A DNA stretch of 37,952 nucleotides. It comes from an uncultured Paracoccaceae bacterium (GTDB lineage Bacteria; Pseudomonadota; Alphaproteobacteria; Rhodobacterales; Rhodobacteraceae). Every line of letters starts with the position of its first letter. Position 1 is the first letter of the stretch. Below the pieces are notes generated by a model. That model made no database searches. It was given only the letters and a program-made list of their open reading frames with translations, and was not told the origin of the DNA. The DNA lies in the NCBI GenBank assembly GCA_947499715.1, contig CANMPL010000018.1, positions 1-37,952 on the forward strand, written 5' to 3'. Made by a program: the position numbers and the translations under genes. Positions 1 to 37,952 of the stretch are shown piece after piece.

Positions 1-77
1 CAATACGGCGAAGGGGCAGGGGGCTATATCTCGGCCGCGCGGGGCATCGCAGGCGGCTATACCATTGCCAAAGGCGT
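1..77. repeat. terminal direct repeat, left copy (circular contig overlap)
   Basis: Bases 1-77 are identical to 37876-37952. The repeat lies inside the metalloprotease coding sequence, and the reading frame is the same in both copies, so this is the overlap left when a circular molecule is assembled linearly, not a biological terminal repeat. The true circle is 37,875 bp. Confidence 0.95.
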
Positions 78-957
78 CACGATCGAAAAGGCCGTGGGCG
101 GCAATGGTGACGATAACCTGATCGGCAATAGCGCCAATAACGTGCTGGTGGGCCGCAACGGGTCCGATGTGATCAACGGGGGCCGGGGGCGTGATGCGAT
201 CTATGGTGGCAATACCGGCGACCGGTTGAACGGCAATGATGGCAAGGATGAGATCTTTGGCGGGAAGGGCAATGATCGGATTACCGGCGGCTGGAAAGAC
301 GACATTTTGCACGGTGATGACGGCAATGATTTTATTCAGGGCGGGGATGAAAATGACCGGGTCTGGGGCGGATCTGGAGCGGATCAATTGGCCGGTCAGG
401 ACGGCAAAGATGTCATGGGCGGCGGCACCGGCAACGATAAGATGTGGGGCGGTGGCCAGAACGATGTGATGTCGGGCAACGCCGGCGCAGACGAGATGCG
501 GGGCGGTAACGGTCGTGACCAGATCCGCGCCGGCGAAGGCAACGACAAACTATGGGGCAACAACGGTGACGACCTGCTCGAAGGCAACGCAGGAAACGAC
601 CGCCTGACCGGCGGCACCGGCAAGGATCTTTTGCGTGGTGGCATCGGCAGTGACGTCTTTGACTTCAATCGGGCAAAAGACAGCAAGTTGGGCAACAACG
701 CGGATGTCATCGGTGACTTCAACGCCGATCGTGACCGGATTGACCTGCGCGGCATTGATGCGGATTGGACCGCAGGTGGCAACCAGAATTTCACGTTCCG
801 GGGCGGCGGTGTGTTTAATGATGCCGGACAGGTGCGGGTGGTCAAAAAGAACGGTGACACCATCGTGAAGATCAATACCGACAACGACAAAGCTATCGAG
901 ATGGAAATCATCCTGCGTGGCAATCACAACCTGACGGCGGATGATTTCATCCTCTGA
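1..957 (+). CDS. serralysin-like M10 metalloprotease, C-terminal RTX part (continues from 37048-37875)
   Basis: Codons 277-594 plus the stop of the junction-spanning protease. Residues about 310-485 are glycine/aspartate-rich RTX nonapeptides of the GGxGxDxUx type that bind calcium and fold as a beta-roll. The last hundred residues (from about 490, with SDVFDFNRAKDS and DVIGDFNADRDRIDL) resemble the Peptidase_M10_C module that carries the C-terminal secretion signal. Several repeats carry Trp at the ninth position (VWG, MWG, LWG), as in the other two RTX proteins of this plasmid. If the window is read as linear, the in-frame ATG at 94 gives a false N-terminally truncated gene. The opposite-strand open frames here are products of repeat composition. 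Confidence 0.93.
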   Translation, partial: QYGEGAGGYISAARGIAGGYTIAKGVTIEKAVGGNGDDNLIGNSANNVLVGRNGSDVINGGRGRDAIYGGNTGDRLNGNDGKDEIFGGKGNDRITGGWKDDILHGDDGNDFIQGGDENDRVWGGSGADQLAGQDGKDVMGGGTGNDKMWGGGQNDVMSGNAGADEMRGGNGRDQIRAGEGNDKLWGNNGDDLLEGNAGNDRLTGGTGKDLLRGGIGSDVFDFNRAKDSKLGNNADVIGDFNADRDRIDLRGIDADWTAGGNQNFTFRGGGVFNDAGQVRVVKKNGDTIVKINTDNDKAIEMEIILRGNHNLTADDFIL

Positions 958-969
958 CGGGTGCTCATG

Positions 970-998
970 TTGACATCAAAATAGCCACCCGATACGCC
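970..998 (+). promoter_or_regulatory. possible sigma-70 type promoter upstream of the DUF4422-GT8 gene
   Basis: TTGACA at 970-975, a 17-base spacer and TACGCC at 993-998. The -35 is perfect and the -10 poor. Transcription would start near 1005, which favours the ATG at 1033 over the GTG at 1015. Prediction only. Confidence 0.3.
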
Positions 999-1032
999 CA
1001 CCAGACGTGAAAATGTGGGGATGCGGGCCGCG

Positions 1033-2877
1033 ATGAAAGCCACGCTTTATACGGCTTATCATAAGCCTTCACCGATCCTGAAAAGTGACGCCGTGGTGCC
1101 GCTGCATGTGGGCTGTGCCAAGGCGGGCGCACCCTTGCCCGGCATGGTCGGCGATCACACCGGCGACAATATCTCTGACCGCAACGCCGCCTATTGCGAG
1201 CTGACGGGCCTCTATTGGGCCTGGAAGAACGACACGGGTAGCAGCCACATCGGCCTGATGCACTATCGCCGCGTGCTGGACCTTGCCGGTCAGGCCGATG
1301 ATCCGATGACCGAGGTATTCGTGCCGCGCTTTGACGTGGCCGGTTGGCTGGGCAAGACCGAAGACTGGCTGGCTGATGCGGATGTCGACGTGGTCGTGCC
1401 CAAACCGCATCTGGTGGGCCATAACCTGACCCGGAATTTCGCCAAGCGCAGCCAGCCGCAGGATCTCAAACTCACGCGCAAGATCATCGCCGCCGATCAC
1501 CCCGACTGGCTTGATGATTTTGACGCCGTGATGGCGGATCGCCGCTTGCTCTTGGGTAATATGTGCCTGATGCGCCGCGACATTCTTGATCGCTACTGCA
1601 CATGGATGTTCGACATCCTTGAAAAGGTCGAAGGTGCGGACGTCGATCGCAGCCACTACAACCCCTATCAATCGCGCTATCTGGGCTTCATCTCTGAACG
1701 CCTGCTGACGATTTTCATGCACCGTCTGCGCCGCGAGGATCCGTCACTGAAAGTGCGCGAGGTGCATATCCTCAACACCGCCAACGCCATGGTGCTGCCC
1801 ACCATTGCTGACGACAGCCTCAATGGGCCGGAGCATATCAACGTGGCCTTTGCTGCCGACCGCGCCTATCTGCCCCATACCGCCGCCATGCTGCGCTCGA
1901 TGTTTGATCACGCCGCACCCGACCGGCAGATCAACCTCTTTTTCCTGCAAACTGACATTGCCCAGCCCGATATGGACCTGCTGGCAGAGGTGGTGGCGAC
2001 CCGGCCCCGCACCACCCTGCACCCGATTGCTGCGGGCAATCCGTTTGAGACCAGCTACCGCTCCGCCAGCCGTGCGCCCTCAAACGCCACGTACAACCGG
2101 TTCCTCTTGTTTGATCTTCTGCCCGGTCTCGACCGGCTGCTTTATGTGGATGTCGACATGATCTTCCGCGGTGACGTGGCTGAGGTTTTCGACACCGATA
2201 TGGGCGGGGGGCCCCTTGGTGCCGTGCCTGATTACATCATGACCCGCACGCTGACGGGACCCACGCGCACCGCCCATCCCGATATCCCCGATATGGGGGC
2301 CTATCACCGCGACACGCTGGGCCTGTCGGATGCGCAGATCGCGGGCTACTTCAACGCAGGCCTGTTGCTGTTTAACTTTGCCGCCATCGACGATGTGCCG
2401 GGCACCGGGGCCAAGCTCATTAAGATGGCCCAGACCGGGCAATATCTGTTCCGCGACCAGGACATCCTGAACGCCTATTTCAAGGACAGCGTCTTTCGCC
2501 TGCCGGCGCGGTTTAATGCCTTTAACTCCAAGTTAGAGACTTATGCCCGCGTGCCGCAGGCCAACTACCGCGAGGCGATGGCAGGCCGCGCCGATCCGCT
2601 GGTGATCCATTATGCCGCCGGTGACCACAAACCCTGGTCGGGCCATGCCATCGGACAGGCGCAGCACTATTGGGATGCGATATCGCGCACGCCGTTCTAT
2701 CCCGAAATCCTGGCAGAGAACCTTGCCGCGCGGATCAAGGTCGAGGCCAAACCGCACCGCCGCCAGCGCCGCATCGTCAGCGTTGGCCGCAAGATCGCCA
2801 ACCGCGCGCCTTTCCTGCGTGCCCCGCTGCTGCGCGTCTATGATGTGCTGCGCAATTTTGCGCGATTTGGCCGATGA
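1033..2877 (+). CDS. two-domain glycosyltransferase: DUF4422 + GT8
   Basis: 614 residues from the ATG at 1033. In-frame starts at 1015 (GTG) and 1021 (ATG) are possible, but MKATLYTAYHKPSP is how DUF4422 proteins usually begin. Residues 1 to about 260 match DUF4422, a family found in capsule and O-antigen clusters, with YCELTGLYWAWKN and the HYRR motif. From about residue 268 a GT8 (glycogenin/LgtC-like) domain follows: INVAFAADRAYLPH opening strand, DVD metal-binding triad at 373-375, NAGLLLFN, and HYAAGDHKPW near the C terminus. GT8 enzymes are retaining and use UDP-sugars. It probably adds two sugars in sequence to the polysaccharide in the cytoplasm; donor and acceptor are not readable. 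The next gene overlaps it by four bases (ATGA). Confidence 0.85.
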   Translation: MKATLYTAYHKPSPILKSDAVVPLHVGCAKAGAPLPGMVGDHTGDNISDRNAAYCELTGLYWAWKNDTGSSHIGLMHYRRVLDLAGQADDPMTEVFVPRFDVAGWLGKTEDWLADADVDVVVPKPHLVGHNLTRNFAKRSQPQDLKLTRKIIAADHPDWLDDFDAVMADRRLLLGNMCLMRRDILDRYCTWMFDILEKVEGADVDRSHYNPYQSRYLGFISERLLTIFMHRLRREDPSLKVREVHILNTANAMVLPTIADDSLNGPEHINVAFAADRAYLPHTAAMLRSMFDHAAPDRQINLFFLQTDIAQPDMDLLAEVVATRPRTTLHPIAAGNPFETSYRSASRAPSNATYNRFLLFDLLPGLDRLLYVDVDMIFRGDVAEVFDTDMGGGPLGAVPDYIMTRTLTGPTRTAHPDIPDMGAYHRDTLGLSDAQIAGYFNAGLLLFNFAAIDDVPGTGAKLIKMAQTGQYLFRDQDILNAYFKDSVFRLPARFNAFNSKLETYARVPQANYREAMAGRADPLVIHYAAGDHKPWSGHAIGQAQHYWDAISRTPFYPEILAENLAARIKVEAKPHRRQRRIVSVGRKIANRAPFLRAPLLRVYDVLRNFARFGR

Positions 2878-3545
2878 TCGGGGACATGTCCTGGTTCAAA
2901 GATGGTCAGATCACGCGCCGCATCTATATCGTGGCCAGTCCCTATAAGACCGCGACCACCACAGTGGGCGAAGCGCTTGTGGCACTTGGCGCAGGCAAAA
3001 AAGACATGCGTTACAAGGCGGGGCTGATCAAGCAATACGCTGACCCGATCCGCACGCTCAATCGCGAGATCAAGCCAAAGACGGACTTTGACGACTGGCT
3101 GGCCGCCAATGAAATCCGCGTCTGTCAGATGCTGGCCGATTTCACCGCCCATGTGGCACCCTTTGATATTTTTTCCGACGCCCCCTTTGGCCATACACAG
3201 CTGCACCCCTTTATCCGCAAGGCGATTGCGCCCAAGGCGCGGTTCATCTGGGTCAACCGGCCCAAGGACGCCTGGCTGGCATCCGTGCGCAAATGGGAAC
3301 TGTCGCACCCCGACACCTACCCCAAGCATGACCTGTGGCACACTGACCCCGATGCCAAGGTTGAGATGTTGATGAAACGCCGCCGTCGCCAGCGGCTGCA
3401 ATTCAAGGCCTTGGCCAAGGCGCGCCCTGACGATTGCCTGACCCTGCATATTGATGAATTGCAGACCTATGACACGCTGGCCCATTTCTGCGGCGTGCCG
3501 GTGCCATCGGCACCTGTTCCGCGCAGTAACGTCAGCCGGTCCTGA
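2874..3545 (+). CDS. sulfotransferase family protein (P-loop type)
   Basis: 223 residues, translationally coupled to the preceding glycosyltransferase by a 4-base ATGA overlap. SPYKTATTT at residues 22-30 fits the 5'-phosphosulfate-binding loop, and FIWVNRPKDAWLASVRKWE around 124-142 fits the 3'-phosphate-binding strand with R129 and S137. Such enzymes move sulfate from PAPS to a hydroxyl group. Coupling to a glycosyltransferase suggests the acceptor is a sugar of the plasmid-encoded polysaccharide; that is inference. It differs clearly from the two other sulfotransferases on the plasmid (4848-5531 and 7731-8486). PAPS synthesis genes are not present here and would have to be chromosomal. Confidence 0.75.
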   Translation: MIGDMSWFKDGQITRRIYIVASPYKTATTTVGEALVALGAGKKDMRYKAGLIKQYADPIRTLNREIKPKTDFDDWLAANEIRVCQMLADFTAHVAPFDIFSDAPFGHTQLHPFIRKAIAPKARFIWVNRPKDAWLASVRKWELSHPDTYPKHDLWHTDPDAKVEMLMKRRRRQRLQFKALAKARPDDCLTLHIDELQTYDTLAHFCGVPVPSAPVPRSNVSRS

Positions 3546-3571
3546 CCGCCCGGTCCAAACGGGCCTGGAAC

Positions 3572-3594
3572 AAAAAGGGGGGCCGCAGCCCCCC
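3572..3594 (-). terminator. rho-independent terminator of the sqdB-like gene
   Basis: GGGGGGC at 3577-3583 pairs with GCCCCCC at 3588-3594 around a 4-base loop. Read on the minus strand, the hairpin is followed directly by TTTTT (3576-3572). It sits just past the stop of the minus-strand gene at 3602. Confidence 0.8.
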
Positions 3595-3601
3595 GATCAG
3601 A

Positions 3602-4759
3602 TTACTTCCACAAGCTGACGCAGGGGATCTTTGTCTTGTCGCAGCGATCGGCGTATTTCGCGGCGATCTCGCGGACCTCATCCATCACACCATCGCCCAG
3701 CTTGATCGGGTCCAGACCCATGCCGAGGAAGCGGTCATTGGCCACGTGCAGATCATTCTCTGGCGCCTCGTTGCGCGGGTTTTCCAGATAGGCGATTTCC
3801 GCCTCCATCTGGTCGGCAATCATCTTGGCCAGATCGCGCACCCGGTGGGTCTCTGTCATCTGGTTGAGGATGTTCACACGCTCGCCCGATTGCGGCGGGT
3901 TGTTCAGCGCCAGCTCAATACATTTGCAGGTATCGGAGATGTGGATGAACGCGCGGGTCTGACCGCCGGTGCCATGCACCGTCATCGGATAGTTCACCGC
4001 CGCCTGCATGATGAACCGGTTCAGCACAGTGCCGTAATCGCCATCATAGTCAAAGCGGTTGATCAGACGCTCATCTTGCCGGGTCTCTTCGGTCTGTGTG
4101 CCCCAGACGATGCCCTGATGCAGGTCGGTGATCTTTACGCCGTCGTTCTTGTTATAGAAGTGGAAGAACAGCTGATCCTGGCTTTTGGTCATGTGGTAGA
4201 TCGAACCGGGGTTGGTCGGATACAGAATTTCCTGCTCGCTTTCGCCTGCGGGCGTGTCGATCTTCACCTTCAGATAGCCCTCGGGGATCTGCATGCCTGC
4301 GGTGCCGTAGCCGTAAACACCCATCGTGCCCAGGTGCACCAGATGGATATCCAGACCCGATTCGACGATCGCGGCCAGCACATCATTGGTGGCATTGAGG
4401 TTGTTGGACACGGTGTAGCGTTTGTGGGCCGCCGATTTCATCGAATAGGGCGCGGCACGCTGCTCGGCAAAGTGGATCACCGCATCGGGCTTTTCCTCTT
4501 GGAACAGGGTCAGCAGGCGGTGATAGTGCTCGCCCACGGTAAAGTTCTGAAACTTAATCTCTTTCCCGGTCAGTTCTTTCCAGACGCGCAGACGCTCACC
4601 GATGGGGCGAATAGGGGTCAGGCTGTCGACTTCCAGTTCGACGTCGATGTTCCGACGGCTCAGGTTATCGACGATCGTGACGTCATGACCGCGCTGGGAC
4701 AGATAAAGGGCGTTTGGCCACCCGCAGAAACCATCACCACCGAGAACGATAATCTTCAT
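3602..4759 (-). CDS. sqdB: UDP-sulfoquinovose synthase (SQD1/SqdB family)
   Basis: 385 residues. This SDR-fold enzyme makes UDP-sulfoquinovose from UDP-glucose and sulfite, giving the sulfonated head-group donor of sulfolipid in phototrophs. Recognised by the NAD-binding GGDGFCGW (8-14), the family signature [12 protein letters not shown] (96-107), GTMGVYG with T145, and Y188/K192 of the YxxxK pair; T145, Y and K match the catalytic set described for SQD1. Length is normal. The start follows AAGG nine bases upstream, and a 10-bp palindrome CCAAATTTGG lies at 4775-4784. The other sulfolipid genes (sqdA, sqdC, sqdD or sqdX) are absent, and all neighbours are polysaccharide genes, so the sugar may be destined for the polysaccharide. 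It is transcribed alone, with its own terminator. Confidence 0.88.
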
Positions 4760-4847
4760 GTTGTATTGCCTTATCCAAATTTGGGTTGCGGACTGCTTTA
4801 GTCAGCTATGAGGGGGAAATCAAACCGGAACCCATGACAAACGGCAA

Positions 4848-5531
4848 TCAATAGCCAAATGTCTCAAAGTCCTGCGCATAGATCTGTTCCAACCGCGCTT
4901 TTTGCGCTGGGGTTACATCGAATGTCGTGCTTTTGCGGCCCTTGTTCTTATAAGGAACCGGCAAATTCGGCAATTTGGATGCGGCCTTGATAATCGCCAT
5001 ATCGGCATCCATCGTTTCCAGCTTACCGATATGATCATACTGGATCACATCGACCATCATCACTGAATGCTGCGGCCGCCAATGCGGGTTCATCGCATGG
5101 GGGTCCTGCCGTTCCAATGCCTCAATAAACTGGTCAAATGACACCTCGGCCTGCGGATCATCCCGGCCGAGGATGGCGTTAAATTCTTCCTGGAATTTAG
5201 GCATCTTCAGCTTGTTGCAATAGCCCGAGACGGCCCTTTTGATTGGATCGCGGGCAATCCCAAAACCATAAAGAGAGCCATCGCGCATTTTCCGATGCAT
5301 CACATCCCACCCGACCTTCAACGGGCGGGGGACAGTGCGGTTGGTATGCACATTGCCGACTTTGAAATGCGGGTCGTCGCGATAGATCCGTTCGAATAGC
5401 AATTTCAGTGATGAACACCCGACTTTGGGCGTGGGCATATAGGCGATGTCGTGATCCGGCAGGACGTAGAACATCATCAGACGGTGGTTTTCCCCATAGG
5501 CGTCTACTACCGTTTCGCGATCAAACTTCAT
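4848..5531 (-). CDS. carbohydrate sulfotransferase (Sulfotransfer_2-like)
   Basis: 227 residues from the ATG at 5531, preceded by AGAGG six bases upstream. The reading frame stays open to 5810, but that extension has no family similarity and would overlap the divergent gene. PAPS-binding loop TPKVGCSSLK at residues 34-43; 3'-phosphate motif IARDPIKRAVSGY at 92-104 with R94 and S102; HWRPQHS at 150-156, typical of chondroitin/HNK-1-type carbohydrate sulfotransferases. Eukaryotic relatives are Golgi membrane proteins; this one has no signal or membrane segment and should act in the cytoplasm on sugar intermediates. It is divergent from the epimerase at 5665 with a 133-bp shared upstream region. 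The acceptor is unknown. Confidence 0.82.
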   Translation of the reverse strand: MKFDRETVVDAYGENHRLMMFYVLPDHDIAYMPTPKVGCSSLKLLFERIYRDDPHFKVGNVHTNRTVPRPLKVGWDVMHRKMRDGSLYGFGIARDPIKRAVSGYCNKLKMPKFQEEFNAILGRDDPQAEVSFDQFIEALERQDPHAMNPHWRPQHSVMMVDVIQYDHIGKLETMDADMAIIKAASKLPNLPVPYKNKGRKSTTFDVTPAQKARLEQIYAQDFETFGY

Positions 5532-5664
5532 CTTTGGCCTCTGGGAATCTGAATTGGCGCTACAAAGACTTTGGCGCTCCCTAAAAGTCAATGCTACCGG
5601 CCAGCCCGCAGCGGTTATTGCACAGGCATTGTGCTTGGCGGCTGGTCTCGCTAAGAGCCGCACG

Positions 5665-6657
5665 ATGGCCTTAACTGAAATGGCGGGTATGATGCAGAAT
5701 TCTTCTCCTTTGGTGTTGGTGGGTGGCTTTGGTTTTGTGGGCCGCAATATCATTGAACAGGTGCAAACCGATCCGGCGTTTTCGGGCCTTGCGCCTGTCA
5801 TCGTCGACAACCTGACAAACCCCGCACCGGGCTATGAAGACCTTGATCTGCCACAACACATCGGCGGCTATCAGGACCAGGCCGCGATTGATTTTGTGAA
5901 CGGCATTGAAACACCCGAAGGGGCAGGGCGCATTTTCGTGTTTCTGGCCGGTGAAACCCGCGTGGCGGAATCCAAGGATCGCCCGCTTGATTTCATCGAC
6001 GCCAATATCGTCGAACCCTCGCGCTTTGTGATGCAGGCCGTGCAACCCGGTGACCGGTTTATCCTGATCTCCACAGCCGGTGCCCTGTTCGATGGCAGCT
6101 TTGAGGTCCGCGTCGACAGCCCCGTGGGTCCGAAAAACTTCTACGGTGCCACCAAGGCCGCAGAAGAGATGATCCTCGAAAAGCTCGTCAGCTTACGCGG
6201 TGGCACCTTTAACGTGATCCGCCTCACAAACGTCTTTGGCAAATATTCCGACAACAAGAAATCCGCCGTGCACGCCTTTACCCGTGCTGCGATTGCGGGT
6301 GCCGAAGTGACGATCAACGGCGACGGCGGTCAGTCCCGCGATTTCATCTATGCCGGTGACGTGGGCTACGGCGTGGCGACATTGGCCGCCAAACTGCGCG
6401 CAGGCGAAGACACCGCAGATGTGAACATGCTCGGGTCAGGCGTCTCGACCACGCTGATGGATGTGGTCGCCGCCATTGAAGAGGCGACAGGCAAACCCTT
6501 GGCCTATCAAAAGGTGCCCGCCAAGGAACTGCTGGCGACTGAGCCGCGCGACGTGATTGCCAATGGCGACGATGTGAAGGTGCTTTTGGGGGATCACATC
6601 ACATCTTTTGTCGATGGCCTGCGTGAAACCCACGGCTATTACCTTAACCGCGGTTAA
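5665..6657 (+). CDS. NAD-dependent epimerase/dehydratase (extended SDR)
   Basis: 330 residues from the ATG at 5665, chosen because AAGAG lies seven bases upstream; the frame is open back to 5554, and later ATGs at 5680, 5689 and 5692 remain possible. Rossmann motif GGFGFVG at 20-26, ISTAGALF with S136/T137, and the catalytic YGATK with Y160 and K164 place it in the GalE/RfbB-type nucleotide-sugar SDRs. The substrate cannot be read from sequence. The context (UDP-sulfoquinovose synthase, sulfotransferases, methyltransferase) suggests it makes or epimerises an NDP-sugar for the polysaccharide. A run of phased 11-bp repeats follows its stop. Confidence 0.82.
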   Translation: MALTEMAGMMQNSSPLVLVGGFGFVGRNIIEQVQTDPAFSGLAPVIVDNLTNPAPGYEDLDLPQHIGGYQDQAAIDFVNGIETPEGAGRIFVFLAGETRVAESKDRPLDFIDANIVEPSRFVMQAVQPGDRFILISTAGALFDGSFEVRVDSPVGPKNFYGATKAAEEMILEKLVSLRGGTFNVIRLTNVFGKYSDNKKSAVHAFTRAAIAGAEVTINGDGGQSRDFIYAGDVGYGVATLAAKLRAGEDTADVNMLGSGVSTTLMDVVAAIEEATGKPLAYQKVPAKELLATEPRDVIANGDDVKVLLGDHITSFVDGLRETHGYYLNRG

Positions 6658-6669
6658 GACTTTCATGCG

Positions 6670-6713
6670 CATGCTTTGTGCATGCTTTGTGTATGGTTTC
6701 TGCATGGGTTGTG
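6670..6713 (+). repeat. four tandem 11-bp repeats upstream of the methyltransferase gene
   Basis: Consecutive 11-bp units: CATGCTTTGTG (6670-6680), CATGCTTTGTG (6681-6691), TATGGTTTCTG (6692-6702) and CATGGGTTGTG (6703-6713). The first two are identical and the others degenerate. The 11-bp period is close to one DNA helical turn. They lie between the epimerase stop (6657) and the methyltransferase start (6765). Confidence 0.75.
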
Positions 6714-6764
6714 GCCCATTGATTTGGGGCGTTCGGTGCCTCCTGATAAGGAAGATTATGTAAC

Positions 6765-7730
6765 ATGATCGCGCCTGATATGACCCCCGACGCCTTTGTC
6801 GCCCGTCTTATTCAGGACATCCCGCAGCTGCTGCATCTGGATGCGGATGGGCAGTTGCTGGTCATCCCCGATCATGGCCACCGCAATGTCAGCCGCCGGA
6901 TTTTGACCCGGACCGTGGGGCATTTGCCCGACCCGCAAACGATCGCCCATCGGTCGTTTTACCGCGACCTTGAAGCGATGATCCGCGAGATGGATCCAAA
7001 GGCTGCCAAGTCCATCGGGCTGGTCAATATGATGCCGCCACCGGGCGTCAATGTGATGGCCCGCAACAAGCAGGTGTTCTTTGATTTCCGCAACGCCGAC
7101 GCGATTGAGGCCAACCTGCGCGCCGCCGGTTTTGACTTTGCCGATGGGCCCCGCGTGCTGGACTTTGGCTGCGCGTCGGGGCGGACATTGCGCACCCTGG
7201 AGCTGGCCTATCCGCAGGTGAATTGGTCCGGCGTGGACGTCATTGCGGGTGACATCACCTGGGCCAAAACCGCGATGCCGCAGATCGATTTTCAGACCTC
7301 CCCCCAGACCCCGCCACTGGCCTTTGAGGATCAGTCTTTTGATGCGGTTTATGGGGCTTCTGTCTGGTCGCATTTTGCCGCCGCCACAGCGCGTGATTGG
7401 TTTGCTGAAATGGCCCGGATCATCCGCCCTGGCGGGTCACTTTGCTTTACCGCCCATGGCTATTACGACCTTGCAAAAAAGGCCATCCGTCAGAATTTAA
7501 CGCTGGATCTGGCGGCGGAAATCCGCGCCGAAATGGACAGCAGCGGTCATGCGTTTTGGGCCAATATCGCCCAAGGCGCGCGCGGCGATCAGAGCGATAT
7601 CTGGGGCACATGTTTTCTGACCCCGGACTGGGTGGAACAGCAGGTGCTGGGCACTGACTGGACCCTTGCCCGTCACGCCATTGGCGAATGGGGCGGGCGG
7701 CAAGATATCTATGTGCTGCAGCGGCGCTGA
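6765..7730 (+). CDS. class I SAM-dependent methyltransferase
   Basis: 321 residues. SAM-binding motif I VLDFGCASG at 131-139, acidic post-motif residue D158 (GVDV), and motif FDAVYGASVWSHF at 192-204 followed by RIIRPGGSLCFTAHG, the usual order in class I Rossmann methyltransferases. Residues 1-125 form an extra N-terminal part that was not recognised. The start has AAGGAAG at 6748-6754; between it and the ATG lies an ATG immediately followed by TAA (6758-6763). Within this cluster it most likely O-methylates a sugar residue or chain end; inference from context only. Confidence 0.8.
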   Translation: MIAPDMTPDAFVARLIQDIPQLLHLDADGQLLVIPDHGHRNVSRRILTRTVGHLPDPQTIAHRSFYRDLEAMIREMDPKAAKSIGLVNMMPPPGVNVMARNKQVFFDFRNADAIEANLRAAGFDFADGPRVLDFGCASGRTLRTLELAYPQVNWSGVDVIAGDITWAKTAMPQIDFQTSPQTPPLAFEDQSFDAVYGASVWSHFAAATARDWFAEMARIIRPGGSLCFTAHGYYDLAKKAIRQNLTLDLAAEIRAEMDSSGHAFWANIAQGARGDQSDIWGTCFLTPDWVEQQVLGTDWTLARHAIGEWGGRQDIYVLQRR

Positions 7731-8486
7731 TCAGCCCTGATCAAAAAGCCGCGCGTTCATATATTGGCGAAAGCTTTCGCGCTTGGCCTCAGCCTCTTCG
7801 GGGCTGACCAATTTCTGAAGATTGCGGGAAATTGTGCCATCCCCCGGCGTCAGCCCCATCTTGCTGGCATGGGCGCGGAGCGCAGCCTCGCAACCGGCTT
7901 CATCGGCGGCGATATCCTCATATTCCAGCGACAGGCAGTCATCGCCTAACATCTTCACAAGATTAGACAAAGTCTGGTTTTGTTTGATCAGCTGGCTGGA
8001 TTTTTGCAAGATGTGATAGTTCATCTCGTCGGTATCGGCAAAATTCCGGCTTTGGCTGCCGCTGATTTCCTTCTCGCCGGTATCGTGCCAGACCCCGGTT
8101 TCCAACGCCTTGGCATGGGACAGCGCCTGTTCAAAGATCGCACGCCGGCGCAGAGCCACGATATTGACCGCATCAAATTCGGCCCGCGCCCATTTGATGA
8201 TCTCGGACATGGCGCGCCGTGGGCTGTGGGTCTCTCCTGTCAGCATCGCTGCGACACGGGGGGCATAGCCCACCATGACCTTCACCCCAAGCGTCGGCGA
8301 TGTATCGCTGTCTGCGCCGACGTCGCGCAACCGGGCCATGATATCAGCCGGTGTTGAGGGTTCTTCTGCGCGCAACAGCTTGAGGAAATGTTCCTTGGGG
8401 CGTCCCAATCCGCCGATCATGCGGATATCCCCTGCCAACATGGTTGACCCGGATCGGGGCGTTGCCAATACCAATGTGAAATTCAT
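7731..8486 (-). CDS. Stf0-like sulfotransferase
   Basis: 251 residues. The N terminus LATPRSGSTML (about 7-17) is the PAPS-binding loop, and GRPKEHF at 28-34 matches the GRPxEYF-type motif of the Stf0 family, whose characterised mycobacterial member sulfates trehalose at the 2-position. Further matches are LGVKVM and the basic ALRRRAIFEQALSHAKA helix. The start is supported by AAGGGG six bases upstream. It is convergent with the methyltransferase (one-base gap) and divergent from the large glycosyltransferase. It is the third sulfotransferase on the plasmid, from a third family. Whether it modifies trehalose, a lipid sugar or the polysaccharide is unknown. Confidence 0.82.
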   Translation of the reverse strand: MNFTLVLATPRSGSTMLAGDIRMIGGLGRPKEHFLKLLRAEEPSTPADIMARLRDVGADSDTSPTLGVKVMVGYAPRVAAMLTGETHSPRRAMSEIIKWARAEFDAVNIVALRRRAIFEQALSHAKALETGVWHDTGEKEISGSQSRNFADTDEMNYHILQKSSQLIKQNQTLSNLVKMLGDDCLSLEYEDIAADEAGCEAALRAHASKMGLTPGDGTISRNLQKLVSPEEAEAKRESFRQYMNARLFDQG

Positions 8487-8560
8487 CTATAACCCCTTGT
8501 CCTCTTCCCTTAGCATCTGCCAAGACCAGCCTGCGCAGATTTGAACTAAAGGCCCCTCTT

Positions 8561-11500
8561 TTGCAAATAGACAAATTCCCGATTACGCCGCTGCCTGACC
8601 TCAGCCAGTATAAAGCCCCTGCCACACCCGGACCCCGCCTGCGGGTCTGCATCGCAACCGAGGAAATCGTCGGCCCCGTGCGCAACGGCGGCATCGCCTC
8701 GACCTATTACCATCTGGCCCGCCTGCTGACGGCACAGGGCCATGATGTGACGGTCTGCTATCTCAAGGGGACGCGGGTCGAGAACAAAGACGCCGATCAC
8801 TGGATCAAATGGTATGGCGAAATGGGCGTGAATTTCGTCCCCATGCCACAGGTCGACAGCGACGCGCCAACCATGTGGCAGCGGCGGCAATACAGTTTCT
8901 ACCAGTGGCTGAAAAATGTGCCCGACCCTTATGACGTGGTGCATGTGTCCGAATGGCGCGGCGGGTCCTATTACGCGCTGCAGGCCCGGCGTCTGGGGCT
9001 GGCGTTCAAGGACACGTTGTTTCTGGTCAAGGCCTCCTCGCCCCACATCTGGAACCGCCACTACCAGATGGCATTTGTGAACAACAAAGACATGCTGTCC
9101 ACGATGTATGCCGAGCAGCAATCGATCGAGCTGGCCGATATGGTCATCGGCGGCTCTGCCCACCTTTTGCGGTTTATGGAACACACCGGTTACACCCTGC
9201 CCGAAGGCGACGCTTATGTGCAGCCTAACGTTCTGCTCTTTGATGATGTGGCGGTGCAAGACCAGCGCGGACCGCTGGAACCAGGCGACCGTGTGCACAC
9301 AAAAGAGCTGACGTTCTTTGGACGTCTTGAGGCCCGGAAGGGGCTCGAAATTTTCTGCACCGCGATGGATTATCTGGTGGCCCGTGGCGTGACACCAGAA
9401 AAGGTCAGCTTTGTCGGCAAACAGGGGCAGAACATGCCCACCACACCCGCCACCCGCAATCTGGACGTGATCATGGCCCGCGCCAAGAACTGGCCCTTTC
9501 CCATTGATATCCATACAGGCTTTGACCAGCCCGACGTGCTGTCATTTCTGACTGCCGCCCCGCGCATCGCGGTGATGCCCTCGCTGATCGAAAACTCCAC
9601 CATGGCCGCCTATGAGGCGCTGCTTTACAAGGTGCCCTTTATCGCCACCCGGACGGGGGGCACGCCGGAACTGATCGCGCCTGAAGACCACGATGACATG
9701 CTGGTGGATGCCAACCCCAGATCGCTCGCCGATGGGTTGGAACGGGTGTTGAAAGAAGGCGGCAAGGTCGGGCGCTGTTCGTTTGACAATGCCGATAACC
9801 TGGCCACATGGGACGGGTTCCACGACCATCTGGCAGGCCGCAAGGGTGAGGGCACGCTGACCCAGATCATCAAGCGCGCGCCCTGGACGGAGGCCCCCAG
9901 CGTCAGTCTGTGTGTCTTTTCTGATGGCGATACGCTCGCGTTAGAGACGTTTTTGGACAAGGCCACCTTTGCCGCAGGCGACGGCTTGGCCGATATTGTC
10001 GTGGCCGTGACAACCCCGTCAGAGGCAGCGACCGCTTTGGCTGCGCGGCACGCAGGTGTGACCCTTGTGGACGCCAGCGAAATGACATGGGGCGAGGCCT
10101 GGAATGCAGCCGCCGCCAAAGCCACGGGCGCTGTGCTGCATTTCCTGCGTGCCGATATCCATCAGCCGCTGGAGGGGTTCGCAGGTAAGATCGCGCAGTC
10201 ATTTTCCACCCCCGGGCTGGCCGCGGCCGGGTCGGTCTGGCAGCGCCGCACGGTCAATGAAAAGGGCGTTGCACAACTGACCCGCGTGGTGCCGATGGGC
10301 GATGATCTGTCGCTCACGGCGCTGGATTACACCCACCTGTCGGGCCGGGGGATCAGCATCCGCACCGATCACTTCAAGGCATTGGGCGGGTTTGACCCGA
10401 TCTTTGCCATGGAAGGCATCGCGCAGGACCTGCTGATGCGCGCCCGTGATCTGGGCCGCGTCGTGGTGATCCCCGAAATGCTCTACCAAGAGGACCCCGC
10501 CGCCGAGACGCTGCAGCTCAATACCGCCAACGCACAATATATGGCGATGAACAGCCTGATGAATGCGCTGGATTATCCCAAAAAACGGGTGTTGCACGCA
10601 CTCAATATCCGCAGCGCGAACCACCATGACAACCCGCTCAGCCGCGGCATCGCCGCGCCAAAACCGCCGGTTACATTGATGACACCGGCCAGCGGCACGG
10701 CCGACCTGATGCTGACGCTGTTGCCCATTGGCGGGGTGCTGATCCAGACCAAGACCCCACTGGAGGCGCTGACCGTAGCCATCGAAGGAGCCGCCTCCGC
10801 GCCGCTGGCATGGGACAATGACGCCCAAGGGTCCAGCGCCTATCTGGACCTGCCCGGTCTGATCGGCGGAGAGATCACATGGCCGCGCCAGATTGATATG
10901 ACAGCCACCACCGCAGGCCAGACTCTGACCCGACAGATCCGCACCCAGATGCAGGCCCATGGGCAGATTGCCCTGTCGGCGGATGCGCCCGGCCTGCATC
11001 AGATCAGCGATGATGGCACAGCCTCACCGCGCCTGATCAGCCTGGCCCTGCCGCCCACCGACGGCAGCCTCAATGAAAATGCCATGCGGGTCACTTATGA
11101 CAGTGCCGGGCAGATGCTGCACCTGTGGTCGCCGCACCCCCGTCCGCTTGTGATCGTCCGCGATGGGGCCGACCCGGTGCCGTTGTTGTTTACGCCCGTC
11201 GGCAGGACAGGGTTGATGGCGGGCTATGATCTGGCCCCGCTTCTGACGGATCGCAGCGCCCCGGTGACGCTGGATCTGACCGAAGAGGATGAGGTGCTAC
11301 GCAGCATCACCCTTGTACCCGGCCCCAAAGGGATCTGGGGGCTATACAGCCCGCGCTTTGGCGTGACCCCAGTGGACACCACATCCGACACCGCTGCCTT
11401 GACGGCCGTGAATGTCAGCCGGGCCGCCGTCGGAACAGAGGCCGCCATGTCCGGTGTCCGGCTGGGGCTGGATGAGTTTGGCGCCCGCCTTGTGATCCGC

Positions 11501-12232
11501 CGCGGCAAGGACCAAGCAGGACAGATCCTAACTGTGGTGCCAGATCAGGGTGACGCACTGTCGCTGCATCTGGCAGGCGGGCCGCGTGGGGCGACAGCGG
11601 CCGTCGAACTGCGTCGCTTTGGCGGCACGGGACCCACCCGAATTGCCCTGCACGAGGGTGACGCCACAGGCCCGGTACTGCGCCGTTTGCGGCTTTGCCC
11701 CGGTGCAGAGAACGTGATCTACGTCGTGGCCGAGGATGGCGGCAGCCTGCTGACACTGGGCCGGGTGGGTCAGTTTCCGGCCAACCCCGGCGGGCGAGGG
11801 CTGCACAACCTGTCGGCCCCGGCAGCCCACTTCCAACCCGACGCCCGCCCCAGACTGGCGCTGCGGTTGCAGGGCAATACCCTACATCTGACGGTGGCCA
11901 ATGCACGGCAAGCCGCAAGCGTTGATCTGCGCGGTGCACCGGGGGTGTCTCATGTGGAACTGACGTGGAAAGGGGCGTCTTCCGGGCATGATACGTTGTC
12001 CAAGATCCGCAACCGCCTGCGGGCCCCGATGCGGGCGCTGCTGCCGCGCGGCACGCTGACGGGCACGCTTGATCTGGCCCCGCTGATGCAAGGCACACCG
12101 CCCAGGGCGCATACGCTGGAACTGCAAATCCGCCAGCCCGGGCTAACCGCCCGGCGCACGGTGCAGCTGACCTACGACAGCGACGGGGTGTTCTATGCCG
12201 CCTCGCCCGAGAATGTGATTAACGAGGCATGA
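8561..12232 (+). CDS. giant glycosyltransferase: GT4 + degenerate GT2-like domain + beta-rich C-terminal region
   Basis: 1223 residues from a TTG start preceded by AAAGG at 8548-8552; no ATG or GTG start occurs near it. Residues about 26-430 are a GT-B, GT4-type domain with GGIASTYYHLARLL, FFGRLEARKGLEIF and the ENSTMAAYE E-x7-E motif (E344, E352) with FIATRTGGTPELI. Residues 447 to about 640 resemble a GT2 domain ending in FKALGGFDPIFAMEGIAQDLLMRA, but the expected acidic DxD is replaced by ADIH, so it may not be catalytic. Residues from about 700 to the end (over 500) match no family known to me; they look beta-rich, with recurring LDLAPL strings. Its stop overlaps the next gene by four bases (ATGA). 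No transmembrane segments seen. Confidence 0.83.
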   Translation: MQIDKFPITPLPDLSQYKAPATPGPRLRVCIATEEIVGPVRNGGIASTYYHLARLLTAQGHDVTVCYLKGTRVENKDADHWIKWYGEMGVNFVPMPQVDSDAPTMWQRRQYSFYQWLKNVPDPYDVVHVSEWRGGSYYALQARRLGLAFKDTLFLVKASSPHIWNRHYQMAFVNNKDMLSTMYAEQQSIELADMVIGGSAHLLRFMEHTGYTLPEGDAYVQPNVLLFDDVAVQDQRGPLEPGDRVHTKELTFFGRLEARKGLEIFCTAMDYLVARGVTPEKVSFVGKQGQNMPTTPATRNLDVIMARAKNWPFPIDIHTGFDQPDVLSFLTAAPRIAVMPSLIENSTMAAYEALLYKVPFIATRTGGTPELIAPEDHDDMLVDANPRSLADGLERVLKEGGKVGRCSFDNADNLATWDGFHDHLAGRKGEGTLTQIIKRAPWTEAPSVSLCVFSDGDTLALETFLDKATFAAGDGLADIVVAVTTPSEAATALAARHAGVTLVDASEMTWGEAWNAAAAKATGAVLHFLRADIHQPLEGFAGKIAQSFSTPGLAAAGSVWQRRTVNEKGVAQLTRVVPMGDDLSLTALDYTHLSGRGISIRTDHFKALGGFDPIFAMEGIAQDLLMRARDLGRVVVIPEMLYQEDPAAETLQLNTANAQYMAMNSLMNALDYPKKRVLHALNIRSANHHDNPLSRGIAAPKPPVTLMTPASGTADLMLTLLPIGGVLIQTKTPLEALTVAIEGAASAPLAWDNDAQGSSAYLDLPGLIGGEITWPRQIDMTATTAGQTLTRQIRTQMQAHGQIALSADAPGLHQISDDGTASPRLISLALPPTDGSLNENAMRVTYDSAGQMLHLWSPHPRPLVIVRDGADPVPLLFTPVGRTGLMAGYDLAPLLTDRSAPVTLDLTEEDEVLRSITLVPGPKGIWGLYSPRFGVTPVDTTSDTAALTAVNVSRAAVGTEAAMSGVRLGLDEFGARLVIRRGKDQAGQILTVVPDQGDALSLHLAGGPRGATAAVELRRFGGTGPTRIALHEGDATGPVLRRLRLCPGAENVIYVVAEDGGSLLTLGRVGQFPANPGGRGLHNLSAPAAHFQPDARPRLALRLQGNTLHLTVANARQAASVDLRGAPGVSHVELTWKGASSGHDTLSKIRNRLRAPMRALLPRGTLTGTLDLAPLMQGTPPRAHTLELQIRQPGLTARRTVQLTYDSDGVFYAASPENVINEA

Positions 12233-14172
12233 GCCGCACCGCCATCCTTGCAGGTGATCTGGCCGCTTTGCCCGTCGCCTCGACCGCATTTGCCCGATTG
12301 GTCGCACTGGCGCAAAGCCTGCCCGGTGCCGCCGTGCTGCATTGCCCCGCCGCCACGGGGCCCCTGCCTGCCGCCGCCGCCGCCCTGCGCGATGCGGATA
12401 TCAAACTGGCCGAACTGCCGGTGCCAAAGGTGCGCACCTCAGGCTCGCCCCATGGCAAGGCCGCCGCTGTGGCCCTGCGGACATGGGAGAGCCTGAAGGC
12501 GCAAAAGTTCGACACGCTGCATGTGATCCATGATCTGTCGGCGGCGCATCTTCTTTTGGGCGCGCGGCATCTGGGTCTCTGGGATCATCCGGCCCGCATC
12601 GTGGCCCATGTGGTCGATCCGCTGCAGCGACAGTTTGAAACCGGCCGCGCGACGCCCGCCAATTACGCAGCCTTCGCCAGTTGTTTCATGGACCGCGCCT
12701 GCGTGGCCCGTGCCGATACCGTGGTGGCCCATAGCGCCACGGTGCGCGACTGGCTGGTGGCCCGTGACTGGCGCGCTGCAGATCAGATCACGCTGGCCCC
12801 CGGTCTGGCGCGCATGCCCGGCCCGGCGCGGCATGCCCCCGATCAGGCGCAGCCCTTGGCGCGGCTGATCTTTGCTGGCACCCAGACCGACACGCGTGGG
12901 CTGACCACATGTGCCTATGCCCTGCGGGTGCTGGTGGCGCGTGGCGTGGATATCCCGCAGGTGGTGATCTCGGGCCGCGCCTTGGATGACTTTCCCGCCG
13001 AACCCTTCCTTGCCGAACTGTCAGACCAAACAGGCGTCCCGATTGAGGTCCTGCCCGTCACCCAGCGCAGCGCGCTCCTGGATCTGGCCCGCCAGCCCGG
13101 CAGCTTGACATTGGTGGTGCCACAAACCGATGACGCCCCTGCCGTCCTGCCCGAGCTTTTGGCCACCGACGCCCCGGTCATTGCCTCGGCCGCCGGGGAC
13201 ATCCCCCGCATCGCAGGTGCTGACAGCGACATCCTTTGCCCGCCAGCCGATCACATCGCGCTGGCTGACCTCATCGAAACCCGCATCACAGCGGGGCTGA
13301 CCACCGCCTATCAAAGCCACCGCGCGGGTGATCTGGCGCAGAACGCAGCCGCCTGGGATGCGCTGCACGCGGGCCTGCCAAACCTGGCCTTTGCCCCCGC
13401 AATAGACACTGAAACCCCCTTGGTCAGTGTCTGTATCGCCCATCACAACCGGCCCCAGATGATCCGCGACACGCTGGATGCGGTGGTGAACCAAGGCTAT
13501 CCAAACTTTGAAATCGTGGTGGTGGATGACGGCAGCACGCCCGATAATCGCGCCGCTTTGGCTGATGTGCTGACAGGTTATCCCGCCGCGCGTATGGTGC
13601 CGCAGGACAACCGCTATCTGGGGGCTGCGCGCAATACAGCAGCACAGGCGGCCAAGGGCAAATACCTGCTGTTCAAGGACGACGATAATATCTCGATGCC
13701 CCATGAGATCGCGACATTTGTCCGCGCGGCTGAACAGACCAACGCAGAGATTCTCACCTGCTTTAGCGACAATTTCAGCGGTGACGGCCTGCCCGATGAG
13801 ACCAGCATCGATGGGGTGCGTCGGGTGCCTTTTGGGCAAGACGTGATCTACGGGATGTTCCGCAACGGCTTTGGCGATTCCAATTGTTTTGTGCGGCGCG
13901 ATATCTGGGAAAAGCTGGGCGGCTTCACCGAGCATTTCCGGGTGGGGCTGGATGATCAGGAGTTCTTCATGCGCGCCACGCTGGCCGGTTTGCGCGTCGA
14001 TGTGTTGCCAGAAGCGCTTTATTATTACCGGCTGGGCGGGGCCAAGATGAAACGGTTCCATGTGGCAAAGCTGGCCAATGCGCAACGCTTGCTGGCCCCT
14101 GTGCTGGCCAGCGGGCGGTTTGACCCCAATCTGATGCCGCTGTTCTTGCTTGCCCGCAGCTTGCAGGCCTAA
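12229..14172 (+). CDS. two-domain glycosyltransferase: GT4-like + GT2
   Basis: 647 residues, coupled to the preceding gene by ATGA at 12229. Residues 1 to about 385 look like a GT4-type GT-B fold with weak motifs (LIFAGTQTDTRGLTTCAYAL, then PELLATDAPVIASAAGDIPRI), although the E-x7-E pair is not evident. Residues from about 396 are a clear GT2 domain: LVSVCIAHHNRPQMIRDTL, VVVDDGS with D433-D434, KDDDN at 483-487 for the metal site, and LDDQEFFMRATLAG for the catalytic base region. GT2 enzymes are inverting. The same GT4-then-GT2 order occurs in the larger upstream protein, suggesting a shared origin. Eight bases separate it from kpsM, linking chain assembly with export. Confidence 0.83.
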   Translation: MSRTAILAGDLAALPVASTAFARLVALAQSLPGAAVLHCPAATGPLPAAAAALRDADIKLAELPVPKVRTSGSPHGKAAAVALRTWESLKAQKFDTLHVIHDLSAAHLLLGARHLGLWDHPARIVAHVVDPLQRQFETGRATPANYAAFASCFMDRACVARADTVVAHSATVRDWLVARDWRAADQITLAPGLARMPGPARHAPDQAQPLARLIFAGTQTDTRGLTTCAYALRVLVARGVDIPQVVISGRALDDFPAEPFLAELSDQTGVPIEVLPVTQRSALLDLARQPGSLTLVVPQTDDAPAVLPELLATDAPVIASAAGDIPRIAGADSDILCPPADHIALADLIETRITAGLTTAYQSHRAGDLAQNAAAWDALHAGLPNLAFAPAIDTETPLVSVCIAHHNRPQMIRDTLDAVVNQGYPNFEIVVVDDGSTPDNRAALADVLTGYPAARMVPQDNRYLGAARNTAAQAAKGKYLLFKDDDNISMPHEIATFVRAAEQTNAEILTCFSDNFSGDGLPDETSIDGVRRVPFGQDVIYGMFRNGFGDSNCFVRRDIWEKLGGFTEHFRVGLDDQEFFMRATLAGLRVDVLPEALYYYRLGGAKMKRFHVAKLANAQRLLAPVLASGRFDPNLMPLFLLARSLQA

Positions 14173-14180
14173 GCTGCCTC

Positions 14181-14984
14181 ATGACCGATACTGCCCTGCC
14201 CCAGCCGAAACTGGCCAGACCTCGCTTTCAGGCGGCCCGCACCATCATGGCGCTGATCCTGCGCGAGATGGGGTCGACCTATGGCGCCTCGCCGGGGGGC
14301 TATGTCTGGGCGGTGCTACAGCCTGTGGGCATGGTGATGTTTTTGTCGCTGGGCTTTTCGCTGGTGGTGCGCTCGCCCTCGTTGGGCACCAGTTTCATCC
14401 TGTTTTATGCGACAGCCTATCTGCCGTTTAACCTTTATGGTGACGTGGCCACCAAGACCGGGGCGACCCTGCGCTATGCCCGCGCCCTGTTAGCCTATCC
14501 TGCGGTCACATGGGCCGATGCGGTGCTGGCGCGCTTCATCCTGAATGTGCTGACCAATTGCACCGTCTATTGCATCGTGATGACCGGGATTTTGATGTTT
14601 GTGGACACCCATACCATTCTGGATGTCGGGCCGATCCTGATTGCCATCTCAATGTCTGCGCTTTTGGGGCTGGGGGTTGGTCTGTGCAATGCGGTGCTGG
14701 CCGGGCTTTATCCGATCTGGCAAAACATCTGGGGCATTGTGACCCGGCCACTGATCCTGGCATCCGGTATTTTCTATATCTACGAAGATCTGCCCGGCGG
14801 CGCACAAGACGTCCTGTGGTGGAACCCTTTGATCCATATGTCTGCTGTTGCCCGCGAAGGCTATTACCCGACCTATGACCCGCAGCATGTATCGCTGGCC
14901 TATGGCTATGGCTTGTCCTTGGTCCTGATCTTTTTAGGGCTGGTGTTCATGCGCTCGCAGTACACGACTATTCTAGAACGGTGA
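14181..14984 (+). CDS. kpsM: capsule/polysaccharide ABC transporter permease (KpsM/ABC-2 type)
   Basis: 267 residues with about six hydrophobic segments. LILREMGSTYGASPGGYVWAVLQPV near residues 30-54 is the signature start of KpsM/CtrC/BexB permeases. These pair with a KpsT ATPase to move polysaccharide across the inner membrane. The matching ATPase is encoded far away at 29425, with KpsE at 28142, so the export genes are split across the plasmid. It is the third gene of the 8561-14984 operon. Its 3' end overlaps the convergent phosphomannomutase gene by 17 bases. Confidence 0.88.
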   Translation: MTDTALPQPKLARPRFQAARTIMALILREMGSTYGASPGGYVWAVLQPVGMVMFLSLGFSLVVRSPSLGTSFILFYATAYLPFNLYGDVATKTGATLRYARALLAYPAVTWADAVLARFILNVLTNCTVYCIVMTGILMFVDTHTILDVGPILIAISMSALLGLGVGLCNAVLAGLYPIWQNIWGIVTRPLILASGIFYIYEDLPGGAQDVLWWNPLIHMSAVAREGYYPTYDPQHVSLAYGYGLSLVLIFLGLVFMRSQYTTILER

Positions 14985-16332
14985 CCAAAGCCGCCAGCGC
15001 CCGGGTCAGCAGGTCCTGCGCGGCTTGCGCCGATCCACTCTCGGTATAGCAGCGCAGTTCGGGTGCATTGCCCGAGGGACGCAGATGCACGATCTGCCCA
15101 TCCGTTGCCGTCATCCGCAACCCGTCTGTGGTGTCTGTGCTTGCCTCTGTCAGGGCAAGATTTGCCAGAAATGTGGCTCTGTTCAGGGGGTTTTTCTGCC
15201 AATCGGCTACCAAAGCCTGTGATGTGGCGGTGGCCACATTCTGCAATCTGTCGCTGGCGGTAAAGCGTTGCGGTTGATCCGCCAGAACCACAGACAGGCC
15301 ACCCTTTTGCGCCGCCAGTGCCAACACCGCGACCAAGGGCAGCACTGCATCGCGGGTCATCAGCGCCGGCAGGGGCCCCGCCGGGCCCACCGCATCAAAG
15401 CCCAAAAGGAAGCCGCCGTTCGCCTCATATCCGACCACGCCATCGCCCTGCATGGCTGCAATGACATAGGGGGATCCGATGCGCGTGCGGGTCACATGGG
15501 CAAAGACATCCTCTGCCCCCGTGTTGGAACTAACCGGGGTGACCGCCCGGGTGGCCCCAAGGGCGGCACCTGTGATCTGGCCCAGCACATCGCCGGGAAT
15601 GACCATGCCGCTGGCATCCGTCAGCAAGGGCCGGTCGCCATCGGCATCGGTGCTGAGGATCGCGTTGTATCTGCCATCTCTGGCGCAAGCCTTTAGCAGG
15701 GTGCGGGTGTCGGCGCTGACGGCTTCGGTGTCGACGGGCACAAATTCGTCAGCGCGCGCCAGTGCCGTGACCTGCGCGCCCAGATCCCGCAACAGCGTGG
15801 GCATCAGATCCCGCCCCACGGCAGATTGTGCATAAAACCCCAGCGTTAGACCCTGCAAAGCGCCCGCATAGGCGCGTTTGTAGCGCGCCGCATACCGGCC
15901 CCCAACACCCGGGTCATCTACCAAAACCCCCTGCCCCATGGCGGGCGCGCCGCCCAAAGCAGCCAGGATCGCGGCCTCGTCCGCTTTGGTGATCTCACCC
16001 GCAGAAGTATAGAATTTCAGCCCGTTGCGGTCAGCGGGGATATGGCTACCGGTGACCATCACCGCCCCCTGCCCGGCCTCCAGGGCGGCCAGGGCCAGCG
16101 CGGGGGTTGGCACCTCTCCGGCCCATGTCACATCCACGCCGGCTGCCAGCAGCGCATCGCGCACCACCCTCGCCAGCATCGGCGATGAGGGGCGCAGGTC
16201 ATGGCCGACCCAGACACAACCACCCACCGGACAAGCGGCCAGATAGGCTTGCACATGATCGGTGATCAGATCGGGCGTCAGGGCCGTGACCAACCCACGC
16301 AGTCCACTTGTGCCAAAGGCTGGCGTCGTCAC
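14968..16332 (-). CDS. phosphomannomutase/phosphoglucomutase (alpha-D-phosphohexomutase)
   Basis: 454 residues, normal length for the family. The enzyme interconverts hexose-6-phosphate and hexose-1-phosphate, the entry to GDP-mannose or UDP-glucose. The phosphoserine loop is VTGSHIPADRNG with S96 (SHIP rather than SHNP, a variant I recall from other phosphomannomutases), the metal loop is DADGDR at 229-234, the sugar-specificity loop is GYEANGG near 301-307, and the phosphate-binding loop RPSGNAPELR is near the C terminus. The GEANGG-type loop contains a Glu and Asn that fit dual glucose/mannose use. The ATG overlaps the stop of the upstream dehydratase (ATGA at 16329-16332), so the two are translationally coupled. 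Confidence 0.88.
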   Translation of the reverse strand: MTTPAFGTSGLRGLVTALTPDLITDHVQAYLAACPVGGCVWVGHDLRPSSPMLARVVRDALLAAGVDVTWAGEVPTPALALAALEAGQGAVMVTGSHIPADRNGLKFYTSAGEITKADEAAILAALGGAPAMGQGVLVDDPGVGGRYAARYKRAYAGALQGLTLGFYAQSAVGRDLMPTLLRDLGAQVTALARADEFVPVDTEAVSADTRTLLKACARDGRYNAILSTDADGDRPLLTDASGMVIPGDVLGQITGAALGATRAVTPVSSNTGAEDVFAHVTRTRIGSPYVIAAMQGDGVVGYEANGGFLLGFDAVGPAGPLPALMTRDAVLPLVAVLALAAQKGGLSVVLADQPQRFTASDRLQNVATATSQALVADWQKNPLNRATFLANLALTEASTDTTDGLRMTATDGQIVHLRPSGNAPELRCYTESGSAQAAQDLLTRALAALVTVLE

Positions 16333-18221
16333 GGTTGATGCGCCTCGGTCGCGGCAAAACCTGCGCCACCTTCGACCCAGCGGGCCACAACTGCGCGCAG
16401 GGCGGCATCATCTGCCGTCTCAATCGCCTTGCGCAGCGCCTTGAGGGCCGAGGCCATTTCGATCTGGCTAAGGTGTTCAGCACTTTCCAGCAGCACCTTG
16501 GGATGCGGCGTGGTGGTCTGACCTTCGCCGATCAGCAATTCCTCGTGGATCTTTTCACCGGGGCGCAACCCGGTGATCTTGATCTCAATATCGCCCTGTG
16601 GGGTCTGCGCGTCCCGCAGAGTATAGCCAGCGGCGGTAATCATCTGGCGCGCCAGATCGTAGATCGCGATGGGTTCGCCCATATCGAGCACAAAGACATC
16701 ACCGCCCTGGGCAAAAGACCCTGCGGCCAGCACAAGGCGGGCGGCTTCCGGGATGGTCATGAAATAGCGGGTGACATCGCGGTGGGTTACGGTCACGGGG
16801 CCGCCCTTGGCAATCTGGTCATTAAACAGCGGGATCACCGACCCGCTTGAGCCCATGACATTGCCAAAGCGCACCATGGAAAAGATCGTATCCCCGCCAC
16901 CTTTCTGGCCGCGACGGCTGGCCAGATCCTGAATGACCATCTCGGCCAGACGTTTGCTGGCACCCATCATGTTCTTGGGGCGTACGGCCTTGTCGGTGGA
17001 AATCAGGGTAAAGCGTTTGACCCCCGCGGCGACGGCGGCCTGTGCCACAACTTGCGTGCCCAGCACGTTGTTGGACATGCCCACCACGGCATTCTTTTCC
17101 ACCATCGGCACGTGTTTGTAGGCAGCTGCGTGCAGCACAACCTCGACCCCGTGGTGCGTCATGACCCGCCCCACCAAGGCGGCGTCGGTAACAGAGCCTA
17201 ACACGGGAATAATCTCGACCTTCGCCTTGCGGCGCAAGCCCTGTAATTCCATGTCGATGGTATAAAGTGCCAGCTCGCTGACGTCGAAAAGCACAAGCTT
17301 GGCGGGCTGACAGGCCAGGATCTGCCGGCAAAGTTCTGACCCAATGGACCCGCCCGCGCCAGAGACCATTACAACATGGCCCTTATAGGTCTCAGACCCA
17401 CCAGGCAGTTCGGCATCCAGCGGCGCGCGGCCCAGAAAGCGGCCGGGCGCGACGGGTTCCAACTGGCCCAGCAGTTCCTCTTGCCCGGTGAGCTGCGCAA
17501 AGGACGGCAGTGCCTGAACATCAAGCCCCATATCCTCGAACCGGCGCGAAAGCTGCGCCAGCTTCGGGCGTGACAGTGATGGCATCGCCAAGAGCACGCG
17601 GTCGATCTGACGGCTGGCAATCAGCCCGTCGATGGCCACCGGAGAATAGACGTTCAAGCCGCGCACCATGGTGGCATGCAGGGTCGGGTTGTCGTCAACA
17701 AAAGCCACGGTCTGGATCGTATCATCGGTGCGCAGGGCAGCGGCCAACTGGCGGCCCGTGGCCCCGGCACCATAGATCAGCACGCGGGTCTGTTCATGGC
17801 CCGACCGATAGACCCACAACAGCACCTGCAACATCACCACACGGGCCGCGACACACATCAAAAAGTAGACCAGTACAAAGTTGATAAAGGTGGCCAGCGG
17901 CGTGCCGTAACCTGCCATATCGTCCAGAATGGCCGTGGCCAGCCCCAACAGCAGCGCATGCACGCCGGTCATCATGATGGCCCGGGATTCGTAGGCTTTC
18001 AGCTGCACCCGGTGGATTCCGGTGACCAGCACCAGCAAGGCCGCGATCACCATCAGCATCGGCAGGCCAGCCCAATGGGTCAAAAGCCCCCGCCCATCCG
18101 GCAAGCCATTGGTTTGCAAAGCAAAAGCCGTCAGCAGCGCCACCGGCACCAATGCCACATCTACCAACAGCAGAATGATGCGCTTGGCTTGGCGCGAGAG
18201 TGTACTGACAAAACGATACAT
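16329..18221 (-). CDS. membrane nucleotide-sugar 4,6-dehydratase (CapD/WbpM/PglF family)
   Basis: 630 residues from the ATG at 18221, supported by AAGGGG five bases upstream; the frame continues open to 18260. Four transmembrane helices lie in residues 14 to about 135. A first Rossmann domain follows (GAGATGRQLA at 151-160), then the catalytic SDR domain with GAGGSIGSEL at 288-297 and STDKAVRPKNMMGASK at 408-423. The usual catalytic Tyr is replaced by Met (M419xxxK423), the hallmark of PglF/WbpM-type UDP-GlcNAc 4,6-dehydratases, with D410 and K411 as in that family. It supplies a 4-keto-6-deoxy sugar, and the small SDR at 22211 could reduce the product. Expected in the inner membrane with catalysis in the cytoplasm. 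Confidence 0.88.
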   Translation of the reverse strand: MYRFVSTLSRQAKRIILLLVDVALVPVALLTAFALQTNGLPDGRGLLTHWAGLPMLMVIAALLVLVTGIHRVQLKAYESRAIMMTGVHALLLGLATAILDDMAGYGTPLATFINFVLVYFLMCVAARVVMLQVLLWVYRSGHEQTRVLIYGAGATGRQLAAALRTDDTIQTVAFVDDNPTLHATMVRGLNVYSPVAIDGLIASRQIDRVLLAMPSLSRPKLAQLSRRFEDMGLDVQALPSFAQLTGQEELLGQLEPVAPGRFLGRAPLDAELPGGSETYKGHVVMVSGAGGSIGSELCRQILACQPAKLVLFDVSELALYTIDMELQGLRRKAKVEIIPVLGSVTDAALVGRVMTHHGVEVVLHAAAYKHVPMVEKNAVVGMSNNVLGTQVVAQAAVAAGVKRFTLISTDKAVRPKNMMGASKRLAEMVIQDLASRRGQKGGGDTIFSMVRFGNVMGSSGSVIPLFNDQIAKGGPVTVTHRDVTRYFMTIPEAARLVLAAGSFAQGGDVFVLDMGEPIAIYDLARQMITAAGYTLRDAQTPQGDIEIKITGLRPGEKIHEELLIGEGQTTTPHPKVLLESAEHLSQIEMASALKALRKAIETADDAALRAVVARWVEGGAGFAATEAHQP

Positions 18222-18305
18222 TGTGTCCCCTTCGCAGCCCTGTCCGGACCGCAAGACCATTTAGCCCCGATCGCGCAAAAGCGTCCAGCCGCTTGCCCTG
18301 AACAG

Positions 18306-18322
18306 CCTCTGTTTAACACAGG
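18306..18322. promoter_or_regulatory. near-perfect inverted repeat in the dehydratase/RTX intergenic region
   Basis: CCTCTGTTTAACACAGG: 8-base arms around one central base, seven of eight pairs matching. It lies in the region shared by the divergent dehydratase (18221) and RTX (18504) genes. An operator is possible; no regulator is identified. Confidence 0.35.
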
Positions 18323-18359
18323 CTTGTGCCCTTTTGATCCCGCCGGCCGGGTGCGTGAA

Positions 18360-18398
18360 ATTTCATTCAAATCCCGACATCCCGCAGTTGAATGAAAT
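18360..18398. promoter_or_regulatory. perfect 11-bp inverted repeat between the divergent dehydratase and RTX genes
   Basis: ATTTCATTCAA (18360-18370) and TTGAATGAAAT (18388-18398) are perfect reverse complements, separated by 17 bases. The A+T-rich arms stand out from the surrounding GC-rich DNA. A dimeric regulator operator or a hairpin near the RTX promoter is possible. The sequence between 18222 and 18503 holds no gene. Confidence 0.55.
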
Positions 18399-18503
18399 CC
18401 ACGCCAAGGGTCGCCGCGCCGCCGCAATTCGGCCACGGCGCAACCGCGCCCACACAGCAAACCAATGTCAACGCCTCGGGGGAGGCGGCCTTGGGGTGTT
18501 TTG

Positions 18504-21500
18504 ATGTCCGAGTTAAACTTTGTGACCCGCGTGACGCTGCCCGCAGCCGCGGATTGGTCCCAGATCACCGATCTGGAGATTATCCGTGTGGGCACACAGG
18601 ATCGGCTTTATACCACCTCGCGCTTTGATGGCGGTCTCAGCAGCTGGAACATCAACGGTGTGGCCCCTGCCAACCTGGATGTGGAAACCTATAATGGCGG
18701 GCTGACGCCGGGCAGCACCGGCAGCCTGACGGTTGTGACCCTGGCCGGTGCGCCGCAGCTGTTGACAGGGGGGGCGTCAAACGGCGGGCTGATGCTGTCG
18801 ACGCTCAGCAGCGCAGGCGACATCGGCAATGGCAGCAACGTGGCGGGCAGCACCGGGGTGATCGGCGGGCTGTTGGGCACGGTCACCGTGACGCTGAACA
18901 ACGGCCAGCAGGTGGTTTATGGCGGGCTGGCCGGGGCCGATGGGCTGGGCCGGATCCGCTTTGATACGAACGGCAACAATCTGGGCGCTGTGGTGGCTGC
19001 CGATACCACTGCCACCTATGCCGCTGACGTCTCTGACGTGGTGCACCTGAATGTGGGCGGGCAAAACTATGTCTATTCCGCCAGTCTGACCGAACACGGC
19101 ATCACCACATGGGTTGTGGGCGGCACCGGTGGTGTAACCGCAGGCCCGTCGCTGGGCATGAACGAGGGCCTATGGATCGCGGCCCCTACCCAGTTGGAAA
19201 CCGCGCACGTCGCGGGCACCGATTATCTGGTGGTGGGGTCGGCCACGTCCAATTCGCTGTCTGTTATCCGGGTTGATCTGGATGGATCACTGCATGTGAC
19301 CGACCATATGCTCGATACCCTTGGAACCCGCTTTGGCGGGGTGACGGCGCTGGATGTGGTGCAGGTGCAAGGCCACACTTACGTGGTCTCTGGCGGGGCG
19401 GATGATGGCATCACCCTGCATCAGCTTTTGTCGGGCGGGCAGTTGGTGCATGTGGCGACAATCGCCGACACAACGGCAATGAACCTGACCAATGTCAGCG
19501 CTATCACCACGCAGGCCAAGGGCGCAGAGCTGCAGATCTTTGTGGCCTCCAGCACAGAGCGGGGCATCACCAAACTGACCTTTGATACCGGGGCGCAGGG
19601 GCAAAACCTGACCGCAGCAGGTAGTGGCGACGTGGTGATCGGCAGTGCGGGGCGCGATGTGATCACCGGACAGGCCGGTGATGATGTCCTCAATGGCGGG
19701 GCTGGCAATGACATCATTCGTGATGGTGCCGGCAACGATACCATGACCGGGGGCGCAGGCGCCGATACCTTTGTGCTGGCCTATGACGGCACTGCCGACA
19801 CGATCACCGACTTTACCGTCGGCGAAGACAAGATCGACCTCTCTGGTTGGCCCATGGTTCGGTCCAAAGGGCAGCTCACCATGACCATCACCGACAATGG
19901 CTTTCGCGTGACTTACGGCGATGAAGTGCTGACCGTGATTTCGTCCGATGGCGATTTCATCGATCACCGCTTCCTGCCCGAAGAGGACCTGATCGGCGGC
20001 AACCGCATCCCGCAGGTGATCCTGCCGGGTTTTGCAGGCCCCTTTACCCGCCCCCCCGAGCTGCCAGAGCGGCCCAATATAGACACCGGCGTCAGCGAGG
20101 CAGAGGCCTTTTCCCTGCCCAGCGTCACTATCGACGGTATCCGCTTTGCCAACCCCAAACTGCTGAGCGGGTCCAAGGCCCCGCGCCTTGGCACCGACCG
20201 CAATGACGTCATCCGGCAGGACGCAGGCCACGACAAAATCTGGGGCAAAGGTGGTGCAGACAGGCTTTCAAGTGGCATCGGCTCCGACCGGATCTGGGGC
20301 CAAAGCGGGCACGACCTGATCAATGGTATGAAGGGCGACGACCGCCTGTCAGGCGGCGCAGGACGCGATACGCTGCTGGGCGGATTGGGCGACGATTACA
20401 TCCTTGGCGGGTCCGGCATAGATCGGCTGTGGGGCAATTGGGGCGATGACTTGCTCATGGGCGGAAGCGGTACTGATTTCCTTTGGGGCGGTGCTCAGAA
20501 CGACCGGCTGGATGGCGGATCGGGTGGCGATATCCTTTATGGTCAGGACGGCCGCGACCGCCTGCTGGGCGGGGATCAGAACGACCGACTTTATGGTGGC
20601 AACGGTGGTGATGCGCTTTATGGCGGACGCGGCAATGACCAGATCTGGGGCAATGCGGCCAGCGACCTGATACGCGGCGGTGACGGTGATGACCGCATGT
20701 GGGGACAGGATCAGGCAGACAATATCGAAGGCGAAGGCGGCCATGACCGGATCTGGGGCGGCGACGGCGGCGATGCGCTTGGCGGCGGCACGGGCCGCGA
20801 TCTGATCTATGGCGGCGATGGTATGGATCAGCTTTGGGGTCAGGGCAGCGATGACAAGCTTTGGGGGAATACAGCGCGCGACATCCTGCGCGGTGGCGAT
20901 GGCGCGGACCGGCTGTTTGGCGGCTCCGGCGATGACATGCTTTATGGCGATGGCGGCGACGACCGGCTTTGGGGCGGGCGTAATCACGACAACCTCTTTG
21001 GCGGCAACGGCCATGACCTGCTGCGCGGCAAACACGGCGACGACACGCTAAATGGCAATGATGGCCGCGACGACCTCAATGGCGGCGCGGGCAACGACAC
21101 GCTGCTGGGTGGCAAAAACGCCGACACCTTGTCGGGCAAGGCAGGCGCCGACACGCTGACAGGGGGCGACGGCAATGACCTGCTGCGCGGCGGCACCGGC
21201 GATGACCGGCTGTCGGGGTCCAAGGGGCAGGATCTGTTGAAAGGCGGAGACGGCGCGGATGTGCTGCGCGGCGGCAATGGCGACGACCGGCTGTCGGGCG
21301 GGGATGGCGCCGATGATCTGCGCGGACAGGATGGCGATGATCTGCTGACCGGTGGTGCTGGCGCCGACACCTTTGTCTTTGAGGATGGCAACGACCGGAT
21401 TGCCGATTTCGAAGACGGGCTGGACCGGATTTCCATTGACCTTGATCTCTTCCCCGGCACCCTCACCGGGTCCGAGATTTTGACGATCTACGGCAGCTAT

Positions 21501-21599
21501 GCGGGCACCACGGCGACGATTGATTTCGGGGGGCACGTGCTGATCATCGAAAACGTGCTGGATTACGGCACCTTGGGTGGCCAGATCGATGTCTTTTAG
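18504..21599 (+). CDS. large RTX (hemolysin-type calcium-binding repeat) protein
   Basis: 1031 residues from the ATG at 18504 (GGGG seven bases upstream); the frame opens at 18465. Residues 1 to about 370 contain repeated beta-strand units ending in strings such as HGITTWVV and DGITLHQLL, suggesting a beta-propeller. Residues 372-455 form a first short RTX block with a FVLAYDGTADTITDF module. A proline-rich linker follows, and residues about 562-955 are a long RTX array with Trp at the ninth repeat position ten times (IWG, LWG, MWG). The acidic, hydrophobic C terminus ending in QIDVF fits a type I secretion signal; there is no Sec signal. Predicted to be exported and fold in calcium outside the cell, possibly as a matrix protein or adhesin. 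The type I transporter is not on the plasmid. Confidence 0.85.
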   Translation: MSELNFVTRVTLPAAADWSQITDLEIIRVGTQDRLYTTSRFDGGLSSWNINGVAPANLDVETYNGGLTPGSTGSLTVVTLAGAPQLLTGGASNGGLMLSTLSSAGDIGNGSNVAGSTGVIGGLLGTVTVTLNNGQQVVYGGLAGADGLGRIRFDTNGNNLGAVVAADTTATYAADVSDVVHLNVGGQNYVYSASLTEHGITTWVVGGTGGVTAGPSLGMNEGLWIAAPTQLETAHVAGTDYLVVGSATSNSLSVIRVDLDGSLHVTDHMLDTLGTRFGGVTALDVVQVQGHTYVVSGGADDGITLHQLLSGGQLVHVATIADTTAMNLTNVSAITTQAKGAELQIFVASSTERGITKLTFDTGAQGQNLTAAGSGDVVIGSAGRDVITGQAGDDVLNGGAGNDIIRDGAGNDTMTGGAGADTFVLAYDGTADTITDFTVGEDKIDLSGWPMVRSKGQLTMTITDNGFRVTYGDEVLTVISSDGDFIDHRFLPEEDLIGGNRIPQVILPGFAGPFTRPPELPERPNIDTGVSEAEAFSLPSVTIDGIRFANPKLLSGSKAPRLGTDRNDVIRQDAGHDKIWGKGGADRLSSGIGSDRIWGQSGHDLINGMKGDDRLSGGAGRDTLLGGLGDDYILGGSGIDRLWGNWGDDLLMGGSGTDFLWGGAQNDRLDGGSGGDILYGQDGRDRLLGGDQNDRLYGGNGGDALYGGRGNDQIWGNAASDLIRGGDGDDRMWGQDQADNIEGEGGHDRIWGGDGGDALGGGTGRDLIYGGDGMDQLWGQGSDDKLWGNTARDILRGGDGADRLFGGSGDDMLYGDGGDDRLWGGRNHDNLFGGNGHDLLRGKHGDDTLNGNDGRDDLNGGAGNDTLLGGKNADTLSGKAGADTLTGGDGNDLLRGGTGDDRLSGSKGQDLLKGGDGADVLRGGNGDDRLSGGDGADDLRGQDGDDLLTGGAGADTFVFEDGNDRIADFEDGLDRISIDLDLFPGTLTGSEILTIYGSYAGTTATIDFGGHVLIIENVLDYGTLGGQIDVF

Positions 21600-21602
21600 A
21601 CC

Positions 21603-22214
21603 CTAACGCCTTTGAAACGGCTTCATGGCGGTCTGCCCGATCAGCTTGAGGTCCAGACACAGGTTGCGCCTTTGCTGATAGATCAGGTCCAACCGCGCCT
21701 TGCGCGGGATACAGCGCCGCCGGTAGACCGCGTCCGTCTCTTCTGCTGTCTCACAGGCCGCCAGCAGCGCCTCTTCATGGGCGTGAAAATATAGCGATGC
21801 GAGGCCGGTAATACCGGGGCGGCTGCGCAGCACTTGCGCATATAGATCGGGGTAAGCCTCGACATAGCGGCGCACCGGCGGGCGCGGCCCCACAAGGCTG
21901 ATATCGCCGCGCAGCACATTCCACAGCTGCGGCAGCTCATCCGCACGGCTGCGGCGCAACAGGTGATGCAGCCGCGACAGCTGCGCGGATTTATTGCCCC
22001 CCGTCACCCCACCATCGGCCGTGTTCACCGGCATGGTGCGCAGTTTGATCAGGTCAAAACCCTTGGTCGGGGTCTTCATTCGCTCCGAGATATAAAACAG
22101 CGGGCGGCCTTCGCGCAGCAACATGACGCCCATGACCAGCAGCAGGAAGGGCAGCAAAATCAGACCCAAACATAGGGCAATCACCACATCCAGTATGCGT
22201 TTGCCCGGCGTCAT
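21603..22214 (-). CDS. polyprenyl-phosphate sugar-1-phosphate transferase (bacterial sugar transferase family)
   Basis: 203 residues from the ATG at 22214, which overlaps the upstream stop (ATGA); a GTG at 22226 is also in frame. It has a single hydrophobic segment (residues about 8-30) after GKRILDVV, then FDLIKLRTM, the catalytic ADELPQLWNVLRGDISLVGPRP block and RPGITGLASLYF, the order seen in PglC/WcaJ-type monotopic phosphoglycosyl transferases. It should place the first sugar-1-phosphate on undecaprenyl phosphate at the inner membrane and start chain synthesis. The sugar may be the 4,6-dehydratase-derived residue. It ends three bases from the convergent RTX stop. Confidence 0.88.
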   Translation of the reverse strand: MTPGKRILDVVIALCLGLILLPFLLLVMGVMLLREGRPLFYISERMKTPTKGFDLIKLRTMPVNTADGGVTGGNKSAQLSRLHHLLRRSRADELPQLWNVLRGDISLVGPRPPVRRYVEAYPDLYAQVLRSRPGITGLASLYFHAHEEALLAACETAEETDAVYRRRCIPRKARLDLIYQQRRNLCLDLKLIGQTAMKPFQRR

Positions 22215-22990
22215 TGCGCGGCCCACCCCGCGGCGCGCGCCTCGGCCATCAGCACTTGGGGCTCTGCAGCGGGGAGCGGCACCAACGCCATCAGGCGGCT
22301 GACGTCCAGTTCCAGCGATGCCAGAACACCGGGGCCAGCCGCGCGCCAGTCCCAGCTTTGACAGGCCGCGCGCAACACATCCCCCATCGCCAAGGTGCCG
22401 GGTTGTGCGACGTTCACCACATCGGGCAGCGGCCCTGTATGGGCCAGCAACCCCCGGATCACCGCCCCCAGCCCCACGGCAGAGATATAGGACCGCCGTG
22501 GGCTGGTCCCATCGGGCAATTGGTCCAGCGTCACGCGACCTTTGGCGGCATTCATCAGCAACATATCGCAGCCCGCCACATTGCCGATCCGCAGGCAGCA
22601 GGCGCGGCCCGCGACGGCCTGTTCCATCGCCAGTTTCGCGGCACCGTAATCGCCCAGGGGCTGGCAGGGGGCATCTTCGCCCACCTTGCCGGGTTGCGGG
22701 CCATAAACCGCCTGACTAGAGGCCACCAGTACCGGCACGCCATGGGCGTCACCCAGATCACAAGCGATACGGGCCAGCGCCACCTCTTGTGCGGCATCTG
22801 CCCCGCGGGCCAGTTGCACCACGCCGCTGATCCCGGTCAGGTCGGGGGGGGCGTCAGACAACAGATCCCAGGACAGATCACCACCGGTGCGGGCGTGCCA
22901 GATTGCAGGCTGATCCTTGGGCCAGACACGCCGCAGCGCGCGGCCCACATGGCCCGCGCTGCCCAGTATTAATGGTCGTTGTGTGGTCAT
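22211..22990 (-). CDS. NAD(P)-dependent SDR epimerase/reductase
   Basis: 259 residues, short for an extended SDR. GSAGHVGRAL at 10-19 is the nucleotide-binding loop; S91/S92 and YGAAK (Y115, K119) complete the catalytic set. Similar small SDRs reduce 4-keto sugars (RmlD/WbpV-like), which would fit downstream of the 4,6-dehydratase at 16329. Coupled by ATGA to the initiating sugar transferase at 22214, so the two probably act on the same sugar. Its start codon abuts a stable hairpin at 22991-23019 that would hide the ribosome-binding site. Substrate unknown. Confidence 0.78.
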   Translation of the reverse strand: MTTQRPLILGSAGHVGRALRRVWPKDQPAIWHARTGGDLSWDLLSDAPPDLTGISGVVQLARGADAAQEVALARIACDLGDAHGVPVLVASSQAVYGPQPGKVGEDAPCQPLGDYGAAKLAMEQAVAGRACCLRIGNVAGCDMLLMNAAKGRVTLDQLPDGTSPRRSYISAVGLGAVIRGLLAHTGPLPDVVNVAQPGTLAMGDVLRAACQSWDWRAAGPGVLASLELDVSRLMALVPLPAAEPQVLMAEARAAGWAAQ

Positions 22991-23019
22991 GCCCTGCCCC
23001 GCATCTTGCGGGGTCGGGC
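22991..23019 (-). promoter_or_regulatory. hairpin filling the gap before the SDR gene (terminator or translational control)
   Basis: CCCCGC (22997-23002) pairs with GCGGGG (23008-23013) around ATCTT, and the flanking GCCC/GGGC arms extend the stem beyond a 2x2 internal loop. The 29-base gap between the CAP-RTX stop and the SDR start is all hairpin. No U-run follows, and the only purine-rich SD candidates lie in the stem. Confidence 0.5.
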
Positions 23020-24465
23020 TTATATGATGGTCAGATCATTGGCCAGAATATTGAGGTTGTTCACCCCATCGATCCGCAACGTTTCACCATTGTCGAATTC
23101 CAGAATGGCATTGCCGTTGACGATACGACCATCGGCCAGAATATCGCTCTTGGTGGTGCCATTACCTGCGGTCCCGCGGACAATCGCAATGGTATCGATA
23201 TCGTTTTGGAAATCGCGGATCCGGTCGCTGCCCTTGTTGAACACGAACGTATCGCGCCCACTGCCGCCAAAAAGCTGATCATTCTGAAGACCACCATCAA
23301 TGCGGTCATCACCATTCCCGCCATAAAGCGTGTCATTGCCCTTGTTGCCCCAGAGCCTGTCATTACCCTTGTTGCCCCAGAGCTTGTCAGTGCCGTTGTG
23401 GCCTACCACGCGGTCACTGCCGTCGCCGCCACTGGCGCGATCATTACCATTCCCGCCGTTGAGTGAATCCCAACCGCTGTTGCCAAAAATCAGATCGTTA
23501 CCAGCCATGCCAAGCACGACATCCTTGCCATTGCCACCAGTGATTTCATTGTTGCCGCGGTTGCCTTCCAGCCGGTTGTTGGCCGCTGACCCGTCCAGAT
23601 CGATGTCGGCCTCGCCCAACAGCTTGGCATTCTTGATCAGCCCGCCCTTGAGGTTGGTATCGGTCGAGGTTTCCAGCTGCCAGCGGTTATTGCTGCCGCG
23701 CACCACATCCAGTTTTGCATTGCCGTCAGAGGTGTCGATATCCAGCGTGGCCCATGTCGCCGTGCCATTGACGACCTTTACGGCCATCTTGTCAGCCTTG
23801 CCCACGGCCACGGCATACCCGCCGCTGCCTGTCGTGGTGTCATTTTCGCCATCTGCGATGATCTTGACGCTCTGACGCCCCTCGCCAATGGAATAGAACC
23901 AATCGCCATCATTGTCGTTATAGGCCACGCCGGTGATGTAGACGTCACCGCCGGATTTGGCGAATTTCTCGGTCAGCATCGAGGCGTTATAGGTATTCCC
24001 CTGATAAGTGAACTTCCCCGCCACCTGCGCCAGACCAACCTCTCGGATGTCTTCGGCAAAGGTATTGGCGCGGTGTCCTGCGCTGCGATACAGCCCTTCG
24101 TGATGCTGCTCAATCGCGCGGCTAAGGCTGACAGTTCCCGTCGATCCGGTCCAAGCGAGGTTTTCGCGCCACGTCCAGGAGCCGCTGAACTGATAGCCCG
24201 CAGATGTCATCCGCTCGCCGGGGTTGGACCCGCCGCTGCCCGTGTGACTGAAGGTGTCAGCGCTCAACATCCACTTGCTGTGGTCGACCGCAGCACTTTC
24301 AAGCTGTGCATTGGGCGCCAGAACCTGCTTGGCAGTGCCGTCAATGGTTCCGTTCTGCAAACCTGAATTGAGGCTCACACCATAGCGGTTGGCTTCTGCC
24401 TGTGGATCAAGCCGCGCGCGGTTGATCAATTCGAGCAGATATTGTTCGGCAGCCGAAAGGCCCAT
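23020..24465 (-). CDS. secreted CAP-domain (SCP/PR-1-like) RTX protein
   Basis: 481 residues; the start is supported by AAGGAG seven bases upstream. Residues about 5-175 form a CAP/SCP domain of the bacterial YkwD type: LLELINRARLDPQAEA, HSKWMLSADTFSHTG, GERMTSAGY, WRENLAW and HHEGLYRSAGHRANTFAEDIREVGL. A beta-rich middle follows (about 175-290), then RTX nonapeptides (about 300-415) and a C-terminal module with GRDTFVFNKGSDRIRDF typical of type I secretion substrates. No Sec signal. The function of bacterial CAP domains is mostly unsettled (lipid, peptidoglycan or protease-related roles have been proposed). It shares the ninth-position Trp repeats with the other two RTX proteins. Confidence 0.85.
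   Translation of the reverse strand: MGLSAAEQYLLELINRARLDPQAEANRYGVSLNSGLQNGTIDGTAKQVLAPNAQLESAAVDHSKWMLSADTFSHTGSGGSNPGERMTSAGYQFSGSWTWRENLAWTGSTGTVSLSRAIEQHHEGLYRSAGHRANTFAEDIREVGLAQVAGKFTYQGNTYNASMLTEKFAKSGGDVYITGVAYNDNDGDWFYSIGEGRQSVKIIADGENDTTTGSGGYAVAVGKADKMAVKVVNGTATWATLDIDTSDGNAKLDVVRGSNNRWQLETSTDTNLKGGLIKNAKLLGEADIDLDGSAANNRLEGNRGNNEITGGNGKDVVLGMAGNDLIFGNSGWDSLNGGNGNDRASGGDGSDRVVGHNGTDKLWGNKGNDRLWGNKGNDTLYGGNGDDRIDGGLQNDQLFGGSGRDTFVFNKGSDRIRDFQNDIDTIAIVRGTAGNGTTKSDILADGRIVNGNAILEFDNGETLRIDGVNNLNILANDLTII
23331..23384 (-). repeat. recent 27-bp tandem duplication inside the CAP-RTX repeat array
   Basis: Units 23331-23357 and 23358-23384 differ at only two bases and encode two copies of an LWGNKGND-type RTX pair. 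The high nucleotide identity suggests a recent expansion of the array; neighbouring repeats are much more diverged. Confidence 0.8.
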
Positions 24466-24541
24466 GACACACTCCTTACCTGTCCATCCTCACCCCCCCG
24501 GGTTAGGACGACGTCGTTCAAGGTGCATCTGACAGGTCAAG

Positions 24542-24572
24542 TTGGGCATGGTCGCGGCAAGCCCTTGCCCAA
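24542..24572. promoter_or_regulatory. inverted repeat upstream of the CAP-RTX gene
   Basis: TTGGGCA (24542-24548) and TGCCCAA (24566-24572) are perfect reverse complements with a 17-base spacer, in the 179-base gene-free stretch before the CAP-RTX start. A 10-bp palindrome ACGACGTCGT lies at 24508-24517. Possible operator; low certainty. Confidence 0.3.
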
Positions 24573-24622
24573 ATTCAGGCCATATTCGCAAATTTTAGCC
24601 GATGCGTGCAGCGGTCAGCAAC

Positions 24623-24646
24623 AATCCCCGGTCCCGACCGGGGATT
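24623..24646 (-). terminator. hairpin at the end of the polysaccharide-export lipoprotein gene
   Basis: A perfect 10-bp stem, AATCCCCGGT (24623-24632) with ACCGGGGATT (24637-24646), with a 4-base loop, overlapping the TAA stop of the minus-strand gene. The following U-run is poor, so termination efficiency is uncertain. Confidence 0.5.
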
Positions 24647-25763
24647 AGTTCAATCTGTTAAACAGCGAGCCGCCTGTGTTCAACAAGCCAAAGATCGAGC
24701 GCGCCGCGTTCAGCGGGCTTTCGGTGGCATAGACCAGATCACCATCATAGATGGGAAATTGCCCGGCACTGAACAGACCATCCGCGCTTGTCAGATCAAT
24801 GGTGAACACAACCCGGTCCATGGGTGGTCCGCTGATCCCATCGCGCACGACGCTGCTAGGATAGTTGCGCAAGATCAGAACGCCCTGCGGATTGGCCGTA
24901 TTCGCCGAGACGCCGCCAATGATCGCCAACGCATCCAATGCGCTGACCCGGTCGCTGGGAAAGACGTGCTGGGCTTGCCGATTGGCCGCCCCCAGCGACA
25001 AAAAGCTGCGCTCTTCGGCCTCGACGATCACCCGGTCGCCGCCGCGCAGGACCGTATCCAGACGCGGGCTTTTGAACAGCCGATCCACCGAAGTGCCATA
25101 AATCTTGTCACCGCGCAGGATCCGCACCTGCGGGTTCACCAGATTGCCTGCCACACCGCCACCTTCGGCGATCAGTTCCAGCACAGAGGCATTGCTATCG
25201 GGCAAGGGATAGACGCCAGGGCGGTTCACACCCGACACCAGATTGGCGGTATTGCCGCGCCCCGGCTCCAGGCTCAGCTGAACCTGCGCACTGGGGACCG
25301 TGGCGATCAGTTCTTCCTCGATCCGTTTGCGCGCGGTGCCGGGCGCCATGCCCGCCACCCGCATTTCACCCACAAACGGGATAAAGATGCGCCCATCGGC
25401 CCCCACCTGCAGGCTTTGCAATTGCGCCATACGTTGGCCCGCAGTGGTCAACAGCGAATTTTCCTCTGCATCCCAGACCGCAACCTGCAACACATCCCCC
25501 GGTGAGATCAGGACCGAGGCAGGCTGCGCGCCGCCATTGATCCAGGAATACCCGCCCTGCCCCGTCTGCGGCCAATCGCCAATCACCGGCAAGGCATCGC
25601 GGGTTACCTCAAAGACAGCAAAGTCATAAATTGCATTACCATCTGCGTCGGTTTCACCGGTGGCCGCCAGAACTTCGCTTTGAATACCCGCCCCGCGTGG
25701 GGCGTTACAGGCGGTCAATAGCACACAGGCCAAACCCACGGCCCATAGCTTTGCTTTGCGCAT
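24645..25763 (-). CDS. outer-membrane polysaccharide export lipoprotein (Wza/KpsD/CtrA-like)
   Basis: 372 residues. Lipoprotein signal peptide with lipobox LTAC and acylated C19. The Poly_export domain (about 88-170) has SPGDVLQVAVWDAE, then VGADGRIFIPFVGEMRVAGM; SLBB-like units follow (VSGVNRPGVYPLPDS, and SALDALAIIGGVSANTANPQGVLILR). Length fits group 2/3 capsule proteins. It forms the outer-membrane channel and should partner with KpsE (28142) and KpsMT. It is transcribed alone on the minus strand, divergent from glf across 220 bases that hold no gene. Confidence 0.9.
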   Translation of the reverse strand: MRKAKLWAVGLACVLLTACNAPRGAGIQSEVLAATGETDADGNAIYDFAVFEVTRDALPVIGDWPQTGQGGYSWINGGAQPASVLISPGDVLQVAVWDAEENSLLTTAGQRMAQLQSLQVGADGRIFIPFVGEMRVAGMAPGTARKRIEEELIATVPSAQVQLSLEPGRGNTANLVSGVNRPGVYPLPDSNASVLELIAEGGGVAGNLVNPQVRILRGDKIYGTSVDRLFKSPRLDTVLRGGDRVIVEAEERSFLSLGAANRQAQHVFPSDRVSALDALAIIGGVSANTANPQGVLILRNYPSSVVRDGISGPPMDRVVFTIDLTSADGLFSAGQFPIYDGDLVYATESPLNAARSIFGLLNTGGSLFNRLN

Positions 25764-25950
25764 CTTGTTCCCCCCGGACGGTCGCCTGTTGTGCTTCGCC
25801 GGTCAGGTGCAGCCCCTGCCAGCTGTTTTACAGATTCCCGACAAAATGCCCCGACCCCTGCACAAAGGCAATCGGGCTTGCACCACACAGGCTGAATTTC
25901 CCCTGACCTGTGCCTTTTGCTGCTTTGCGCCCCCCGCCCTTTTAGGGTAG

Positions 25951-28094
<2,144 letters not shown>

Positions 28095-28141
28095 ACGCCG
28101 CCGCCGGGCTATCGTAACCCCGAGGCAATGAAAGACACCCG

Positions 28142-29413
28142 ATGACAGACGCGCCAGAACCAGAAAAAGCGCCTGAAAACAAAAAGATAAAGGGCAAGAA
28201 TGGCCAAGGGAAAGGTGGCGGTCAAGGCCGTGCCAAACGCGCGGCCATGGCGCAGAAACCTGTGCCGATTGCCTATACCCCGCGCCCACCAGCCAAGCCC
28301 GCCCATGCCAAGCCGCGCCATTGGTTTATGTTCTTCGCCTTTATCATCATGGTCGCGGCCCCGGTTTCTGCTGCGGGCTGGTATCTTTACACCCGCGCAG
28401 CCGATCAATTTGCCTCAACCCTTGGCTTTACCGTCCGTTCTGAAGATGTCTCGAGCGCGGTTGATATACTCGGCGGACTTGGGTCCACACTTGGCGGTGG
28501 CGGCGGTGGCGACAGCGACATCTTGTATGAATTCATCCGCTCTCAGGAATTGGTGCGCGCGATCGACACAAAGGTCGATTTGCAAACCATGTTCAGCCGC
28601 CATGTCGAACAGGATCCGGTGCTGGGGTTCGACCCTTCTGGCACAATCGAGGACCTGACAAATTATTGGCGCCGCATGGTCCGGGTCAGCTATGACAGCG
28701 GCTCTGGCCTGATCGAACTGCGGGTACTGGCCTTTGATCCCGCCGAGGCCAAACAGATCGCATCTGCGATCTATGATGAAAGCTCGACCATGATTAACGC
28801 GCTTTCGGCCATCGCCCGGTCGGATGCCACGCGCTATGCGCAAGAAGACCTGGAGCTTTCGCTCGATCGTCTCAAAGATGCCCGCGAGGCGCTGACCGCC
28901 TTTCGGCTGGCCAATCAGATCGTTGATCCCAACGCCGATATCCAGACCCAGATCGGCCTTTTGGCGACCCTGCAAGAGCAGCAGGCCAGTGCGATCATCG
29001 AATATCAGCTGATCTCTGAATCCGCCTCTGAAGGTGATCCGCGTGTCGCACAGGCCCGTCGGCGGCTTGAGGTGATCGAGGCGCAGGTAGACGAGGAACG
29101 CCGCAAATTCGGTGCAGGTGGCGTCGGCCCCGGCGGGCAGGAATACGCCAAGATCATTTCCGAATTCGAACGCCTGACCGTGGATCGCGAATTTGCCGAA
29201 ACCGCCTATGCCGCGACGCTGTCGGCCTTTGATGCCGCCCGCGCCGAGGCGAACCGCCAATCGCGATATCTTGCCGCCTATATCCAGCCGACGCTGGCTG
29301 AACGCTCTGAATTCCCCCAGCGCGAAGTTCTTTTGGCACTCGTGGCACTTTTCAGCTTTCTCACATGGGCCATCATCAGCCTGATTTACTACGCCCTACG
29401 GGACCGGCGTTAA
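28142..29413 (+). CDS. kpsE: capsule export inner-membrane/periplasmic protein (KpsE/CtrB/BexC family)
   Basis: 423 residues. A Lys/Pro-rich cytoplasmic N terminus (1-58) precedes transmembrane helix 1 (about 61-84). The periplasmic region starts with the family pattern ASTLGFTVRSED, has long coiled-coil stretches (about 210-375), and ends in transmembrane helix 2 (about 396-418) after RSEFPQREVLLALVALFSFLTW. This polysaccharide co-polymerase/adaptor type bridges KpsMT and the outer-membrane channel. Eleven bases separate it from kpsT. A five-codon frame, ATG at 28128 to TGA at 28143-28145, overlaps its start; relevance doubtful. Confidence 0.9.
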   Translation: MTDAPEPEKAPENKKIKGKNGQGKGGGQGRAKRAAMAQKPVPIAYTPRPPAKPAHAKPRHWFMFFAFIIMVAAPVSAAGWYLYTRAADQFASTLGFTVRSEDVSSAVDILGGLGSTLGGGGGGDSDILYEFIRSQELVRAIDTKVDLQTMFSRHVEQDPVLGFDPSGTIEDLTNYWRRMVRVSYDSGSGLIELRVLAFDPAEAKQIASAIYDESSTMINALSAIARSDATRYAQEDLELSLDRLKDAREALTAFRLANQIVDPNADIQTQIGLLATLQEQQASAIIEYQLISESASEGDPRVAQARRRLEVIEAQVDEERRKFGAGGVGPGGQEYAKIISEFERLTVDREFAETAYAATLSAFDAARAEANRQSRYLAAYIQPTLAERSEFPQREVLLALVALFSFLTWAIISLIYYALRDRR

Positions 29414-29424
29414 GGGGCGGGGCG

Positions 29425-30093
29425 ATGATCCAGTTCCAAAACGTCAACAAAACATTCTGGACCAAGGCGGGCACCAAGGTCATTGCCGATGATATCAATG
29501 TGACCTTTCCCACCGGCAAAGCCGTGGGCCTGATGGGGCGCAACGGCGCGGGCAAGACAACACTGATGCAAATGATCGGTGGGCGAATCAAACCCGACAG
29601 CGGCGTAATTAAGCGCACCGGCACGATTTCATGGACAGTCGGCTTTGCCGGGTCATTTAACCGCGACATGACCGGCGCACAAAACACCAAATTCATTGCC
29701 CGTGTTTACGGCGTCGATACAGAAGACCTGATCGCCTATGTGCAGGACTTTGCCGAACTGGGCCACCAATTCCACGCCCCCGTGCGCAGCTATTCCGCCG
29801 GCATGCGGTCCCGGCTGGCCTTTGGCGTCTCTATCGGCATCCCCTTTGACACCTATCTGGTGGATGAGGTCACATCTGTCGGCGACGCCGCTTTCAAGCG
29901 CAAAAGCCGGCTGGCCTTTACCGACCGGATGAAAACCGCAGGCGCGGTTGTCGTGACCCACTCGACCCGGCAGCTCAAGATGCTCTGCGACGCGGGGGCC
30001 ATTTTGGAAAACGGCACGCTGACCTATTACGACGACGTGGACGAGGCGATCGCCCAACACCACGCCAATATGGGCTCTGACGAAGACGAATGA
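29425..30093 (+). CDS. kpsT: capsule polysaccharide ABC transporter ATPase (KpsT/CtrD/BexA family)
   Basis: 222 residues from the ATG at 29425 (AAGGGG eight bases upstream); the frame opens at 29365 inside kpsE. Walker A GRNGAGKTT at 38-46, signature SAGMRSRL from 124, Walker B YLVDE at 144-148, H-loop H179. It has no C-terminal carbohydrate-recognition domain, so it is KpsT-like rather than Wzt-like. It powers export through the KpsM permease encoded at 14181. Last gene of the 25984-30093 operon; a parS-like site begins 12 bases after its stop. Confidence 0.92.
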   Translation: MIQFQNVNKTFWTKAGTKVIADDINVTFPTGKAVGLMGRNGAGKTTLMQMIGGRIKPDSGVIKRTGTISWTVGFAGSFNRDMTGAQNTKFIARVYGVDTEDLIAYVQDFAELGHQFHAPVRSYSAGMRSRLAFGVSIGIPFDTYLVDEVTSVGDAAFKRKSRLAFTDRMKTAGAVVVTHSTRQLKMLCDAGAILENGTLTYYDDVDEAIAQHHANMGSDEDE

Positions 30094-30104
30094 CGTCCTG
30101 AGGC

Positions 30105-30131
30105 GTTTCGCGCGCGAAACATATTATGTCA
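30105..30131. promoter_or_regulatory. parS-like palindrome, copy 1 (downstream of parB)
   Basis: Perfect 16-bp palindrome GTTTCGCGCGCGAAAC at 30105-30120, followed by ATATTATGTCA. The 27-base block recurs at 31152-31178 with two differences. It resembles chromosomal parS (GTTTCACGTGAAAC) with a longer centre. A ParB-binding centromere site is the likely role. Confidence 0.7.
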
Positions 30132-30156
30132 CATTTTTGAGGCGAAATAGACTCTT

Positions 30157-31134
30157 TTAAAGGGACTTTAGAGTCTGAATGAGCTTTGCGACAAAAGCAG
30201 CGTCCTGCATCTTTGCCCCCGTCAGCTCGACTTTGCCACTGGCCCGCTGGGTCAGGGTAATGCCCGGTGCGACGGCCACTTTGCCAAGCGTGTTGCCACC
30301 CAGTGTCGGACCGCGCAGCAGGCCGGTCAGCACAGCGGCTTCGTCTTGTGCCGTTTCTGGCGGCGTCATGGCCAGCGCGTCCTTGACCCGCGCAACAAAG
30401 GCCGGATCCGATCCCACCTGCTTGGCCAGCGCCAGCCCCAGCTTTTCGGTCAGCGCCGCCGGAAAGCGCAGCAGATCATCCAGCGCCCGGACCAACCCGA
30501 CAAAGCTGCCAATCTTGGACCGCCGCGCGCGCGGCACATGGGCAAACAGCGCCGACAGCGCCAGTGCATCGGTGCGGTAGACGCCCGCATCCTTGGCGCG
30601 GGCCACAATCCGGCCGCGCTCATAAAACGACAGATCGACGCGCACCTCGTTTTCCTCGACCATCGCCTGATAGGCGGCAGCGGCCTCTTGTGGCGCACGC
30701 ACAACGGCCAAAACAGAGTCTAACATGGGGTTATCGACCATGATCTGCCGAAGCGCTGTATAGCGGCGAAAGCCCGAAATCAGCCCATAACGCCCATTTC
30801 CCAGATCGCTGACCTCAATCGGGGTTTGCTGACCGCGCGCCGTCAGGCTGGCGACCAGGGCCGCCATATCCTCATCCCCCATGACCACCCGGTCCCGGAC
30901 CAGAAATTGCGGATCAATCGCATCCAAGGGCAGTTTCTGGATAAGCCGCCCCTCGGTGCGGGCCGCAGACAGCTCTGCTGCGACCTCTGTCAGCGCCGCG
31001 CTGGCGGCGGCATCATGGGCCACATCGGCAATGGGTGGCCGGGTCGACAGGGCAGGGCGGGCCAGTGCCGATTTCACCTCTGGGGCAGGGGCGGCATCGA
31101 TCCGCGCCGGGGTCAGGCGTTTGCGTTTTGCCAT
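30157..31134 (-). CDS. parB: plasmid partition protein ParB
   Basis: 325 residues; the start follows AAAGG about eight bases upstream. A basic, flexible N terminus precedes the ParB/Srx nuclease-like domain from about residue 67 (KLPLDAIDPQFLVRDR). That domain contains the GFRRYTAL string, equivalent to the GxRRxxA CTP-binding motif of ParB proteins. A helix-turn-helix region follows (YERGRIVARAKDAGVYRTDALALSALF). The C terminus probably dimerises. It binds parS and loads the plasmid for ParA-driven segregation. Second gene after parA, flanked by the two parS-like palindromes. Confidence 0.9.
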   Translation of the reverse strand: MAKRKRLTPARIDAAPAPEVKSALARPALSTRPPIADVAHDAAASAALTEVAAELSAARTEGRLIQKLPLDAIDPQFLVRDRVVMGDEDMAALVASLTARGQQTPIEVSDLGNGRYGLISGFRRYTALRQIMVDNPMLDSVLAVVRAPQEAAAAYQAMVEENEVRVDLSFYERGRIVARAKDAGVYRTDALALSALFAHVPRARRSKIGSFVGLVRALDDLLRFPAALTEKLGLALAKQVGSDPAFVARVKDALAMTPPETAQDEAAVLTGLLRGPTLGGNTLGKVAVAPGITLTQRASGKVELTGAKMQDAAFVAKLIQTLKSL

Positions 31135-31151
31135 ATCGTCAGCCTTTCGCT

Positions 31152-31178
31152 GTTTCGCGTGCGAAACATGTTATGTCA
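31152..31178. promoter_or_regulatory. parS-like palindrome, copy 2 (between parA and parB)
   Basis: GTTTCGCGTGCGAAAC at 31152-31167 with perfect 8-base arms counting the flanking T and A, followed by ATGTTATGTCA. It fills the 54-base gap between the parA stop and the parB start. The two copies bracket parB. Confidence 0.7.
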
Positions 31179-31188
31179 TCTTGCGCGC

Positions 31189-32565
31189 TCACTCTGCGGC
31201 CTGGGTTGATGCCAACTCATCACGCCGCCAAGTGCCGACCAGTAACGCTTTGAACGCTGCATAGGTTGCATCAAAAGTTTCGCGCCCCCGCGCATAGGTC
31301 TCGCGGTTGAAGTCGCGGTAATCCGCCTCGTAGATGCCTTGCACCTGTTCGCCGGCCTGCCCAATGAGCGCGGTGAAATCCTGCCGGTGCGGGCTTAGCG
31401 TCTTGCCCAGATAGGCCTGCATCAGGGCGGCCAACTCTGCCTGCTGGCTGCCGTCATAGCGGGTCACGACCGCGCGCACCGCATCCCATGAAAACGCCAT
31501 CTCGGGGCGGCCTAGCGCGCGGGCGGCAAGGTTTTCACCGTCTTCAATCGATGAAAACGTGGTGTGCAGCATGTCAAAGAACCGGCCCGTGCTGTCAAAT
31601 TCCAGGAAAGACGCCCCCACAGGCACCAGCAGGATATCCGCCGCGGCCAAGCCATTGATTGTCAGGTAGCCAAGGGCAGGGGGGGTGTCGATGAAGACCA
31701 CATCGTAGTCATCCAGCACACCGTCCTGTTCCAGCACATCCGTCAGCGCATCCCACAGCTTCCAGCCGCGCGCCTGCATCCGCCAGACGGGCACCTGAAA
31801 CTCGGCCCAATACAGGTTCAGCTGCGCGCCAATCAGATCAATATTCGGCCAATGGGTGCCTTGGATCAGGTCAGCGGCTTTGATTTTCAGCGCCTCATCC
31901 AGTGTCTCATCAAGGGGAATGGGCGCATCCCCCCGGTCCAGCCTGCGCTGGTTGTCGACCCGCAGATGACTTGCATAATGGCGTGCCAGCAGCGGGAACA
32001 CCGTCTGCCATTCATCATCCACCTTGCCGCCAAAGATCGACGTCATCGAGGCCTGGCTATCAAGATCAATCACCAGCACCTTGTAGCCATCCAAGGCCGC
32101 CGACATCGCCAGATGCGCCGCAGTCGATGTCTTGCCCACACCGCCCTTGAAGTTGGCGACAGCGACCATCTTGGCCGGCAGCCCCTTGGGCCGATAGGGC
32201 AGGTAATCCTTGGTCTTGGACCCTTGCGCGGCAAAAAACGCCCGCAGCCGCTGCACCTCGTCCAGGGTGAACCACTTGGCGCCACCTTCGGTTTCGGTCG
32301 TGCCCTGCGGCAGATCGAGGTTCTGTTTCAGCACGCGCCGGAAATGCGCCTGTGCCACCGGGATCAGATAGCGGGTGATTTCCCATGTGGAAAACCGCCG
32401 CAACTTTCGGCTGCCATCCTCGGCCAGCCCACGACCTGCAAGGTCATCGCGTCCAGCTTCACAGGCACGGGCAATCTGTGCGAACCCATCCGAAGAGGTG
32501 GGGCCATCAAGACCGGCCAAAGCCGCATCCGGGGTGATCTGGGCATAAGGGGGCAGGCTGCTCAT
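31189..32565 (-). CDS. parA: plasmid partition ATPase ParA
   Basis: 458 residues from the ATG at 32565 (GGAG seven bases upstream); the frame opens at 32625. The N-terminal part (1 to about 128) is an extended region with RRFSTWEITRYLIP and WFTLDEVQRLRAFF, a MerR-like DNA-binding arrangement typical of autoregulating type Ia ParA proteins. Deviant Walker A KGGVGKTS lies at 140-147, IDLDSQAS at 166-173, and Walker B FIDTPPALGYLT further on. It is divergent from repA across the origin and probably represses its own promoter there. Confidence 0.92.
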   Translation of the reverse strand: MSSLPPYAQITPDAALAGLDGPTSSDGFAQIARACEAGRDDLAGRGLAEDGSRKLRRFSTWEITRYLIPVAQAHFRRVLKQNLDLPQGTTETEGGAKWFTLDEVQRLRAFFAAQGSKTKDYLPYRPKGLPAKMVAVANFKGGVGKTSTAAHLAMSAALDGYKVLVIDLDSQASMTSIFGGKVDDEWQTVFPLLARHYASHLRVDNQRRLDRGDAPIPLDETLDEALKIKAADLIQGTHWPNIDLIGAQLNLYWAEFQVPVWRMQARGWKLWDALTDVLEQDGVLDDYDVVFIDTPPALGYLTINGLAAADILLVPVGASFLEFDSTGRFFDMLHTTFSSIEDGENLAARALGRPEMAFSWDAVRAVVTRYDGSQQAELAALMQAYLGKTLSPHRQDFTALIGQAGEQVQGIYEADYRDFNRETYARGRETFDATYAAFKALLVGTWRRDELASTQAAE

Positions 32566-32712
32566 CCCGCTCTCCATGTGTTGTGTTTTGGCCAAGATAC
32601 CACAAAAGGCCGCACATGGAAGCAAAGGTTGAACATCACCCCACTTTTCTTAGAAAATCCAGTGATTTCCACCCTGCAGCCCCTATCCGTTGGGGCGCAA
32701 AGAAAAAAAGAG

Positions 32713-32729
32713 CTGTTAGATTCTGTTAG
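32713..32729. promoter_or_regulatory. CTGTTAG direct repeat near the parA/origin region
   Basis: CTGTTAG at 32713-32719 and 32723-32729, ten bases apart (one helical turn), next to an A-rich run. The stretch 32630-32735 is richer in A+T than its surroundings. It may be a protein-binding site or part of the unwinding element; weakly supported. Confidence 0.3.
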
Positions 32730-32803
32730 TTGATCGTTACGCATGTGCGCATTTTCGGCAAGTCCTTGGAATTGAGGCCAGAAAGCCGTCACCGAAACAC
32801 CAC

Positions 32804-32869
32804 TGCGACTCTGAAACCCCGATCAGGTGACTCTGAACCCCCGCTGGTGCGACTCTGATCCTCCGTTCA
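32804..32869 (+). repeat. three 22-bp iterons of the replication origin
   Basis: Tandem 22-bp units at 32804-32825, 32826-32847 and 32848-32869 share the core GACTCTGA followed by a C-rich stretch. Diverged copies appear at 32788-32803 (GTCACCGAAACACC), 32904-32920 (TGTCACTGAAACCCCGA) and 32933-32944 (GGTGATTCCGAA). Their position just before repA is that of initiator-binding iterons in an oriV. Confidence 0.8.
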
Positions 32870-32886
32870 CGCGGTAGACAGAAGCC

Positions 32887-32895
32887 TGTGGATAA
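32887..32895 (-). promoter_or_regulatory. DnaA box
   Basis: TGTGGATAA, the exact complement of the consensus TTATCCACA, lies between the tandem iterons and the next degenerate copy. Host DnaA probably helps RepA open the origin. Confidence 0.75.
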
Positions 32896-32953
32896 CTTTA
32901 GGGTGTCACTGAAACCCCGAAGTAAAAACAGGGGTGATTCCGAAGGGCAGATC

Positions 32954-33934
32954 ATGACAACCGCACCGGCCATGCGTGACTTTTTCGTTTGCGACATCTT
33001 TGATGCCGCACCCAAAGGCGATCTGGGATCGATGGAACATCCGTTCTTTTCGCTCTCCACCCGGCCCGACCGCATCATCCGGCATTATCACCACAAGGGC
33101 ACCGAGGTCACTGTCACCCCTTCGGTCCGGGGTCGCGCCACGATCCACGACAAGGATATCCTGATCTATTGCATCAGCCAGCTGATGGCGGCGCTGAATG
33201 CAGGCCGCGCGATCAGCCGCCATCTGACGCTGACCGCCCATGATCTGCTGGTCGCTACCCGACGCGATACCGGCGGCGACAGCTACACCCGGTTGCGCGA
33301 AGGTTTTGAGCGGCTCGCGGGCACGCGCATCACCACCAATCTTGTTACCGGAGATCTGGAAACCACCACCGGTTTCGGCCTGATCGAAAGCTGGGAGATC
33401 GTGCGCAAGACCCGTGGCGGGCGCATGGTCAGTGTCAGCGTGACCCTGTCGGACTGGCTATTCCGGGCCGTGCAGGCGAAATCGGTGCTGACCCTGTCAC
33501 GGGATTACTTTGCCCTGCGTAAACCGCTGGAACGGCGGGTCTATGAACTGGCGCGCAAGCATTGCGGTAATCAGCGGGAATGGCGGATTTCGGTGGCCAC
33601 CCTGCACACCAAGGCGGGCTCTGACGCGCCTGTCCGGGTGTTCCGCGCCGCGATCCGCCGGATGATCCTGGCCGATACGCTGCCCGATTATGAGCTTATG
33701 GAAGAAGAGGGCGATATCATCCGCGTCACCCGCCGCCGTCTGGTGGATGACACCCCCGGCCTGCCGCCCTTTGACGCAGAGACCTTGGATCAGGCGCGGC
33801 AGATGGCGCCGGGCTGGGATATCTATGCGCTCGAGGCGGAGTGGCGCGCCTTTTGGGTGACCTCGGGCCGCCAGCCCCTGCGCAGCCCCGGCAAGGCCTT
33901 TCTGGGCTGGCTGCGGGGCCGCATCACACGCTGA
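32954..33934 (+). CDS. repA: replication initiator protein RepA (RPA family)
   Basis: 326 residues from the ATG at 32954, preceded by GAAGGG about seven bases upstream. The frame opens at a GTG at 32888, but that would translate through the DnaA box and iterons, so the later start is preferred. Residues FFVCDIFDAAPKGDLGSMEHPFFSLS and later SVTLSDWLFRAVQ and PLERRVYELARKH match the RPA-type initiators (replication initiator protein A) of alphaproteobacterial plasmids, which use winged-helix domains to bind iterons. This type, with adjacent parAB, is common among Roseobacter-group plasmids. Convergent with the DUF2793 gene. Confidence 0.9.
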   Translation: MTTAPAMRDFFVCDIFDAAPKGDLGSMEHPFFSLSTRPDRIIRHYHHKGTEVTVTPSVRGRATIHDKDILIYCISQLMAALNAGRAISRHLTLTAHDLLVATRRDTGGDSYTRLREGFERLAGTRITTNLVTGDLETTTGFGLIESWEIVRKTRGGRMVSVSVTLSDWLFRAVQAKSVLTLSRDYFALRKPLERRVYELARKHCGNQREWRISVATLHTKAGSDAPVRVFRAAIRRMILADTLPDYELMEEEGDIIRVTRRRLVDDTPGLPPFDAETLDQARQMAPGWDIYALEAEWRAFWVTSGRQPLRSPGKAFLGWLRGRITR

Positions 33935-33955
33935 TGCGCATAAGCAGTCGCATCA
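33932..33955. terminator. weak inverted repeat between convergent repA and DUF2793 genes
   Basis: TGATGCG (33932-33938) and CGCATCA (33949-33955) can pair around ten bases. There is no U-run on either strand. Position between converging genes suggests a terminator; weak. Confidence 0.3.
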
Positions 33956-33959
33956 CGCG

Positions 33960-34955
33960 TTAACGGCCGGGCAGACCGCCCAGATATGTCACGTTATAGG
34001 TCAGCGTCTCGGTGAACCGGTTGAGGATCTGCAAGCTGCCGGTCATTGCCGCCAGACCACTGCTGCCCGCCGAGCCGTCCGTGCCGGTCAGCGTGGCACT
34101 GCCCAGATTATCCAGATTGGATCCCTTGCCGATTGTGACCAACCCCGCAGAGGTGCCGGTGTCATAGATGAAAAACCCCGAATGCGCCGCCAATGGATGA
34201 CCCGAAGGGGCCAGACGAAACACGGTGATCAAGACGCCCCCGGCCTGCGAGGGCGTGGGCAACAGGGCCACCGTATCGGCATCCACATCCACTGCCGCCC
34301 CGGTCATCCCGGCTGTTGTGCTCATGCCTGTGGCGGCATCCACGCGCAGGGCTTCGGTAAAGCTGCTGCCATCGGCAGAGACCTTGACGCTGAAATCATC
34401 ATTGCCCGCCAGCCCCATCTCGGCCCGGCCCGAAAACCCGGTCTGATAAAGCAGGCTGGCCGTGTCGCCCGCGCTTGCCTTGTTGATCTTCAGCTGGTGA
34501 CCTGCGCCATCGTTGTTCAAAAGCGTGGCATCGGCGGCGACGGCCAGCTTGTTGGTGGCGTCATAACTGGCCCCCACGCCGACCCCGTCAAGATTGTTCA
34601 AAACCGGTGGGGCGGTGGACAAAGCGGCCCAATTTCCCCCTGAATAGACCCTGATTTCACCCTCGGCCTGTCCCCAGGCGCGCCAGCCGTCACGCGGCAG
34701 CACATAAAGCCAGCCACCCCCGCGCCAGCTTGCAATCTCGCCGCTGCGCCCGGCCCAATCGCCCGTAGGGGCGGCACCGATGACCCAGGATTGCCCCTCG
34801 CTGGCATTGCCCGGCGGCGTATCGGTCACAAAATCCTGCACCACCAGCTGCACCAGCAGATCCAGCTGTTCGACCGCTTCGTTGTGGGTGACGTGTTTTT
34901 GCGCTTGGCCTGCCTGAATATAGGGCAGGTTCAGGCTGGGTGAGGATTGGGACAT
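33960..34955 (-). CDS. DUF2793 domain protein
   Basis: 331 residues from the ATG at 34955 (a GTG at 34967 is in frame). Residues about 8-110 match DUF2793: LPYIQAGQAQKHVTHNEAVEQLDLLVQ, PPGNASEGQSWVIGAAPTGDWAG, IASWRGGGWLYVLPRDGWRAW. This domain is frequent in Rhodobacterales, often in phage-like or gene-transfer-agent-like contexts, and its function is not established. The remainder (about 110-331) is Gly/Ala/Thr-rich and beta-like, resembling fibre or repeat proteins. No signal peptide, no SD of note, no phage neighbours here. Role on this plasmid unknown; a surface or fibre-like role is speculation. Confidence 0.75.
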   Translation of the reverse strand: MSQSSPSLNLPYIQAGQAQKHVTHNEAVEQLDLLVQLVVQDFVTDTPPGNASEGQSWVIGAAPTGDWAGRSGEIASWRGGGWLYVLPRDGWRAWGQAEGEIRVYSGGNWAALSTAPPVLNNLDGVGVGASYDATNKLAVAADATLLNNDGAGHQLKINKASAGDTASLLYQTGFSGRAEMGLAGNDDFSVKVSADGSSFTEALRVDAATGMSTTAGMTGAAVDVDADTVALLPTPSQAGGVLITVFRLAPSGHPLAAHSGFFIYDTGTSAGLVTIGKGSNLDNLGSATLTGTDGSAGSSGLAAMTGSLQILNRFTETLTYNVTYLGGLPGR

Positions 34956-35021
34956 GGGGGCGCGCACCTTTGTTCAACGGCAATTGGCGCAGTATCGGAT
35001 CAAAGCGGTGAATGCCCCGTT

Positions 35022-35049
35022 GCCCCACCGCACGGTGCGGCTCCGGGGC
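35022..35049. other. extended hairpin upstream of the FkbH-like gene
   Basis: CCGCAC (35028-35033) pairs with GTGCGG (35035-35040), and outer arms GCCCC (35022-35026) and GGGGC (35045-35049) extend it. It lies in the 171-base gene-free stretch between the divergent DUF2793 and FkbH-like genes. No U-run follows; role unknown. Confidence 0.4.
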
Positions 35050-35126
35050 CCATACGGTGAAAAATCGCGCAACAATCGCCATGATTTCGTCAGATTGTTT
35101 CAATAGGTTCCGGGCTAAGGCATGCT

Positions 35127-36854
35127 ATGACAACCGACCGCAGTGGGACCAAAACCGTGAATATTCAGACCTTCGACAGCGTCACATCATCCGTCAAACT
35201 GGTGATCTGGGACCTCGATGAAACCTTCTGGAAGGGCACATTGTCCGAAGAGGGGATTGAACCCATTCAGGCCCATATCGACATGGTCCGCACGCTTGTC
35301 GATCGCGGTATCATGTGTTCGATCTGTTCCAAGAATGACTTTGATCAGGCCAAGGACGCGCTTGAGAAACTGGGCATCTGGGATCTCTTTGTCTTTCCCC
35401 ATATCGCATGGTCCCCCAAGGGGCAGGCGATTGAAAAGATGGTCAAGGATATGGGGCTGCGGGACGAAAACGTCCTGTTCCTTGATGACAACCACCTGAA
35501 CCTCGAAGAGGCGCAGTTTTTCAACAAAAGCCTGATGGCGGTCGAGGCCCATGGCGACATGACCGGCCTTCTGGCCCTGCCGCAAATGAAGGGGAAGGAC
35601 GACAGCGCCCATTCCCGCCTCGCGCAATACAAGGTGATGGAGCAAAAGCAGTCCGAGCAATCGGAAACCGGCCTGTCGAACACTGAATTCCTCAAACAAT
35701 CCGAAATTAAGATCCGCATCATTACGGATGTGGAAAACCACATGGACCGGGTGCTGGAAATCCTCAACCGCACCAACCAGCTGAACTTTACCAAGGTGCG
35801 CGCCAATACGGATGCCGAACGCCGCGATCTGGATGAGCTGCTGGCCGTCTCTGGCATGCACGCCGGCCTGATCGAGGTGCGCGACCGCTATGGCGACTAC
35901 GGCATCGTCGGGTTTTTCTGTGTGCGCACGAAATTCTCCGGCACCACCGTGCACCATCTGGCGTTCTCTTGCCGGACGCTGAACATGGGTGTCGAACAAT
36001 GGGTCTGGAACTATCTGGGCCGCCCAGACTTCAAGCACGTGGGCCCCGTCGCCGGCGAGCTGTCAGAGCCTGAAACCGTCGACTGGATCACCGAAGTCAC
36101 CGATTTCGACACCGGCGCGAATGAACTGGAAGAACGCCGGCTGTGCCTTGTGGGCGGCTGTGACCTTTTGCAGGTCTCTTTCTATTGCGGCACCAATCGC
36201 GATGAATTTGTGAACAAGCAAGACGATAACGGCATGCTGGTGCGCTATGATGACGTGGGTTTCTTCATCAACCCGCGCGATCCACAGCTCAAACACTCCA
36301 AGCCGCTGCAGCGCTTTGCGGGCTATACATTGGACGAGATGAAGGATCTGGACCGCTCCCTCAAAGAGGCCGATTTGATCCTGCTGTCGATGTATTTCTC
36401 GATCCCCTCGGACAACCTCTTTACCTATGGCGGTGAGGAATTTGGCGGCAAATATTACGCCACCATCCCGCCGCGTCGGATGAAAAAGCTGATGCAGGAC
36501 CCTGATCACGCGATGCGCTTTGCCAAGGAAATGTTCCACCGCCGCCTGCCACTGGAAGAGCGGCTGGACCTGACCCGCCGCAGCTTTGAACACGCCGATA
36601 ATCTGCGCGATCCAGAAACCCCGCTGTTTATTTTGTCATCTGTCACCAAACACGGGCAGCAGGCAGAGCGCACGCTGGCGATGCGGCAGGGCTTTAATGC
36701 CATGTGTCGCGATTTCTGTGCCGGGCGCCCCAACACGTTCTTTGTCGATATCGACACGCTTTTGGATGACGACGAATTCGCCGACAGCGATCACTACACC
36801 CGCACCGGCTATTTCAAGATCGCCGAATTCGTAAACCAGAACGCGCGGCCCTAA
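35127..36854 (+). CDS. FkbH-like protein: HAD domain, GNAT-like domain, SGNH-like C-terminal domain
   Basis: 575 residues; the start follows AAGG six bases upstream. HAD motif I DLDET at 29-33 with WKGTL, SICSKND near 65-71 and FLDDN at 118-122 are those of FkbH-type HAD IIIC proteins, which in polyketide pathways load a glyceryl unit onto a carrier protein. The GNAT-like part (about 190-310) carries NRTNQLNFTKVRAN and GIVGFFCV. From about 335 the chain continues with LCLVGGCDLLQVSF (C345) and ends with DSDHYTRTGYFKIAEF (D553, H556), which look like blocks I and V of an SGNH hydrolase/acyltransferase with Cys instead of Ser. No carrier protein or polyketide genes are present, so modification of the polysaccharide is the more likely role. 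Confidence 0.8.
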   Translation: MTTDRSGTKTVNIQTFDSVTSSVKLVIWDLDETFWKGTLSEEGIEPIQAHIDMVRTLVDRGIMCSICSKNDFDQAKDALEKLGIWDLFVFPHIAWSPKGQAIEKMVKDMGLRDENVLFLDDNHLNLEEAQFFNKSLMAVEAHGDMTGLLALPQMKGKDDSAHSRLAQYKVMEQKQSEQSETGLSNTEFLKQSEIKIRIITDVENHMDRVLEILNRTNQLNFTKVRANTDAERRDLDELLAVSGMHAGLIEVRDRYGDYGIVGFFCVRTKFSGTTVHHLAFSCRTLNMGVEQWVWNYLGRPDFKHVGPVAGELSEPETVDWITEVTDFDTGANELEERRLCLVGGCDLLQVSFYCGTNRDEFVNKQDDNGMLVRYDDVGFFINPRDPQLKHSKPLQRFAGYTLDEMKDLDRSLKEADLILLSMYFSIPSDNLFTYGGEEFGGKYYATIPPRRMKKLMQDPDHAMRFAKEMFHRRLPLEERLDLTRRSFEHADNLRDPETPLFILSSVTKHGQQAERTLAMRQGFNAMCRDFCAGRPNTFFVDIDTLLDDDEFADSDHYTRTGYFKIAEFVNQNARP

Positions 36855-37047
36855 ACTGCCTCATCTTTGTGCTGTTTTAAGGCTTATCTGTCATAGCGCC
36901 GCGGTGGGGCCGCATCCTTGCCTCAAAACGGCCATGCCATTTGGCAAGTTTCGGCCTGCGGCAGATCACCCTCTATGGCTTTGCGCAACACATGCTATGA
37001 AGACCCAAAAACCCGAGTAGAAGAAATTTACGTAAGGCAAACCCATC

Positions 37048-37952
37048 ATGACAGCTGTGACCGACACAATTACCTGGGGTACCGAACAGGCCGATAAAAC
37101 GGTGACGGTTTATTTTGTGCCAAATGGCCAAAGCCGCACCTTTGCGCCTGGTGAATCCGTCACCTCTGAAGGGTTCAACGCCTATGAAAAGGCGCAGTTC
37201 CAGGCGGCCTTTGATCGGATCGCTTCTGTCTGTGACCTGGAATTTGAGATCGTGACAAGTGCGTCTCAGGGGGCCAATGCCGATTTCCAGATGGTGCTGG
37301 ATACCAACGAAATCAGCAACCTGCCCGAGGACGAACAGTTTTTGGGTTATTTCAATCCTCCTGGTGAATCCAATGCCGGGGTCGGGGTCTTTAATGGTGA
37401 CTTGTGGGATCGTCAGGATGGTGGCGACCTGCGCTTGGGTGGTTTTGGCTTTGTCACCATCGTGCATGAATTGCTGCACGGGCTTGGGTTGGCGCATCCC
37501 CATGATGATGGCGGCGGCTCAACGATCATGCAGGGTGTGACAGATGCCTTTGATGACTATGGGCGCAACGGCCTAAACCAAGGTGTCTATACCACCATGT
37601 CCTATAATTCGGGCTACCTGACCGGACCTGTCGGGTCTGATCCCGGCTTTTCGGGCAATTACGGCTATGAAGCCGGGCCGATGGCGCTGGATATCGCAGC
37701 CCTGCAAGACATGTATGGCATCGTGGCTCGCAACACTGGCAACACTACTTATCGCCTGCCTGATGCCAATCAGGGCGGCACCATGTGGCGTGCAATCTGG
37801 GATACCAAGGGCTTTGACGAAATCCGCTATGATGGCAATCGCGACATCACCATCGATCTGCGTCCCGCGACGCTGCAATACGGCGAAGGGGCAGGGGGCT
37901 ATATCTCGGCCGCGCGGGGCATCGCAGGCGGCTATACCATTGCCAAAGGCGT
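37048..37952 (+). CDS. serralysin-like M10 metalloprotease with RTX tail, N-terminal part (continues at base 1)
   Basis: This is the first part of one 594-residue protein that crosses the circular junction: 276 codons from 37048 to 37875, then bases 1-957 in the same frame. The catalytic zinc motif HELLHGLGLAH lies at residues 140-150, with E141 as general base, and the Met-turn TTMSY lies around M184. Both are diagnostic of serralysin-type (M10) extracellular proteases, which are secreted calcium-dependently by type I systems. There is no Sec signal peptide, as expected for this route. The start ATG at 37048 follows TAAGG at 37033-37037. It lies 193 bases after the FkbH-like gene on the same strand. 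The role (processing of surface or extracellular protein) is inferred. Family assignment is firm. Confidence 0.93.
   Translation, partial: MTAVTDTITWGTEQADKTVTVYFVPNGQSRTFAPGESVTSEGFNAYEKAQFQAAFDRIASVCDLEFEIVTSASQGANADFQMVLDTNEISNLPEDEQFLGYFNPPGESNAGVGVFNGDLWDRQDGGDLRLGGFGFVTIVHELLHGLGLAHPHDDGGGSTIMQGVTDAFDDYGRNGLNQGVYTTMSYNSGYLTGPVGSDPGFSGNYGYEAGPMALDIAALQDMYGIVARNTGNTTYRLPDANQGGTMWRAIWDTKGFDEIRYDGNRDITIDLRPATLQYGEGAGGYISAARGIAGGYTIAKG
37876..37952. repeat. terminal direct repeat, right copy (circular contig overlap)
   Basis: Exact second copy of bases 1-77. A 77-base overlap is the size a k=77 de Bruijn assembler leaves at the ends of a closed circle. That explanation is inference; the identity is directly visible. 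Confidence 0.95.

What the first reader, a model, noticed from the sequence alone, without database searches (positions are those of the whole stretch)
2874..8486. Three sulfotransferases of three families plus UDP-sulfoquinovose synthase on one small plasmid
Genes at 2874, 4848 and 7731 carry distinct PAPS-binding loops (SPYKTATTT, TPKVGCSSLK, TPRSGSTML), and sqdB at 3602 makes a sulfonated sugar donor. All are interleaved with glycosyltransferases and export genes. This predicts a polymer carrying both sulfate esters and C-linked sulfonate, an unusual combination and a candidate undescribed polysaccharide system.
Basis: partly seen in the sequence, partly recalled or inferred. Interest (0 to 1): 0.72.

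Follow-up and report, generated by a model that had tools for sequence, protein, structure and literature searches.

The report
Plasmid for a sulfur-rich surface polysaccharide
A small circular plasmid of a marine bacterium carries the genes to build and export a sugar polymer that probably bears sulfur in two chemical forms, sulfate esters and a sulfonated sugar known mainly from photosynthetic membrane lipids and some archaeal glycans.

Summary
The contig closes to a 37,875-bp plasmid with three sulfotransferases of three Pfam families and an SQD1/SqdB-type UDP-sulfoquinovose synthase in an ABC-type polysaccharide cluster.

The stronger result: this SqdB belongs to its own class. Of 20 lipid-type relatives sampled (64-66% identical), 20 have sqdD and sqdC, and none has a sulfotransferase or sulfite-making CysH nearby. 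Of 82 window-type loci (75-98%), none has sqdD or sqdC. Of the 41 at 84% or more, 29 lie among homologues of this cluster's polysaccharide genes and 15 have CysH, 11 of them just downstream. The ST4 subfamily was found in 3 of 238 family genomes, always at such a locus.

Against a strong reading: sulfotransferases in general are not significantly commoner here than in SqdB-free polysaccharide loci (23/41 versus 8/20, p=0.28). The exact gene set recurs in 1 of 82 loci, and sulfotransferase slots vary between sister plasmids. The chemistry is untested. Best reading: a sulfated, sulfoquinovose-containing polysaccharide, a new variant of a known kind.

The parts
1015..2877 (+). DUF4422 + GT8 glycosyltransferase; its stop overlaps the start of ST4
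   Evidence: PF14393 6.8e-61, PF01501 9.4e-29; present at all 13 related loci with an ST4 hit, overlapping, touching or within 10 bp of it by mechanical ORF ends in 12 of 13
2874..3545 (+). ST4, Sulfotransfer_4-family sulfotransferase
   Evidence: PF17784 in 13 of 13 alignment members; AlphaFold model pLDDT 92; 16 of 16 PDB matches at E<=0.001 are sulfotransferases, TM-score by query length 0.44-0.57
3602..4759 (-). SqdB/SQD1-type UDP-sulfoquinovose synthase, polysaccharide class
   Evidence: NF041015 336.5 bits; 1qrr 312 bits; LGTMG, YxxxK and EQRAAPYSM motifs conserved; grouped apart from sqdBDC proteins
4848..5531 (-). ST2, Sulfotransfer_2-family sulfotransferase (probable start 5531, not 5810)
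   Evidence: PF03567 1.1e-24; start codons listed
5680..6657 (+). NAD-dependent sugar epimerase/dehydratase (probable start near 5680)
   Evidence: PF01370 1.8e-23; 21 of 41 near loci and 0 of 20 SqdB-free loci
6765..7730 (+). SAM-dependent methyltransferase
   Evidence: PF13649 4.3e-13
7731..8486 (-). Stf0-type sulfotransferase
   Evidence: PF09037 3.5e-10; weak match to 1tex, E=0.0053
8561..12232 (+). GT4-type glycosyltransferase, 1223 aa
   Evidence: PF13692 9.1e-14
12229..14172 (+). GT2-type glycosyltransferase, 647 aa
   Evidence: PF00535 4.5e-28
14181..14984 (+). ABC-2 permease (KpsM-like)
   Evidence: PF01061 6.4e-15
14968..16332 (-). phosphoglucomutase/phosphomannomutase
   Evidence: PF02878 1.1e-25
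16329..18260 (-). CapD/FlaA1-type nucleotide-sugar enzyme
   Evidence: PF02719 3.6e-117
21603..22226 (-). initiating sugar-phosphate transferase
   Evidence: PF02397 5.4e-42
22211..22990 (-). second sugar epimerase
   Evidence: PF01370 2.6e-8
24645..25763 (-). outer-membrane polysaccharide export protein (Wza-like)
   Evidence: PF02563 9e-17
25984..27132 (+). UDP-galactopyranose mutase (galactofuranose donor)
   Evidence: PF03275 1.4e-74
27060..28094 (+). GT2 glycosyltransferase
   Evidence: PF00535 9.5e-17
28142..29413 (+). KpsE-like inner-membrane export protein
   Evidence: no Pfam hit; its homologue in Pelagovum (9e-116) is annotated 'sugar transporter' and lies between the ABC ATPase and permease genes
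29365..30093 (+). ABC ATPase (KpsT-like)
   Evidence: PF00005 2.8e-14
30157..33934 (.). parB, parA, repA: plasmid partition and replication
   Evidence: PF02195, PF13614, PF10134

Best explanation
This plasmid encodes an ABC-transporter-type extracellular polysaccharide that contains sulfoquinovose and is decorated with sulfate. SqdB joins sulfite to UDP-glucose to give UDP-sulfoquinovose. Glycosyltransferases of the cluster build sulfoquinovose (and probably galactofuranose, from the UDP-galactopyranose mutase) into a chain begun by the sugar-phosphate transferase. Sulfotransferases ST4, ST2 and Stf0 add sulfate from PAPS before export; ST4 probably acts on the residue added by the DUF4422-GT8 enzyme encoded next to it. 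KpsM/T/E-like and Wza-like proteins export the product. PAPS comes from an ATP sulfurylase-APS kinase and sulfite from CysH, both encoded elsewhere in the genome; many relatives carry a further CysH gene beside sqdB. Shown by computation: gene families, gene order, the separate SqdB group and the recurrent linkages. Inferred: the enzyme activities, the acceptors, the place of sulfation and the polymer.
For: SqdB family and conserved motifs. Two SqdB classes: lipid type with sqdD and sqdC in 20 of 20 sampled loci, window type with neither in 82 of 82 at the same thresholds; the two form separate groups (SH-aLRT 99 and 91 in a quick tree). Of 41 near loci, 29 have homologues of the cluster's polysaccharide genes and 15 have CysH, 11 within 300 bp on the same strand, against CysH in 0 of 20 SqdB-free polysaccharide loci (p=0.001). 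ST4 subfamily found in 3 of 238 genomes, all at this kind of locus. ST4 has a sulfotransferase fold. PAPS and sulfite supply genes in the genome. No sqdD match and no other SqdB in the genome.
Against: No chemistry. No glycosyltransferase can be assigned to UDP-sulfoquinovose. Of the 41 loci at 75-83% identity only 6 have homologues of this cluster's polysaccharide genes at the strict thresholds used (other kinds of polysaccharide gene would not be seen), and in some Maricaulis-type loci the gene lies near genes that read like gap and pgk (by eye), so the class may not serve polysaccharide everywhere. Sulfotransferases in general are not significantly enriched over SqdB-free loci (23/41 versus 8/20, p=0.28). 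The window plasmid and its three sister plasmids showed no CysH (for the sequences; only the stretches were scanned for it).
Confidence: 0.6

Rival explanations
1. SqdB feeds a membrane sulfolipid (sulfoquinovosyl diacylglycerol) and only the sulfotransferases act on the polysaccharide; their neighbourhood is incidental.
For: The bacterial SqdB proteins whose role I recall serve lipid (recalled, no call). This genome has no other SqdB, so a lipid pathway would depend on the plasmid gene.
Against: sqdD and sqdC accompany 20 of 20 sampled lipid-type genes and 0 of 82 of this type. No sqdD match in the genome (the tool warns that an empty answer without a genome known to match shows nothing). A non-homologous SqdX-type glycosyltransferase was not searched for.
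Confidence: 0.12
2. The polymer carries sulfoquinovose but the sulfotransferases modify something else (a surface protein, lipid or small molecule), so the two sulfur forms are not on one molecule.
For: Foldseek matches of ST4 include tyrosylprotein sulfotransferases; the sulfotransferase slots vary between sister plasmids.
Against: ST4 overlaps, touches or lies within 10 bp of the DUF4422-GT8 gene in 12 of 13 related loci. The likeness to tyrosylprotein sulfotransferases is at fold level (12-17% identity among the first 16 matches). Sulfotransferase profile hits also occur in 8 of 20 SqdB-free ABC-type polysaccharide loci.
Confidence: 0.15
3. The SqdB-like enzyme makes a different product from UDP-glucose (for example an unsulfonated keto or ene sugar), so there is no sulfonate; the polymer is simply sulfated.
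For: 21 alignment positions separate this class from the lipid class; score below the NF041015 cut-off.
Against: SQD1 motifs retained; the three sqdBDC-locus proteins scanned score no higher on NF041015; CysH, which makes sulfite, lies within 300 bp downstream in 11 of 41 near loci.
Confidence: 0.1

Closest known systems
sqdBDC sulfolipid operon of Rhodobacterales
   Same: SqdB of the same family, 61-66% identical
   Different: linked to sqdD and sqdC in 20 of 20 sampled loci, with no hit of the cluster, sulfotransferase or CysH profiles in the stretches scanned; a separate group in the tree
Synechan xss cluster of Synechocystis (PMC8205485, passages read)
   Same: plasmid-borne sulfated exopolysaccharide cluster with two sulfotransferases of distinct subfamilies
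   Different: Wzx/Wzy type, cyanobacterium; the word sulfoquinovose does not occur in the main text
Sulfated capsular polysaccharide cluster of Vibrio sp. KMM 8419 (PMC11641403, passages read)
   Same: ABC transporter, glycosyltransferases, three sulfotransferase genes
   Different: on a chromosome, with its own PAPS synthesis genes; no UDP-sulfoquinovose synthase mentioned in the passages read
Archaeal sulfoquinovose glycans (Haloferax volcanii SQ-hexose repeats, PMC4343526; Sulfolobus glycan, PMC9549778; passages read)
   Same: sulfoquinovose in a surface glycan rather than a lipid
   Different: protein-bound glycans of archaea; here a bacterial polysaccharide export cluster on a plasmid with sulfotransferases
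[quoted passage not shown] 2016; only the title seen, in a reference list; paper not held)
   Same: extrachromosomal polysaccharide clusters of roseobacters
   Different: no rhamnose operon stood out among the window's Pfam matches, though it was not searched for by name; the sugar set here includes SqdB and Glf

Membership tests
SQD1/SqdB UDP-sulfoquinovose synthase | full-length similarity to SQD1 | tested here: met
   1qrr 6.5e-92 over residues 2-384
SQD1/SqdB UDP-sulfoquinovose synthase | SDR catalytic Thr and YxxxK, plus SQD1 loop motifs (roles recalled) | tested here: met
   window has LGTMG, YHMTK and [14 protein letters not shown] in 119, YxxxK in 121 and EQRAAPYSM in 114 of 121 aligned rows
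SQD1/SqdB UDP-sulfoquinovose synthase | score above the NF041015 cut-off of 575 bits | tested here: not met
   336.5 bits; three sqdBDC-locus proteins score 326-338, so the cut-off excludes those too. The claim made is SQD1-like, not an NF041015 equivalog
SQD1/SqdB UDP-sulfoquinovose synthase | makes UDP-sulfoquinovose from UDP-glucose and sulfite | not testable with these tools
   needs an enzyme assay
sqdBDC sulfolipid operon | sqdD and sqdC next to sqdB | tested here: not met
   no sqdD hit at E<=1e-4 and no sqdC hit at E<1e-25 in 82 of 82 related loci; neither among the window's genes
PAPS-dependent sulfotransferases (ST4, ST2, Stf0) | Pfam match over gathering score | tested here: met
   45.5, 88.4 and 40.3 bits against 22.8, 22 and 22
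PAPS-dependent sulfotransferases (ST4) | sulfotransferase fold | tested here: met
   model pLDDT 92, Foldseek
PAPS-dependent sulfotransferases (Stf0) | sulfotransferase fold | tested here: inconclusive
   model too poor, pLDDT 45 with 3 closely related rows
ABC-transporter-dependent polysaccharide export locus | KpsM, KpsT, KpsE/Wza-like genes and initiating transferase | tested here: met
   the KpsE-like protein has no Pfam hit
Sulfated polysaccharide cluster with own PAPS synthesis genes (the hallmark stated in PMC11641403) | PAPS synthesis genes in the cluster | tested here: not met
   none among the window's Pfam matches; the one APS kinase match in the genome is on another contig

The most novel reading that the evidence does not exclude
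A second, so far unrecognised branch of sulfoquinovose biosynthesis exists in bacteria: a distinct SqdB group, often with its own sulfite-making CysH and carried partly on plasmids in Rhodobacterales, supplies sulfoquinovose as a building block of extracellular polysaccharides that are also sulfated by exchangeable sulfotransferases. Marine roseobacters would then be makers, and not only degraders, of non-lipid sulfoquinovose.
Probability: 0.5. Interest if true: 0.75.

Novelty: new variant of a known kind. Interest (0 to 1): 0.6.

Why it matters
[quoted passage not shown] If this SqdB class feeds polysaccharides, there is a further bacterial source of the compound in the sea and a chemically unusual doubly anionic polymer. 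The group gives a simple marker for finding producers, several of which are named strains.

Tried and rejected
A GT8-sulfotransferase fusion at L025 was suspected from an 811-aa ORF and rejected: the DUF4422-GT8 ORF lies in another frame (coordinates) and Pfam finds only the sulfotransferase in the long ORF.

General enrichment of sulfotransferases next to SqdB was tested against 20 SqdB-free KpsE loci that I picked by hand from the matches in 147 of 238 genomes (two of the 20 are only about 11.4 kb). It was not significant (p=0.28). The profiles were built on the SqdB loci, which favours those loci, and the loci are not phylogenetically independent. As a spot check I gave 7 sulfotransferase profile hits to Pfam: 6 were confirmed, L042 was not; 5 of these 7 are from the 41 near loci, 4 of them confirmed. 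The count of 23 of 41 is therefore an upper estimate.

The lipid-type sample is 20 of the 43 places at 61-66% identity, the best-scoring ones but for one that I passed over (G216), so it is not random.

Searching the family with the Pfam Sulfotransfer_4 model at E<=1e-6 missed even the window gene, so that count (63 of 238) was not used for the subfamily. The subfamily search scores at most 11 candidates a genome after a loose first look. Greedy gene calling by ORF length was unreliable in this GC-rich DNA and was used only as a hint for Maricaulis. The fold of Stf0 could not be modelled. Left out of the tree: L001 and matches under about 330 residues, and L125-L127, whose contig lengths equal those of L045, L037 and L032.
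Full report
WHAT IS THERE. The window is a whole contig, C18 of a 44-contig, 4.0-Mb assembly. Its two ends share 77 identical bases, so it closes to a 37,875-bp circle. One 594-aa ORF, a metalloprotease with RTX repeats, crosses the join. RepA, ParA and ParB make it a plasmid. Contigs of three relatives (SqdB 98, 98 and 94% identical; 38,817, 38,088 and 37,915 bp) have the same 77-base terminal overlap and so are also closed circles. Of 28 window gene entries compared by tblastn (the metalloprotease counted as two), 28 have a match on the G238 contig, 27 on G240 and 23 on G239.

THE FOUR GENES. Pfam places the three proteins in Sulfotransfer_4, Sulfotransfer_2 and Stf0, each above the curated cut-off. 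ST4 has no credible relative among solved structures by sequence, so it was tested by fold: 13 of 13 alignment members hit PF17784, the model has mean pLDDT 92, and all 16 PDB matches at E<=0.001 are sulfotransferases, with moderate TM-scores of 0.44-0.57 by query length. Stf0 has a weak match to the solved Stf0 (1tex, E=0.0053) and could not be modelled, so it rests mainly on Pfam. ST2 has no solved relative by sequence. SqdB aligns end to end with Arabidopsis SQD1 and keeps its motifs.

TWO CLASSES OF SQDB. In 238 genomes of the same family, 59 have an SqdB-like match at E<=1e-60. Identities fall into a group at 77-100% (12 genomes), a group at 61-66% (43 places), and nine more distant matches at 38-55%. 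I fetched 20 of the 43, nearly the best-scoring 20 (64-66% identical), with about 9 kb on each side: 20 of 20 have sqdD and sqdC close by, and 0 of 20 have a sulfotransferase or CysH hit by the profiles used. Three plasmid loci of this type agree. The window class was sampled by a pattern scan of a one-genome-per-species collection (226 stretches matched, 146 encode a relative, best 80 kept) plus two plasmids. In these 82 loci there is no sqdD hit at E<=1e-4, and the best sqdC hit (4.8e-10) is far weaker than the weakest of the 20 lipid-type loci (6.3e-65). In a quick tree of 121 proteins, drawn with a midpoint root, the lipid group has support 99 and the window group 91. The nine more distant matches were not resolved; four of them lie near polysaccharide or sulfotransferase hits (L110, L112, L113, L114).

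NEIGHBOURS OF THE WINDOW CLASS. Of 41 loci at 84% identity or more (35 of them with at least 4 kb on both sides), 29 have at least one homologue of 11 polysaccharide genes of this cluster, 23 a sulfotransferase profile hit, 15 a CysH (11 within 300 bp on the same strand), 21 the epimerase and 19 DUF4422-GT8. Of 41 loci at 75-83%, the figures are 6, 3, 4, 2 and 2. In Pelagovum pacificum and in strain M382 the CysH is annotated phosphoadenylyl-sulfate reductase and matches the Pfam family. CysH makes sulfite, the second substrate of UDP-sulfoquinovose synthase (established knowledge), so this pairing is the best hint at the reaction.

CONTROLS. Against 20 SqdB-free ABC-type polysaccharide loci, CysH (15/41 versus 0/20, p=0.001), ST4 (12/41 versus 0/20, p=0.006), DUF4422-GT8 (19/41 versus 0/20) and the epimerase (21/41 versus 0/20) are associated with SqdB. 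Sulfotransferases of any kind (23/41 versus 8/20, p=0.28) and Glf (13/41 versus 4/20, p=0.38) are not. The loci are related to one another, so these p-values are a guide only. ST4-subfamily genes were found in 3 of 238 family genomes at E<=1e-20, and all three lie on the contig of a window-class SqdB, about 0.06 to 3.2 kb from it; one of the three is the window itself. ST4 overlaps, touches or lies within 10 bp of DUF4422-GT8 in 12 of 13 related loci and is 1.2 kb away in the other.

VARIABLE DECORATION. Between the window and G238, SqdB is 98% and Stf0 96% identical, but ST2 is 49%. G240 has no ST2 match in its whole genome and its methyltransferase is 47% identical. G239 has a 47% ST2, and its contig shows no match to ST4, Stf0, the methyltransferase or the two large glycosyltransferases. 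The backbone is kept while tailoring genes are exchanged, as expected for surface polysaccharides under diversifying selection (inference).

SUPPLY. The same genome has an ATP sulfurylase-APS kinase fusion on contig C10, giving PAPS, and a CysG/sulfite reductase/CysH cluster on contig C7, giving sulfite. It has no other SqdB match and no sqdD match.

LITERATURE. The search for sulfoquinovose with exopolysaccharide gave 28 papers. I saw the listing, and passages from three of the 28 (PMC9549778, PMC12555021, PMC7922415), and met none that reports sulfoquinovose in a bacterial extracellular polysaccharide. The library holds only open-licence papers and most of the 28 were not opened, so this is not proof of absence. 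One metagenome paper lists UDP-sulfoquinovose synthase in a section on the potential for EPS production (PMC12555021). The glycans with sulfoquinovose that I met in the passages read are archaeal.

VERDICT. Its main idea is plausible, and the gene linkages found here add to it, but the emphasis should shift from 'three sulfotransferases' to 'a polysaccharide-class SqdB'. The chemistry remains to be tested.

Noticed in passing
window 37048-37950 and 1-957: A serralysin-like M10 metalloprotease with RTX repeats spans the contig join; the plasmid also carries a 1044-aa RTX protein (18465-21599) and a CAP-domain RTX protein (23020-24465).
   Followed up: partly
window 35127-36854: A HAD protein resembling FkbH (name recalled; only weak HAD-type Pfam matches), 92-98% identical on the three sister plasmids; no acyl carrier protein was looked for.
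   Followed up: no
Maricaulis-type loci such as L076 and L081: Window-class SqdB at 75-77% identity lies within 1.5 kb of genes that read like gap (8 loci) and pgk (7 loci) by eye, with no hits to this cluster's polysaccharide genes at L076 or L081; its role there is unexplained.
   Followed up: partly
L119 and L120 (G188 contig C1): One genome holds two nearly identical window-class SqdB genes about 0.28 Mb apart.
   Followed up: no
L110 (G120): A 55%-identical SqdB lies beside two Stf0-type profile hits (the one given to Pfam was confirmed), perhaps a further polysaccharide-linked class.
   Followed up: partly
L042 (Gilvimarinus chinensis): A gammaproteobacterial record carries a window-class SqdB at 84% identity that falls among Rhodobacterales proteins in the tree, which suggests transfer between classes unless the record is contaminated.
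   Followed up: no
window 33960-34967: DUF2793 protein; proteins of this domain recur on the related plasmids; function unknown.
   Followed up: no
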